Source: Polytrichum commune
Taxonomy: Eukaryota > Streptophyta > Polytrichopsida > Polytrichales > Polytrichaceae
DNA: 64,000 bases
Assembly: GCA_950295325.1 (NCBI GenBank)
Contig: OX485804.1
Span: 5,640,001-5,704,000 of the forward strand
Direction: 5' to 3'
Shown: in pieces, positions 1 to 64,000 of the stretch
How the letters are laid out: each line of letters opens with the position of its first letter
How positions within the stretch are numbered: position 1 is the stretch's first letter
The notes under the pieces: model-generated
The model's input: the letters and a program-made list of their open reading frames with translations, nothing else
Database searches by the model: none
What the model was told of the DNA's origin: nothing
Program-made: the position numbers and the translations under genes

Positions 1-110
1 TATAGGAACTCGGGGGATGCACTCTACATTATGTTTGAGAATCACGTGCGTTCACGACCCCTTCTAAAAACCCCAATGTATACCATAAGTTATATGTCTA
101 AGTAGAGATT
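1..110 (+). mobile_element. Possible left end of a CTCGGGG-type DNA element
   Basis: From base 9 the sequence reads CTCGGGGGATGCACTC and carries CACGTGC about 40 bases in. This matches the left end of the complete element at 20360-20777 (CTCGGGGGGTGCACTC, then CACGTGC at the same spacing). Bases 1-8 (TATAGGAA) would be the 8-bp target duplication, but no matching right end was found, so the element is either truncated or misread. Confidence 0.35.
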
Positions 111-295
111 GTGCCAACTTGAAGTAGTCCTCGCGATTTGCGAACGTTTAACTTTCGTTGTAGGCATCGTAAAAAAAAGCGGGTGGGTTCGTTGGAAAGC
201 TGGGAACCTAAACCCTCAAACCATGTATGGAAACACTTCTACATGAGTGTGAGAACAAAACAACGGCACATATGTGGTAGCAATTTGGAATGACG

Positions 296-326
296 TAGGG
301 TTTAGGGTTTAGGGGTTTAGGGTTTA
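296..326 (+). repeat. Short interstitial plant telomere-type tract
   Basis: About four units of TTTAGGG, one with an extra G, lie directly next to the 81-bp tandem repeat. This is the Arabidopsis-type telomere unit. The tract is too short to be a telomere and is an interstitial remnant. Confidence 0.7.
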
Positions 327-327
327 T

Positions 328-615
328 GAACCACAAAGGTTGAAGCACAAATATGTGAATTGTCGAATGAAAGGGCAAGGGGATGTGTGTGGGTTGTGAA
401 ACCATACGAACCACTAAGGTTGAAGTTCAAATATGTGAATTGTTGAATGAAGATGGCATTCGGATGCCTAATATGCGTTGTGAAACCATATGGACCACAA
501 AGGTTGAAGCACAAATATGTACTTTGTTAAATTAATATGACATTCGAATGCGTGTGGGTTATGAAACCATACGAACCACTAAGGTTGAAGCTCAAATATG
601 TGAATTGTTGAATGA
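328..615. repeat. 81-bp tandem repeat, four diverged copies
   Basis: The phrase ACCAC(A/T)AAGGTTGAAG recurs with its CCAC at about 331, 411, 495 and 576. The periods are therefore 80, 84 and 81 bases. Each copy continues with CAAATATGTGAATTGT and a GGGTTGTGAAACCATA stretch. The open frames read through it are by-products of the repeat. Confidence 0.8.
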
Positions 616-869
616 AAGGACAACCCATCAAATATAGAAGCTTCAAAGAGGTTTCCAATGCGGGTGTCGGGGGACTTTTTCAAAAAGTGCAACTTTTTGA
701 CTTCACCAACTTTCTTTTTATTCCTATTGTGTTGTCTTTATCCTACCAACGAGAATTTGGATCCTCTACATCTTGGATTACATCAAATATTATATATTTC
801 ATAAAGTCATTTGAGCTCAATATATAAGTAGAGCATTTAAACTGATACATATAACGAGGGTAGAATATC

Positions 870-1430
870 ATGGATAGGATGGGAGAGAAGAGAGACATGT
901 TTGAGGATCTAGGATGTGATGAGGAGATAGAAAATTTAGGTGAACCCGATATTCCATTCAATCCATCAACCGAGCGTGAGAGAGATGAGAGATGTGCTAG
1001 GGATCGATTTTGTGATGAGTATGTCATGACTCCCTTCTTACAATCTACACAAGCTTGGAGGATGAGGGCGGAGGAGGACCAACGACGATATGCGGACAAC
1101 TTTGAGATCGATGCGGTGGAAAGTGACAACACACAATGCGTGGGTGGAGATCTAAATGATCTGATTGATTTGTGTGCGGATATTTTGGAGAAGCCCGGGA
1201 ATGTGGATGTGGAGGAGACTTCAATCCACATTGAAGATGTCAAGGTAGCGGGAGAATCTTCAAGGACTTTGCCTTTTCGTAAGAAGAGGAGAGGATTATC
1301 GCCTCATCGGCTACCATTGAAGGAACGGATGAAAGACCGAACGATTAGCTATGTTGATTTACTTCGACCGAATCCTCTCCAAAAAATGGATCCTCGACGG
1401 AAGCCACAAGCATCTACGAGGTTGCCATGA
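870..1430 (+). CDS. Hypothetical acidic/basic protein, 186 aa
   Basis: An uninterrupted ATG-started frame of 186 codons that I cannot assign to a family. The first 60 residues are acidic and rich in Asp, Glu and Arg. The middle contains an acidic patch with an LNDLIDLC motif, and near residue 138 there is a basic FRKKRRGLSP stretch that could be a nuclear localisation signal. There is no signal peptide and no membrane segment. It sits downstream of a possible transposon end at base 9 and upstream of a G-rich minisatellite, so it may be a transposon accessory protein. It could also be an exon of a larger gene or a chance frame. Confidence 0.4.
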   Translation: MDRMGEKRDMFEDLGCDEEIENLGEPDIPFNPSTERERDERCARDRFCDEYVMTPFLQSTQAWRMRAEEDQRRYADNFEIDAVESDNTQCVGGDLNDLIDLCADILEKPGNVDVEETSIHIEDVKVAGESSRTLPFRKKRRGLSPHRLPLKERMKDRTISYVDLLRPNPLQKMDPRRKPQASTRLP

Positions 1431-1885
1431 CGGAAGTCAAGTTGACGGAATGAAGTGGAATATTAAATCGTGCATGGTTTGTTCATGTATGTGATTTATA
1501 AAGGGCATTTGTACCGTCATCGCAATAATAAAGTCATTACTTGTACATCGTTGTCTCCATAGGGGTGATAATTTTTTGGTCATCATACTACATTGGTTAG
1601 TTTGTTGCTTGAGGGATCCTCCATTAGTTTTGTGTGGATAAGTACACCGGTAATGATATTTAGTGTCACATATATTATTTGCGAAGGGCCTAAGTTAGAT
1701 GGGGTGCGGATGGGGGGACGCGGGAATGTGTAGTAGAAATATTATTGCATATTCATGTAGAGGACTTCATTACCTATCCATGGATACCAAGAACTCATTT
1801 TTTGGACTTCATATGAATTTTTGAGAGCCAAAAAACCGAGACTATGTCCAAACTTCCAAAAAAAGTTAAAAAGTGCAGATTCAAA
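1431..1885. other. Non-coding gap
   Basis: No gene is visible. Around 1656 there is a GATATTTAGTGTCAC fragment that matches the ends of the TTTAGTG MITE family (30641-31040, 45877-46097). Confidence 0.5.
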
Positions 1886-2460
1886 GGAACTCGGGAGCGG
1901 ACGTATGGGAACGCTAGAGCGGACGCAGGGGAACTCTAAAGCGGACGTAGGGGAACATGGGGCGGACTTATAGGAACGTTGGAGCGGACGTAAGGGAACA
2001 TGGAGCGAACGGGGGGGAGCGGAAGGGGGGGGGAGCGGACGGGGGGAACGCGGGAACGGACTGAGGGAAGCGGACGTAGGGAACGAGGGGGCGGACGTAG
2101 GGAACGAGAGGGCGGACGTTTGGGAACGGGTACGGACGGGGCGGGAACGGGTGCGGACTGGGGGGGAACGGGCGCGGACGGGAGGGAACAGGTGCGGACT
2201 GGGGGGAACGTGGGCGCGGACGTAGGGGAACGGGTGCGGACTGTCGGGGAACGTGCGCGGACGGGAGGGAACGGGTGCGGACTGGGGGGAGCGCGGGGTG
2301 GCGGACGTAGGGAACGGGTGCGGACTGGCGGGGAACGGGCGCGGACTGGGAGGGGAACGGGCGCGGACTGGGAGGGGAACGGGCGCGGACTGGGAGGGGA
2401 ACGGGCGCGGATGGGAGGGAACGGGTGCGAACAGGGTGGGAACGGGGAGCGGATGGAGGG
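1886..2460. repeat. G-rich GCGGAC minisatellite, left array
   Basis: An array of GGGAACGGG[C/T]GCGGACTGGG-type units on the plus strand. The last units are an exact 22-bp period (GCGGAC at 2341, 2363, 2385, and GCGGAT at 2407). Earlier units are looser and run through GAGCGGACGTA(T/G)GGGAAC variants. The array is strongly strand-asymmetric (G on plus, C on minus), CpG-rich, and has many G-runs that could form quadruplexes. The Gly/Arg/Glu and Pro/Ser/Arg frames read from it are artefacts. Confidence 0.9.
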
Positions 2461-2884
2461 GTATATAAGTGGAGGGGACCACTTACATACCCCACTCCAC
2501 TCCTTGTGGGTGCCTGGACGACCCTCCTCTACTACAGAGTGCGGGGTTTAGCGGGGTGCTCGGAGGAGTTAAGGATCCCTTTTTTGGGATCATTTTATAC
2601 TTTTTTTACTGACCTGTTTGTGGGTGTGATCCACGTGGACCCGTTCCCTTGTGACGTGGCATATTGCCTTTTTGGCATATTCCTTGTAACGCGCCCAGTC
2701 AACTGGCCTCTGCGTGAGCGCTGGTAGCGGGGTGCGCTGAACTTTTGTACTTTAATTTTTAACGACAATTTTGAACTAATTCCACAGCAACACTATTTTG
2801 AAGTGTATGCTTGGATGTTTTGTAGCACTATTATGAAGTGCAATTAGTAATTTAAAAATTAGAGTTCTAGATTAGAATTAGAAA
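2461..2884. other. Non-coding gap before the coiled-coil pseudogene
   Basis: No supported gene. The TATATAAG string at 2462-2469 is TATA-box-like and lies just after the G-rich array, about 430 bases before the first codons of the coiled-coil pseudogene. It is a possible promoter, on position only. Confidence 0.3.
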
Positions 2885-2895
2885 CTACAATTTGG

Positions 2896-5197
2896 GTGGA
2901 TCCGGCAAGTGAAGGATTTCCAGACATGGCAAGTGGAGGATCTGGAGACATGGCAAGTGGGGGATCAGGTTGTCACAGATCACATGTACGCAAGGCCGCT
3001 GGGTTGGAGTGGGATGTTTATGATGACAACACCCAAAAAGCCAGGGCGGGTTGGGAGAATGTACCACAACCGTGGTCAGTGAAGACTGCAATGCAGTACG
3101 TGGGCTTCCCTCACTTTGATCGGTTGTGGCCAAGACCTTGTCACGAGCGACATTGCAAGGCCATCAGTGCGAGTTATATGCAGCTTGATGACGTGGAGGC
3201 AAAATGGAGATTCCTAACGATACTTAGAAGTATCTCCAATTTGGATAGATGGCCCAAGAGTGCAATTCCAAAGTCGGTGGCGTGTATGATGTATGCGGAG
3301 CACGTGTTGCGAGTTAGGGTGGATTGGTCAAGTTTGGCTACCCTGCATGGTCAAAAATTTGGGGGTATTGGAATTGCATTCACTAAATGCACAGTTCCAG
3401 ATATTCCATACACTCCCCTTCCGGAGTGGTTCAGGAGGAATCCTCGACTAGTGGACGAGCCTGGGCCCCAATTCCAGAGGGTCGGGAACCAAAAAAGCCA
3501 CGTAATCGTAATCGACCAGCCAATGACGTGGAGATGGCCATCGAGGAGGCGTTTGAGCATATGGATGAGGGCATGGAGGCAAATGTCGAGGTCAACAACC
3601 TGATCAACGACGTGGTTAACGAGGTCCTAGACAAGGTAAACCTTGGTGAACATGGAGCGGACCCGACGGAGAGCAGAATGGAGGAATTGCGTAAGCAACA
3701 TGCGTTGGAAATTCGTGAGTATAAAACGATGATTTTCGAGTTGGAAAATCGAGTTGCAACACTTACGATGGGGGAGGCTAGCAGTTCAAGTAGTATACCA
3801 ATTAACCTTCAGTCTTTAGAAGCAGAGAGGGACACAGCTTTACAGAAGGCCAAGATTGCAAAGTCACAAGCTCTGGAGGTATGTATGAGGAATGAAGTAA
3901 TGCGAGGAAAAATGGAGGCTTTGCAAAATGAGGTGGTGGACATGCAACAACAACTTCAAGTAGTCAATGAAGTGGTTGTTGATCACGAAGCCAAGATTGG
4001 CGGACTGGAGGAGCAGAATGCAAGTTTGAAGAAATTTCTGTTGGGTGCGATTGTGGAGCGCAAAAATATGAGGACAAGCACATTGCTTGCTATGGCCAAG
4101 GCTCATCAATTTGAAGCTGAGTTTGAGAGCATCCAAAAAGAATGGAACCGCAATCAGAGAATGTGGAATGTGATGCTCACGTCATGGCCAGAAGATGAGC
4201 AGATGTACCTTAGTAGGTGGGATAGGGATAATGAGTGGACAATGCCAAGCGGGAGCATCGATTGGCGTCAAGTGACCGACCCAGATTACCATTAGGATGT
4301 GACCCAAGTGCATGAATATGCATTCCGCATGAGGGGTGAGTTGTTATGGCCAAATCCACATACAATGGTCTTCGACGGAACCGCATGTGCGATTTGCCAA
4401 TGTCCATTTGGCCCAGAGGGATGCTATCAAGTTGGATCATGTGGGGCCCAATTCCATCCACAATGTCTAATAGGGAATATGATCAAGAAACGCCAATGTC
4501 CTCATTGCAGATCATCCTTCCACCCTCGTTTGTACCTCCAATTTGGCCTTCGGGATTACATGCCTAACGACTGGGTATTAAAGCCATGGGACTTTCCCTT
4601 CGATCTTCAAGAGTTTGATGGGGAGAATGTTGAATGGAGTTGGTTATACAATTGTGCCAAGGTTGAGCTATGGCACGAGAACAGAGATGGCGACTGGACA
4701 CGGAATGCACGTCAAATTTTGTATGTTGCAGACGAGTTGTATCCCAACAAGCCCCCGATCATGGCTTGAAAAGATTTTTGTACCAAATTCTTGAATGACA
4801 TTGGGATTCAACCAGCAGACAATTAAAGAGAGGCATTCATCCTCCTTGGTACAATGCAGCAGGTCTCGAATCAGTATCGGAGCATGATTTGGAAGAAGAT
4901 GCAGATGACATGCCTAAGGAACGGGATCCGAGATATGAATTGCAGTTAGAGGTGGGGTACCACAAAAACAGGCTGCAGTTGGCTGCAATTGATGCACTCT
5001 TGCATAGAGTTGCGGATGATGCGGTATTGAGATGGCTAAATGGTGGGCCTAGACCACGTAATGTCGTTCCATTGTCTCCTGGTAGTCGTCCATACCTCAC
5101 CCGTGGAACAACGCGAAGCATGGAAGCGGGGGAATCATCACGAGCACGACGAGGATCTACTTCAGCTAGAATAGACCTTGATTCAGATTCGGATTAG
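2896..5197 (+). pseudogene. Decayed coiled-coil / C4HC3 zinc-finger protein gene
   Basis: Four consecutive open pieces appear to be one broken gene. Piece 1 (2896-about 3430) encodes a globular Trp-rich part (WDVYDDNTQKARAGWENVPQ). The frame then changes and piece 2 (about 3430-4292) continues with a basic/acidic linker and a long coiled coil of about 180 residues. An in-frame TAG at 4293-4295 separates it from piece 3 (to 4766), which has a zinc finger of pattern CxxC..C..C-x4-H-x2-C..CxxC (CAIC, CGAQFHPQC, CPHC), a C4HC3 PHD/RING-variant spacing. After TGA at 4767, piece 4 (about 4811-5197) lies in another frame and ends in an acidic Asp/Ser tail. It converges on the hAT gene downstream. 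A gene with introns at these joints is possible, but the stop at 4293 sits inside otherwise continuous coding text, so decay is the better reading. The family is not recognised. Confidence 0.55.
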
Positions 5198-5896
5198 GCA
5201 TTTTTGTACCATGTTTAGGAAGTTGTATAGGAACGGATGAAGACTTTGGACACAATGAACATATTTCATGTTCAAAGCATATGTAATATAAAGAGGATTT
5301 ACCGACAAGTTGTCATTTCTAAGATCGTGTAAAAGATAACATATGGATGCCACATGTTTTAATGTTATTCGAAACTTTTAAAAACTTACTTGAATATTAG
5401 TAATTCATATGATAGTCTAACCAAAAGTACTATTGACTACATAGTCAATATTGAATACTACATAAAGATATAATTATATAAAATGGATAGAAAGGTCCTC
5501 AAAAAGAGGATGTCACCAACGAAGCATGTACAATCGAGCAATAGGGGATTGCAATATTTATAAAAGCATATTCTTTAAGAAGCTCAATAAATAAACATAA
5601 AACTCCATTCACAGTAAGAATTATACAAAATAGTAATTAATAAAGGCATAACATGTTATTGGAGATTAATTGCAATGCTAAGTTGACAACCATATTGTAT
5701 TTTAAAAATTTTAAAAAACATGCAATAAATAATTTTATTACTATAATAAAATGTTACAACTTCGAAGGTAACGTTCGCTTTGTGGTCTAAATGTCTTACC
5801 GAAGGCCCTAAGGTTGTAACTTGTATCAATTTTGACGTAAGTAATAAATTATGGGAGTACGTGGGAGCATCGAAATACCACATTTGTACAAAACCA
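5198..5896. other. AT-rich gap between convergent pseudogenes
   Basis: No gene. It would hold the 3' ends of both convergent pseudogenes. No clear terminal inverted repeat was seen here. Confidence 0.5.
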
Positions 5897-8394
5897 TTAC
5901 GTTCGAATCCGTACTGTGGGATCATTTGCTTCGACATATCTTGGGTCCTCTTCAGACTCGTCTGTGCTGCAATCATCATCCATTTGGGGAGTCGCGCTCC
6001 GAAGATGCAACTCTCGGTCACGTTGTGAGAAAATTATCTTCTTGGTCGGCCGGGAGCCCTCTGCATTCTGTATGCTATTTTCATCTAGATGTGGTATACC
6101 CTCATCTTCATTGTAGTCTTCAGCAGTAAACGGAAGCGATCTTCCCTGATACCTCTTCCTAGTACGTTTGACACCTCTCGTAGTTCTCTGACGCCCTCCA
6201 CCCGTACCACGACTTGAGTGCACTTCATCTCTACTTCCATCTATAAAAACATCCCCCGTTGTACTTCCGCCTCCAACTCCAAGGCCACCTGTTCCATTGG
6301 ATTGGCTGTGTGGAAGTGAAACTGATGCGGATGGAATTGCAATTGGTATGTTCTCAACAACATGTCGACGAACAGATTGACGACGTGGCGCCTCTGTAGT
6401 AACATTTCTTGAAACATTGTGTATAGCAACCAAAGTAGCACCCACCGCAATTGCACGTGAAACACCCAATCTAGAAGTATTGGCAATACTTCGAGTGAGA
6501 GGATGACGTTGACCTTGTGCATGCACTTGCACCGTAGAGGTTGATGCAATTCTTTGAAGAGCACGGAATCGAGTTGTAGGTATTTCAGGAACATTGGGCG
6601 TTTGATCTTCTATACGATGGTTGGATATGAGGGAGGCGTCCATGGATTCAGAATGTACTCGGGCTAGAAGTGGATCCTGTTGAACGTGCGTTGGCTCATT
6701 TGCGGGTAGTACATTGTCACCTTCACCAAAAGAAAAAGAATCGCTCCGAGGTTGCAAGGAATCTACGTCAATTCCTACATTCTCACTTGCCCCCATAGCA
6801 ACATTATGGGCAGGGCGAAACCCTTGTCCAGTGTGGAGAGTTTCAAAAGGCGGTCCTCCAATAGACCCCTCATGATCGTCATGCATTCCGTCGTTATGTT
6901 GGGGGACATCCGGTTCATCAAAATCAAACACCCCAAGGTTTCCATCACTACCATTGCCATCCTCATCTTCTGAATCATGATTCTCGGAATCGAGGTCATC
7001 CAAATCAAAGTCGATGTCATCAACATTGTTGTCATCATCATTTCCGGCCCTATCATTTGGATCCACGTCATCTTCGTTGTCATCTTCTTCGTCAAGGTCA
7101 TCGTCAGAATGGACCTCATTCAATTCGTACCATTGCGCAGGTCTTGGGCCCCTCCAATGTCGAATGAGCCTACTATTGGTATATATGTAGACGAGGTCCT
7201 CGGCACGACTATGCTTCAAGCGATTGCGACTCTTGTTGTGAACATATGAGTACATGCTCCAATTGCGTTCACATGCGGATGCGGAACATACTTGTGCAAG
7301 GATACGTCTTGCTATTGTTTGGAGGGCTTTAGCTCCACCTCCCATTGCATCCCACCATTCATGGAGAGGTGCGGCATGCACGCTCGGGTCAGTAGAATCA
7401 GCAAAAGGCCCTCGATTTTCAAGGAAATCTTGGTACTGGTGGAGGATTTGGACATAAGTGTCCTCATCTTGAGCAAGCCTGCGAAGAACTCGATTTAGGA
7501 TTGTCCTCGAATTCTCATCCTCATGGAGTGGGGCCCAACCACGTAGAAACGGATTTAACATCGCTCCAGCCTAATGTAGATCATTCAACATCAACCTCCA
7601 TCTATTTTGAAACGTTAGCATAGCATTTGCAGCAAGCTCAGGGCTTAAGCGAAATGGAGGTTTACTGAATCCACGAATATGGGTTTGTAAATCATGCATG
7701 ACCCTCCAAGCCATTCCCATTGCAGGCGCCTTGCCATCAAATACACGAAGAGCTTTAACAACCAGGATCACCATATACAAGAAATTTTCGCACGTGTTCC
7801 AGAATCCATCAGAATGTATAAAGCTTCGCACATCAGAGCCCTTCATGTAAGAGGTGCGAGATCTCCTCCTCATATCACGCATTAGAGTAGGCCAATCCTC
7901 ATCAACCACCATTATTTCCAAAGCATTGCGTACTTGAAGAAGACGATCTATCATGATGAAGTTCGTTGCAAAACGGGTCTCTACAGGTAGGCGGAGTGAG
8001 AGATTTGGTGACAACCTCCGGAATATAGCTTGAGAAACATGATGGTTTTGATAAAAACATAAATATGGCGCGCCTTTTTTACCAACTTTTTCAACCATTC
8101 CTCCTTCCCCCAATTTTCTAAGAGGAGATCTAGGCAATGCGCAGCACATCCTTGAAAATATAGATTGGGATTTGCTTGAATCAAGTCGCGAGCAGCGGAG
8201 GCCATAACTGGGGCATTGTGTGAACCCTTTGCGTGGTCCACCACTCTGCGGGATCACTTTTAGTTAGAATGTTAGCATTAAAAGTTAGAATTGATAGGGA
8301 ATTTAGGAAAAATTAGTTCATTTAGCATTTAGCCTAGAAGAAGGAAGGTCAAAATGAAACTAAGTAGTGCTAGAAGATAGCAAAGTAGAAAAAA

Positions 8395-8500
8395 TGTGCT
8401 AGCTAGTAAAAACAACTAGCTAAGCAAATATTAGTAGATGCTAGTTATTAAGCAAATGTTAGTAGATGCTAGCTAAGCAAGTGTTAGTTTATTAGTTAGT
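8395..8500. repeat. Short tandem repeat
   Basis: Three diverged copies of a roughly 30-bp phrase (AAGCAAATRTTAGTAGATGC, then TAGCTA). It lies inside the insertion in the hAT gene. Confidence 0.6.
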
Positions 8501-9289
8501 GTGAGGCACACAAGACTATTGGAGGTGTTTTACGTAAGAAGATAAAATCGGCGTGAAGAATTTTGAAGACAAAAAAGAAAGAGAGCAAGGGGGATACTTG
8601 CCCACTTGCCCCCTTGCCAACTCGATGGCGGAAAAATTAGAAAGATTTCTAAAGGTTTTTTGTCGGAGCCACCTCGGCGAGAGGGTGGCAACCTCAACCG
8701 GGAAAACCCCCGAGCCAAAATTTCGGGAAAGGGTTTGAAAAATGGATCCGGTGGAGGAGGGGTCCAACCCTTTTGTGAGAGGGTTTAAAAACCCCTCCTT
8801 CCACCTTGTAGCTCTCTCTCTTTCTCTAGTTTTTGGGCGAAGCCCTGCTTCAATGTAGTTAGGAAAAAATCCTTTAGCATGTATTCTCAATGGTCTAGAA
8901 GAAAGGCTTGAGAACCTCCTCTACTCTCTCTCTCCTAGTTAGGTTGTGTGTTTATTAACACACCAACAAAATTATTCCTTCTTTTGTAGAGGTAGGTTGG
9001 ATGGTAGAGTTTTGAGTAGAGGCATTATAGACCTCATCTGCCAATGCCCTGAAGGCTTAGTTCAAAAGCTAGAACAAGATACTTATCATTTTTCTCTTAG
9101 AGAGATTTCATATAGCTATCCATAGCCGTTTCCCATTTGTGATTTGGTTGAGATGACAATTAGTTATGGATTTTCAAAGATGGAGTAGAAAAACTGGGTG
9201 GTCTTGTGGGTAGCGGCTGCTGGATCAGACCTGCGAGCCCAATAGGAATTTTAATTCCAAGAAATTATATTTTTCCCAAGTAGAACTGT

Positions 9290-9660
9290 TGTGTAGCTTT
9301 CCAAAATGGCTTAGAACATTTGATTTGAGCATGATTTGAATTAGATATGAATTGTGCAAGATGGGACACATAGTTTGAGAACTTTTGGTTGACTGCTGCA
9401 TTACAGAGGACCTGCTGGGTTCACTTCGGCTTACCTTTCTAATCACATATTTTTATCAAATACATCTTTTTAATATCTCTCCAGGGTCATATAGAACGTT
9501 TGATTTGACTAAGATTTGAATTAGATATGAATTGTTGAAGGCGAGATACATAGTTTAAGCCTTCTTGATTGACTGCTGTGTTACAAGGAGTCCGCTGAAT
9601 TTCTATTAGCTTAACCTGCTGATGTCATAATTTGTCTAGTTAGAGCTTGTTCATAGCTTT
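9290..9660. repeat. Diverged tandem duplication, about 185 bp
   Basis: The phrase TTGAATTAGATATGAATTGT followed by a GACTGCTG(C/T) stretch occurs at about 9337-9400 and again at about 9517-9580. A weaker third trace follows near 9650. It is part of the non-coding insert. Confidence 0.6.
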
Positions 9661-11006
9661 CCAATGGTATAAGGAAAGCCTAGATACAAGTAGTAAGGAA
9701 TGTGCTATGAATTTTTGAAGTTAGAAGGTAGATAGGTGGGTTGGAAGGGTCGGTTGAATCGACCTCACACTTCCAACCCTCATAACTTTTGCATTTCTTA
9801 TCCGATTAGAGTGATTTTTAGATCATTGGAAAGATAATTTGGTGCACTAAGTATAAATATTATGCTTAGGATTAAATTACAGGGCAGAATAACACTTTAT
9901 ATTTTAATTGTTAACTAAGGTACGCTTACTACCAAACTAGTTACAAAGAAGGAGGCAAGGTCGACGCTCGGAAAGTGGAGCGAGGAAGGAGGTAGCGGCT
10001 CGGCCTACATCAAGCCCAAATCAACCGAGGAAAATTGAGGTAAATTAACTAACCTTAAGCCTTCCATTTAGGATTGGAGGGGACACGGCTAAGGTACGCA
10101 TCTCTAAACCCACTCACCTATCTCGTAAGGTCAAGTGGCTTGACCACTTGACCGCCAAGGGAGTACCCAATTCCATTGTTTTCGGGGCCCTTGGTATGTT
10201 TTGTGGTAGTAGCTTCATTTATTAGCAAGTTTCGTGTGTGGTAAGTCGGATTAATCACCGACACGACCACTCTGAATGTTGTTGGTGGAAAGGTGGGGTT
10301 AATGACCCGCGAATCCACTATTATGTTGTTGGCCCCATAGATTGGGAGTAATGGCCCCAATTTATGAAGATTGCGCAACAGGTTGAACCTACAGGTCGTC
10401 CGTCACCCTGGTCCCATTGAGTTGCATTTCGTGGTCTATCCAGTGTAAACACATTTAACAATCAAAACATACAAAATAAATCGTAAACCCTTGTTGGCAA
10501 GAGACCCGAGGTAAGGGGTGATGCCTAATATGTTAATGTAGTAAGTTAGGACGTGCAAACAAAAGTAAGTAATTAAGAAGGAATTTGTGTGAAGGGTGGG
10601 ACTTAGGCCAAGTTCCCCCGCTTGGAAAACTAAATAGAACTAAATAAAGAAATAGGAAGAATTGAATGGTCCATCAAATTGTCGTTATTCCGTTCGTTGA
10701 GTTAGGGTGGTATGAGTCACACCCGGTTGGGTGTATGAGAACCATCCCAATTCACAAATTAGGATTGCCTTGGTTTCAAGGCTGGTGCGTCTGCGCGTAG
10801 AATAGGTTGTAGGTTAAGGTTAGAACTAGATATGAAATTGGTTAGTGGAGTTTAAAGTCACACTAGTAAAAAACTAAGGCCTAACCTCCGGAGGTACTAC
10901 GACGCATATTTAATCTCCCTTAAAAATCTAATTACTCACGTTATACACCTATCATCCGGGTTCGGCTTGGGCGCCTGCAAATGCAGGCCACCTTCACCGA
11001 AGGGCT

Positions 11007-11059
11007 TGTGTGATACTTTTAGGCTCCCTCGAAAGGGGGTGGCCCAAAAGTACCACACA
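11007..11059. repeat. Terminal hairpin of the insertion
   Basis: TGTGTGATACTTTTAGGC is followed by a short spacer and then its near-perfect inverse GCCCAAAAGTACCACACA. The hairpin lies exactly at the right boundary of the insertion. Confidence 0.7.
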
Positions 11060-11937
11060 TTGTCGGTGCAAATCTGGACCACATTATGTCGACCAACCTT
11101 TTCCACAAATGGTTGAATTTGAGCAGCAACGTATACATGATCCTTGTGATTTCCCGTGGTATCAATGGTACCCAAGAAAACGTCTCCCTTTGTGCCGCAT
11201 TGGAGAACGTTTAGGAGAGGTCGGTTTTGCACGTTGTCCCATCCATCACAACATATTGTAACACCGTATTTTTCAACGGAATTCCCCATCTTCTCCTTCA
11301 CTTGCCTATCTAGGTCAACATTTTTATCAGTTAACAACTTCGTACGGATGGCATTGTACGATGGTGGTGTGTAGGTTGGCATTCGATGACGGGCAGTTTC
11401 ACGCACAGCATGAACAAATGTAGGATGTCTCACAATGTTGAAAGGAATGTTAGCTTCATAAAAAGCCGTTGCCCATGCTCTATCAAGGAGTTGTTTTGTT
11501 GACACATTAAATCCCTCCGTTATGTTGAGTTGACGTAGTTCACGAGGAGGTGTGCCATATATCACAACATCAGAATGTTGAGTGGATTGGGACATAAGCA
11601 AAGGCTCTGTTTCACTAATTACGGAGTCCGTTATAATAGGCTCCAGAGGTACAATATCTGGCACCGGAGAGTCCTCATTTACAATGCCTACATGTAAGGG
11701 CACAATGCCTCCGCAATGTTCAAACAAGACCCTAATATGCGGGGGTACCATCCTACATGTGGAAACATCACAAGCACCCCCTACAGGAGGTCTATAACCA
11801 AGGTGGGCCAACATTCTATTTCCTCGGTAAGATATGACGAACGGGCAAAACCTACATTTAACCTGCCTTTGTGATTTACCGGGAACCATCCCCTTATCCT
11901 CGTACCAATGATCCCATGCATCATTTCGGCGTGGCAT

Positions 11938-12182
11938 GACTTCAACAAAACCTGCAAATACAAACAAGTTAGAGCAAGTAACTTTGATCGCATACTAGGT
12001 CCTGTTCAAGAGTGCCACAAGGGCAACCCTAATTCACAGTCACTAGATTGGACAAAGTATCCTCTGCATTCGGGTCTCACGCATTCAATCCTCACTCCTC
12101 AAAGGAGAATCAAAAGACTTGAGACACACTATGTCAGTGGAGGCAAAAATGGCACCTTGAACCCTCAATTTATAGTATTCGA
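11938..12182. other. Upstream region of the hAT gene
   Basis: It contains a TTTGCAG acceptor-like site (minus strand, next to the start codon), which would suit a 5' leader intron. Nothing else was recognised. Confidence 0.35.
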
Positions 12183-12562
12183 ATCGGACGGGGGAGCGGA
12201 CGGAAGGGGGGGGGGGGGGAGCGGACGGAGGGGGGGGAGCGGACGGGGGAGCGGACGGACGGGGGGGGGGGGGGGGGGGGGGACGGAGGGGGGGGAGCGG
12301 ACGAGGGAGCGGACGGACGGGGGGGCAGACGGGGAAGCGGACGGAGGGGGGGGGGGAGCGGACGGGGGGGCAGACGGGGAAGCGGACGGAGGGGGGGGGG
12401 AGCGGACAAGGGAGCGGACGGGGGAGCGGACGGGGGAGCGGACGGGGGGGGGGCGGACGGGGGAGGGGGGGGTTGGGAACGGGAGCGGACGGGGGGGAAC
12501 GGTGGCGAACGGGGATTGTGAACGGGAGCGGACGGGGGGGAACAGGGGCGAACGGGGGTTGG
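12183..12562. repeat. G-rich GAGCGGACGG minisatellite, right array
   Basis: Tandem GGGGGAGCGGACGG-type units with variable G-runs, grading at the right end into GGGAACGG(G/T)GGCGAACGG units. The core GCGGAC and the G-on-plus polarity are the same as in the array at 1886-2460. All reading frames here are low complexity. Confidence 0.9.
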
Positions 12563-12686
12563 GAACTGTCGCAACCCTTGCTAGGTCCCTTAATAATCTT
12601 GCCAATTTTCAATTCTAGCAAAGGTTACGAGTCGCTAACCCTTCGCATTCCGCCATGCTATTGGATAGCTCCTCTTACCCCGGACC

Positions 12687-13546
12687 AATAGTTCATAGGA
12701 GGGAACCAACCCTCCTACTTTGCTTTCGGGACTCACCCCTTAATCGGTAACCCATTTCCCCAATGTGGACTTCCATCCATGGAAGTCCAATCCTATGTTG
12801 ATCATCGCGTTGCCGGAGCAACACTACAACAACCCGAAGCATACTAGGCAACTATGGCCTCACAATAGGCCAAAGCCCATGGAGGCCTTGCCGTTCGGCC
12901 TCGGGTGGGTGAGGCCACACCACCTCACCCATATAAGCCTCTAGGACTCTACGCGGGGCCCCTACCCCACCGTCAACCAACCTCTTGTCTCTCTACCAAG
13001 AGTTGGGGCCAAGTGGACATTTTCCCTTAGCCGCTGGGCCTAGAAGCCCCCAGCAGCTTCAGACCATCATAACTTCCTTGTATGATGTCTGATTCCAGCA
13101 ACCAACCACTGCATCTTCATCTACGCTTCACGTAGATGCCGATGGACTCCTCGCTTGCCCCATTCGGGGCAAGTCTTGAGGAAGTTATGCCTGTTTGAAC
13201 CTTGGCAGTCCCGGGAATCACTCCCAGGCACTGCTGTACCAGGGTGCTGTCCCGGGACAGCGCCCCACTCAAATGGCCATAACTCCTAGCTCACACCTCG
13301 GATTGAGGTGTTCTTGAGCATTCTAGAATCACCACGCCATGAGCTACGCATAGCTTATGGCCTTACCCTTGTGCCTCCTAGTCTTCGTGGATGGGAGGCG
13401 TTCCCAACGCCCAGGGACCTCATCCACACTAGGATCACTTGGGCCCTCTCACCAACGGCGCCACAAGTCCCGGGTGTCACTCCGGGGTCCCCCTTGTGCC
13501 CATGGTGTTTCGGGCACTCCTCATGGAGAGGTGCGCGACAGGAACG
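12687..13546 (+). repeat. Left arm of ~850-bp inverted repeat
   Basis: Starts ATAGTTCATAGGAGGG and reads inward to about GTGCGCGACAGGAACGG. It pairs with 13815-14649 in inverse orientation along its whole length, with scattered substitutions and small indels. No coding content was recognised. Confidence 0.9.
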
Positions 13547-13814
13547 GAGGCGGACGGGGGGGCGGACGGGCTCTAGTAAAATTTTCCCCACTTTACATTT
13601 ACTTTGCTGACATGTCATCACACGTGGACATTGTAAATCCTACGTGTCAGAAATGGGTTAATGTAATTACACAAAAAAATCGGTAAAATTCAAGTCCGTT
13701 AGGATAAAGACAGCATCCGGCATAATGTCGTGACGGATACGTGTCGTGACGGCACGACATTATGTCGGGATTACCCTCTGTCACGACACAATAGACAACC
13801 CTGGTCACTTCTAC
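13547..13814. repeat. Spacer of the large inverted repeat, with GCGGAC units and a palindrome
   Basis: At 13547-13570 there are two more GGCGGACGGGG units, the same core as the two G-rich arrays. At 13721-13764 there is a hairpin with 12-bp arms (CATAATGTCGTG / CACGACATTATG). Confidence 0.8.
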
Positions 13815-14649
13815 CGTCCATGTCGCGCACCTCTTCATGAGAAGTGCCCAAAACACCATGGGCACAAGGGGGATCTTGGAGTGACACCCGGCACTTGTGC
13901 CGCCATTGGTCAGAGGGCCCAAGTGATTCTAGTGTGGGTGAGGGCCCTGGTTGTTAGGAACGCCTCCCACCCAACGAAACTAGGAGTCACGAGGGTAAGG
14001 CCATGAGCTATGCATAGAATGCTCAAGAACATTCTAATCGGAGGTGTGAGCTAGGAGATATGGCAATGTGACTGGGGCGTTGTCCTAGGACAACGCCCTG
14101 CTGCAACAGTGGCCTGGGAGTGGCTCTCGGGACTGACAAGGTTTGAACAGGAATAACTTCCTTTATACTTGCCCAAATGGGGTAGGTGAGGAGTCCATTG
14201 GCATCTACGTGAAGTGTAAATGATGATGGAGTGGTCGCTTGTAAGCATCCAACATCATACAAGGAAGTTATGGTGTTCTAAAGCTGCTAGGGGCTTCTAG
14301 CCCCAGTGGCTAAAGGGAAATGTCTACTTGGCCCCAACTTTTGGTAGAAACAAAAGGTTTCTTGACGATGGAGTAGGGACCCTGCCAAAAGTCCTAGAGG
14401 CTTATATGGGTGAGGTGGTGTGGCTGAACCCACCCGAGGCCGAATGACACGGCCTCCATGGGCATTGGCCCAATGTGAGGGTATAGTTGCCTAGTATGGT
14501 TCGGGTGGTTATAATGTTGCTCCGGAAACGCGAAGATCAACATAAGATTGGACTTTCATGGATGAAAGTTCACATCTAGAATTAGTTACCGATTAAGGGG
14601 TGAACCCCGAAAGCAAAGTAGGAGGGTTGGTTCCCCTCCTATGAACTAT
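13815..14649 (-). repeat. Right arm of ~850-bp inverted repeat
   Basis: Inverse copy of 12687-13546. Examples are the GTCGCGCACCTC(T)TCATG start, the CACCATGGGCACAAGGGGG block and the terminal GGAGGGTTGGTTCCC..ATGAACTAT. A transcript through the whole locus would fold into a very long hairpin. Confidence 0.9.
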
Positions 14650-15338
14650 ATGGATGGGTGGACTAATCTAGTGTCTCCAAGCAATGATCTTCTCTTTTTT
14701 AGCATCATCCAAATACATTTACAATTCATTTGAGCATCAAATTCATACATGCACATCATCTTAAATTCATCTTAAGCGCATCATTTCATACCTCGGAATA
14801 TTGCTCTTCATCCAACCTAAATCATCATAACTTTATCTAAATTTCATCCATCATACTTATTAATTGCTACCACAAAGGATGGGGGGGGGGGTTGGCTCAA
14901 GATACTTAACTTCCACCAAATTCCACACCGGGCACTCTTGGTTGGATTGGCCAAACAATGAAAGGATTTAATGTTGAGCCACACTTCCAATGAATAGTAT
15001 TTGGATGGATAACCTTTTGTCACGCTCTAAGCCAATACTCCAATCAAGACTAAAACTAGAGTTTTAGCTATAGCTTTTGTCTCTAACTTTGTCACTTATC
15101 ACTAATTCTATCTCTAACTATTAATTATATCTCTACCTCATGCCTCTAAACCCCTACTTCTCTACCTCAATGAGATAGAAAGAATACTCCAAAAACAATG
15201 CAATCAAAAACAATCTAACGAGAACAATACAATTAGTAGCAATACAACTAGCAACAATACAACTAGAACAATACAACCACAACAAGACAACTACAATAAA
15301 ACAACTAGCAGTAATATAACCATAAATAATACAACCTA
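14650..15338. other. Non-coding, with degenerate ACAATACAACTAG repeats
   Basis: No gene. A G-run is present at 14881-14891. From about 15199 to 15330 there are loosely repeated CAATACAACTAG-type units about 13 bp long. Confidence 0.5.
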
Positions 15339-15457
15339 ATGATTGTCCTATCCCCCATAGTTTTTAATCCCAAAATGTTTGTCCTACAAACATTTTGGGA
15401 CATAAAACTCCGGGGGGGGGGGGGGGGTTGGACAATCATTTTAGGACAGAGGAAGTA
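15339..15457. mobile_element. Stowaway-like MITE
   Basis: The ends are AATGATTGTCC and GGACAATCATT. The right end continues TTTAGGACAGAGGAAGTA, the inverse of which resembles the Stowaway (Tc1/mariner) consensus end TACTCCCTCYGTCC. Inside lies a perfect 14-bp hairpin (15369-15382 with 15386-15399) and a long G-run. The left end is shorter than the right. Confidence 0.5.
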
Positions 15458-16279
15458 CTTCACTTCAATTAATATTGGTCTTCCGATATCCTTATATAAT
15501 AGTGTTCACTTTAAAACAATGGAACTATATAGAAGGGTGGAAGAAGGAGTCATGGGGGGCTTACACGATGACCTCATGACATCGCTAGCTGGACTTCTTA
15601 TCTCACCTTATATTATGTCATACTAAGCTTACCCTCTATTGAGTTGGTGCATCACACTTGTGAGCTAGGATCATCCCCACCCTTAGGTGCGTGGTAGTCA
15701 AGGTGAGGGATCCCCCATCCACAGTTTTGTGATGTGCTTAACCTCACACGGAAGCCCTCTTAGCATCGATGGCGACCCGTGGCATTCGACAATCCTTCTT
15801 TATTATTATCAATCACTAGTGTTCACAAACACTAGCATTAAACTTCACCCAAAAAATCCACACAAAAGCCCTAGTGTCCCAAGAAATAATCTTAACCTAA
15901 CCACCCTAATTCAACTACCCTTAGTCCTAACACCATCACTGATCTGCCTAGCTAATTAAGCCCAGAAATTGAGGTTAATACCGCTACCTACTGCCCTTGA
16001 GGGCTTAAGTCTGCCCTTGGAAGCCTGGGTCCAGAAGCCCATGGTCTCTGTGTGAATACAGTCCCTTGTTTCAGACCTTAAGTCAACTGGACCATGTCCG
16101 GTATTCGGTTACGTTGGGTGCCCAGAGGCCCTGTTTGGTGGTGGGATGCCAGTCGAGTCTCCTGGTGAGGTCGGCTCTTCGGTGTGGCAGTCCTTCCCCT
16201 CAACCAGAACTACACCTTGCCTCCCTTCCTCCTGCTGGGTGGTTGCACCTTTAGATGCTCAATTTTCAAGGTTGCGGTG
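15458..16279. other. Non-coding gap
   Basis: Nothing recognised beyond short chance frames. Confidence 0.4.
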
Positions 16280-16287
16280 CTTCCCCC

Positions 16288-16628
16288 CTCGGGGGGGGGG
16301 GGTTTAGTCATTGGTTGGAGTAGCAATATACGTGTGAACAAATGATAGGGTATTTTAAAAACATGGGGGCAAAAATTTATAAATGGACTTAAGCATAATA
16401 TAGGGTATCAAAAATGGCACTGGACATCTTTAAAGTACTATAGGGTATGGAATAATAGGTAATTTGGAATTATAAGTAATGCAAGCCATTTTTCTATTAA
16501 CCCAAAGTAGAAATTTGCATAATGATAGCATGTGAAAAAAAAAATTGAAAGTAATACCCCCCTATAAAACAGTGGTTGTTCGCACTTATATCCTTAACTT
16601 TTTAACACACTGCCCCCCCCCCCCCGAG
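16288..16628. mobile_element. CTCGGGG-family element, copy 1 (341 bp)
   Basis: Bounded by CTCGGGGGGGGG.. and ..CCCCCCCCCGAG, with a perfect 8-bp target duplication CTTCCCCC at 16280-16287 and 16629-16636. About 45 bases in from the left end it has ACGTGTGAACAA, and the inverse right end has AAGTGCGAACAA. These correspond to the ACGTGCG motif of the other copies. It is AT-rich inside and non-coding. Confidence 0.85.
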
Positions 16629-16636
16629 CTTCCCCC

Positions 16637-17467
16637 GCATCAACATACTCAATCGGCAGCTCAGCTAAGTAGATTCGTTCTCCCATGTGAGAACTCCCCT
16701 GATTCGCATTCCTCCTATAATGCTGGGTTTTGTTCTTCGACCGCACAACCAATTTCTCACATACTGCCAACCCAGTGCATGTTTCATGTCGGCTCACCTC
16801 TTGGCCGAATGTGCAGACCTTCCGCACAGTAATCCTCAGCTTTCCTCACCGAATCTGGACGCCTCCACAACAGAACCCTCACCATTGTTGCCACCCTCCA
16901 TTTCCTTCCCCCTCCATTTTATCCACTACCATCCCATTAGTAGCTCCAGATTTCTTCTTCGCTGCCAAAAAAAACTCCTCGCCGCTTCCTCTTCCCCCTT
17001 GCTGCCCGAACACCCACACCAGAGCCCTCCTACCCAGCCTCTGAGACCCCTCCCCGGCGCTACCCGGAAATCCAGAGCCTAATCCAACTTTGGGAGGACG
17101 CCCTACCCCTAAACAAACACATTACTCGCCATAAACCCACAATTAAAAGTGGCTAAGGCCATTCCTGACTTTTCCTTTCACCAAACTCTAATTAAAACCC
17201 CCCACTTTTTAGTTTTCTTCCTTTTGAATCACAACAATCTCACACTTAATTTTGAAACTAACTAAACTTAATTCCCTCCAACCCCATCAAGCCTTAAAAC
17301 TAACACAACAAAATGCTAACATTTATGTTTGAACATGATTTTCAGTTCAATTAAAATGTGGGCACCGATTTGGGCTCACAACACCATTCAAGAAGGGCCA
17401 CATGGAGAAGCCACTATCAAGTGATGAAACTTGGTGTAATCAAAAACACCATTCCACTCACATTAGT
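16637..17467. other. C-rich, non-coding gap
   Basis: Pyrimidine-rich stretches give Pro/Ser-rich open frames at 16687-17082 that lack any recognisable domain. I do not support a gene here. Confidence 0.4.
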
Positions 17468-17833
17468 GTCAAACAAGGATTTGACATTCTTAAGGCACAA
17501 TTTAAAGAAATTTGAACAAAGTCGCACTTGAAAATATATTTTCTTCCTATAGTTATACATTGTTGTTATGTGTTGCACAACATTCTACTTGTAAACAAGG
17601 ATTGTATATTGGACCGATTTCTCATTGATTGCCACCTACGACCTATGCAAGAAGAAGAATTTGCTCCTAGAGAGGACGGTGATCCTTTCTTACCTCCAAG
17701 ACTTATAGGCCTTGTGAGCAAGGAAAGAGGATTGCTAGATGGGAATGTGGCTAGGGAGGATCTATTAGACTACTTGATTCACCTACAAAATATCAATTAC
17801 ATGTCTAGACACCTAGTAGGACCATCGCATTGA
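17468..17833 (+). pseudogene. PIF/Harbinger transposase C-terminal remnant
   Basis: The plus-strand frame reads VKQGFDILKAQFKEI, an in-frame TGA at 17513-17515, TKSHLKI, then FLPIVIHCCYVLHNILLVNKD and a C-terminal tail ending at a stop near 17831. The FxILKxxF and I(V)xxCCxLHN blocks are those of the DDE_Tnp_4 (PIF/Harbinger) nuclease domain. The catalytic DDE residues further upstream are missing or unreadable, so this is a truncated, stop-interrupted fossil. Confidence 0.75.
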
Positions 17834-17899
17834 TATTTTGGGCTAATGCATGCTTTAGACTCTAGGAGGCCGACTCACATGTGACCTCATTTTGACATG

Positions 17900-18325
17900 C
17901 ATGCGATGGTAAAAGTTGACCTCAAATCCTAGTTGAGTGTCATTTTGAAGCTCAACTTTTGTTTCAATCCTACTTGAGTGCCACTTTAAACCTTGCATAC
18001 CTACACAAAAACTCCAAAAGTATGACATGTGGTTCCATCGCTAGAGAAAACTTGTATGACCTGAAAGTCCACATGAATCTCACTTGAGTACCACTTTACA
18101 CCTTGCAACCCTACCATGAAATTCAAAAAAACTAACAGTGGTTCAATGCCTAAAGCGAGTATAACCTCAAATTCCACATTATTCCACTTGAGTGCCATTT
18201 TAAAGTTTGCATGCCTACACTTAAATAAATAAATAAACTCACGTGTAGTTCAATGCCTAAAGCACATGTGAGCTCAAATTCTACATGAATCCTTGAGTGC
18301 CACTTCATAACTTACATACCTACAA
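17900..18325. repeat. ~105-bp degenerate tandem repeat
   Basis: Five diverged copies of ACTTGAGTGCCA(C/T)TTTAAA..TTGCAT(A)CCTACAC, beginning near 17933, 17972, 18083, 18185 and 18293. Each is followed by a GTTCAATGCCTAAAGC / CTCAAATTCCACAT phrase. Inverse copies of the same phrases lie at 19865-20070. Confidence 0.65.
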
Positions 18326-18328
18326 TAA

Positions 18329-18483
18329 GGGCCGCTTTACACTACGGTGGAGAAGTGCACCGGTCGGTCAAGAACTTTCGCCCAAGACATGGTTGTTTGA
18401 GGTGAGGGATGGTATGCCAGAAAAGATGAAAAAATAATAAAATAATGCCTTAAGAAGTCTTGACCGGCCGTAGTGTAACCACC
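18329..18483. mobile_element. Tourist-like MITE, GGGCC..TTTACACTACGG ends
   Basis: The left end is GGGCCGCTTTACACTACGG and the right end is CCGTAGTGTAACCACC, an imperfect inverted repeat. The flanks are TAA (18326-18328) and TAT, close to the TWA preference of PIF/Harbinger elements. Related ends occur at 20077 and at 46802-47130. Confidence 0.5.
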
Positions 18484-18494
18484 TATAGGAGAAG

Positions 18495-19496
18495 CTCGGG
18501 GAGTTCACTGCGATAATATTAGAAAACAACGTGCGGGAAAATATAGGGTAATTTATATTCACAAAAGGAAAAACTTAGAATTTTCTTAGAAGTAATATAG
18601 GTGAGTATGTATGATAAAATTTGTATTATAAATAATATAGGCTTGATACAAATAACGCATATTTTTTAAATATTTGTAAAAATATACCACAGGGTTTAAG
18701 GATCCTAGGTTTTTTTTGAAATAGGGTGTCCTTTGTGTTCAAAGGCGGGAATATTTTGGATGAAAAACTACGTCGATTTAGTTGAAAAAATGGGATGAAA
18801 GATTGATGAGGGCGGATGACGGATTCCTGGGTTTATGATTAAAGGCATGCATTATTTGTTGATTATATACTAGTGTTCTTAAAAGCTAGGAATTGTTTTG
18901 CAAGATGAACATGACATCTTTCATTTTCTATGAACAGTTTTGCTAGTATTTTTAAATGCTATAAACAATTTCTCAAGATAAATTAGAGAAGTTTTAATTT
19001 TGGTTGGTCTTGTGTCTATCTGCTTCAAGTAGGATGTTGTAATATTAACTCTATACCCTTCTACATTATTGCATGGACCCTATTTTTGCTTGCTTTGTTG
19101 TTGGTGTTTTAATTGTTTTTTTTACACTCAGTACCGTTGTGTTTAATTGTGCGTGTAACTTGATTGAGGAACATGGGCTGATTTTGTTGTTTGAAACTAT
19201 TTATGAACACTCTTAATGTAAAACCTTGCTGTGCCTTGGATTTTGGTGACTTAGTACTTTGAATGCTCTTAAACCCTTTGGAGCAAAATCAAATAATTAT
19301 AATGAACATACGTAGCTTAAAATTAGAGCTTCATCAAATTTAAAAGTAATTATAGGGTCATTTAAAAAACAAGAAATTAGCAAATTATATAATAATATGG
19401 TACAAAAAATTAAGGATGGATAATTAAATACCCCTTGAATAAATACCCTTGTCACGCACGTGTATACATATATACATGTCTAGTGAACTCCCCGAG
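18495..19496. mobile_element. CTCGGGG-family element, copy 2 (1002 bp)
   Basis: Ends CTCGGGGAGTTCACT.. and ..AGTGAACTCCCCGAG give a perfect 15-bp inverted repeat. The 8-bp target duplication AGGAGAAG is perfect (18487-18494 and 19497-19504). AACGTGCGGG lies about 35-45 bases inside the left end and the right end has CGCACGTG. It is non-coding. Confidence 0.9.
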
Positions 19497-19504
19497 AGGA
19501 GAAG

Positions 19505-20351
19505 TGTATTGGACAACTTCACCAAGAGGAGAAGTCCACTGGACTACTTCACAAAACGGTCAAAGCCGGCCATAGTAGAAACCTTACCCCCTAAATGACC
19601 ATTGTATTGATATTTATAAAAATTAGATTGATAAAAAAAATGTATATGGCAATGTTTTAGAACTTCTTTCATGACAATAATTTATTTGAAAATGTTCCAC
19701 CTCTATAATACATCCAAATTAAGGTAAATAAGTAGGTAACATTATCTTCTTATTGATTTTTAAAGAAATAACATGTTGGTATAGTCCAGCCTCGTTAATA
19801 CGACACTCGTTTATATGACACCCTCAATATTACGACACATTTTTACGAGACCGAATTTTTTTAGTTTAAGTGTAGGTATGTAGTTTTTAGAATCTCGACC
19901 AAGTAGGTGTCAAACAAAAAATGAGTGCAAATATGCTAACACATTGAACCACGTGTGAGATTTTGAATTTGATGGTAAGGGTGCAAGCTTTAAAGCAATG
20001 CTCATGTAGGAGACAAGGAGGGTTTAAGCTCACATGTGCCTTAGGCATTGAACCGGTTGTGAGGTTTTGAGTTTTAGGGCCACTTTACACTACGGTGGAG
20101 AAGTCCTCTGGTCAAGAATTCTAGGGAATTCTAAAATTTGATTGGCTGAAAGTGACACTCTTGTCCGGTGGTGGTTTACACTACGGCCAAGAGTCCTTTG
20201 GTGGAGAACTTTGTACATGGATGAAATAATGACATGGTTGGCAACATGGCCACACTATTTTCAAGGGGAGTTCTCCGGAGGTCAAGTTTCTTGGGCAACC
20301 TCAAAGCCTCGGACAAGAAACTCCAACTTCAATAAAACATTTCTTCCTCAA
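19505..20351. other. Mosaic of MITE fragments and inverted repeat units
   Basis: It holds a diverged MITE end (GGCCATAGTAGAAACC near 19570), inverse copies of the 105-bp repeat (19865-20070), and a TTA-flanked MITE end GGGCCACTTTACACTACGG at 20077. A further direct copy of a TTTACACTACGGCC end is near 20167. No complete element could be closed here. Confidence 0.5.
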
Positions 20352-20359
20352 AGAAATCT

Positions 20360-20777
20360 CTCGGGGGGTGCACTCCATTGTCAGGTTGAACACCACGTGC
20401 AATAAATAAAATCTACTTTCTACATAAAGCATCACCAAAATGGGTCAAAATTTTATCAATTGTTTTTCATGAGTAGATATACATGGTATCTATAACATAA
20501 TAAAAAAACAATAACCAAATTATTATTTTTGATAAACTTTATAAAAATACCGTTTCTAACTAGAATGACGCAAAATTGAACTAAAACAATTACTACAAAA
20601 TTAAGATGCTCACAAATTTCAAAAATTATATATATATATATATATATATAATATCAATGGTTATGCACATGTAGAAAAAATATCATAATTTTCAAAATTA
20701 TTTATGGCATATAATAAAGGGTAGCAAACTTTTATCGCATGTGGTTATGAAAAGTAAGGGGGTGTGATCGCCCCGAG
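20360..20777. mobile_element. CTCGGGG-family element, copy 3 (418 bp)
   Basis: Ends CTCGGGGGGTGCACTCC.. and ..GTGTGATCGCCCCGAG, with a perfect 8-bp target duplication AGAAATCT (20352-20359 and 20778-20785). CCACGTGC lies about 37 bases inside. It contains a (TA)n run at about 20628-20650. It is non-coding. Confidence 0.88.
20628..20650. repeat. (TA)n microsatellite
   Basis: Eleven or more uninterrupted TA units inside the 418-bp element. Confidence 0.9.
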
Positions 20778-20880
20778 AGAAATCTTTGCACTATTGTTCT
20801 CCCTCTTTAGTATGACATTTTTGGGAAATACAAAAAAGTCGTATTATCGAGGTGTCGTCTTCTCATTACTATGACAAATG

Positions 20881-23025
20881 CACGGGTAGATCACTTAGTG
20901 CATTTTAAAAACGACGTGCGGCATAATATAGAGAGGATTAAAATCATTTGAAATAAAAATTATAAAGGAATTCCAAATAATGAAGGGGCCATTAAATGTA
21001 GACAATCCCATTATAAGTAAGTTAGATGGACATAAAATGTGGGCCATTATTTTTTTGTAAAATTAATATAGGGGTTGAAGATAAGGATCCTAGAAGGTAT
21101 GTTTAGTATGGTATGTAAATGGGTTTAGGACTCACGGGGATGGATGATAATTGGGATTTCCGTCTGTCCAAAATTACTTAAAAGGAATATAGAGTATGTA
21201 GTGCGAATTTTTTGGCTATGGCTTAATTTGATTAGCGGCAACAGGCTAGTTAGTAGTAAAATTACTCACAAAGACATTTTGAAGCTAACTACAGTGTGAA
21301 TAGCAGGCTATAGGCGGTTGCAGGCGGTTTGCGCCCTACCAGCAATTACTGTAGCAGGCAGGCTATAAGTAGTCCCTCTCCGACGAGAGAGATGGATCAT
21401 TTTCAAGTTAAAAATCATATCACAGCTGTGAGAGCTGAAGGAATAGTGCAGGCGATAGGCTAGGCACCGATTGTAGAGGCAAGTCGTAGCTATGGAATCC
21501 TGAGAGAGAAGCATAGGCTATAGACAGTAGGGTGTGTTAAGATAATAGTTTAGCCAGGATATAGCCTGGTAGCTTTGTTTACGCTTTATTTTATGAATAA
21601 TCAAAGTGAAGTTTTGTGGAATGGAATGATGCTGAGTGGAAAGCCAGGAAGTGAGAAAGCGTGTTAAGTGTGAGTACAATTGAGATTGTGATGTTAATGA
21701 GCAATTAGGCTATAATCATGGATATAGCAGCAAAAGTGGTTGTGAATCGAGTGGTTAAACCAGAGAGGTGAAGGGTCAGAAGAGATAGAGGAGACAAAAT
21801 TATTGAGAGCAGACAACCTAAGTCGAAAGAAAGATGGAGTGATAAGACAATGTGTGATTGTAGCTATAGCCAGGACTATCTGAGTCTAAGTAAGTTATTC
21901 AAGGGATAGTTATCCTAGGCTATGGAGAGAGAGACAATGAGTCTAGTTGTAATGTGTGAGAATCAGAAAGAGTTGTCATTGAAATAGAGATGATTCACAA
22001 GAGGTGAGATCAAAGCAGGGAGTTGATTATAAGTGGGCTAAATTCTCAATATATAGAGCAAGTCAGAGAGATTAACTACAGGAGAGTAATATATATATAG
22101 CCGAGGGAGAAAGATGACATTTACTACGGAAGAGTAGAGTTACAGTTCCCCGAGAGTAAAATACAGGCATCCGAGAGAATATATGAGATTAAGTGTATAG
22201 CCAAGTAAGGGCACTTTGACTTGGTCCTATGGCTATATGAATTTAATTATCGTTCGCGAATTACAAAGAATACTAGAATGATATAAACGAACCTATATAC
22301 TATAAAGTGATGATTGCAGGCTTGAGACGCCAGACTTCACCCGTGTTAGGAAATGGTGGCTATAGTCTTGGAACCAGTGTTGGATTAACCGTGAGTAAAT
22401 CTAATTATAGCCTTTCATTGAAGAGCAATACACAATTAAGTGAAGAGGTAATTAATCAATCCACACATGAGACCATGATAATTAAGAGAGAAAGGAAGGG
22501 AGAGATGGCAGTTACAAGATTATAGCGCCCAAAGGGTGAAGACAAAGCATATAGGCTTTTAACCAAAACCCCACGACTGAATTAAGTCCAAACCTTAGAG
22601 CGATAGAAAATTCCTTGAAGATAGGACGGAATCACTCACTACTGAGAAAGCACAAAGGAATCATAAGAATGAAGGATAAATGGAATAATTAAGGAACGGA
22701 GTGAGAGATGACTTAAATTGTTAGTATGAACCTTAATCCAATGTGACATTAACCCTTATAGACACTAGCTCAGTCTTCCTGGAGACCTTGTTCCCTGGGT
22801 TTTTTGTGGTTTAAAAGACCTAGCAAAAACTTACTACAAAGTACAAAAAATTGCAGTGACTTGGACAATATAAGTAATGGAAGGGTGCAAACAAATGGGC
22901 CATTTTTTAAATTTAAGTAATTATAGGGAGGCTTTAATTCAACCCTTGAAGGTAAATAGCCCCAAAACAAAAAAAAAACCAGCCGCACGTGGTGCACAAA
23001 AATGCCTTAGAGTGATCTTCTCGTG
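20881..23025 (-). mobile_element. CACGGGG-family element, copy 4 (2145 bp, inverted)
   Basis: Ends CACGGGTAGATCACTTAG.. and ..AGTGATCTTCTCGTG, with a perfect 8-bp target duplication GACAAATG (20873-20880 and 23026-23033). The first ~285 bases are an inverse match to the right end of the 25523-26997 element, and the last ~180 bases are an inverse match to its left end. The two are therefore relatives in opposite orientation. The interior (about 21170-22840) is not shared: it is purine-rich, non-coding and unusually rich in short GGCTATA/TATAGCC strings. Confidence 0.9.
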
Positions 23026-23716
23026 GACAAATGACATAAGGTTGTCATACTATTCAGGGAATACGAAAACATAAGTAATATGAGCTTAAATATATACACA
23101 ACAAGTTTTAGTAATATAGATGGTATGAAATAATAACTTTTAACTCCAAACAATTACAAATATTCTCATGAACTCTTAAAATAAGAGTCCAAAGATCTTT
23201 GGTGTTGCCTACTCAAATTAGCAGTTGTCATCTTATCTGAATTCCCATCTTACTTTTGGAAACTAATAATTTCATTAACACCAAAATATAAAGAGTTCTC
23301 TAATAAGAAACTAGAGAACAATGATGCATGACGTTTAGCATCAAGATAATGGTGATACTATATCACCCGTGTACAAGGCAACATACTAGGCAGGATGCCA
23401 CTCTCATCCTAACCATGTCCATTCTACACTAGTAACCCTAATTACCATTAAGTTCCCAACAATAAGTGAAGTTCCCAAGTAGTTTCCAAGTGAAGATAGA
23501 TGTATTTTAGATGTACATTATATAGATGACAGGAATTCTAGCATTAACTACCTCTTTAATATGACAAAACAGAGATTCTATATGTTGCATTATCGAGTGT
23601 TGTAGTCGTATAAGACAAAATGAAAAACCACAAAAAGGAGAATGAACAACCTTGTCAATGCATCCATTAATGAGGTTATTATCAACAACGCGCTTGCAAC
23701 ATTTCCTAGATGTTTA

Positions 23717-24874
23717 CCGTACGTTAAGGGCAGCTTCGGCGCTCTCTTGCCGAATAATTATTAAAAGTAAAAAAACAGTGTTCGGCGGCCAAAAAAAAAT
23801 TACTAAAGATTTCGGCATTTTAAATAGTTTAATAATGCAATTTCGGCATACATCCAAGAAGTTATTATCTAACAGTTAACAAGGATGTTTATTCACGATT
23901 TCACAATTTGTGTGAAGAGTTTTACAAAAGATATAAGTCTTTCACGATTTTGTGAAGAGTTGAGAATGCTCTGTGCTTTATACAAGTAGAGTGGAGTTGT
24001 GTTCAACAATGCATATGGGATATGTAAAGTTTGAGGTGAAGCACCTAGTTAGACTTCATTTTTATAACACGCATAACTTTTGCATAGAGTCTTCAAATGA
24101 CATAAAATTTGTTGGAGGTGAAAGATTACTTGATTTCTAAACTTTTCTTAGAGCACCAAAATTCCAAAAAAGTTGATCTTCTATGCACAAATGAGCTCCG
24201 AAAAACTGTTATGAACGCATTTTAATTTTTTGATCTTTACACGGCTGCAATGTTTTGTCCATATCTTTCGCATAAAGACTTATTTTGACACAAAACTTGT
24301 TGGAGGTGGAAGATTACTTGATTTCTAAACTTTTCTTAGAGAAACAAAATTCCAAAAATGTTGATCTTCTATGCACAAATGAGCTCTGAAAAACTGTTAT
24401 GAACGCATTTTAATTTTTTGATCTTTACACGGCTGCAATGTTTTGTCCATATCTTTCGCATAAAGACTTATTTTGACACAAAACTTGTTGGAGGTGGAAG
24501 AAGGATTGATTTCTCAACTTTTGTTAGTTGGACAAAATTCTATAAAACGTCATCTTCTATGCTCAATTGGGCTCCAAAAAATTGTGTACAACACATTTGA
24601 AAAGCCTCACTTAGAGTCTTGCTACTTCTTAACCCATATTCTTTGTGGACTAATGTAAGTGAGCTTGATTACAAAAGGAGCACCTTCTCTCCTTCAGAAT
24701 TCATATATGCTTCCAGTGTAAGTAAAATTCTAGTGAGAAGTTAAAATTTCTTACTTTTCGGCAATTTTGAAAATTAATTAATTTTATATTCGGCAAAAAA
24801 TGTCAATAATTTTCCAAAATTTTCGGCGTCTATTTTTAGAATTATTTTGTGCCGAAGCTGCCCTTAACGTACGG
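23717..24874. mobile_element. 1158-bp DNA element with perfect inverted ends and TTCGGC subterminal repeats
   Basis: The outermost 24 bases at each end are perfect inverse copies (CCGTACGTTAAGGG.. continuing to CAGCTTCGGC), flanked by TA on both sides (23715-23716, 24875-24876). Both subterminal regions (23741-23850, 24745-24850) contain several TTTCGGC or GCCGAA motifs. The middle is a 188-bp tandem duplication. No coding capacity is visible. The TA duplication would fit Tc1/mariner-like or related elements. Confidence 0.85.
24104..24540. repeat. 188-bp tandem repeat inside the element
   Basis: GATTACTTGATTTCTAAAC occurs at 24124 and 24312, with near-identical text between them and a degenerate third start near 24500. 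Confidence 0.85.
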
Positions 24875-25522
24875 TAGTCTTCTCCACTTCTAGCTCATAA
24901 AGTTTTTGATCCATAGTGGCGGTTTGCAACTCTTTTCGCGCAATTTTTCCCTCCCACGCCATATCAAAAACCAATGCCTCATTCCTCCCAAAGTTTGTTT
25001 ATCCCTCTCTTGAACCTCCACATGTGCAAGGTACTCGTGGTAGAAATCCTTTACAAATCCACCAAATTGTCGGTGTTGGATGATTTCCTCTTCCGAACGG
25101 TACTCCCCTGGTGTGTCATCCATTGGATAGTTAAATGTGTGTGTGCTTGACATTTCCAGACTACCCCGCTACAAAAGGAGGAGGAACACGTGGTGTAGGC
25201 AGAGAACGCCCATAATGTTTAGGGAATGGTGGTGCCAAGTGATTGGATTCCACAACATCCAAAGCACGCCTACAGTTTTGCTTCTTCCCTCCCAAACCCC
25301 TTCATGTCATTGTACATTGATTCACTAAACTCAAGGCTATTTTCCTAGTTCTGGACAACTCTTCCTTTGACATGCTCATACCCCACCAATTTGTTGAACC
25401 CGAACCCTCTATGTACTCTTTGATTATATATTCTTTGTAATCCTTCATCAAGCCTCCTACTTATTGGTTATTTTTGGTTGGCATCCCTAGGCTTGAAACC
25501 AACTACATTCATGCATCTGGCT

Positions 25523-26997
25523 CACGGGGAGGTCACTCAGTAGGATTTTTGTGTACCATGTGCGGCGGAGGGGTATTTGTTTAGGGGCTATTTACCTCCA
25601 AGGCACGAATTAAAAGCTCCCTATAATTACATAATATTCTAAAATGACCTATTTTTTTGTACCCTACCATTACTTATAATGCCCATGTCATTGAAATTTT
25701 TTGTAGTCTATATTCCTTTTAATTAAAAAATTTAGATTTAAGAATGTATGCAATGCAAAAGTGATGGGAAAAGCATGGCAACAAAAAAATATAAAAATTA
25801 CGTACCATGCATTGCAAAAACCAAGTACAAAAACTTAAAGTGAAAATACAAAAAGAAGACTTAGGATGGAACACAACATGATTGTGTGTGTGTTCACAAA
25901 CACAACACCCGCTCCATAAAAATCTTTTATTCAAAATCACTTTACATGCTAGTGAAGACCAAAACCATATAGTGTGAAACACTTTAAGCTTGGTCATGAA
26001 TCTTATATAGTTCGTTCTGTCACAAACTTGGACAATTGCTCTGAATCATTCCTATCAAGATTGTACACCTCATTTGTAGAATTGTAGCTCATGGTTACCG
26101 TAGACACAATGCAATCTACATCAATCCATTTGCTATCCGTGTGATCATACTTAAATTTGTTACGGCCTGGATATTTTCTATAATATTGCAACATTACTTC
26201 GATGTGGGGATTATTAGGATTTCTCCTCCCTGATTCCTCCGTTCGAGCAAGGAGGTCAACTGCTTGCCTAAGTACTCCAAATTGCTTCCCATTGCGCCGC
26301 CGCATAGCCTGCACCCTACCCACCCACCATGAACTGGAATCTACTCCGTTCAATATGTTAGTAGCATTTCCAGCTTTAACATCAATCATTGAACGTCCCC
26401 TTTTTCGTTTGGCAGCGGATTTTACAGTTGACAATAGCATTGTTGTGCTCCGTTGGACAAAATGCACCCCACAATCAGATCCTATAGATAACAAACTTGA
26501 TCCACATGAAGATCTTGCTTGGAGACAATTATCATGGTTGTTGAAATGAATACTATGTTTAATTCTTGCTAATCTATCTTTGGATAGAAAAACATTACCA
26601 TTGAGTTGCGAGACAAACGTTGACTTGTAAATGGAATGCCCATCAACTTCTACAGTTGGCAAAAAATTTCCGGTTCTCTGTACTGAGGCTTCCAATTTCA
26701 TTCATTTTTGGGTGAATGATGAGTAATTTTTCATCCATCCCTCGTGAGGCATGCGTACGAAATTAATTCTACTAAACATACATCCTAAGATCCTTATTTT
26801 CAGCCCCTATATTATTTTTACTAAAAGGGAATGGCCCATATTTTATACCCATCTATTTTACTTGTAATGGGCTTATGTACTTTTAATGGACCCTTCATTA
26901 TTTGAAATTCTTTTGTAATTTTTATGTCAAATGATTTTAATCCTCCCTATATTATGCCGCATGTCGTTTTTAAAATGCACTAAGTGACCTCCCCGTG
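25523..26997 (+). mobile_element. CACGGGG-family element, copy 5 (1475 bp)
   Basis: Ends CACGGGGAGGTCACT.. and ..AGTGACCTCCCCGTG give a perfect 15-bp inverted repeat, with a perfect 8-bp target duplication ATCTGGCT (25515-25522 and 26998-27005). CATGTGCGGC and its counterpart GCCGCATG lie about 35-45 bases inside the two ends. It carries one sizeable frame on the minus strand (26003-26701). Confidence 0.92.
26003..26701 (-). CDS. Hypothetical protein carried inside a transposon, 232 aa
   Basis: The only long frame in the 1475-bp element, ATG-started at 26701 on the minus strand. It has an N-terminal stretch with an SLSKDRLARIK-like charged segment, then a basic KSAAKRKRGRSM that looks like a nuclear signal. 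The C-terminal half has WWVGRVQAMRRR, VMLQYYRKY and KFKYDHTDSKWIDVDCIVST. No DDE catalytic block or zinc finger is visible, so it does not look like a complete transposase. It could be an accessory transposon protein or a captured host-gene fragment. Whether it is expressed is unknown. Confidence 0.45.
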   Translation of the reverse strand: MKLEASVQRTGNFLPTVEVDGHSIYKSTFVSQLNGNVFLSKDRLARIKHSIHFNNHDNCLQARSSCGSSLLSIGSDCGVHFVQRSTTMLLSTVKSAAKRKRGRSMIDVKAGNATNILNGVDSSSWWVGRVQAMRRRNGKQFGVLRQAVDLLARTEESGRRNPNNPHIEVMLQYYRKYPGRNKFKYDHTDSKWIDVDCIVSTVTMSYNSTNEVYNLDRNDSEQLSKFVTERTI

Positions 26998-27005
26998 ATC
27001 TGGCT

Positions 27006-28261
27006 AAAACCATTTTCCATAGAGTGGTTCCATATACAAATCGCGCGAGAGAAGGTTGATTTGAATTATGCCTCCCATCCCACTCAATTCGGCTTTCACC
27101 AATATGAACAAACATCTTTGCCTCCGTCCAGTTTGGGCCCTCGATCTTCTATGAAAGTGAAGCTTGTGACTACGATGGTGTAGAGGAGCTCCTCGCTCTA
27201 CATAGCACCCACTTGCACTTCTTCCACATCTTGTGGAGGTTTGTGCAAATGAATTTTAATCAACACCAAATTCCCTTCCAACGTCACCATCCATATGTGT
27301 ACGGAATTGGGTGGAGGGGCAATGTGTGCCCTCACTCAAATCCATGACCTCATCCATTATGCATAGCTGGCCTGATATAACAATGGGACAAATCGTTGGA
27401 TATGAGATTTAGAATGGACCATACGAAAACCAACCCAATGAAGCGAGTCAATACGTGACCCACACGTTCATCAATTCACTTTTCAACGGAACCAGCAAAT
27501 CCTTTGCAAGAAATCATTCAAACAAAGCTTGATTCGTGTTCAAATGCGATGCTAGAAAGCATCCTAACTATCTTTGTGTGAGACAATTTGAACTCACAAA
27601 CCTCATATCAAGTATGTCAAGAGACTTGAAGACTAATCACAAGTCCAAGCAAGAAATAATCACAAGTGCCAACATACCCACATGCTAATCATCCAAACAA
27701 AGCTCGTTTCACTAACAAGATTGAAGCAAGAAATAATACCAATCATCAACCATGGAAGTTCAAAATTCTCTCTCCTTATTTACGTTGCTCAGAATTCAAG
27801 CCAATGTAAGTTAGATGACTTCACTTAGACCACAACTCACATGCAAATTTCATGGAGTGGCTAGATTGAAAATGATAATCACGGTGCAAGAAATAAGCCC
27901 AAGGGCCTACATATGAACCCACATGTAACCTTGAACCCCTTGACAATCATTCAAAGAAAGCTCGATTCAATTCCAAATGTGATACAAGAAAGAAGCAAAG
28001 TCATTTTCATGAAAGTTCACATGTGACCTTAAACCTCACTTGAAGTCAAATCACAAGTACCAAGCTGGAATTAAGCCCACATACATACATGGGCAACCTC
28101 ATGTTCACACAAGCCTCAAGTTGAGTTTGGAAAAGCTTAAAGTCAAATCCCAAACTTCGATCCATAAATAAGGCTAAGCATGTGTATGTGAGTACCCATG
28201 TTCCCATTAGCCCCCACTAAGCTCTTTGAAGAAGCCTCAACTCGAATCACAAACACCATCA
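27006..28261. repeat. Degenerate repeat field (CAAACAAAGCT / CAAGAAATAA phrases)
   Basis: No gene. Loosely repeated phrases such as ATCATTCAAACAAAGCT(T/C)GATT (near 27507, 27688 and 27947), AAGCAAGAAATAA and CACATGTGA(C/G)CTT suggest an old, scrambled minisatellite. The same style continues at 28572-29400. Confidence 0.5.
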
Positions 28262-28571
28262 TTAGTAGAAAACTCTGTCCAAAAAAACCGCAGCCGAAAT
28301 CGGTTGCAGTTCTTTTGACCAACCTGATTTGCATGCGCTAAACGACTATAATTTATTTATTTATTTTAGACTGCAACTTAAATTTTTTTGGGCGTGTAAT
28401 ATACCGTTGAAAATATATTTTCACGAACTTTCCAATGGTATATTACATGCCCCAAAATTCTTGAAATTTCAGTCGCTAGAACAAAAAAACAAAACTGCAA
28501 TTGTTTAGTGACTGCATATCAAGCTGATCAAAAGGTCAGGCGGTTATTTTTTACATAGTTTTTCACTAGAA
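28262..28571. mobile_element. Foldback / MITE, ~310 bp
   Basis: The sequence folds along its whole length. The ends are TTAGTAGAAAACTCTGT and its relative ATAGTTTTTCACTAG. Sub-ends are AAAAAACCGC and its inverse. The centre is GGGCGTGTAATATACCGTTG paired with CAATGGTATATTACATGCCC. The arms are diverged. Confidence 0.6.
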
Positions 28572-30096
28572 CACGAAAGAAGAAAGACATTGGCGCACAT
28601 GAGAGCTCATAGGTTGCCTCAAGCCTCATGTGGAGTTCGAAAGAGGCATCAAGCGAATTCATAAATGTCAAGCAAGCAAAAACCCCAATAACCTACATAG
28701 GAGCTCATATGTCACACCAACCATCATGTGAACTCTTCAAAGAAGTTTGAAGCAAATTCACAAAATACACAAAGTTTGAAAGAGACCATCGCACCAACAT
28801 GTGAGCCCACATGTTTCTAGAATCCTTATGTGAAACAAAATTGAAGGTTCAAGCCATAGTACACATGTCAAGTAAGATGAATTGCCTCAAACTATAGTTG
28901 AGAGATGCTAAGACGGTAGACATGTGGGTATCACATAGAGCCCACATGTCCATATCGAATATTCTTTCCAATCACAATTCAAAGGTTGGAAAGGGCAGCC
29001 TAGTGTGCACTTCAATAAGTTCGAGTGGCTTCACATATGAGAAGACATGTGAGTTCACATGTCCAATTCAAGCATGTATTTAACCACGAATGCCTAGTTT
29101 GGAAGAGGTGGGTACACAACACAAGCAAGAAGCCAAAAAAAAAGAAAAAAAAAAAAGGATGGATGTAAACTCTACATGGATTCCTACACGGCATCAAATG
29201 GATCATGTTTCATGGTCACTTGGACTATTTTCAAAAACCACCTCTTGGACATAGGCCTAACACAAAATCAAGAGATCATGGCACTCCAAAATCTCCCAAT
29301 CGAAGATTTATTATATTTTAACATGTGTGAGGAACCCACACGAATAAAAATTCATTGAAATAGCAATGTATTTGAGGCCCTGGTGACATATGACTTCACA
29401 CTAACTTGAGGGCCCGTGACCACAGTACATGAGTTTGGAAGTGTCTTGAGACGACCTTTGGCCATTTCTTTTGAGCACCCACAATTTCATGGTCCCAACT
29501 CTTGGGTTGTGTATAAAGTGACCTCAAATTGTTACACAAAGGGAAAGATTGGAGGAGGGTGCCAAAATCAGGAGCCTTATAAGCTGGATCAATCCCACCA
29601 GCACCAACTGTACCAAAAAAAAAATTGTCATTCAATTTCCCTAATTGAGGATGCGAGTCAATTTATTATGACATGAGCGCCGATATAAGGTTGAGAAATG
29701 TCACTTACATAACCCTCCTAGAACCCTTACCAGATGTAAAACATGTAAGATTTTTGTCTACAAGATTACAAGGTTGAATTATTCATTTACCTTCAAAATC
29801 AACTCAAGAAGGTCTACCACCGCAACCAACTTCTTCGCCTTCTTAATGATTTCCCTCAACTTCCCAAATGGAAAACCTTGGTGATTTAAGACAAGCAAAA
29901 CCTTTTCAGCTAAAAAAATAAATCCAACACTTAATCTCAATTGAAGACATCCAACTGCCATGGGTCCATTGTTGTTGTTGTTGTTGTTGTTGTTGCCACC
30001 TGCATGTTCACCTGATCGCCGTGCACTTCAAATCAAGGTTGGTCTTTCAAAACGAAGTGTAGGGGGTGGCAAGGATTTGAGCTTATTTACCTGCAG
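28572..30096. other. Non-coding gap
   Basis: Continuation of the CACATGTGAG-type degenerate repeats to about 29400. There is an A-rich run at 29134-29156 and a (GTT)n run of about nine units at 29968-29995. No gene is supported. Confidence 0.5.
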
Positions 30097-31702
30097 TGCC
30101 CGGGGCGGCAACTCAAACAAATAATTATTGGGGGCTCGTCCAAAAATTTCACAAAGGCATGGATTATGTACACATAATTGTACATGTAATCTAGATTATG
30201 TACACATAATCGTACATATAATTTAGATTATGTTTTAAATAATCTAGATTATGTTTCAAATTATTTGGATTCAAGAGTTTCAAAAGAGAAGCAGGAGAGA
30301 AGCCACCAAGAGAAGTTGGAAGAGAGTTAGGGTTAGGGCTTAAAAGCCAAAATAATCTAGATTATCTTCACATTTTTGTAGATGATCTAAATTATAATTA
30401 GGTTTGATGGAGACCAAATTATGGACGAGCCCCCCTGTCCAAGAGAAAGTTCACATTGTTTTGAAATGATTGATGTATTATAATACATAGTCATCTTCAA
30501 ACCCAAAAAAATTATTACGAATCATGGACGGTCTCAATGTGCACTACATCACTCCATTCTACGTATTGTAAAATTCTTCTTTGGTATGAATGTACAAGGA
30601 TAATATGGATGGATAATCTGTTACAAATTATTTTGCACTACACTAAATATGATATTTAGTGTTTGATTATATTTAATGTTGTTACCACCCTACCTTGCTC
30701 AACACTAATTTTCAATTCCTTGACAATTAGTGTTGGACATAAATGTGCCGCTACCTTCCCTACTGACACCTCCCTTCCTCTAGAGCATGGATTTCATTGG
30801 ACTTGTGATTTTAGGGAGGGGGTCCCACTTTCTTGCTCGTTGAATTTTCATCTACCAAAGTCGATGGTATTCTTTTCATATCCTTACTAACACTAAAATT
30901 AGACATGTAACTTCCACATATTACCATAGTTGATATTTAGTGTTTGAGTTTACAATTAATGTTACTTACTTTCATAGGGTTATTGACATTTAGAATGCGT
31001 TTGTATTTAGTGTATCAAACACTAAATATCATATTTAGTGTAATTGCCACCCCGGGTAGTTGCAAAACTCTCTTGGCCCCCACCAGCTAGGATCAGCTCC
31101 CACAACTCCACATCACTCAAACAAATCCTCTACTCCTCATGACTTAGCAACTCATTCAAACTACCACGACAACCATGCTCGGGGTGGCAACTAGTGTAAA
31201 ATACTTTGTAACAAATAGTCCATCCATATTATCCTTGTACATTCATACCAAAGAACAATTTTACAGACCTTAGAATGAAGTGATGTAGTGCACACTAAGA
31301 CCGTCCATAACACGTAATAATTTTTTGATTTGATCATGTCTATGTGTTATAATACATGAGTCATTCGAAAATAATGTGGACTTTCTCTTGGACAGGGGGG
31401 CTAGTCCATAATCCAGTCTTCATCATACCTAATCATAATTTATATACTCTACAAAAATTTGAAGATGATTATAGATTATTTTGGCTTGTAACCTACTCCT
31501 AACTCTCTTCCCGGCTTCTCTTGGTGGCTTCTCTCCCGTTTCTTTTCTGAAGCTCTTCAACCCCTCTTCAATAGTTGAAAATTGTAGATTTTTTGAAATA
31601 TAATCTAGATTATATGTACGATTATGTGTACATAATCTATGCCTTAGTAAACAAATTGGACGAGCCCCCTGTAGTTCTTTGTTTGAGTTGCCACCCCGGG
31701 CA
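30097..31702. mobile_element. 1.6 kb foldback element with ~540-bp inverted arms
   Basis: The left end TGCCCGGGGCGGCAACTCAA.. and right end ..TTGAGTTGCCACCCCGGGCA are inverse copies. The pairing continues about 540 bases inward on each side (30097-30640 and about 31180-31702). Each arm holds two GGGGGCTCGTCC motifs and a run of ATTATGTACACATAAT palindromes. No clear target duplication was found. The loop carries a younger MITE (30641-31040). Confidence 0.85.
30641..31040. mobile_element. MITE with palindromic TTTAGTG ends, copy 1 (400 bp, TA target)
   Basis: Both ends are the same near-palindrome, CACTAAATAT followed by ATATTTAGTG, flanked by TA (30639-30640 and 31041-31042). Removing the element plus one TA gives GCACTA-ATTGCCACCCCGG, which matches the opposite arm of the host foldback (inverse of CGGGGTGGCAACTAGTGT at about 31184). 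This independently confirms the boundaries. Confidence 0.88.
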
Positions 31703-32317
31703 ACCATGCACTCATCCAAGGCCAGACAACAAAAGTTGTTATTTGGCGACGGTGGGAAACAAGGACTTTCACTTTGTAAGATAGAAATAACCATAACCCG
31801 TTAACCGCCCTCTAGCCGTGCACTGGACCGCTGTCATAATGGTGAAGTGCCGTTTCTAAAACAGATCCTGGCTCGGCGGCAACTTCAATGCGTGTACACT
31901 TAGTGAAGCCAATGGGAGTCAAGTGTTAATGTGTTCATGAGGTAACTGATTTAGGCGATGTTCTGTATGGAAATTTGGATTACCGTGTTCGGTGTAGGAA
32001 GAATCTAGTGAACGAGTAGGGGGTTGGACAACTTTCCACTTTGAAAAATTGTAGCATTTTTTGTATAGGGCAGAAAAATATGAAACAACTTGCATTCTTC
32101 ATGAATCCTTCTCATCTATCTTGGGAAATTATCTCATGATTGTCAGACCAGATCTTCAATGCAAATCACCTTATTTTCACCGGTTATGGTATTTCTACCT
32201 TAATGGCAAGAAATGCCCGAACAACTTTGACAAGGCTGAAGCCGGGTTGGACCCCCCACGTGCGACCAACCCTAAGGTGTACACACCAAGTTGTTTTTAA
32301 AATCATTGGCAAGCATT
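31703..32317. other. Non-coding gap
   Basis: No supported gene or repeat. Confidence 0.4.
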
Positions 32318-33180
32318 GAAGCTATCATGGCCACAATTTTCAGATCGTATATTACATGTATTTGTCAACATAGTTTAACCACTAAATAATGGATGTTGGA
32401 TGGACTCGACGATATGCAGGTTCTCTAAGTATTCTAATTAGATACCTAATACTAAGATTCTAATTGCTCAATTTAGGTATCTCAATAGTTAGTTATATTT
32501 GATCTTTGTCATGATGATTTTACAGTCTCATTGATACTTGATAAATTTGCAACAATTTACAAATGTGCACTCTCTTGACCATTTGGAGAATATTTTGTAA
32601 AGGTTTATTAGGAACTCTAAATTCAGAATAAATTTTCATGAAAGATAGAATGTTTTTGACAAAGTACAAATGAAAATACGTTATTGTGGATGAGGTAAGA
32701 CATTTCTTGCGCAACCCATATTTATTCAATATTGAGGTGAAGGTCTCCATTGTCTTCATTGTTGCTAATGAAATTAATATATATTGGCTTCAAAATCAAA
32801 CTCTCTTAAAAAACACAACAACATTTCCACCATCAATACCACTCACCCAAACCTTAGAACATTCCATAACTACTCCATAGCTCACTCAACCCATAACAGA
32901 TCTACATCGCTAATGATATTTACAGATTATAAAATACCAACTTCAATCTCAAAAAATCCCTCAAAAAAACACAATATCACTACTATCACCCGTGCCAATC
33001 GACCAAACCCTAGAGAATTCCCTCAATACCCACCCCCCCAATTCACTCAACACATAAAGTCTTTGCGTCACGTGAGTACAAGCAACGTAAGTGGACAACT
33101 CTTGATCACGTTCTAAAAATTGTGGCCATGATAGCTTTCAGAAACACTTTCAGAATCTTTCTGAAAGCTATCATGGCCAC
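32318..33180. repeat. Three copies of a 20-bp motif, two forming a perfect 23-bp hairpin
   Basis: GAAGCTATCATGGCCACAAT at 32318-32337 is repeated inversely at 33116-33138. That copy overlaps the left arm (33122-33144) of a perfect 23-bp hairpin whose right arm is 33158-33180, with a 13-base loop. The 775 bases between the outer copies are AT-rich and non-coding. The arrangement could mark the ends of a small element with a terminal hairpin. Confidence 0.75.
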
Positions 33181-34037
33181 TTATGAGTTGACTACTACTT
33201 TAAGCGTTTGACTCAAAGAAAAAAAACCATGGTTACAAGATATTGGAGCATTTTTTTGGTCCATTTTACCATGCTTGCACCCACTTATGAAATTACAAAT
33301 CGTATGGTACCTGTGCCAAGTTACACCAATATGTAGAAAATCTAGTCTAGACATTCATCTCCATGAAATTTTGTTTCTATTAATTCCTGTCACAATCATC
33401 CACCAAAATACACTATATATTATACAATGATATTTTAATTTTTGAAGATCAAGATGCACATGAGTCCGCGTACATCTTTCAGCTTCAAAATTCTATGATC
33501 TATGTCACACTTCTATTCCACTCCTTTCTTGTGGAATAGATGTTAGTTTTAGAACAAGATTGATCGTGAAGTGAAGGTTGAGTGATGTGAAGAATCGGAG
33601 GACTGCATTCACCAATTGCAGGCTACATTGTTCCACTAAATTAATCTACATATAGAGCTTATGTGCTTCGTCTGTGTTCAATGCTCATCTCCATTGCTAC
33701 ATCAACTCTGTTTTGGAGAGTAGTGCTCTACCAACATTCAGAAACTGCACAAATTGAGCCCCCTGCAATTTAATTTTGAAATACATGTATAAATAAACAA
33801 AACCACACTCCCTCATCATCTATTCATGATAAAGCAGCTTTGTAAATGCCTTTTTAGAATTGAACGGAGACTTGACAATCAGACATTCTTCAGATCAGAC
33901 TGCTGCAGATTCTCCATCCTGAAATGCACTATTCTCTCAATCTGTTACAAGCCTTGTATATAAACAGTACTCTACCTCTGTAATGTCTAATGTACACTTT
34001 CGTTGACATTTGTATGTCACAAAGAGGGACCCAAAGG
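33181..34037. other. Downstream region of the 34.0-34.8 kb gene
   Basis: No gene seen. The part next to 34037 would be the 3' untranslated region of the minus-strand gene. Confidence 0.4.
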
Positions 34038-34814
34038 TTACACATTAGCATAATCTCCTACCCTAAGTCCCACGACCATCCAACAATCCTTGTAAGCGCC
34101 GCTCAGCACCTTCTCTAGACAGAACGTATACACTCTTATCTGTTGTTGCCCATCTTCTGACTGTGAAATCACCTTCACTGCCTGCAACCCTCTCTTATCC
34201 CCTGGTCCATGGAACATCAACGGCGATGCCACTTCCCACTCTGAGAAATTCAGGAGAGGTGAGTACATGGGATGACGAACCACATTCCCAAATTCCTCCA
34301 CATTCAAGTACCTCTCTGCCGCATCCCAAGCCCTCACAGCGGGCACTGGACCTCTCACCTTTCCAGAAAGTATCTCCTCCACTCTCGCGGGCATTGCAAA
34401 TGCAAACGCGGTTTTGATGCCACTGTCGACTTCAGGCCAGTCATTCCGCATGAGGGCATCCATCTGTACCCGAACCACAGTTGTGGGAGGCATGAGAGCC
34501 GTGGGGCTCCGTCCCTCCAATGGCCACAACTGTTGTGTAGCATCCACGTACTGCATGAATTCCGCCAGCATTGTGTCCGTCCCGCCGCTCTCGCTCTCGC
34601 TACCGGACGCTCCGAGAGCCCGCAAACCGAATTGAGCTAATGACGATGCCCGGTTGACGCCTTTGGCATCCGTGCACCGTTTGCAACCTCTGCTACACAA
34701 CGGCCTGCAGCTCCATCGCTCCGCTTCGCGTCGCCACACATTGCCGTTGCTTATTGGAAGCGATGAGGGGCCCAGCGGCCCAGCTAGGGTTTTGATGACC
34801 ATCGCCATAGCCAT
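34038..34814 (-). CDS. NTF2-like / DUF4864-type protein, probable organelle-targeted, 258 aa
   Basis: A single-exon frame on the minus strand from ATG 34814 to TAA at 34038-34040. The first 70 residues are poor in acidic residues and rich in Ser, Arg, Cys and Gly, as in a plastid or mitochondrial transit peptide. The conserved part begins around residue 107 with VVRVQMDALMRNDWPEVDSG, followed by IKTAFAFAMP, VVRHPMYSPLLNFSEWEV, and a C-terminal beta-rich QIRVYTFCLEKV..CWMVVGLRV. The pattern Q-DALRxND..AFxFA..MxxxxYxPLL fits my recollection of DUF4864/NTF2-like folds, but this is by eye. An intact frame with evenly spread codon use makes a real gene likely. The molecular role is unknown. Confidence 0.7.
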   Translation of the reverse strand: MAMAMVIKTLAGPLGPSSLPISNGNVWRREAERWSCRPLCSRGCKRCTDAKGVNRASSLAQFGLRALGASGSESESGGTDTMLAEFMQYVDATQQLWPLEGRSPTALMPPTTVVRVQMDALMRNDWPEVDSGIKTAFAFAMPARVEEILSGKVRGPVPAVRAWDAAERYLNVEEFGNVVRHPMYSPLLNFSEWEVASPLMFHGPGDKRGLQAVKVISQSEDGQQQIRVYTFCLEKVLSGAYKDCWMVVGLRVGDYANV

Positions 34815-36081
34815 TTTGGCCTTTGCAAATTTCGCCCCGCCGCCGCAGCAGCAATCTTCACCTTCGTCCTGTTTCCTCTTGAAGCACGTCTATCCGGGTA
34901 TCACTGGCTCGTCTTACCCGAACACTGTACCGGGTATCTCCGATGGGTATCTAAGTTCCACACTGTCCTAGTGGACTCGTGTAGTGGTGTGTCCTTAGTG
35001 GCTCTTGCATTTATTTAGCAGGGCTCCAATAAGTTAGGCACACACACCACATAAGGTATCCGGATGTTACTGCGATACTTTTCTTAATAAGAACCTATGT
35101 TTGATTGATGTGTGTTGCGGTGAGGATCAAAGAACAAACACCATAAAGACACATGCTTAAAAGATATTGGACTAAAATTTTAAATTATATAATCTTTCAC
35201 ACTTAATAGTAAACACAATTGGGAGGGTTTGTGTAATCAGTTAAAATACCAAATTAACATGCACTTCTAATAAGCATAGCTAAAGCAAAGGAGGTCTGAT
35301 TTTTGTGACGTTAATGCTTTATTATAGATTTGCTAATACAACACAAATTTCATTGTGTAAATCTAATCGATATAAGTTTAGGGAACATGAAACAAAGCGA
35401 ATAATACACACATTCCTTAAGATGCATACATTATCCATATTTAATATAACAAACCCTTTTTTAATCGATATAATGAGGCATACCGGATATCAAGGCTACG
35501 GTACCCTCTTGTGAACAAGGGCAGCAGCCGTAATATGCGAACGGGTATCACAGGGTATCAAAGGCACCGCGGTCGTCATAGTCCAGACCAACGTTATCCC
35601 ACTTACCGTCGAGGACTCGGCAGAGCTGCTCTGATTTTATTGGACGGAAGAGAGGCGACGGAGACGGACGCTCGCGGGCATCCAGCGGACTGTGCCGATG
35701 GGAGCAGAATTATGAAGTCCTTCGTCGCCCAGTGTCTGTCAGTCGTTGAAAAAGCAAACAGTGCGTTTGCGACGCGCCTTCTCGCCATATTTGTGATGCT
35801 GCCCATTGCGTCGGAGCAGGGGACGACGCGACACGGGTCGCAGTGGACAAAGCCAGATTGGAACTTTCCAACGGTGTGCGGATTGGCTCAAATTCTGAAG
35901 AATCAAATACACTAAGTCGCCTCAAACCTTGGAGTTGGAAGAAGAAGAAGAAGAAGAAGAAGAAGAGCTTGTTGTTGCGGGGAAGCATGATGAGACGCAT
36001 GCTGATGATGGTTTAGGGTTTCGATCCATCCTCAAATGGCGTTGCTGAAGATTTGCTGCCTCCCGTTGATACGTTGTGAGG
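34815..36081. other. Divergent promoter region of two genes
   Basis: Lies between the minus-strand gene (start 34814) and the plus-strand gene (start 36082). A 134-codon frame at 35511-35915 has no recognisable domain and is not supported as a gene. A (GAA)n run at 35938-35967 lies in what is probably the 5' leader of the downstream gene. Confidence 0.5.
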
Positions 36082-38717
36082 ATGGGTGTGGGAGTGGGGC
36101 GGATGGTGGCATGGCTTGCGTTTCTCAGCCTCATCGCCTTTGCAGCCTACCAATTCCCTGCCGAAGATACTTTTGCGCATCTACGGTCCTGGTATCCGCT
36201 AGGGCAGAGCGAAGGCTCACAGGTCACAGCTACTTCGGTTAATAAGGATCCTAACACGTTGAATCTTACTAAGGTACATCTGCAATTCCTCTGTTTCTTG
36301 TTTCTCGCCTCCTTTTGCAGTTTGTAGGTTAAGAAACCAGTAACGCTTGCTTATGCTACAGACCTTGTTTTGAGATTTGGAGAAACTACATGACGGGAGG
36401 GAAGCTTCGTTTAATTGGAAGGTCACGAATCCAGAAACCGAAGCTTATGCTATAGATTTCGTTTTGGAAGATTGGCGAATTTCGGGGAGGGAAGGCCTGC
36501 GTTGATGATGTGCTCTGTTGTCTGCAATTCCTCTGTTACTTGTCTCTTTCCTCTTTGTTGCAGTTTGTAGGTCAAGAATTTAGAAACCCTCGCTTATGCT
36601 ATAGACCTTGTTTTGAAGAATTTAGATGAGGGGGAGCGACGGGAATTTTTTTGGATTGGTTGGTAATATTGAAGTGCTCTGTTTTTGCAACCAGTCACAG
36701 GATTTGGATACAGGGTCAAGTTTGACAGCTATTGCTCCCTCGGATGCCTCGACTGGGCCACGGGTGGCTGTTTGTCTAGTTGGAGCAGCAAGAGCGTTTG
36801 AGTTGACAGGAAAGACACTGGACAAATACCTTCTGGAGGCCAACAATCACACAGATGTGTTTTTGCATGCGCCTCTTGACAAGGATTCCCACAAGTTTAC
36901 CCTGCTGAAAGGCGCCGCACGATTTGTCAAGGCACGTATCTTTGTCCCACAAAGGCTTCCTGAGACTCAAATCCAGCGAGAAGTTCTCACTGGTGCAAAT
37001 TCCCCAAATGGAATCCAGGTATGCTGCCACAAGGTCAATTGGAAATCTCTGGTTTGCTTTGCAGTGTAGGGTATTCAATGTCCTCAGGGACGCCAACCTT
37101 CTGAGGCTGGCTGGCTGGCAGCACTCTTCCTAGTTGGACACCCATATTTAAGAGGTATATGGCAAGGCTTGTTCTTAAGAACACATATTAAAAACACATG
37201 TGTCACAATGAGATTGGAGTATGTGCTCAAAAGATAGACACCCATCCAGGTTCAATCTCTAATGCAATTGGGACAGCCTATGTGATCACGTAAATAGAAA
37301 GAGAATCTTCAGTTTGACCTTCAGCATTGAACTTATTTCTTTGTTGATCGTTTTTAGCAACACAACAGCATTGACAACCTTTATTGTGATAAGTTGATGG
37401 CATCCTGCACCATAGATGCGACTGAGATTCTAGTCCCTGAAATCAGTAACTGTTCTGTCACGTGTTTATCCTTTATTAAGCTTGTCCAATAAGGAGCACA
37501 AATTTTCGCAATTTCTATGATGTTTTCTATTGCTCCCATTATAACCTGGTACCAGGGAGGATGCAGGCCTGCACAATTCAAGCTTAATAGCTTATGACAT
37601 AATATAGGTATACTCATGTATAAGTCCAACCGGATTGGCAACTGTACATCTACTAGGTTTAGGGCCTGATGTACTTTAAATAGTAAGAATATCTTGCAAT
37701 GCTGCCCATGTCATGTAAGATTGCTTTCAACATCTTCCCTCTTTCTCTCTTCCCAGTTTCCCTCTGCAATTAATGTTGATCCGCTACCAAGTGATTCTAA
37801 TCTGATTGCCTGCATTAGAGAGCATTTGATCACACTTCTGATGGTTTTCTTTGAAACTTGAGAATCTAGCATTACTTGTTCAAAATGTTCTCCATGTTCA
37901 ACAAAATAGATGTTGATTTCTTGCTTGGTATATGGAACAGGGCCTATTGCAGTATTTCAACTTGGTTGAAGGTTGTTTGGACATGATCAAAGCAGAAGAG
38001 ACCAAGCAGAACTTCACTTATGATTGGATAATAAGGACCAGGGTAGATGGCTATTGGAGTGGGCCATTTCCACCCCTTAGCACTCTCAATTCATCAAATT
38101 ATTATGTTCCTTTTGGATCAGCATATGGTGGCCTTAATGACAGACTAGGTGTTGGCAATTCCCAAACATCAACAGCAGCATTATCACGGCTGAGGCTGCT
38201 TCCACTTATTCACCATCATGGTGATAGAAATCTTAACTCTGAAACGGCATTTAAAGCGCAATTGACTGTTGCAAAAGTTTCATATTCATTTATGAGTTTT
38301 CCTTTCTGTATTCTTAGCTATAGGAGGTATTCCTGGCCTCCAACCTATTGGGGTGTCCCAGTGGCATCTCTTTCAACAGATGGTCCTTTGAATGGAGCTA
38401 AGTGCAGACCATGCAGCTCTAAGGCCAGTGGGTCAGAAGCACAAGCTGTTATAGACAAGCTTGCAAAGGGATGGGGATGGCCAGGTTTGATTCAAGGACT
38501 TCAACTTTGTGATGCCCATAACGATTGGGAACCACAATGGGAGAAAATATTTGAGAAGGCTTCTGGAGTGCTTATCTCTGGTGATTCACAAAATGTCACA
38601 ACTCGTACTCCTGCAGAATGTGTGGAAGATGTTGAAGAATTTCAGAAGCAGTGGGAGGTTTGGGATGCTCCAACAGCGAAATTGATTTGTTCAGAGGGCA
38701 AGACACACAAGTCCTGA
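36082..38717 (+). CDS. Golgi-type glycosyltransferase-like membrane protein (plant DUF7796-type), 3 exons
   Basis: The exons are 36082-36273, 36695-37018 (a start at 36701 is also possible) and 37941-38717, all with GT-AG introns in phase 0. Together they encode about 430 residues ending in TGA. ATG 36082 (MGVGVGRMVAWL) starts a short cytosolic end followed by one hydrophobic helix at about residues 8-24, a signal anchor. After a variable stem the lumenal domain begins with RVAVCLVGAARAFELTGKTL, then DVFLHAPLDKDSHK. The third exon carries YDWIIRTRVDGYW (about residues 199-211), a possible counterpart of a nucleotide-sugar/metal-binding Asp motif, then YVPFGSAYGGLNDRLGVG and AFKAQL. The architecture is that of a type II Golgi enzyme. 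The family assignment is from memory of plant proteins called DUF7796 or calcium-ion-binding, and no activity is established. Confidence 0.75.
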
Positions 38718-39646
38718 GTGATCATCAATTCAAACATGCACTTCCTCTCTGCAGAAATACAGCCGCCATGTCTGCCGTGTGCAATGTGCACATGTAAGGG
38801 GTAAGAGAACGTTAGAAAATTTTGGTCTCCAAAGGGGCTTGTAATAATAGTAGTACAGTACATCAAGCATCAAAGCACCCCTCAGATTTGAAAACATGGC
38901 AAAGATCCTCTTGTGTATTGATGTCGCTTTTAGAGTGTTAGTGATGGCTATATACGTAACAAGTGTAGTAGAGTTGAAGCCAACTTTAAAGATGGGAAGA
39001 GGTGTACAAGTTCGTAGTGTTCAATGAGCACGTTCAGTTGACACTCTTTTAAGGATTTTAGAGTATAAAGTGATTGAGATTTCACTTTTTGATTAATTAT
39101 TGTGACATTTTTATGCACTTCATAATTTTGACACCCACATAATGCGAACGTTTCTCCATTTCAAACTGCAAAGAAAGGCAACATGTATTTTTCATTACTA
39201 TCGAATTAATAAGCTAATTTCAGACTCTATGTGATATTAGAGACTTAAGAAATATCCTACGTTTGCTCGTCATTGTGAAAGCATGATGAGATCCTTACTG
39301 GTTTTCACAAGCTGGGGACCTTAAGGAATGGCGTCTCCTTGTGATGTTTGTAATTGTGTCTTCTTATCGCCAAGATTCTTCAAACTGGAGCTCAGTAAAA
39401 TGAGAATTAAAGGTATTTGTCAATGTATGCAAGTCATCCTCTTCACCTTTCACAGTAGGCCTTCCAGCTATAACATGTTTCGAATACCTAATGCATAAGG
39501 AATCCTGATGCATCCTGAAGTTAAGCTCAAAATACTTTGCAAGATTTTGAGACAGGATTGTGAAAATAGTTTGTCATTCAAATGAGATCTGACAGTTGAT
39601 GCTCTAGACTTGTGCGCTCTCTCTCTTTAAAAGTCATCAGTCTACT
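38718..39646. other. Intergenic region between convergent genes
   Basis: It contains the 3' regions of the plus-strand gene ending at 38717 and the minus-strand gene ending at 39647. No further gene was seen. Confidence 0.5.
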
Positions 39647-42600
39647 TCAGGCACTACGGAGAAAAGCTATAGTGGAGACTCGACTGCCCTCGACACCTCC
39701 AAACCGAAAAGTAGGGTAGGTGCGGACATGGTCAATATATTCAAATGTCGGCTCCGACTCTAAGGCATTCAAGAAAAGGCCATCTGAATCCTTGTGATCT
39801 TTCACATTGGGTCCATTGTTCTTTTGAGAATGAGAAAATCTGCTCACTTCAGCCACTAGCTCATCCTTAGTGCTGTTGCATGATGTGATCACCTGAAACA
39901 CACCACAAAAAATCAATTAATGTGACATGATGCACAATCTTATTCAATTACCCAAGAAACCTATGAAGCCTGTCACAGAGAAATCTTCCAAACTAAAATG
40001 AAATGCAATCATTTTGTGTCTTCACATTTGAACAATAAGCGCCTACCAACAAATTGGTATAATTTTGAAGCCAACATGTTCCTAACTCACATCTGTCACT
40101 AGTGAGTGAGTTTGAATCATACCACTACACCACCAGGACCAACCAGTTTGCTTAAAGCCTTCCAGTACTGGAGCCTGCAGACATTTAAACCTTTATGTTA
40201 GCAGTCAAAGAGCAGCACCCTCCTGTGGTATAAATCCATGAGTTGGTCAACTAATTATTTCCCCTCATCCAGTGGTATTTGCCTCTCAGATATCTAGGAC
40301 TAATAATCTACTATTCAGCGTGATGGTGCAAACAGCATGGTGGTGTGTGGTGGCGGCCACCGGCAAACTGTTCCCCACCGATCCAGAAAGGTGGGAGGAC
40401 CATGTTAAAGCGATGTGTCGTACCCAAAGGTGTGAAGGGCCGAGATGTCATGAACCCATACTAGTGTACATAAGGTCGCTCAACCTAACACAAACACCAA
40501 CCCTATTACCACCCAAATGAAAGACCGGACTTCATTTAAGCACGGAAATCTAGGACATCCAAGGACCTCTCATTTGTGAAAGAGGCAATGAATAAGAGAT
40601 CCTTGGATGTACAAGATTTGTGTTCTTAAAAAGAAACCTCCCATTCATTTGGGTGGTCATAGGTTCGGTGTTTGGTGTTGGGTTGACCTACCTTGCATGA
40701 GAACAGACTGCATGTTTTGCAGCCCTCTATACCAGAGGTTGGCTTTTGATTGACATTTTGACAATTCGCCCTGTAAATATGACAATAAATGGTTGTCCCA
40801 AGGGAGAAGTCAGCAATAGAATGAAATACAGCATGAGCCTCTTCAAGAAGTAAACCTGCGAGCAGGACCATCAGGGTGCAGCCCAATTGCATCGAGAGTG
40901 CCCTTGTCAGTGACTAATTTGAACTGCCGATCCAATTTGGTGTCAAGCACATCATCAACCTACAAGAAGGGCAAGGACAGATATGAGGTATGCATCATTA
41001 CCACTAGGTTATTTACGGACAAGAAACAAGGGACAAGAAACAATTTCTCTTGGTGAGAACATTGATAACAATATCAAATCACACCACATCACTATCTAAT
41101 CAGCTCAATTCATCACTTTAATTGACCAACATTCATCTTTTTATAGAGACTGCTCCAAGAGATGGTTGCTCTGGGGAATGAACCAAAAGTCTAACAAGCC
41201 ACCTTGTCATTCCTGTAACACTTTCTACAGGGTTTATAAGCCAATGCAGACATTTCTCAGTACTAAAACTCTAATTGATCAGGTCAAAATATTCAGACCA
41301 CCTTCCACTCACATGGCTTGTGGAAGTTATTTAGTGAGGTGAGATATTGTATTTCGACCTACACAATTTACCACCCACACTATTGGGTGTTTCTGCTTAT
41401 GACTCTCCCTAAGCAAAGACGGTGGATAGAAAAACTCACAAGGAAAGTGACATTGTCAACATTGTTACGCCCTGCTATTGCCCGTGAAAGCTCCACTGCT
41501 CCCTCACTATAATCAGTTCCTGTTAAATCTGTGAACCTGTACAGACAGCATTCATCAAAGAAGAACCTTTTTGAAGTTCTTATAAACATCAAGAGTCTGT
41601 TAGGACCAAGTCGTTTCTACACAATGCATTGCTAAGAGCAGAGCTTTGCTAGGGCATGCAAACACTACTAGTCTACATCCACTATGGACACAGAAGTTTC
41701 ACAATAGTGTGAACATTGCAATTTTCATTGCAAAAACCACTACATGTGTGCCATCAAGAAATCTATTCCATAATTACTACCAGACATTGTGCAGAAATTT
41801 TCAGGATATTATTCCTCCACCTAGAATAAAATCCTCTAAAGAACAAGGCATCAAAACACATTGCAACGAATCTATTGTCACACATGAACCACACTTACAG
41901 GAGTTCAATGCCAACTTTCACATTCAACGTGAGGAGTACAAAGCTACAAAGATGTACCCTTGCTTTGCCAAAGCATGAAGAAACAACCCATTCCCAGTGC
42001 CAAGATCAAGGACGTTCCAGTTGGTCAGCTCCAACGCCATAGATCCACCTGCACTTGCATCTACAAGCCCTCTTGATCCCAATGAAAAGCCCTCCACATT
42101 ATCAGAAGGTAAGCCTGCTGCCACAGCAACACATATTCTGGCTGTCCATGCTGCCACAGTTTCCATAACCTCATCGCCAAACCTTCAAAATAAACCACAA
42201 CAAGAGCACATTGGTTAGGATACATGTCTGCACACAAATAACATCACATTTTACAAAAAGGGCACAGTCACATGTCAAGCATATCAGAACTATCATAATT
42301 GAGGCATGTCCATTGCAAAGTTAGACATTTTCTGCATAGGACAATCTGTAGATGCACACTACATTAAGTTTGGTACACAAAACTTCAATGTCTCACAAAT
42401 GTTCCCGGTAACAAACTTTCATCTTCATACTAACCAGATTTCACCAGCATCTCCCTGCTCATGGAAATTTACAAGCTCATTTGCATAAATCGAGTCCCAA
42501 TGCGACTGCAGACCCAAAACAGAAGGCTCCACATCTTCATCTTGCTCCTCCTTGTCTAATCTGCACAGAATAATGTTGCCAGCTTAGAACATTGAGACTA

Positions 42601-43585
42601 AACACCAACAAGAACCTTACCTGTCCCAGGTAACATTTCTACACTGACACAGCCACACCTAATTGCACGAATTGCTATTGCTTGCAAGGCTAGTCATATC
42701 CATAATGAGTAATCTATGCGGCAGAAGTTCCAACCTAGACCTCACACTCATTTGGGATACAATTCAAATATAAAGAAGTTTCGATCTGGCTGACGATAGC
42801 AAACGATGTGCGTATGCAGCACTAAGTGACATGTACAGTTCCAGGAACTACGAAGGTCCATAGATGTCCAAATAGGCGGTTAGTCCATGATTGAAGGCTC
42901 CATTCAGAGGTAAAGAAGTACACTGCTTCTTCGAGCGGCCATGATTAACTACAGCTGGAGAAAAAGTTTGGTGCAATGTCTTGAATTCCATATTCCCGGC
43001 ATTCTCCAATTCCCGGTTTCCCCTGAGATTGGGCAAGCCATAGTGCTACATACATTGTCGAGAGTTGAGACCATGAGAGACCATGATTAATGTTCGAATG
43101 GCCAGAAATGAACTCAGAACTACTATGGCAGCTGCTTTGATATGAAGATAAACATTATGCATCTTAACCCTTCTCTCCATCTGGATACCTCAAAATCGCA
43201 ATTTATTTCATTTATTTATAAGAAACCTCACACCAGTGCCAAGACAACTTGAGAGAAGACTACGGATGCTCGGTGTCTTGAGCTATTTAACAAGCTAGAG
43301 TGATACATACAATGTGGAGAATTGAGAAGCCACTTACATGTAATCTGCAGGCCGAAATTGAGCGTTCAAGGCATCCACCACGTCCGCATTCCGCTGGTCC
43401 TCACCATCCAAGGTGCTGCCATACTCGCTCTTCACAGACCATGAATCCGCAGCTACTGATCTCTCGTCATCCGAGTAATGTGTCGATGCATCCGTGTCCC
43501 CTTGCCTGGCTCCCTCCCCTCTTCCCAGGCTGTGCACTTGCTCCATTTCATCAGGCGGCCACCTGATCCCGGCCATCCCGGCCAT
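39647..43585 (-). CDS. EFM4: eEF1A lysine methyltransferase (EFM4/METTL10 family), 7 exons
   Basis: The minus-strand exons are 43585-43338, 42560-42435, 42182-41958, 41536-41440, 40959-40856, 40174-40123 and 39892-39647. All introns are GT-AG and the summed length of 1098 bp gives 365 residues with every junction in frame. ATG 43585 (MAGMAGIRW) is the first in-frame ATG. An N-terminal acidic region of about 80 residues precedes the family core. The core shows [26 protein letters not shown], the SAM-binding motif I VLDLGTGNG (about residues 182-190), GTDYSEGAVELS, KLVTDKGTLDAI and the post-motif GPGGVVVITSCNSTKDEL. Family members trimethylate one lysine of elongation factor 1A in the cytosol (yeast Efm4, human EEF1AKMT2). 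A Gly/Ser-rich insert of about 30 residues precedes motif I. The 52-bp exon 6 is unusually small. Identification is strong. Confidence 0.92.
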
Positions 43586-44313
43586 CCCTGCCCTCACTGC
43601 ACCCGTCTCGATACCTATTTTCACAAACTTTTCTTAACCCTCCCCCTGCAACTCCTTCTCCCCTCACAGAACTCCCAAACCCTACTAATGCGTATACTAA
43701 GTAACAGCAACAACAAATCCTGCAGAAATGGCAGAACTACTGCTGCTTTGTCGCTCTGATGAACCCACAAGCTGTGACAGGTGCCGTGGCTCTGGTGATT
43801 CTCGATCTGGAAAGTTGCAACAAAGGGAGTTTGAGGAAGTGGGGAAAGGCCGCTGGTTTTAAATCGAAACGTGGTTGAAATGTAATGTAAGAATGAGAAG
43901 CACGTGAGGAAGACTATGTCGACAAGGGAGTAGGTCTGCGGTGGCGCTATGGATCGGAGAAGATGGGATCAGTGCGTGACTCCGAAGACAGGGGTAGGGT
44001 TGAGGAGGAGAAGAAAGAGGAGTGGCGCTGGCGATGGCGCTGGCGATGGAGGCGCTGTTTGTGGCTATAGACGACACTCGATCTGTGGAGAAGGCCGCCT
44101 ATTACCGTGGCGTTTGCTTAATCTTATAGTCGCCTAGACGGCTGATCTAAACAGAGGAGAATGTACCATTTAGTTTCCCTTCGGATCGGGCCACGTGTCA
44201 TGTGTGGATTGCTTGAAACTCGCTTGAATCCCACGCGGAAACTATGCCTTGCAACAGCCTAGGGGCCCTCTGGCGGGGCGCCTATTACCGTGTACTACTT
44301 CTTTGGCCCGACT
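43586..44313. other. Upstream region of the methyltransferase gene
   Basis: 5' leader and promoter of the minus-strand gene. GA-rich stretches lie near 43990-44060. No other gene is supported. Confidence 0.45.
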
Positions 44314-44540
44314 CAATGATCGGGGAGATTTTCGGGCATAATGGGTTGAGATCCTAGTGTTTGCAAGACTAACCGGTTACATGTTGACATCCTCCGGTTT
44401 TCCTTTATTAAATTGGGGTATATTCTATAGATTCCTCTAGAATGATCGGTAATTTTCCTGCAGACTTGAACTTCAACCGGTTATTTCTCAAAACTCAACC
44501 GGTTCATTTGTAACTAACTGCTGGTTCTCCCCGATCATTG
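44314..44540. mobile_element. CAATGATCGGGGAG MITE, copy 1 (227 bp)
   Basis: Ends CAATGATCGGGGAG and CTCCCCGATCATTG are a perfect 14-bp inverted repeat, flanked by a perfect 8-bp duplication GCCCGACT (44306-44313 and 44541-44548). The interior has several ACCGGTT motifs. It matches the element at 60047-60272 in inverse orientation over the full length. Confidence 0.92.
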
Positions 44541-45019
44541 GCCCGACTTGCGCATGCAACGTAAAGCCCAGCCTTAGGATTTGTGTTGGTCGCCTGGATC
44601 TTGTGGCGAGAGGACTCAAAATAAATTCTTAGTAGAAAATGTTGGTGACCATGTCACAAAATGTCTAGTTTTATCATACGATTTTCTTACTAGATTTTAT
44701 TTTTAAATTTCATTAAAACACTACGTCCCAATTTAAGTCCACTTTACAATATGTCATGTAATCAAGGCTACAAAAAAATGATTTAGGATTACTTGTGGTT
44801 ATGGTTTTGGATTGCCGACCCTGACCATGAGAAATCCTATATCTTCTTTTTTTCATGGCCCTTCGTCATGAGCAAGATGGCCCTTGCTATTCCACAACGA
44901 AGGATACATGTTTACTTCCCAATCATTCAATAACTTGCCACCTACCATTCTTGGGTCGGCTGAAACTATTTGAATTCCATGTAGAAACTTAGGCTTGCAA
45001 CCACATGGAGGGTCCTCGC

Positions 45020-45682
45020 CTATGTTCGGGGAAAACCGACGGCTAGTTCATTATCAGCCGATGGATTTCCCCTCATGGCCGGTCCAAATTTCCAACCATC
45101 GGATGGCAATCCGACTGTAATTTCAATCCTCCGGCAATTAGCCAATGGACCAAAAAATGTCCCGGAAATGTAGCCGATTCTTCTTGTGAGTTACTGGATT
45201 TCAGCCGGAAGCATCCAAAGCGCTATTTGTCTAGGGCATTTGATGATGCACTTGAGGAAGCACCCTAAACCTTAAACTTTTTGAATTATGCAACCTTTCC
45301 ATGACCAAATCCAATTGCTTCTATGAAGAATTGGGGGACCCTTGGCCTTCAAGCGGTGAAGGCATTGCTAGGTTCAATTCCTGCTAAGGATATTAACTCT
45401 TCAAATTTAAAGTTTTGAACATGCCTTTCTTTTCACTTATTCAAGATTTTGTACTAAGAAATGATTTCTAATAACTTTTCATACATTTTTTAAACAATTA
45501 GTGCATGCCAATATGAATTCCATTTAATCGGATATTGGCCAATGAAAATACGAAAATATAGGCAATTGGCCAATTGATTTTACAAAAGACCGGCTGTTGC
45601 CGATGTAAATTGGAAAAAATCCGACCCTTCGTAGCAACTACCGGCAATTAGCCACTAAGGCTTCAAAAACTTCCCGAACTCT
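45020..45682. mobile_element. 663-bp element with 9-bp target duplication (MULE-like?)
   Basis: A perfect 9-bp direct repeat GGTCCTCGC (45011-45019 and 45683-45691) brackets sequence that begins ..TGTTCGGGG and ends CCCGAACT... The inverted ends are short and imperfect. CCGGCAATTAGCCA recurs inside both subterminal regions (45131 and about 45645). The 9-bp duplication would suit a Mutator-like element. It is non-coding. Confidence 0.55.
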
Positions 45683-45876
45683 GGTCCTCGCTTTGTGGAG
45701 GGGGAGCTCCTACTAATTAAGGTAGACATGCCTGGTACCAACACAAGGATAATAATCTTGGCACGTGTATTTTGAGTGCTATGTGCTTGAATGTGGATCT
45801 AAGAGTGAACATCAAAAAGACATGTCTTAAAGTGAAATTGAACTACGTACTCAAACTATGCTCACTAAGTTCACTA

Positions 45877-46097
45877 CACTTAATATGATATTTAGTGTCA
45901 CTTACTATTTGGAAGTACATAATGCTATATCTATTTATTGTACATCTTGCATTTTACCAACACATGTTGAATCGGTTATTTGGACATCATAGAGCATTAG
46001 CAACTTTGCTCAGTATAAAATTACATCAATAGTAAAAAAAAAGACGTAGCACTTTGTAAATTTAAATGGTAAGTGACATTAAATATCATATTTAGTG
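45877..46097. mobile_element. MITE with palindromic TTTAGTG ends, copy 2 (221 bp, TA target)
   Basis: CACTTAATAT/ATATTTAGTG at the left and ATTAAATATC/ATATTTAGTG at the right, flanked by TA (45875-45876, 46098-46099). The inverted match continues inward over GTCACTTAC, giving more than 30 bp of paired end. It is a shorter relative of 30641-31040. Confidence 0.85.
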
Positions 46098-46099
46098 TA

Positions 46100-46801
46100 G
46101 TTAACTTGAATTGAGGGGGGGGTATATGACCACTTAAAGAGCACGGAAACCTTCATTGTGATATGAATAAGATAGTCATATGAGCTCCAAAAACTATGAG
46201 GCAAATGTCTACAAGCATGATTCATATTTGTTACTCATCTCACACTAATTGCATGTTTCATATCCTACAAGAAGTGGGTGCATAGAGAAAAATATCTAAA
46301 TTACACACTTCAACCTTACCACATGGCACAATTTTATTACTCCTATTTGTGTTGAAATTTCACTTTATTAATTATTGTACATAGTGCCACATGGTATTTT
46401 ATGTCATGGTGGTAACTTTTGTAATGACACTTGTTATTAATGAATTTAGAAATAGTGCCATCCCAACTTACTCTAAATTCATCCACTTTTGGTGTATTAT
46501 ATATCCTAACGATTCCATAATGAACTATCATCTTGAATGATTGATATTTGGATGAAAAATCACTTAGTAAGTGAGAATAATTGCAACATTGTAAATCTAT
46601 CAAAAAAATCTATAAGGAAATATTCCTAGTTACGAGAAAGAAGGATATATTATATCTATTTCCCATTGGATCACACCACGTATCATTACAAATTTGTCCG
46701 TCTAAAAATATAGATCTCATATGTGTCAGTATTACATGACCCTATTGAGTGACTTGGTCAACTATGAATGCCCCAATTTTATGTGATGGCAGCTTGTGAT
46801 T
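46100..46801. other. Non-coding with dispersed repeat
   Basis: 46370-46480 (CCACATGGTATTTTATGTCA.. GGTGGTAACTTTTGTAA) matches 58740-58820 in the same orientation, so both are copies of one dispersed repeat. No gene. Confidence 0.55.
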
Positions 46802-47130
46802 CAGGCCAACTTTACACTAGGAGTCGAGGCCAAGGGCCGAGGGAAATCTCGCGGTCCTATTGATTGAGAGCTTAAGGCCAACCCGAAGACCTTTAGACTA
46901 GGAGTCAATCCCAACAATTAATTGAATATTTTAATCTATTATATGTTGGCCTTGAGATGGCCCCCAAGGCACAAAAGGAACCCTCATGGATTGGGTCAAC
47001 AAAGGGCCTTGGGGCCAACGAGTACACTTTTTATTGTTCACTTGAGGCTGACTGAACTTCAAAAAAACCCAAATATTGGTTAAGTTGGCCCCAAGATTTC
47101 ACAGCCTTGACTCCTAGTGTAAAGCGGCCC
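46802..47130. mobile_element. MITE with CTTTACACTAGGAGTC ends (~329 bp)
   Basis: CTTTACACTAGGAGTC near the left end has a perfect inverse GACTCCTAGTGTAAAG at the right end, with GGCC just outside on both sides. The interior is rich in GGCCAA/TTGGCC. The end resembles that of 18329-18483 (GGGCCGCTTTACACTA). No clear target duplication (TTC against TAA). Confidence 0.7.
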
Positions 47131-49532
47131 TAACTATCATCACAAGAGTTTTGACAACTGTCATAGCTAAGCATTAGCATTTAGATGAGCGATTATGGTT
47201 AACCTATAGATTGACTATGTGTTACCCTAACTTACCACTACAAAAATTTGTAGCAATATCCACGTTCGTGAAAATTCTTAAATGTTTTTGTAATCTCCTT
47301 ATAATTTGTTTCTCTTTGCAAGAAAAAATGATTCCCTGGTATCACTCCTCGTAAACAAATGCAAAATCTCTTATTTTATCGGTTATAGATGCCCCAACAT
47401 TACAATGGTTTAGACTTGTTTGGATCCCAAATGGGAACTTTGGCTTGCAATGGCTAGCATGGCACTCATGCCCCGATCACACCAAACTTTCCATCTGGTT
47501 TTAGTCATGAAATTGCCAGGGATTATGTTCAAAAATAGATGTTAGTCCACCACTTTTCACATTATTACTGCCGGAGATGCTGACGGATGATGCCAAAAGT
47601 GATTGGTGTGATCAACCCCTCACTCTCGGGTCAACGTGAACGAACGTCTAGTTCATAATTACAACATGTTGAATTGCGTGGCATGATCCTTCAATAAAAT
47701 TTGCAAATTTCATTATGAGGATATCGAAGTAATTTTTTGTCCAAATTTTCATTATTGTATCTATCAATTGACTTTGTGAATTTAACCCTAAATGCATGGA
47801 CCTATTTCTAAAAATCAAAGCGATGCACATGAGTGAATTTTGTTAAATGTGAAGGAGCACACATTCTAAAGCAAAGTCCTACATAAGTTGCCAAATTTGA
47901 AATGAAGCTATAATCAAAATTTCAACATGATTGGACCATATTTGGATTATTCACATGTTCAAAAAAAAAGAAGGAGAAGATTGAAAGTAAATATACCACA
48001 AGTTTAAAATGTCATCCATTTATTGTGGTAGAGATAGTATGTATTCATTAGTAGGTAAGAAAAGTCAAAGGAAAAAAATTACAAGAGGTACATGTTTGAA
48101 GCATCCCCTAAATTTTGTTTGCATTTTGGGCACTCAATTTTCAATTCTCTCAACAATGTAGAATCTACAAATGAGGTCCTTTGCTCAATCCCAACAATCA
48201 ATATATGCATCATAACCTAACTTGAACACCTTGTGAAAGGAGTGTATCCAATAGAGGTTTGATGATATGACTCTCTAACTAGAAATTGACCACTTAGTAG
48301 TATATTGATGTTTTTCATGTTATTTACAAAATCCCATGTGTACCCCATAAATGATGCATTTCAATACCAAAGTGTCGAACATGCTTATCACCTACGATAG
48401 CACAAACCATAACATTTATCCATGTGGAGAAATGGAAATACATTATTATTTGAGCTTTAGTGGCGTGAACGTCCCAAAATGGCACTTTTGACTTCAAATG
48501 GATAGATTTACTTTGTTAAAATAAGTAATGCATCGTACGTAGCTATTGATATTCTTTGATTGTCACATCCAAAAGCTTGATTATACTAATTTGTCCATGA
48601 GTAGTACTAGCTTTTTGTGCCTCATGAAATGTTCACATCTTGAGATTGACAATTGTGCCACATACATTGTTTTCAACTTCCCACACGTTATGGTATTTGT
48701 AATTCTAGTCGATCCTATCAAGTTTACTACCAAAACAACAATCTTTATATTTGCAATACATTCAACATGGGAGGATCAAAAACAAATTATTGCTTTTTAA
48801 CCACATGGATTTTGCTAGTGCCTCACAACTTCTTGTTTGCAACCATTCTCACAAGACCTTTCGAAGTTCATCCTCTCTACATGTAACACATCTTAGAATG
48901 TGCAATAAGGCCTCATCCCTTTTAGTGCTAAATGAAGTTGTCGATTTGACACGTGCGTTCTACTCTAAAGGTGGCAATACCTAAAGGTGAGTTCTCACGT
49001 TTGATTGTATGTACTTTGTTTCTTTGCGGCCATGCTTTACATGCTTTTCATATACGCAATATCATGGTACTATCATCTATTCAAATGCATTCGTTCCTTG
49101 CAAAGGACTAGTTGAGATACTTTTATGCATTTTATGCATTGAAAGTTGGGATGATAATAACGTCTATTTTGTGTGTCACAATTATGTTGGTACACAAAAA
49201 AAAATGACCCCACCTACCACAAGGATATGTGATGTACCAAGGGGACTCGTGAACATGAAAGTCAATGGGTCCAAATCCACGTCAGTTAAACAATCACAAA
49301 CATTTACTTTTCTTTATGTCTGGTATAGAATACGGACTAAGTGATCCAATCGCGTTTGGGAGCATGAGGGAGGGTTAAGCTATTAGACATAGTCGACAAT
49401 ATATCTTCATTTGTGTTTGTTTTCTGACTTAACTTGCCGACCTATTATTTATTTATCTATCTATCTCGAAGGCAGTCATTTGGTCTTACCATTCTCTTTT
49501 GTATTCTTTGCTCTTGAAAATCAATAATCTTG
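47131..49532. other. AT-rich, no recognised gene
   Basis: Short open frames (for example 48546-48984) overlap each other in all frames and lack recognisable domains. I see no supported gene in this stretch. Confidence 0.45.
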
Positions 49533-50047
49533 ATTTGAGGATTGGTAACGTGGACACAACATAGTCAACTATTTGACATCGGATAGCAATGAAAGAGATT
49601 GGACTATGTGATCTCAATATACTAACATCATAGGTTCAAAATTCAACATGATTGGGAAGAACTTATGTGTACATTTAATGAGTCTTCATTTTGATGACGA
49701 ATAAGATTTTCATATTAGGTTAGGCTACATGCACAATTTGGAATTTCTAACACTACAAACATATGAGATTTGAGACAATTGTCCACATTACTAGAAAATG
49801 TGCAAATGTACCACAAACTTAGATTGACTTATTTTCTTTACCAATGCATTACGATTGTTTAAGACCTCATATTCTTGTTGTAATAGCATCCTCGTAATTC
49901 AATATCAAAGTGAATACTCATTAAACATACATATAGGTTTATCCCAATTATGTTGACTGCTAGACCTATGATGGGTTAGTATATTTAGAGCACATAGTCC
50001 AATCTCTTTCAATGCAATCAAATGTCAACTTTATCAATCCTAGAACT
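49533..50047. repeat. Foldback, ~110-bp inverted arms
   Basis: GAAAGAGATTGGACTATGTG with ATATACTAACATCATAGGT at 49590-49635 pairs with its inverse at 49965-50025. Similarity extends outward over TTTGACAT..GATAGCA on both sides. The roughly 300-bp loop is non-coding. Confidence 0.75.
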
Positions 50048-51504
50048 CATATGCTAGTAGTGTAATGATCATCTCATACATGTTGCTAGATTTGTGACTC
50101 ATATCCCACAAGAAGTGGTTGTAGAGGAAAAAATGTTTATGTGGGACCCACTTACAAATTTGAAAATGCACTTAAAATCGACTTAAATGCTATATGAGAT
50201 CACTCTTGACATACCCTCTCCTGTCACTGGTGCTTGGGCTGGCCTGAGCACCGGCCCAATTCTTAAGCATTAAGCCCTCAATTAGGCCAAACTATATCAA
50301 CTCTTCGGGCCCAACCTTGTCACATGTAAGTGATGAGGCCTGATTTTAGGTCTTGATGTCCTCAAGGGGAGTGAAGAGAAAATTGAACATTTCATGAATC
50401 GATTATAGAGATGTGCATTGTCCAACGGATGCGCCCGATCCGATTCATGATTAAAGTTCGAGCCAAGGAAAACCTCGTCCTGATTTTTTCAAGCTGGCCC
50501 AAAGATTTAATGCCATAATTTTGCCACCTAAGATGCCATATAGGATTACTAATGTTCGCACCCAATCCTGGTAGAAAGTCCTTGGAGTGGATTTGATGAA
50601 AGTGAGCAATCCTATTGGTTGAAATTCTTAGAGTTCGGGCTGGCCCTCAATCCGGCCCCCATTATAAAGTGGGCCTCGATGAGGGCGGTTAAAAGTCATA
50701 ACCCCCACCCAACACTCACCTTGTAAGAGAGTCATAGACCCGGGTACACAACTCCCGTATTATATGGCCTTGATTATAATAATTTATAATGCATTTTGGT
50801 CCAATCTCGAGTGATATACTTTGTTTTAATGTAAGAAACTCTTGCAACTTTTCTAACAAGGAATCCAAAGATGTAAATTATGTATAGGAAATGAATATTC
50901 CTTGAAGCATATAATTACATTCAAAACCTAATTATATGAGTGTTTTTTTTAATACAAGTACCACATGCCAAACTACCCAACTCTTAGGGTTTTTAATAAT
51001 AAAAATGTGATATTTTTAAAATTATAGATAAAACATTGCCAATGCGTTTTAATTTTAATCGGAGGCAACTACTCCAATTAAAATAGGTTCAAAAAATAGG
51101 TGTTTCAATTCTTTATATACGTTGTGACTTTTATTTTATTTTATTTTTTGTTCTCCTTCATCTCAATTTATTTAATTTGGTCTACACTCAAATTTTTAGT
51201 CTTTTTTGTTTTTGTATAATTTGATATAATTATTACAAAAGACGTCTTCTAAACCGTTTTAATGCAGATTTCTATTGCGTATAATATGGGAGTTGCATAC
51301 CCTGGGCCATAAATATTCCCAATGCAAGGTCTCGATCTAGATTGGAAGAGAAGGTTATGTCTGTTAACAAACTCGCCTCTCCGCAACTTAAGATACATAA
51401 GTAGGTAAAAATGGAAACACGTAGCTCAAATACTACAAGGAGGCTTATAGCCTTATAAGACTTGAGGAGTTAAGCCGATTTATGAAGAAGAGAAGAATAA
51501 TAAT
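50048..51504. other. Non-coding gap
   Basis: The phrase CATATCC(C/T)ACAAGAAGTGG at 50099 recurs at 46260, a dispersed repeat. No gene. Confidence 0.45.
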
Positions 51505-52841
51505 TTGACAGTGAGAGACAGCATGTTGTCGAGTCGTGGGATGCTAAAGCAAGGAATAACGTGTGTCGCTCGCACTCCAGATGCCCGCTCACTGCCAGAA
51601 TCTTTACACCAGAATAACATAGCCCCCGGATTCAGTCGGAGCTCCACTGCTGGCCAGATTCCACAGTCGGTTACTAGAATATTGTGTGCACATCTGTCCT
51701 GTGATCAATCACTCGAATCAATCCACTCAGAATAGGCAACAAATTATCCTTGCATCTTTTCCCAATTTCGGTGAAAAAGGCAGCAGCTTTAAGTTGTGGC
51801 GAATGGAGCTGCAGTTTGAGTTGGAGCTGTCGAGTTTGATTATTACTGCGAGAGTTTCCCAGAGCTTTTGACATTTTGGATGTGGAACTGTTTGTTGATG
51901 AATTTATGAAGTTATCCTCCCTTGGATCCAAGCACGGGCTTAAGCTGAGGAGCTTACAGAAATTCGTGAGCACTGTGGAAGATTGTTACTGCAGAAGCTG
52001 AGTCCGGCTTCTTGTTTGAATATCGTGGTTTTGTGGGCTTTAGTTTTGGACGGGAGGAAGTTGTGAGTTTCGGAGGAAAGAATGGGCATATATCTATGCT
52101 ACGCGGCGAATGTGACGGTAGCGACACCTTCAAGGAGTGCAGCATCTTTCCATTCGATGACGCTTTAGCATATTAGAATTTAGTAGTGCTCAACAAGATT
52201 CGATACTGTTTCTTCAAAAGTAGCCAAGGAATTCGGTAGCTTCACACACTCTCTCTCTCTCTCTCTCTCGCCTGACGACAAAATCTGAAGGTTTTTGCGG
52301 TCAAGGTTTCAACTTTGTTATATATTCAAGGTCAAAACTCCACGGACAGCAGAAAGCCAATTTGTGGGTCCCTTGAACCTTCCCTGGGATAAGTCCGAAG
52401 AAAAATCACTCCGGTCCTGCCTTGGGATTTGCTCTACCACTCTGCTTACTACCTGGTCCAATCAATCTGCTGCTGTTCGAAAACATCAGGTGGGCAAGAA
52501 CCTGGGTAGCATACAGACTTTAATTTAATGCTGTTCTTATGTTGTTTTTATGTTTTTGATACATCGGAAAAAGATTAGCATACCGACTAGTCTCGAAGTA
52601 CTGAAGAAGGTTGAGTGCTCACCGACCAGATGCAGTTCCATTGCGGAATTGGTTGCTTACTTGCAGCATTGAGTTAACTGCTGTTGGTCCTTCTTTTTGT
52701 TAGGTAGATGTGCATTCTAGACTTATGCGAAATGCCTGTTTCAAAGTGACGATTAGATGCAAGGTTTCTAATTGAAGAAGAAGACTGCAGGTGCTGTGAA
52801 GAGGGCGAAGGCGAGGTCGAAGCAGGGAACCAAGAGCGGCC
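51505..52841 (+). promoter_or_regulatory. Probable promoter / 5' leader of the symporter gene
   Basis: Higher in GC than the flanking repeats but with only short frames and no domain. A (CT)n tract of about 11 units at 52248-52270 is typical of plant core promoters and leaders (pyrimidine patch). The coding start at 52842 has the context GGCCATGG. A leader intron is possible. Confidence 0.4.
52248..52270. repeat. (CT)n microsatellite
   Basis: About eleven uninterrupted CT units upstream of the symporter gene. Confidence 0.85.
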
Positions 52842-55800
52842 ATGGCTCCAGCGTTGCCAGACTTTGCAAGAAATGGAGCTGGTATGAATTTCGCAGGAAA
52901 ATCCTCCTTACTCATCATCATCCATTGCATGGTCCATACATCTTTCAATCATAGTAGGAAATTACACAATGTCACCAAATTACCAACAAATTAAGAACAC
53001 GTAGAGTGTATTACCTGTCTAAACCCTGACGTTGCTGCAGGTCACGAGAAGAAAAAAAGCCGATGGAAACGGTTTAAGAGCAGGTGGTTGCGAATGAAGA
53101 TGTTGATCTGGTGGACATTGCTCGGAGTAGGGGTTGGAATCATTCTTGGAGCTTCGCTGTACAAAGTCCACCCTTCCAGCCTCGCCATTACCCTCATAGG
53201 TTTTTTCCCTCTTCTTCCTCTCTTCTTCCTCTTGTCCAAGTGTTTTTGTGTGTATCCTGTAATGCTAGTCCGAGGTCAACATTATCTCTACTGAACGCAT
53301 GTCAAAGATCTCAGGTTTATCTTATGAAAATTTCATACAAGTGTGTGCGAGTACTTTGGAATGGGATACAGTTTGCTGCTACTTATGTGGCAGGTCAACG
53401 ATTCAATAAGGTTATCATATGGAAATTTCATACAATTGTATGTACGTTGCAATTGGGTTGAGTTTGTTGCTAGATGGCGGCAGGTCAAAAACATTTCTAC
53501 TGAATGCATGTGAACTATTTCAGATCATATTGTTAAAATTTTCAGACAAAAGTGTGTACATTGCAATTGGGTTAAGTTTGTTGGTAGCTATGTGGCAGGT
53601 AAACATTTCTACCACACGTATATCACTGATTTCCTTATTCTGTTGAAATATGTCGAAGTGTGTGTGGACGTTGGAATTGGGATAAGTTTGTTGCTACCTG
53701 TGTGGCAGTACAAAATTTCTACTAAATGCATGTGAACGATTTCAGGTTATTCTGTTGAAGTTTTCTAAGTGTGTATGGGCGTTGGAATAGGATTAAGTTT
53801 GTTGCTATGTAAGTTATGTGGCAGGTGAACGCTTCTACTAAGTTGAATGCATGTCAACGGTTCCTTATTCTTGTCGTGAATTGTTTACACAAGTGTGTGT
53901 AGCTACGCTGCAATTGGGTTAAGGTTGTTGATACTTATGTATGCGACAGGATACCCTGGCGAGATATTAATCCGGGCACTCCAGGAGCTTGTGTTGCCTC
54001 TAATGGTGTTCGCTTTGATGAGCGGAGTTTTCAATCTGCGACATAATCAGGGGGGGTGGGTAAAGCTCTTCCCACTTCTCTTTCGGATTTGTTGGTGCCA
54101 TGGCGCCATCTCCGGTCCATTTTTGCGCGCTTCATGCTAAACGTTCCCATCTCTTGATCTTGCTCTTGCTCACCTACTTTTGCTATCGCAGAAGCTTCTG
54201 CCAAGCATGAATGATTTGCTTGGCGCTTCGTAACTAGTTTTAGCAGGACCTCCTGCTTCGATCGATGTTGTCCGGCACAGGAGGGCTTGCCAACTGGAAA
54301 CAGCAACCAACACGTATATTATGTTTGTCTTATCTTGTTTTTGGCAGATGGTTTACCATTTCAAGTTGATTACCCCTAAGTTCGAAGAGGTTTATTCGAT
54401 GCTCACCAACTTGAAATGGTCAAAAGCAAGAAGTGATTAAACATGAATTACGTACTGATCGCCCCATTTCAAGATGACAAGCCCTCCTGTGTGTGGTGTA
54501 AGAGGAAGAAATAGAATTTGAGATTGTGATGATACTTACTTGTAGGGAGCATAAGCGGTTTTGGTATTGTTGCACAGAACGGGGAGATTGATTCGGTGGT
54601 CTCTGCTCTACTACTTACTGTCTATGCTGCTGGCAGTGGCGCTGGGCATCGCGCTCGTCTATGCCATCCGGCCGGGCCGAAGCACTCCTTTCAAGGGAAA
54701 TAATTTCTCCAACTGCAACAGCTCCAACGTCACAAGCTCGTGCGTTTGCTTCTTCTTTCATCCCTTAATTTTATCATATATAAATGCTACAAGGAAACAG
54801 TTTCAAATCCCCAAATTCCATAGGGATCCCAATGATGTGAGATGTTTGGTGAGTTTTCCATGGATAGTTGTCAGTAGCGAGAAGGGCCAATAACTCCCAA
54901 GCAGGTTAGTCCCCGGAACAATTAAGATGCTTCAGAAATGGAAGGTGAATGTGCGCACAGATACTTATAAGAGCGCAATCTTCTTCAAGAGGATTTCTCC
55001 TTTGTACTAGGGTTAAGGGTCACAAGTTTGCACTTAAGCTATCAAGTCAAGGAATACTTTCCTTTTGTCGTGGATCCCTTGTTGTTGTTTTCTTTATGCT
55101 AAATGTTGTTGCATGGGAGAGGGGTACTAATGGTAATGAATCAAGTTTGAGATAAGGGAGAACCTAAACAGGGCCATCATGTGTTAGCAAAACATTCCAC
55201 ATACAACTATGGAATAATGTTTGGCTACACATGATGCTTTGAGTGCAGTACCAAATGTGCATGCAAAGAGAGGAGAATGAATGGGCACTAGGGCTTGTGT
55301 AATTTTCGTAGGCATGCATGAAATTTTCGACGTCTTTTAACCCTGGCTTGACACGAGATTTGACAGAACTGCGAGCGCGGATAAATCAGCCGTGGACTCG
55401 TTGCTCAACATCGGGCGCAACCTCATTCCCACCAACATCGTGGAAGCTGCTTCCGTGCCCAATTTCCTGGGTGTCATCATGTTCGCTATCGTCTTCGCAG
55501 CCGCCCTCAATAGCATCGGTGCTTTTTCAATTCCTGCTTGCTAGAATGTGGGTTTATTTGCTTAAAAAATAACAACAGCTTACATTCAATCAAGACATTC
55601 TCAGGTAACCCAAGAAGCAGGTCGACGATTCAAGCTCATCAATATAATATATCCAACTCAAATCGGAATCGTCTTCAAATCTTGAGATATAAATTGCACT
55701 AGGTTGATGCCCTCCTAGACTGAATTTGGAAGAGAACGAAAATGGTCGACTCAACAAAAAACCACTTGTGGCTGGTAAATAGGTCTTGTGATGCCTCCAT

Positions 55801-58347
55801 CTCATCACTTTGCATGACTGGGTGTTCTTGGGGAGAATTGATTGCTTTTTAATTTGTTGTTGTTGTTGTCCTTGGCAGGCGAACGAGCTGAGCCTTTGAT
55901 TCGCATACTTGAGGTTTGCAACGACGTCTTCATGAAAGTTGTAAGTCCCAACTACGAGGCATGCCTGCGACATCATGATGCTTCATGTGCGGCAATTGGA
56001 TTCTTTCGAATGCAAATAATTTGAGACTTCTTTCAAATAGTGAACAAAACCTCCCTGCTTGTCCTAATCTGCATAAAGGCCGAATCAAATCATAAGGTAT
56101 CCTATTGGTGCAGTATCTTGCCTACTACTTCCATGGATAACACAAACATCTGATTCAGTTCAGCCCACACTAGGTATTCATAATCGACCTTGCAATCACT
56201 GGGTGGCAGCTAGAGAGGGTGTCTTATGACATTTGGTGCTACATGACAAGTCATGAAGTCTGATCTGATTAACATGGCACACCAATCTCAATGCCACACA
56301 AAATCAGATATTTAGTGTAGCTTCTTGTAGTATGACAACAATTTTAATGTGGCGGGTGGGTGTATGTGCTCAGATCTATGCGGTGATTGCATGCACACCT
56401 GTAGGGATAGCATCACTGTTGGCAAGCACCATACTCAAGTCATGCAGCCTGATCACACTGCTCAAAGCACTAGCACTCTACGTGGCCACTGTGTTGGGAG
56501 GATTTTTGATCCACACGAGTGTCTTGCTTCCAATCACTTTACTCATCCTGTCTCAGCAGAATCCTATCAAGGTTTTCAAGTAAGCTCACCTCTTGTCACT
56601 AAATCCATAACTGCGCATCGATAAGAAAGACTATCCTTGAAGTTGATACAGCTGAAAATAATCACAATGATGACATTTTCGTTGACATGAGGAGCTTGCT
56701 CAGTGTACCTTTTATTAACTGTGCTATTAATTCCTTCTGTCATGAAGTTATGTAAGTTTCTTGAGTCGAGTAGATTGTTTCATGGATAAAGGTGATCTTT
56801 CAAAAAAATAAAGTGAGGTTCTATCTATGACAGGGCATTCCTACCAGCGTTTCTGGTTGGTATTGGAACATCTTCGAGTGCAGCGACAATGCCGGTGACG
56901 ATGCAATGTGGGGAAGACTATGGATGTGCCAGTAGTGTGGTTCGCTTTGTTGTGCCCATGGGCACAAACATCAATCGTGATGGAGCCGCTCTGTATGAAG
57001 CTGTATCTGTCATATTCATTACCCAGGCAAGAAATCTCATTGTTTATACATCCATGTCCAACTCTCTTACAAGCATTCAAGCAAGACTTACTGCAATGTA
57101 ATTTCCATCAGGAAGAGATTGTGCATCCAAACACATCAGCTCATTCAAAAAATGTCAAATGCTAGACTAATAGATTGTTTACAGAGTTCTTCAAAGATGT
57201 GCAAAATCTCGCTGCCACTGTTGCTTGGCCGGGTCCACCCTATGGCCATTATCTAATATGTTCCTGATGTAGGACTAACATATTTCCAATGTGTTTCTTC
57301 TACTCATCTCCTTCTCTTTTGCCACTGAATACTAAGTTAGGGTTATGGGGATTGCAGGCACACGGCGTACCAATAACAGTAGGCAATGTGATAGTGGTGG
57401 CCTTGACCGCAACACTTGCTGCCATCGGCTCTGCTTCCATTCCCAACTCTGCTCTTGTCTCAATGATCACCGTGCTGCAGGTCAAATTATCTCTTTCTCA
57501 ATGTCTTCAGGATTGATCTGTGTAGGACAAGTGCAATGGCTATGCTTGCAGTTTCAATTCGAGTTTATCTACAAGTTGTTGGATCATGATTGGCCATCAC
57601 TATGAAGACTGAAGAAATCACGTGCTATTCAGATCTCATGACATCTTAACCTCAATGGGAGCAGATCCCCAGATGCTCACCTCTTAAAAGTGGCAAAAAT
57701 CATCTTAAATGTGATGAAGTTCACAAATTGATTTTTGGAATGCCTCTGATTTTTCAGGCACTTGGACTACAAGAGTACATACCTGATGTCGCAGTGTTGT
57801 ACTCAGTGGATTGGCTGCTAGGAATGTTTCGAACGGCGGTGAATATTTGGGGAGATGCATGTGCTTGCGTGATTGTTGACATCTGGGCCACACGTTATGC
57901 GAAGAATCATCCTACACTGCCAACTGTGGTAAGTTTTGGTTGAAAAAAGTTACAACAAAACATGCATCATCCTCGAGAGATGAATTCCATCTGAAGATCT
58001 TAAGTGACCTGAAGACCAAAGATTGTAAAACAATGTAACCATAGTCATTGGTTGTGCACTTCCCTTGTCTTGAATCCCTTAAGGTACTGTAATGTTCCAT
58101 AGCTTTGCATGCATTCACTTCACAATCTTCAAAAGCATTTGCGTTTTTTTTACAGTGGATTTTGAAGAGATCAAAAATATTGCTGTTGAGGTATGTGGAT
58201 GTGAACGATGGTGCAGTTGAAATTGATACGATGGAAACCAGTTTAACATTGAGTAATGAAATGCAGAACCATGAACCTACAACAGAGGTGGTTGGTAGTG
58301 TTGAACCAAGTGAGAACATGAACACTCTTCATGAAAGCAAGTTGTAA
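52842..58347 (+). CDS. Dicarboxylate/amino acid:cation symporter (DAACS/SLC1 family), 11 exons
   Basis: Coding exons: 52842-52881, 53041-53199, 53950-54055, 54578-54739, 55367-55518, 55879-55940, 56374-56579, 56834-57026, 57358-57480, 57758-57928 and 58156-58347. They total 1566 bp (521 residues) with every junction in frame. All introns are GT-AG except the eighth, whose donor is CAG|GCAAGA (GC-AG). The start MAPALPDFARNG is followed by a basic patch and TM1 (MLIWWTLLGVGVGIILG). Next come YPGEILIRALQELVLPLMVFALMSG, LLYYLLSMLLAVALGIALV, NLIPTNIVEAASVPNFLGVIMF and TPVGIASLLA. Hairpin GTSSSAATMP is at 307-316 and PMGTNINRDGAALYEA (337-352) replaces the family's NMDGT. TM8 has VDWLLGMFRTAVNIWGD. 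A Glu/Asn/Ser-rich cytosolic tail ends at TAA. Such proteins import acidic amino acids or C4-dicarboxylates with Na+ or H+ across the plasma or an organelle membrane. The family is certain; the substrate is not. Confidence 0.95.
57027..57357 (+). other. GC-AG intron of the symporter gene
   Basis: The exon ends ..ATTACCCAG and the intron starts GCAAGA. The acceptor is GGATTGCAG. Joining here gives FITQ-AHGVPITVGN, in register with family members. Using the next GT (about 15 bases later) would add five residues to a conserved helix, so the GC donor is preferred. Confidence 0.8.
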
Positions 58348-60046
58348 ATTCTCTTCGACAATGTGAGGATCACTTGCAAACAGCCTCCCCTGGAAGACTT
58401 CTCCAAGTTTTAAGATTGTAAAGTAACATTTAAGATGTTTGTGTGAACTCAGGGCTAATTTAGTAAGCATTGCATACATGTCGGTTATGAAAGGTTGACT
58501 GCTACCAATGCACCTAACAGAGTGGTCAAGGCTCAACCACTCGAGGTGATTCTAATGTTTTGGGTGTAAATCTTGTGAACAAACAAGACAGTAAGGGGAC
58601 CAACAGGGAAGCAAAAAAATTATTTAAAAAAAAATGCTTCACATTAGATAGCCCCGCCCCCTTTTAGTGACCAGCAGATTATGAAATTTGATTGAATTTT
58701 GAATTGTGGATGTAGTGAGTACACTAAATATTGTATTTAGTGTCATATGGTATTTTATGTCACTGTGGTAACATTTGTAACAACACTTCTTTTGAATAGG
58801 TTTACAAGTACTGTCATCCCAAGGTCCCAGCATTCAACAACTGACTTATCCTCCCTTTTAAGTGCATGGTGAGAAGTTGCATGTTTGATTGAGTGAGCAT
58901 GTGAATATTGCAGACCTTGGACAACTAACCAACTAATTCAACTATTAGTTAACTAGCTGCCTTTCGTAACTATAGTTGTTTGTGATTTGACTTGCCAAAA
59001 AATCTACTTAACTATACTTATATCTAGTTAACTAAAGTAGAGCGAAGCCTGCAATATAGTACCATGAGAGATCAAAGCATTTATATTCGTTCAATTTTCT
59101 TTTATTCTTAATTTTAAATTTGGGACCTAATTCCATTTGTGATTGGGACTCAATCAACACCCAATGAATACAACCTCATTATTTAACGTAAAGTATAATA
59201 GGTTCAACTGTTGCAAGGAATGGTGGGTTCTGTTCCTTCTTGGGATGGGCCAGCATGGGTGACAAGCATTGATTCTAACATAAGGTCTTCTTAAAAATTT
59301 ATTAAAAAATATTTCATTACATTTTTTGAGATAAATGAAAGAACTCGCCGGTTAGCTCCTTACAAATTTTGGGACTCTCAAGTTATAGTTGTCTGAATTT
59401 TTTTAGTCAACTATAGTTGTTTTTTGAATATGGTCATAAATCATTTTAGTTAACTATAGTTGTTCCCTAAAATGTATTGAAAAAAATCTAGTTAACTATA
59501 GTTATTTTGGTAGCTTTCCAAGGTTTGAAATATTGGATAAGAGCATATTGGCCTTCCACTTGCCTAGCTACCACTTCAAATGTTAAGGTGGAGGGATCTT
59601 TTGTGTTTTATCTTTCTTTCATAACATTATTCAATCATGTGGGTCGGTTCCATGACCTTGGAATATGTCAAGTATACTTTTGTGGGCACGTTTGTGGGTC
59701 CTTGAACAAAGTAAGAATACTTGTCTATTATTCATACATTCCAATTGACACTTGAAAATTTGGGTAGAGTTATACTCCAACACTATTCACAAGAAACACT
59801 ATTCATCCCATTAGTATTCATTGAAAATACTACTTATAGTAGAACTATCATTGAAAATACTGACATTATTTATAATATTCTTACTGTTCATACCAACACT
59901 ATTCATTATTTGTACCAACATCAATTTCTTCCTATTTTCTAAGCATCTTCACATGAAGATAAGATAGTGGATGCTAAATACAAAATGGAACACAACCAAG
60001 CAACTAAATAATCTTATGTTTGACAATGGAACAAGTGTATTCCAAC
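58348..60046. other. Repeats downstream of the symporter gene
   Basis: A truncated TTTAGTG-type MITE end, TA then CACTAAATATTG.. TATTTAGTGTC, begins at 58722. The following text (to 58830) matches 46370-46480. At 58967, 59409, 59447 and 59491 the phrase TTAACTATAGTT(G)TT, centred on the palindrome AACTATAGTT, recurs. 59775-59925 is a loose ACACTATTCAT-rich simple repeat. No gene. Confidence 0.55.
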
Positions 60047-60272
60047 CTATGATTGGGGAGAACCGGCAGATAATTGCAGATGAACCGGTTGAGTTTGAGG
60101 AATAACCTGTTGAAGTTCCAGACTTCAGGAGAATTACCGATGGCTTTAGAGGAATATATAGAATATACCTAAAATTAATATAGAAAAACCAAAGGATGTC
60201 AACATGTAATTGGTTGGACTTGCAAACACTAGGATCTCAACCGATTATGCCCAAAAATCTCCCCGATCACTG
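60047..60272. mobile_element. CAATGATCGGGGAG MITE, copy 2 (226 bp, inverse)
   Basis: Full-length inverse match to 44314-44540: ends CTATGATTGGGGAG and CTCCCCGATCACTG, internal GATGAACCGGTTGAG, GATGTCAACATGTAA and GCAAACACTAGGATCTCAACC. The flanks ATTCCAAC / ATTCCATA agree at six of eight positions, so this copy is probably older. Confidence 0.88.
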
Positions 60273-62269
60273 ATTCCATACAAGGCCATTGAGGACCCAA
60301 AAAAGAGATATTAGCAAGGGATCATTTTTGGACAAGTGATGAGTAAAGTAAGGGGTGCTAATTTCAACCCCTTCCTATTAGGGTGAACCCCTATGACTGC
60401 ATCCTAATCTCATAACCAAAATACACCTTAAGTTGTCCAAATGTTTGTAGCTCAAAGCAGGGGTGGATTTGGGTGAAAAGCACCATAGAGGTTTCAGGAG
60501 AATAAAGTTATTTGTGAGGTAAAGTAGCTAAAACCATGGGTTTTAGTCACAAACCCTACATTTGTGAGAATTAACACAAAGTCACCCAAGTTTTCTTGAT
60601 AATTAAATTACCATACATAAATAGTGGTGTCTGGCTATTAGAAACTGACTTTATAATTTGTCCTATTAGGATGGGTGGGCCAAGTTAGCCTTGCATAGGC
60701 TAATCTAGATTAAGGATAGTGGGTCCCATGTGCATACCCTATGTTGAATCCTATAATTCTTTGTCAAATAATCCTTTTATCTACCTTTTAGTAGATAGGT
60801 TGGTCTTACTGGACCTCAAGTTAATCTACACATCCTCTTAATGTTTTACTAGTATTGATTTTCTCACCAACTAATTCATGTGTTTGTCTCAACCTATTGT
60901 GTTTAGAGTTTACCAAGATGTATTTAGTTTTGGCTTCCCCATACCAGTGACCTCTACTGTCTTTGTTACCTATCTCTTGATGTGTCTACCTTACCCACCT
61001 CCTTAATTCCTAAAGATCTCTTGACTGCACCTTCTTACTTCTAATGGAAGCTAGCAATAACATGAGCGGTGAGCAGTGAGCAATAACCTGAGATATAAGT
61101 TGCCATTTTATGATATATTCTAACAACTTTGAATAGTTTGGCTATGAATGGAATGCAAGTGGACATTCAACATTTGTAAAATAAACCCTATTACCATGGA
61201 TTTCATGCTTTACATCTTATCAAGGGGTCTATTACCATGTAAATCAACCTAGTATTTGTAGATCTAGAAATAAGCATGTATACATTATTGTAACTTGAAT
61301 GTTAGTAAATGAAAGTCAAAAATAGCTAAAATTACCTACATATATTGAAAGTTCATTATATATATATATATCAACAATGTAATAAAATCATATCTTGATT
61401 ATATGTTATTGAATATAAAACACATACCTTATTGGATGTTCCATTAATAACACACACCCCTTGCTAAATATTTTAGGAAAGAAAAACCTACATATAGACA
61501 CATCACCAACACCAAGTACTTTGTCATAAAAAGCTTTAAGTAACAAGTAAGGCAAAGTCACTGTCACCAACAACATGCTTCAACATACTAATGTGTTGCT
61601 TGCAATTTAAATTTCTTATATCAGATTACTACAAAAGATATTACAACAACAACATCAGAATATAATGCACATTTACAATTGAGCACATTAAGAATACATT
61701 GAGTTTCAAACAAAATTCATAATGTAATTAAGCAATCAAGCAACCTTCAATTGTTAGTGAGACTCCTAAAGATCTCTCTCAATTATTACAAACTTTATGA
61801 AGTATTTCCTCTTTCATGATGCATAAATATAATCTCTTTAGGCTTGTGACTCGATTCAATTCAACAAACTTGCAATGTGTTGAATTACAATTGACATTTT
61901 TTAGCTAGAAAGTCCCAACTCGTCAAGAAGCAACCTTGAATTATTCGAAGGTAGGAGACACTTCTACTTCCATTGCCACAATCCACATAAACTATTATCG
62001 AGAAGCGCATGGCATTTGAGATTAGCTTAGGGTTTGAAGAAAGAGATTTCAAACACAAGAAACAATGTTGATCAAACAACCTTCAATAAATATCCTCATA
62101 CCTTTGCCTTGATGATTACAAGACTTTATCAAATATTTTTTTTACTCAACCTATGAGAAATTTCTTGAATTTAGGATTCAAGGGATACAAGTAAGGAGTG
62201 ACAATAGTCCAAGTGTACTAACAACATTCAATCTTAACAAAAACCTTATATACTTCCACATTATGAAAA
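60273..62269. other. AT-rich, no recognised gene
   Basis: Short frames only. An AT-dinucleotide run is present near 61358-61370. Confidence 0.45.
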
Positions 62270-62690
62270 TACACATATACACTCAACCTATCAAGATTGT
62301 ACCACAAGTCAACAAGAATTTTGACAATGGTATAAAAATATGTGAAGGTTGTGGCAATCATTGGCGCTAACGATTATATTATATCAAGAATCACTCTTCC
62401 CACTCATCACATTCTTTCATCAATCGGCATATCTAAATTCGCTCACACCAAGGAACCTTGAGGTAAATCATTCTCTCTCCCACTTTCTCTCTTGGACATA
62501 TTCCACATACACACTTTAAAACTTATACCACAACTTAATACAAAATTTGATGATGGGATTAAAAAGTATGTGAAGATTATGGTGATCATCGGTGCTCACA
62601 ATTCTATTTCAACAAGAACTACTCCTCCCTGTCATCAAACTCTTTCATCAATCACCAAATCTAAATACTCTTGCACCGAAGAGCCATGAG
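62270..62690. repeat. ~228-bp diverged tandem duplication
   Basis: TTTCATCAATC..ATCTAAAT occurs at 62415 and 62643, and ATGTGAAG(G/A)TT(G/A)TGG at about 62340 and 62568. The two copies are clearly related but diverged. Confidence 0.75.
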
Positions 62691-62695
62691 GGGGT

Positions 62696-62716
62696 CTCTC
62701 TCTCTCTCTCTCTCTA
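62696..62716. repeat. (CT)n microsatellite
   Basis: About ten CT units. Confidence 0.85.
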
Positions 62717-64000
62717 TTTCTTGAAATTTTGCAAGGACGGGCCACCAAGAATTACGCAAGGGCTGCCCGGAAAAAAGAAAAAATGACCAGAGATGAGTAG
62801 TATAAATAACCAGCTTATCGGTGTGGTCTATCACCTTAGTATCACCCGAGCTGAGCAAAGTGTGAGGATCCCAGGCCCAGGAAGTAGCTAGAAACAAGAC
62901 TGCCGCAAGGTTTGAGGGTGCAGTTGTTTACAGACTGGGCTGGGGTGAGAGGCACTGGAAGTTCGAGATAGCTGGCCGGTGATCCTTCGTACCTACAGCA
63001 GAGGCAGTTGCCGGAAGCACTCACAGAACCTATGTGTTTTCTAAGAGAGCTTCTGCTTGTAATTTGTTGAATAGCAAAGATAGTTATTACTCTACTCCCG
63101 AACTAAGTTGCTACAAAGATGAGCAAGATGAGTTCATCAAACAGCGAGTTCAAGGTGCTGAAATATGTAATAATATGACTACAAGAAATGCACTATATGA
63201 GGAGTTATACATGAGGGAGCCAGTTATATGTACTTATAATCTCCCTATTGGTTACTTCAAGATTCTTACAAGTATATGCAAATAATATTGTATATCAAGA
63301 TTTATCATGGAAGATGTATAGGCTTGTTGACATCGATAACAAGTAAGAAGGTCTGAATACACCTGATGTACGCTCCACTAACTTATGTTCTTGTAATGTT
63401 GGGGAGTATGGGCACAGGTGAGGACCTCTTCTACAAGTGCTATGCACATTCCGGAGAATTGTCCACTCATAGCAACACTCACAAGAAATTTCTCATTGAA
63501 ATTTGAACTATGAGTATCTCTTTCTTGAAGAAAAACAATATTACTACGTTCACATATTGATTGATATATACCAGTATTCCGAATAAACATGTTATATGTT
63601 CATAAATAAACTGTAATATGGGCAGGATATTTTCTATATTCTTTCCTGGCTATTACTGTATATCAATCTAGAACACTGTCACTGACTATTTCGACAAATT
63701 AATTGTGCTAAATTACCTGCTAAATATTGGTAATGCTCTATGGAACAATTTAGGACTTGAGAAGTAGAGAATACAAATCTATGGATTATGCCAGTAAGCA
63801 CTCCATAGTAACCGTATGAGAATAAAGACATCAGAAAAGATACTGTGAAAGAAAAGTGTTATACTACTTTGTCAAAAGTGGATTGATGACTTACTGTGTA
63901 GTAATGTTTGTACTGAAGTTCAAACGGCCTACATTCAGGAATAATAAAACACAGGGGAGTAATCATCTGAGACTGAGGATTTTTTATAAACCTCTGAGCT
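62717..64000. other. Unassigned right edge
   Basis: An 83-codon frame at 63034-63285 (plus strand; Glu/Tyr/Asn-rich, with YKDEQDEFIKQRVQGAEIC) could be an exon of a gene running out of the window, but it has no recognisable domain or clear splice sites. Nothing else was recognised. Confidence 0.3.

Follow-up and report, generated by a model that had tools for sequence, protein, structure and literature searches.

CWCGGGG-ended DNA transposons with 8-bp target duplications in Polytrichum commune and their relation to a putative transposase of ~1500 amino acids

Elements of the window and their ends

The window (the whole stretch of DNA that was analysed, 64,000 nucleotides) harbors five TIR (class II, cut-and-paste) DNA transposons with 8-bp duplications, which are listed in Table 1 together with the features found inside them. 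The five boundary pairs proposed in the initial annotation are exact, and each element is flanked by a different perfect 8-bp duplication. The CWCGGGG-type ends reported there are likewise present in all five (CTCGGGG.., CACGGG(G/T).. or CACGAG..). The inverted CWCGGGGNGNTCACT-type ends are carried by all five elements as well; in T6 a G run stands for the TCACT part.

Table 1. Elements of the window and features located in them.
Feature	Position	Strand	Flanking duplication or sequence
T6, 341-bp non-autonomous element	16288..16628	+	8-bp duplication CTTCCCCC
T3, 1002-bp non-autonomous element	18495..19496	+	duplication AGGAGAAG
T4, 418-bp non-autonomous element	20360..20777	+	duplication AGAAATCT
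T2, ~497-bp non-autonomous element, split by nested insertion	20881..23025	+	duplication GACAAATG
Nested 1643-bp insertion in T2, unrelated to T2	21197..22839	.	4-bp duplication AGTA
T1, 1475-bp element	25523..26997	- (strand of remnant ORF)	duplication ATCTGGCT
232-aa ORF in T1, C-terminal remnant of ~1500-aa putative transposase	26003..26701	-	
B-type end of T1	25523..25565	+	CACGGGGAGGTCACT + inner CATGTGCGG
A-type end of T1	26957..26997	-	inner CATGCGG
Solitary end within large hAT element	9..50	+	CTCGGGGGATGCACT..CACGTGCG

A scan of the 64-kb window for C[AT]CGGG..CCCG[AT]G pairs (ends at most 8 kb apart, at most 1 mismatch in the 8-mer) recovered four of the five elements and no others; the fifth escaped the scan on account of its right end, CACGAG. 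The composite end pattern with a fixed spacer and up to 3 mismatches gave 6 matches in the window as against 0 in 100 shuffles, namely 5 of the 10 element ends and the new solitary end. In four elements the inner block reads ACGTGCG or resembles CRTGCGG (ACGTGCA at one end of T4), and in T6 it is GTGCGAAC/GTGTGAAC. Its place is near-constant across different subfamilies, which fits the transposase-binding site predicted earlier, a role that this motif probably fulfils.

The initial annotation regarded the five copies as one family. This is true of the common end code, but otherwise they represent five subfamilies, and within the window only T1 and T2 have longer sequence in common (87% over 228 bp and 80% over 186 bp). 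The size of 2145 bp given for the copy that comprises T2 had to be revised, since it is really the ~497-bp element plus the nested insertion, which is absent from 33 of 40 scored genome places. T4 aligns in reverse orientation to a ~408-bp family, T5, with 78% identity over 388 bp.

Genomic copies and target duplications

The genome contains 1073 matches to the strict end pattern and the control 0; among 100 listed matches the commonest ends are those of T5. All 40 scored genome places of T3 are near full length with 95–100% identity, the query itself being counted. The search for rare ends yielded short families only, T8 (~250–270 bp) and T9 (~625–890 bp).

The family had initially been staked on 8-bp duplications flanking its copies throughout the genome, and these are present: of the 87 copies fetched from five families, 77 have exact duplications, versus 3 of 67 in a displaced control that was run without the 20 T5 copies and with a right boundary slightly stricter than in the main scan. 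Eleven further copies gave 6 exact duplications, 3 with one mismatch and 2 without any; none was found at L130 or at L124, a T9 copy with a damaged right end. The pooled exact duplications are distinct in 81 of 82 cases. In a T3 copy nested in T3 (L079) the sequence AGTGTTCT is duplicated, while it is single in the T3 of the window.

The duplications exhibit a target preference of the form nnTnnAnn (T/A at positions 3/6 in 76 of 164, p = 9e-7, these positions having been chosen once some of these data had already been inspected). The preference of Ac/hobo-type hAT elements is nTnnnnAn; such a preference is not seen here (T/A at positions 2/7 in 45 of 164, p = 0.86).

Long open reading frames related to the short elements

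The 232-aa ORF of T1 is 95% identical to the C-terminus encoded at locus L134 and 85% identical to residues 1277–1502 of the 1502-aa protein of L135. Judging from these alignments, it is the C-terminal remnant of an intronless protein of ~1500 aa. Five long loci were fetched (L134–L138), and the ends of the group are found at three of them: L134 and L136 have a right end downstream of the ORF, and L137 has a left end upstream of it. The fetched pieces of L135 and L138 contain no recognised end.

In L134 a B-type end is located 505 bp past the stop of the long ORF, with ACGTACGG as its inner block. Numbered from the A end, bases 310–1499 of the T1 copy L006 match L134 with 97.5% identity; the match spans the ORF and its 3' flank and reaches the 15/15 end. 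The T1 of the window is 94.3% identical to the same stretch of L134. The last part of T2 is 82% identical to L134 (205 bp) and 97% identical to L135 (70 bp, until the fetched piece stops), and both matches begin at T2 position 293/294.

A similar relation is seen for T6. The end closing L136 is of the T6 type (85% over 162 bp) and resembles the right half of T6; the left flank of L136 gave no match (best E 0.23). L137 opens with a 13/15 end, and its flank resembles the left half of T6 (67% over 114 bp, E 6e-10) in an alignment of AT-rich DNA made without a low-complexity filter, which also produced a weaker reverse match (E 0.004). The sequence GATATAGGTGAGAACAA of L137 agrees with L136 in 16 of 17 positions and lies 31 and 32 bases from the respective ends. 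As to background, 0 of 181,488 positions reach 13/15 (L029 was left out, as it holds such an end).

No left end was found within 1.1 kb before the first open frame of L134 or within 1.25 kb in L136, and no right end within 0.9 kb after the ORF of L137; the fetched piece of L134 contains no partner of the 8 bp that follow its right end. As to the longer transposase-encoding copy that the initial annotation proposed to look for, ORFs of ~1500 aa carry one end of the group, but none has both ends in the fetched pieces. For T3, T4/T5, T8 and T9 no long partner was found.

Properties of the long protein

Open frames of more than 1000 aa number at least 11 among the matches listed, and intact ORFs of 1493–1518 aa share the genome with many near-identical short elements. 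The long protein is under purifying selection, with dN/dS of 0.13 over 1178 codons in the one pair compared (L135 vs L134). A separate function of the 232-aa ORF of T1 as a repressor is not supported: the differences among 8 copies, summed over pairs, are 96/165/152 at codon positions 1/2/3. The fold predicted for this remnant alone has a pLDDT of 30.

The long protein has no match among Pfam, NCBIfam and PDB sequences, and the Pfam search with three full-length ORFs recognised no transposase domain. Viral and prokaryote contigs searched for its relatives gave 45 and 41 pattern matches, respectively, none of which was confirmed. Two BED-like Cys/His motifs in the N-terminal part (found by eye) and a CE-x-FFS motif can be seen in the protein. 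Residues D707, D826, D873-x2-H876 and E1068, picked by eye among many invariant residues, are invariant in 5 of 5 sequences. This is a DDE-like layout of acidic residues, and the protein may operate with an RNase H-like DDE site. Comparisons with samples of P, hAT and MULE proteins were not significant or not discriminating.

Affiliation of the elements

The 8-bp duplications fit hAT elements (Ac/Ds, Tol2, Hermes), which also possess short inverted ends with subterminal motifs. The elements could then be ordinary hAT MITEs moved by the hAT transposases of the genome, the long ORF being a passenger or an accessory protein. We consider this improbable. It is true that hAT dimerisation domains are plentiful in the genome (150 scored matches, all above the cut-off) and that the BED-like Cys/His pairs and the CE-x-FFS motif of the long protein presumably recall hATs. 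However, 20 of the 150 hAT matches were read (mostly longest open frames, 2 kb downstream only) and none is closed by a CWCGGGG end; in L029, a hAT match, such an end faces the other way and starts a T9-type element. Neither Dimer_Tnp_hAT (PF05699) nor DUF659 matches the three full-length long ORFs up to E 10, and the target preference is not that of Ac/hobo.

The solitary CTCGGGG end of the window seemed a convincing link to hAT, being placed at the same distance and orientation to ORFs of a 1084-aa hAT. Its flank is the same in three other fetched copies of the large hAT element, inside which this end lies. The link was rejected: TATAGGAA before the end is shared sequence and not a duplication, homology continues leftward for another ~1 kb, and on the right its boundary is ..CAACCCTG. 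Read from outside in, the right homology boundary of this element is CAGGGTTGTC; the one hAT family with its right end read in this genome ends differently from the present group.

The P element also has an 8-bp duplication and an inner site near each end (Drosophila P, THAP9), as do the elements described here. The invariant residues D707, D826, D873-x2-H876 and E1068, chosen by eye, follow the P-superfamily signature D..D..[C/D](2)H..E, as given in PMC8230255, with partly different spacing. The gap between the H motif and E is 195 residues in the long protein and 192 in Drosophila P, so that a stretch of ~190 residues before E is common to both, whereas the two other gaps are 119 and 47 versus 73 and 36. 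Similar strings are found in other superfamilies too. It is possible, if doubtful, that the elements and the ~1500-aa protein belong to the P superfamily as a very divergent branch. Neither the TNP-like RNase H and GTP-binding domain models (PF21787, PF21788 and related ones) nor the THAP domain matched the long ORFs, which carry two Cys/His motifs in place of THAP; the genome search with PF21787 at E 0.001 gave no match, control genomes being likewise without one. Profile comparison with the P-superfamily string was not significant. In a simple alignment test 3 of 300 shuffles were as good (2 of 300 in semi-global mode), the hAT control being nearly equal (4 of 200), and the alignment to P left the second D and D-x2-H unpaired. 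The CWCGGGG ends and the T and A at target positions 3 and 6 also differ from P.

A derivation from Mutator-like elements (MULEs) is very unlikely. MULE domains are common in the genome (142 matches), and two T1 end pairs with long spacing (12.1 and 7.8 kb) were examined as autonomous copies; the insert of one encodes a MULE domain (E 5e-9) and that of the second shows only a faint SWIM signal (E 0.026, short of the cut-off). Both proved to be copies of T1 with exact 8-bp duplications, each containing a separate nested element (a MULE in the first, an element of uncertain class in the second) that has its own, different ends and a 9-bp duplication (GATTGAATG, TGGGAAAAG, determined by eye). Mutator-like elements make 9–11-bp duplications, but those of the CWCGGGG group are 8 bp long, the ninth base being equal in 27 of 82 exact cases. 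No MULE or SWIM match was obtained for the long ORF.

KDZ/Zisupton and Merlin elements agree in duplication length (8 bp and 8–9 bp, respectively) but differ in that the long ORF has no match to any Pfam model. The KDZ transposase model PF18758 matched none of three long ORFs and nothing in the genome, in a search where no positive control rang. The initial candidates hAT, P, Merlin and Mutator were not substantiated, given the missing Pfam match of the likely transposase and the lack of an Ac/hobo-type target preference.

With more than 1000 ends in the genome and a very large likely enzyme that matches none of the protein families searched, the group may represent a cut-and-paste transposon of a new or little-known kind. 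The ~1500-aa protein may be the transposase of a previously undescribed eukaryotic DDE superfamily that has produced these MITEs. The traits of that superfamily would be CWCGGGG ends, a CRTGCGG inner site and 8-bp nnTnnAnn target duplications. We assign this reading as a whole a probability of about one in three.

Proposed mechanism and significance

Very probably, whatever their superfamily, the five elements are non-autonomous, mostly of the MITE kind, and are moved by the ~1500-aa transposase of rare long relatives. The latter would be autonomous and are estimated at ~6 kb or more. The transposase, for which the long protein is the candidate, would recognise the ~15-bp end (CWCGGGGNGNTCACT) and a motif ~30–45 bp inside it (CRTGCGG, or GTGCGAACAA in the 341-bp group), cut both ends and insert with a stagger of 8 bp, preferentially at nnTnnAnn targets. 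T1, T2 and T6, at a minimum, fit internal deletions of long copies, and subfamilies T3, T4/T5, T8 and T9 may be cross-mobilised by the same transposase.

A duplication length of 8 bp is often taken as sufficient to classify orphan MITEs as "hAT". The partner protein found here appears large, conserved, open in several copies and unnamed by the domain libraries searched. If it is a transposase, MITEs classified elsewhere as "unknown" or "hAT-like" may in some cases be wrongly placed, and its intact ORFs together with near-identical short substrates would constitute a testable two-part system. The protein would then also provide a comparison point for the divergence of P-like and hAT-like enzymes.

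Ends and boundaries of the elements

All five element boundaries proposed in the initial annotation, each with a different perfect 8-bp duplication, were confirmed on re-reading of the window. A window-wide scan for end pairs flanked by matching 8-mers recovered four of the five elements and no others; the remaining one escaped detection because CACGAG stands at the start of its right end. With a fixed spacer and up to 3 mismatches allowed, the composite end pattern finds 6 sites in the window, 5 of the 10 known ends and a new one, versus 0 in 100 shuffles. In the 408-Mb genome the strict end pattern CGGGGAGNTCACTN(18-24)CRTGCGG was counted 528 + 545 times (100 places were listed), against 0 in the reversed control. 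A second pattern, designed to bypass the inner sequences that are most frequent, gave 223 + 266 occurrences, overlapping the strict-pattern places in part, and revealed two more short families, T8 and T9. Both T6 ends carry G/C runs, 7 to 19 in length across 20 fetched copies, and are perhaps slippage-prone. No description of CWCGGGG-type ends or of the ~1500-aa protein discussed below was found in titles and abstract openings of the open-licence papers that the searches listed.

Features of the window
Feature	Position	Strand	Remarks
Large hAT element, part	1-13803		right boundary CAGGGTTGTCTATTGTGTCGTGACGG, read inwards, in the window and in two further copies
New end	9-50		composite-pattern match
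Dimerisation-domain ORF of hAT element	5897-7561	minus	
DUF659 ORF of hAT element	10936-11967	minus	
T6	16288-16628		
Another repeat	18327-18490 and 20076-20195		inverted ends like GGCCRCTTTACACTACGG
T3	18495-19496		
T4	20360-20777		
T2	20881-23025		
Insertion in T2	21197-22839		4-bp duplication AGTA; ends near TGTAGT..ACTACA
Inverted-repeat element	23716-24875		1160 bp; 25-bp perfect inverted repeat ACCGTACGTTAAGGGCAGCTTCGGC at each end
T1	25523-26997		
T1 ORF	26003-26701	minus	C-terminal part of ~1500-aa protein

Subfamilies and copy numbers

The five elements had been regarded as copies of one family. They do share a common end code, but constitute subfamilies. All 40 scored genome places of T6, and likewise of T3, are near full-length with 95-100% identity; for T1, 37 of 40 are full-length or at most 2 bases short (94-100%), the query being among the places in each case. 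T4 and T5 (~408 bp) share 78% identity over 388 bp; T5 is a further short family whose ends are the most frequent among the 100 strict-pattern places listed, and 20/20 fetched T5 places carry the same element with 92-97% identity. T1 and T2 share 87% identity at one end and 80% at the other.

T2 is not the single 2145-bp copy originally described. At 33 of 40 scored places only bases 1-316 and 1960-2145 of the query are matched, with a 4-bp overlap and without the middle, which is therefore a later insertion. Six other places (seven rows) match the inserted piece only, and one is the query itself; the scored places include five near-full-length relatives of the insertion (77-97%) and one split relative.

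Several other elements were observed. Outside the repeats of the 1160-bp element no direct duplication is evident by eye; with GGGCAGC as its core ends and TTAA as the duplication, it would leave a 20-bp palindrome as the empty site. In three further fetched copies of the large hAT element a 1084-aa frame remains open, adjoined by low-complexity frames. The 1002-bp T3 appears, by eye, to be inserted into one copy of the GGCCRCTTTACACTACGG-ended repeat. Two elements with 9-bp duplications are nested in T1 copies (L009:400-L010, G000 C1:2.077-2.089 Mb, and L011). The larger one (10.6 kb, inverted ends beginning with CCCTAACATTACC) contains a MULE domain in a 472-aa frame, about the size seen in many other open copies, plus a second large frame in which C2H2 is weakly suggested (E 0.54); in the smaller one, a frame hints weakly at SWIM (E 0.026).

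Target duplications

The 8-bp duplications claimed for the window hold for genome-wide copies: with boundaries free to slide 8 bp, they are exact in 77 of 87 fetched copies of five families (T6 17/20, T2 19/20, T3 18/20, T1 7/7, T5 16/20). A displaced control for T6, T2, T3 and T1 gave 3/67; it is a little stricter, as right boundaries were taken only if preceded by G. When two intact ends are required, duplications are found in 12/20 (T6), 16/20 (T2), 15/20 (T3) and 7/7 (T1) copies. Outside the 87, the duplication is exact in 6 of 11 further copies, has one mismatch in 3 and was not found in 2; it is exact in both T1 copies with nested inserts. Among the 82 pooled exact duplications, including the five from the window, 81 are distinct. 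The ninth base is equal in 27/82, which is near chance and puts the duplication length at 8 rather than 9. T at position 3 and A at position 6, positions chosen after a first look at the data, account for 76/164 (p = 9e-7 relative to the base composition of the duplications themselves); positions 2 and 7 give 45/164 (p = 0.86). At locus L079, where T3 is inserted within T3, AGTGTTCT flanks the inserted copy on both sides; it occurs once in T3 of the window, at bases 378-385.

The long protein

The T1 ORF is the C-terminal part of a predicted protein of ~1500 aa. Against Pfam it gave a single row at chance level (E 0.06). In its own genome it has at least 153 matches (150 of 1444 candidates scored), and among the matches listed, besides T1 copies, there are at least 11 open frames of more than 1000 aa (1180-1549 aa, 43-95% identity), one with a stop within the match. 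Five long-ORF loci spanning 95% to 44% identity to the T1 ORF were fetched (L134-L138). The frame is open throughout in L135 (1502 aa), L136 (1518) and L137 (1493) and interrupted in L134 and L138. In the alignment of the five proteins, identity to the first is 82, 62, 48 and 48% for the remaining four. L134 and L135 give dN/dS of 0.13 over 1178 codons (Nei-Gojobori); in the other nine pairs synonymous sites are near-saturated (pS 0.78-0.83, pN 0.22-0.39).

Database searches with the long protein revealed no Pfam family (E up to 10 for three proteins, with a single chance-level row at 0.24), no match to the prokaryote models of NCBIfam (two proteins), none to PDB sequences in a profile search (best E 0.4) and no confirmed relatives in viral or prokaryote contigs. 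Its N-terminal third contains two Cys/His pairs, BED-like by eye. D707 (LAxDETKVK), D826 (HxSDGDSRRR), D873-x2-H876 and E1068 (CExFFS), chosen by eye among many invariant residues, are invariant in 5/5 proteins. Their order resembles the string of the P superfamily, given for Drosophila P in PMC8230255 as D230, D303, D339 of the [C/D](2)H motif and E531. The gap before E is similar (195 versus 192 in Drosophila P); the two preceding gaps do not agree (119 and 47 versus 73 and 36). Profile comparisons with the P string, two hAT pieces and MULE were all non-significant. P is hardly favoured over hAT by the alignment shuffle test (P 3/300, hAT 4/200), in which the P alignment pairs neither the second D nor D-x2-H. 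P and hAT form one clade of RNase H-like transposases, according to PMC3985635, and the ambiguous position of the protein is therefore unsurprising. It is probably a DDE-like putative transposase, its superfamily not being decided by the alignment tests.

Link between the long ORF and the ends

Counted from its A end (26957-26997 in T1 of the window), the T1 copy L006 matches L134 at 97.5% from base 310 through to its end at base 1499. The match runs through the final ~227 codons and the 505-bp 3' flank to a 15/15 end with the inner block ACGTACGG. The last 205 bp of T2 are 82% identical to the L134 flank, and the same part of T2 is 97% identical to the L135 flank over 70 bp, to the limit of the fetched piece; both matches begin at T2 293/294. 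L134 and L135 are 80% alike over the ORF. Judged from these sequences, the divergence of the short forms (T1, T2) parallels that of the long ones (L134, L135), which would be expected of short families that each arose by internal deletion from a separate long form.

No copy with both ends is seen in the fetched pieces of the five long loci. No recognised left end was found within 1.1 kb upstream of the first frame in L134 or within 1.25 kb in L136, no right end within 0.9 kb past the ORF in L137, and no recognised end within the fetched pieces of L135 and L138. The L136 left flank has no match to the T6 left half comparable to that of L137 (best E 0.23).

L136 carries a T6-type right end 735 bp past the stop codon (85% over 162 bp), followed by an independently inserted T2. 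L137 has a 13/15 left end 790 bp upstream of the open frame; this score is reached at 0 of 181,488 background positions, with L029, a hAT-domain locus holding an end of a T9-type element, excluded. Over 114 bp behind this end, L137 aligns with the left half of T6 (67%, E 6e-10), with a weaker match in reverse (E 0.004), both with the low-complexity filter off. GATATAGGTGAGAACAA is found in L137 (16/17 as in L136, from which the motif was derived), its distance from the element end being 31 and 32 bases in the two loci. With the right end of L136 and the left end of L137, both T6-type ends therefore adjoin members of the long-ORF family, though on different copies.
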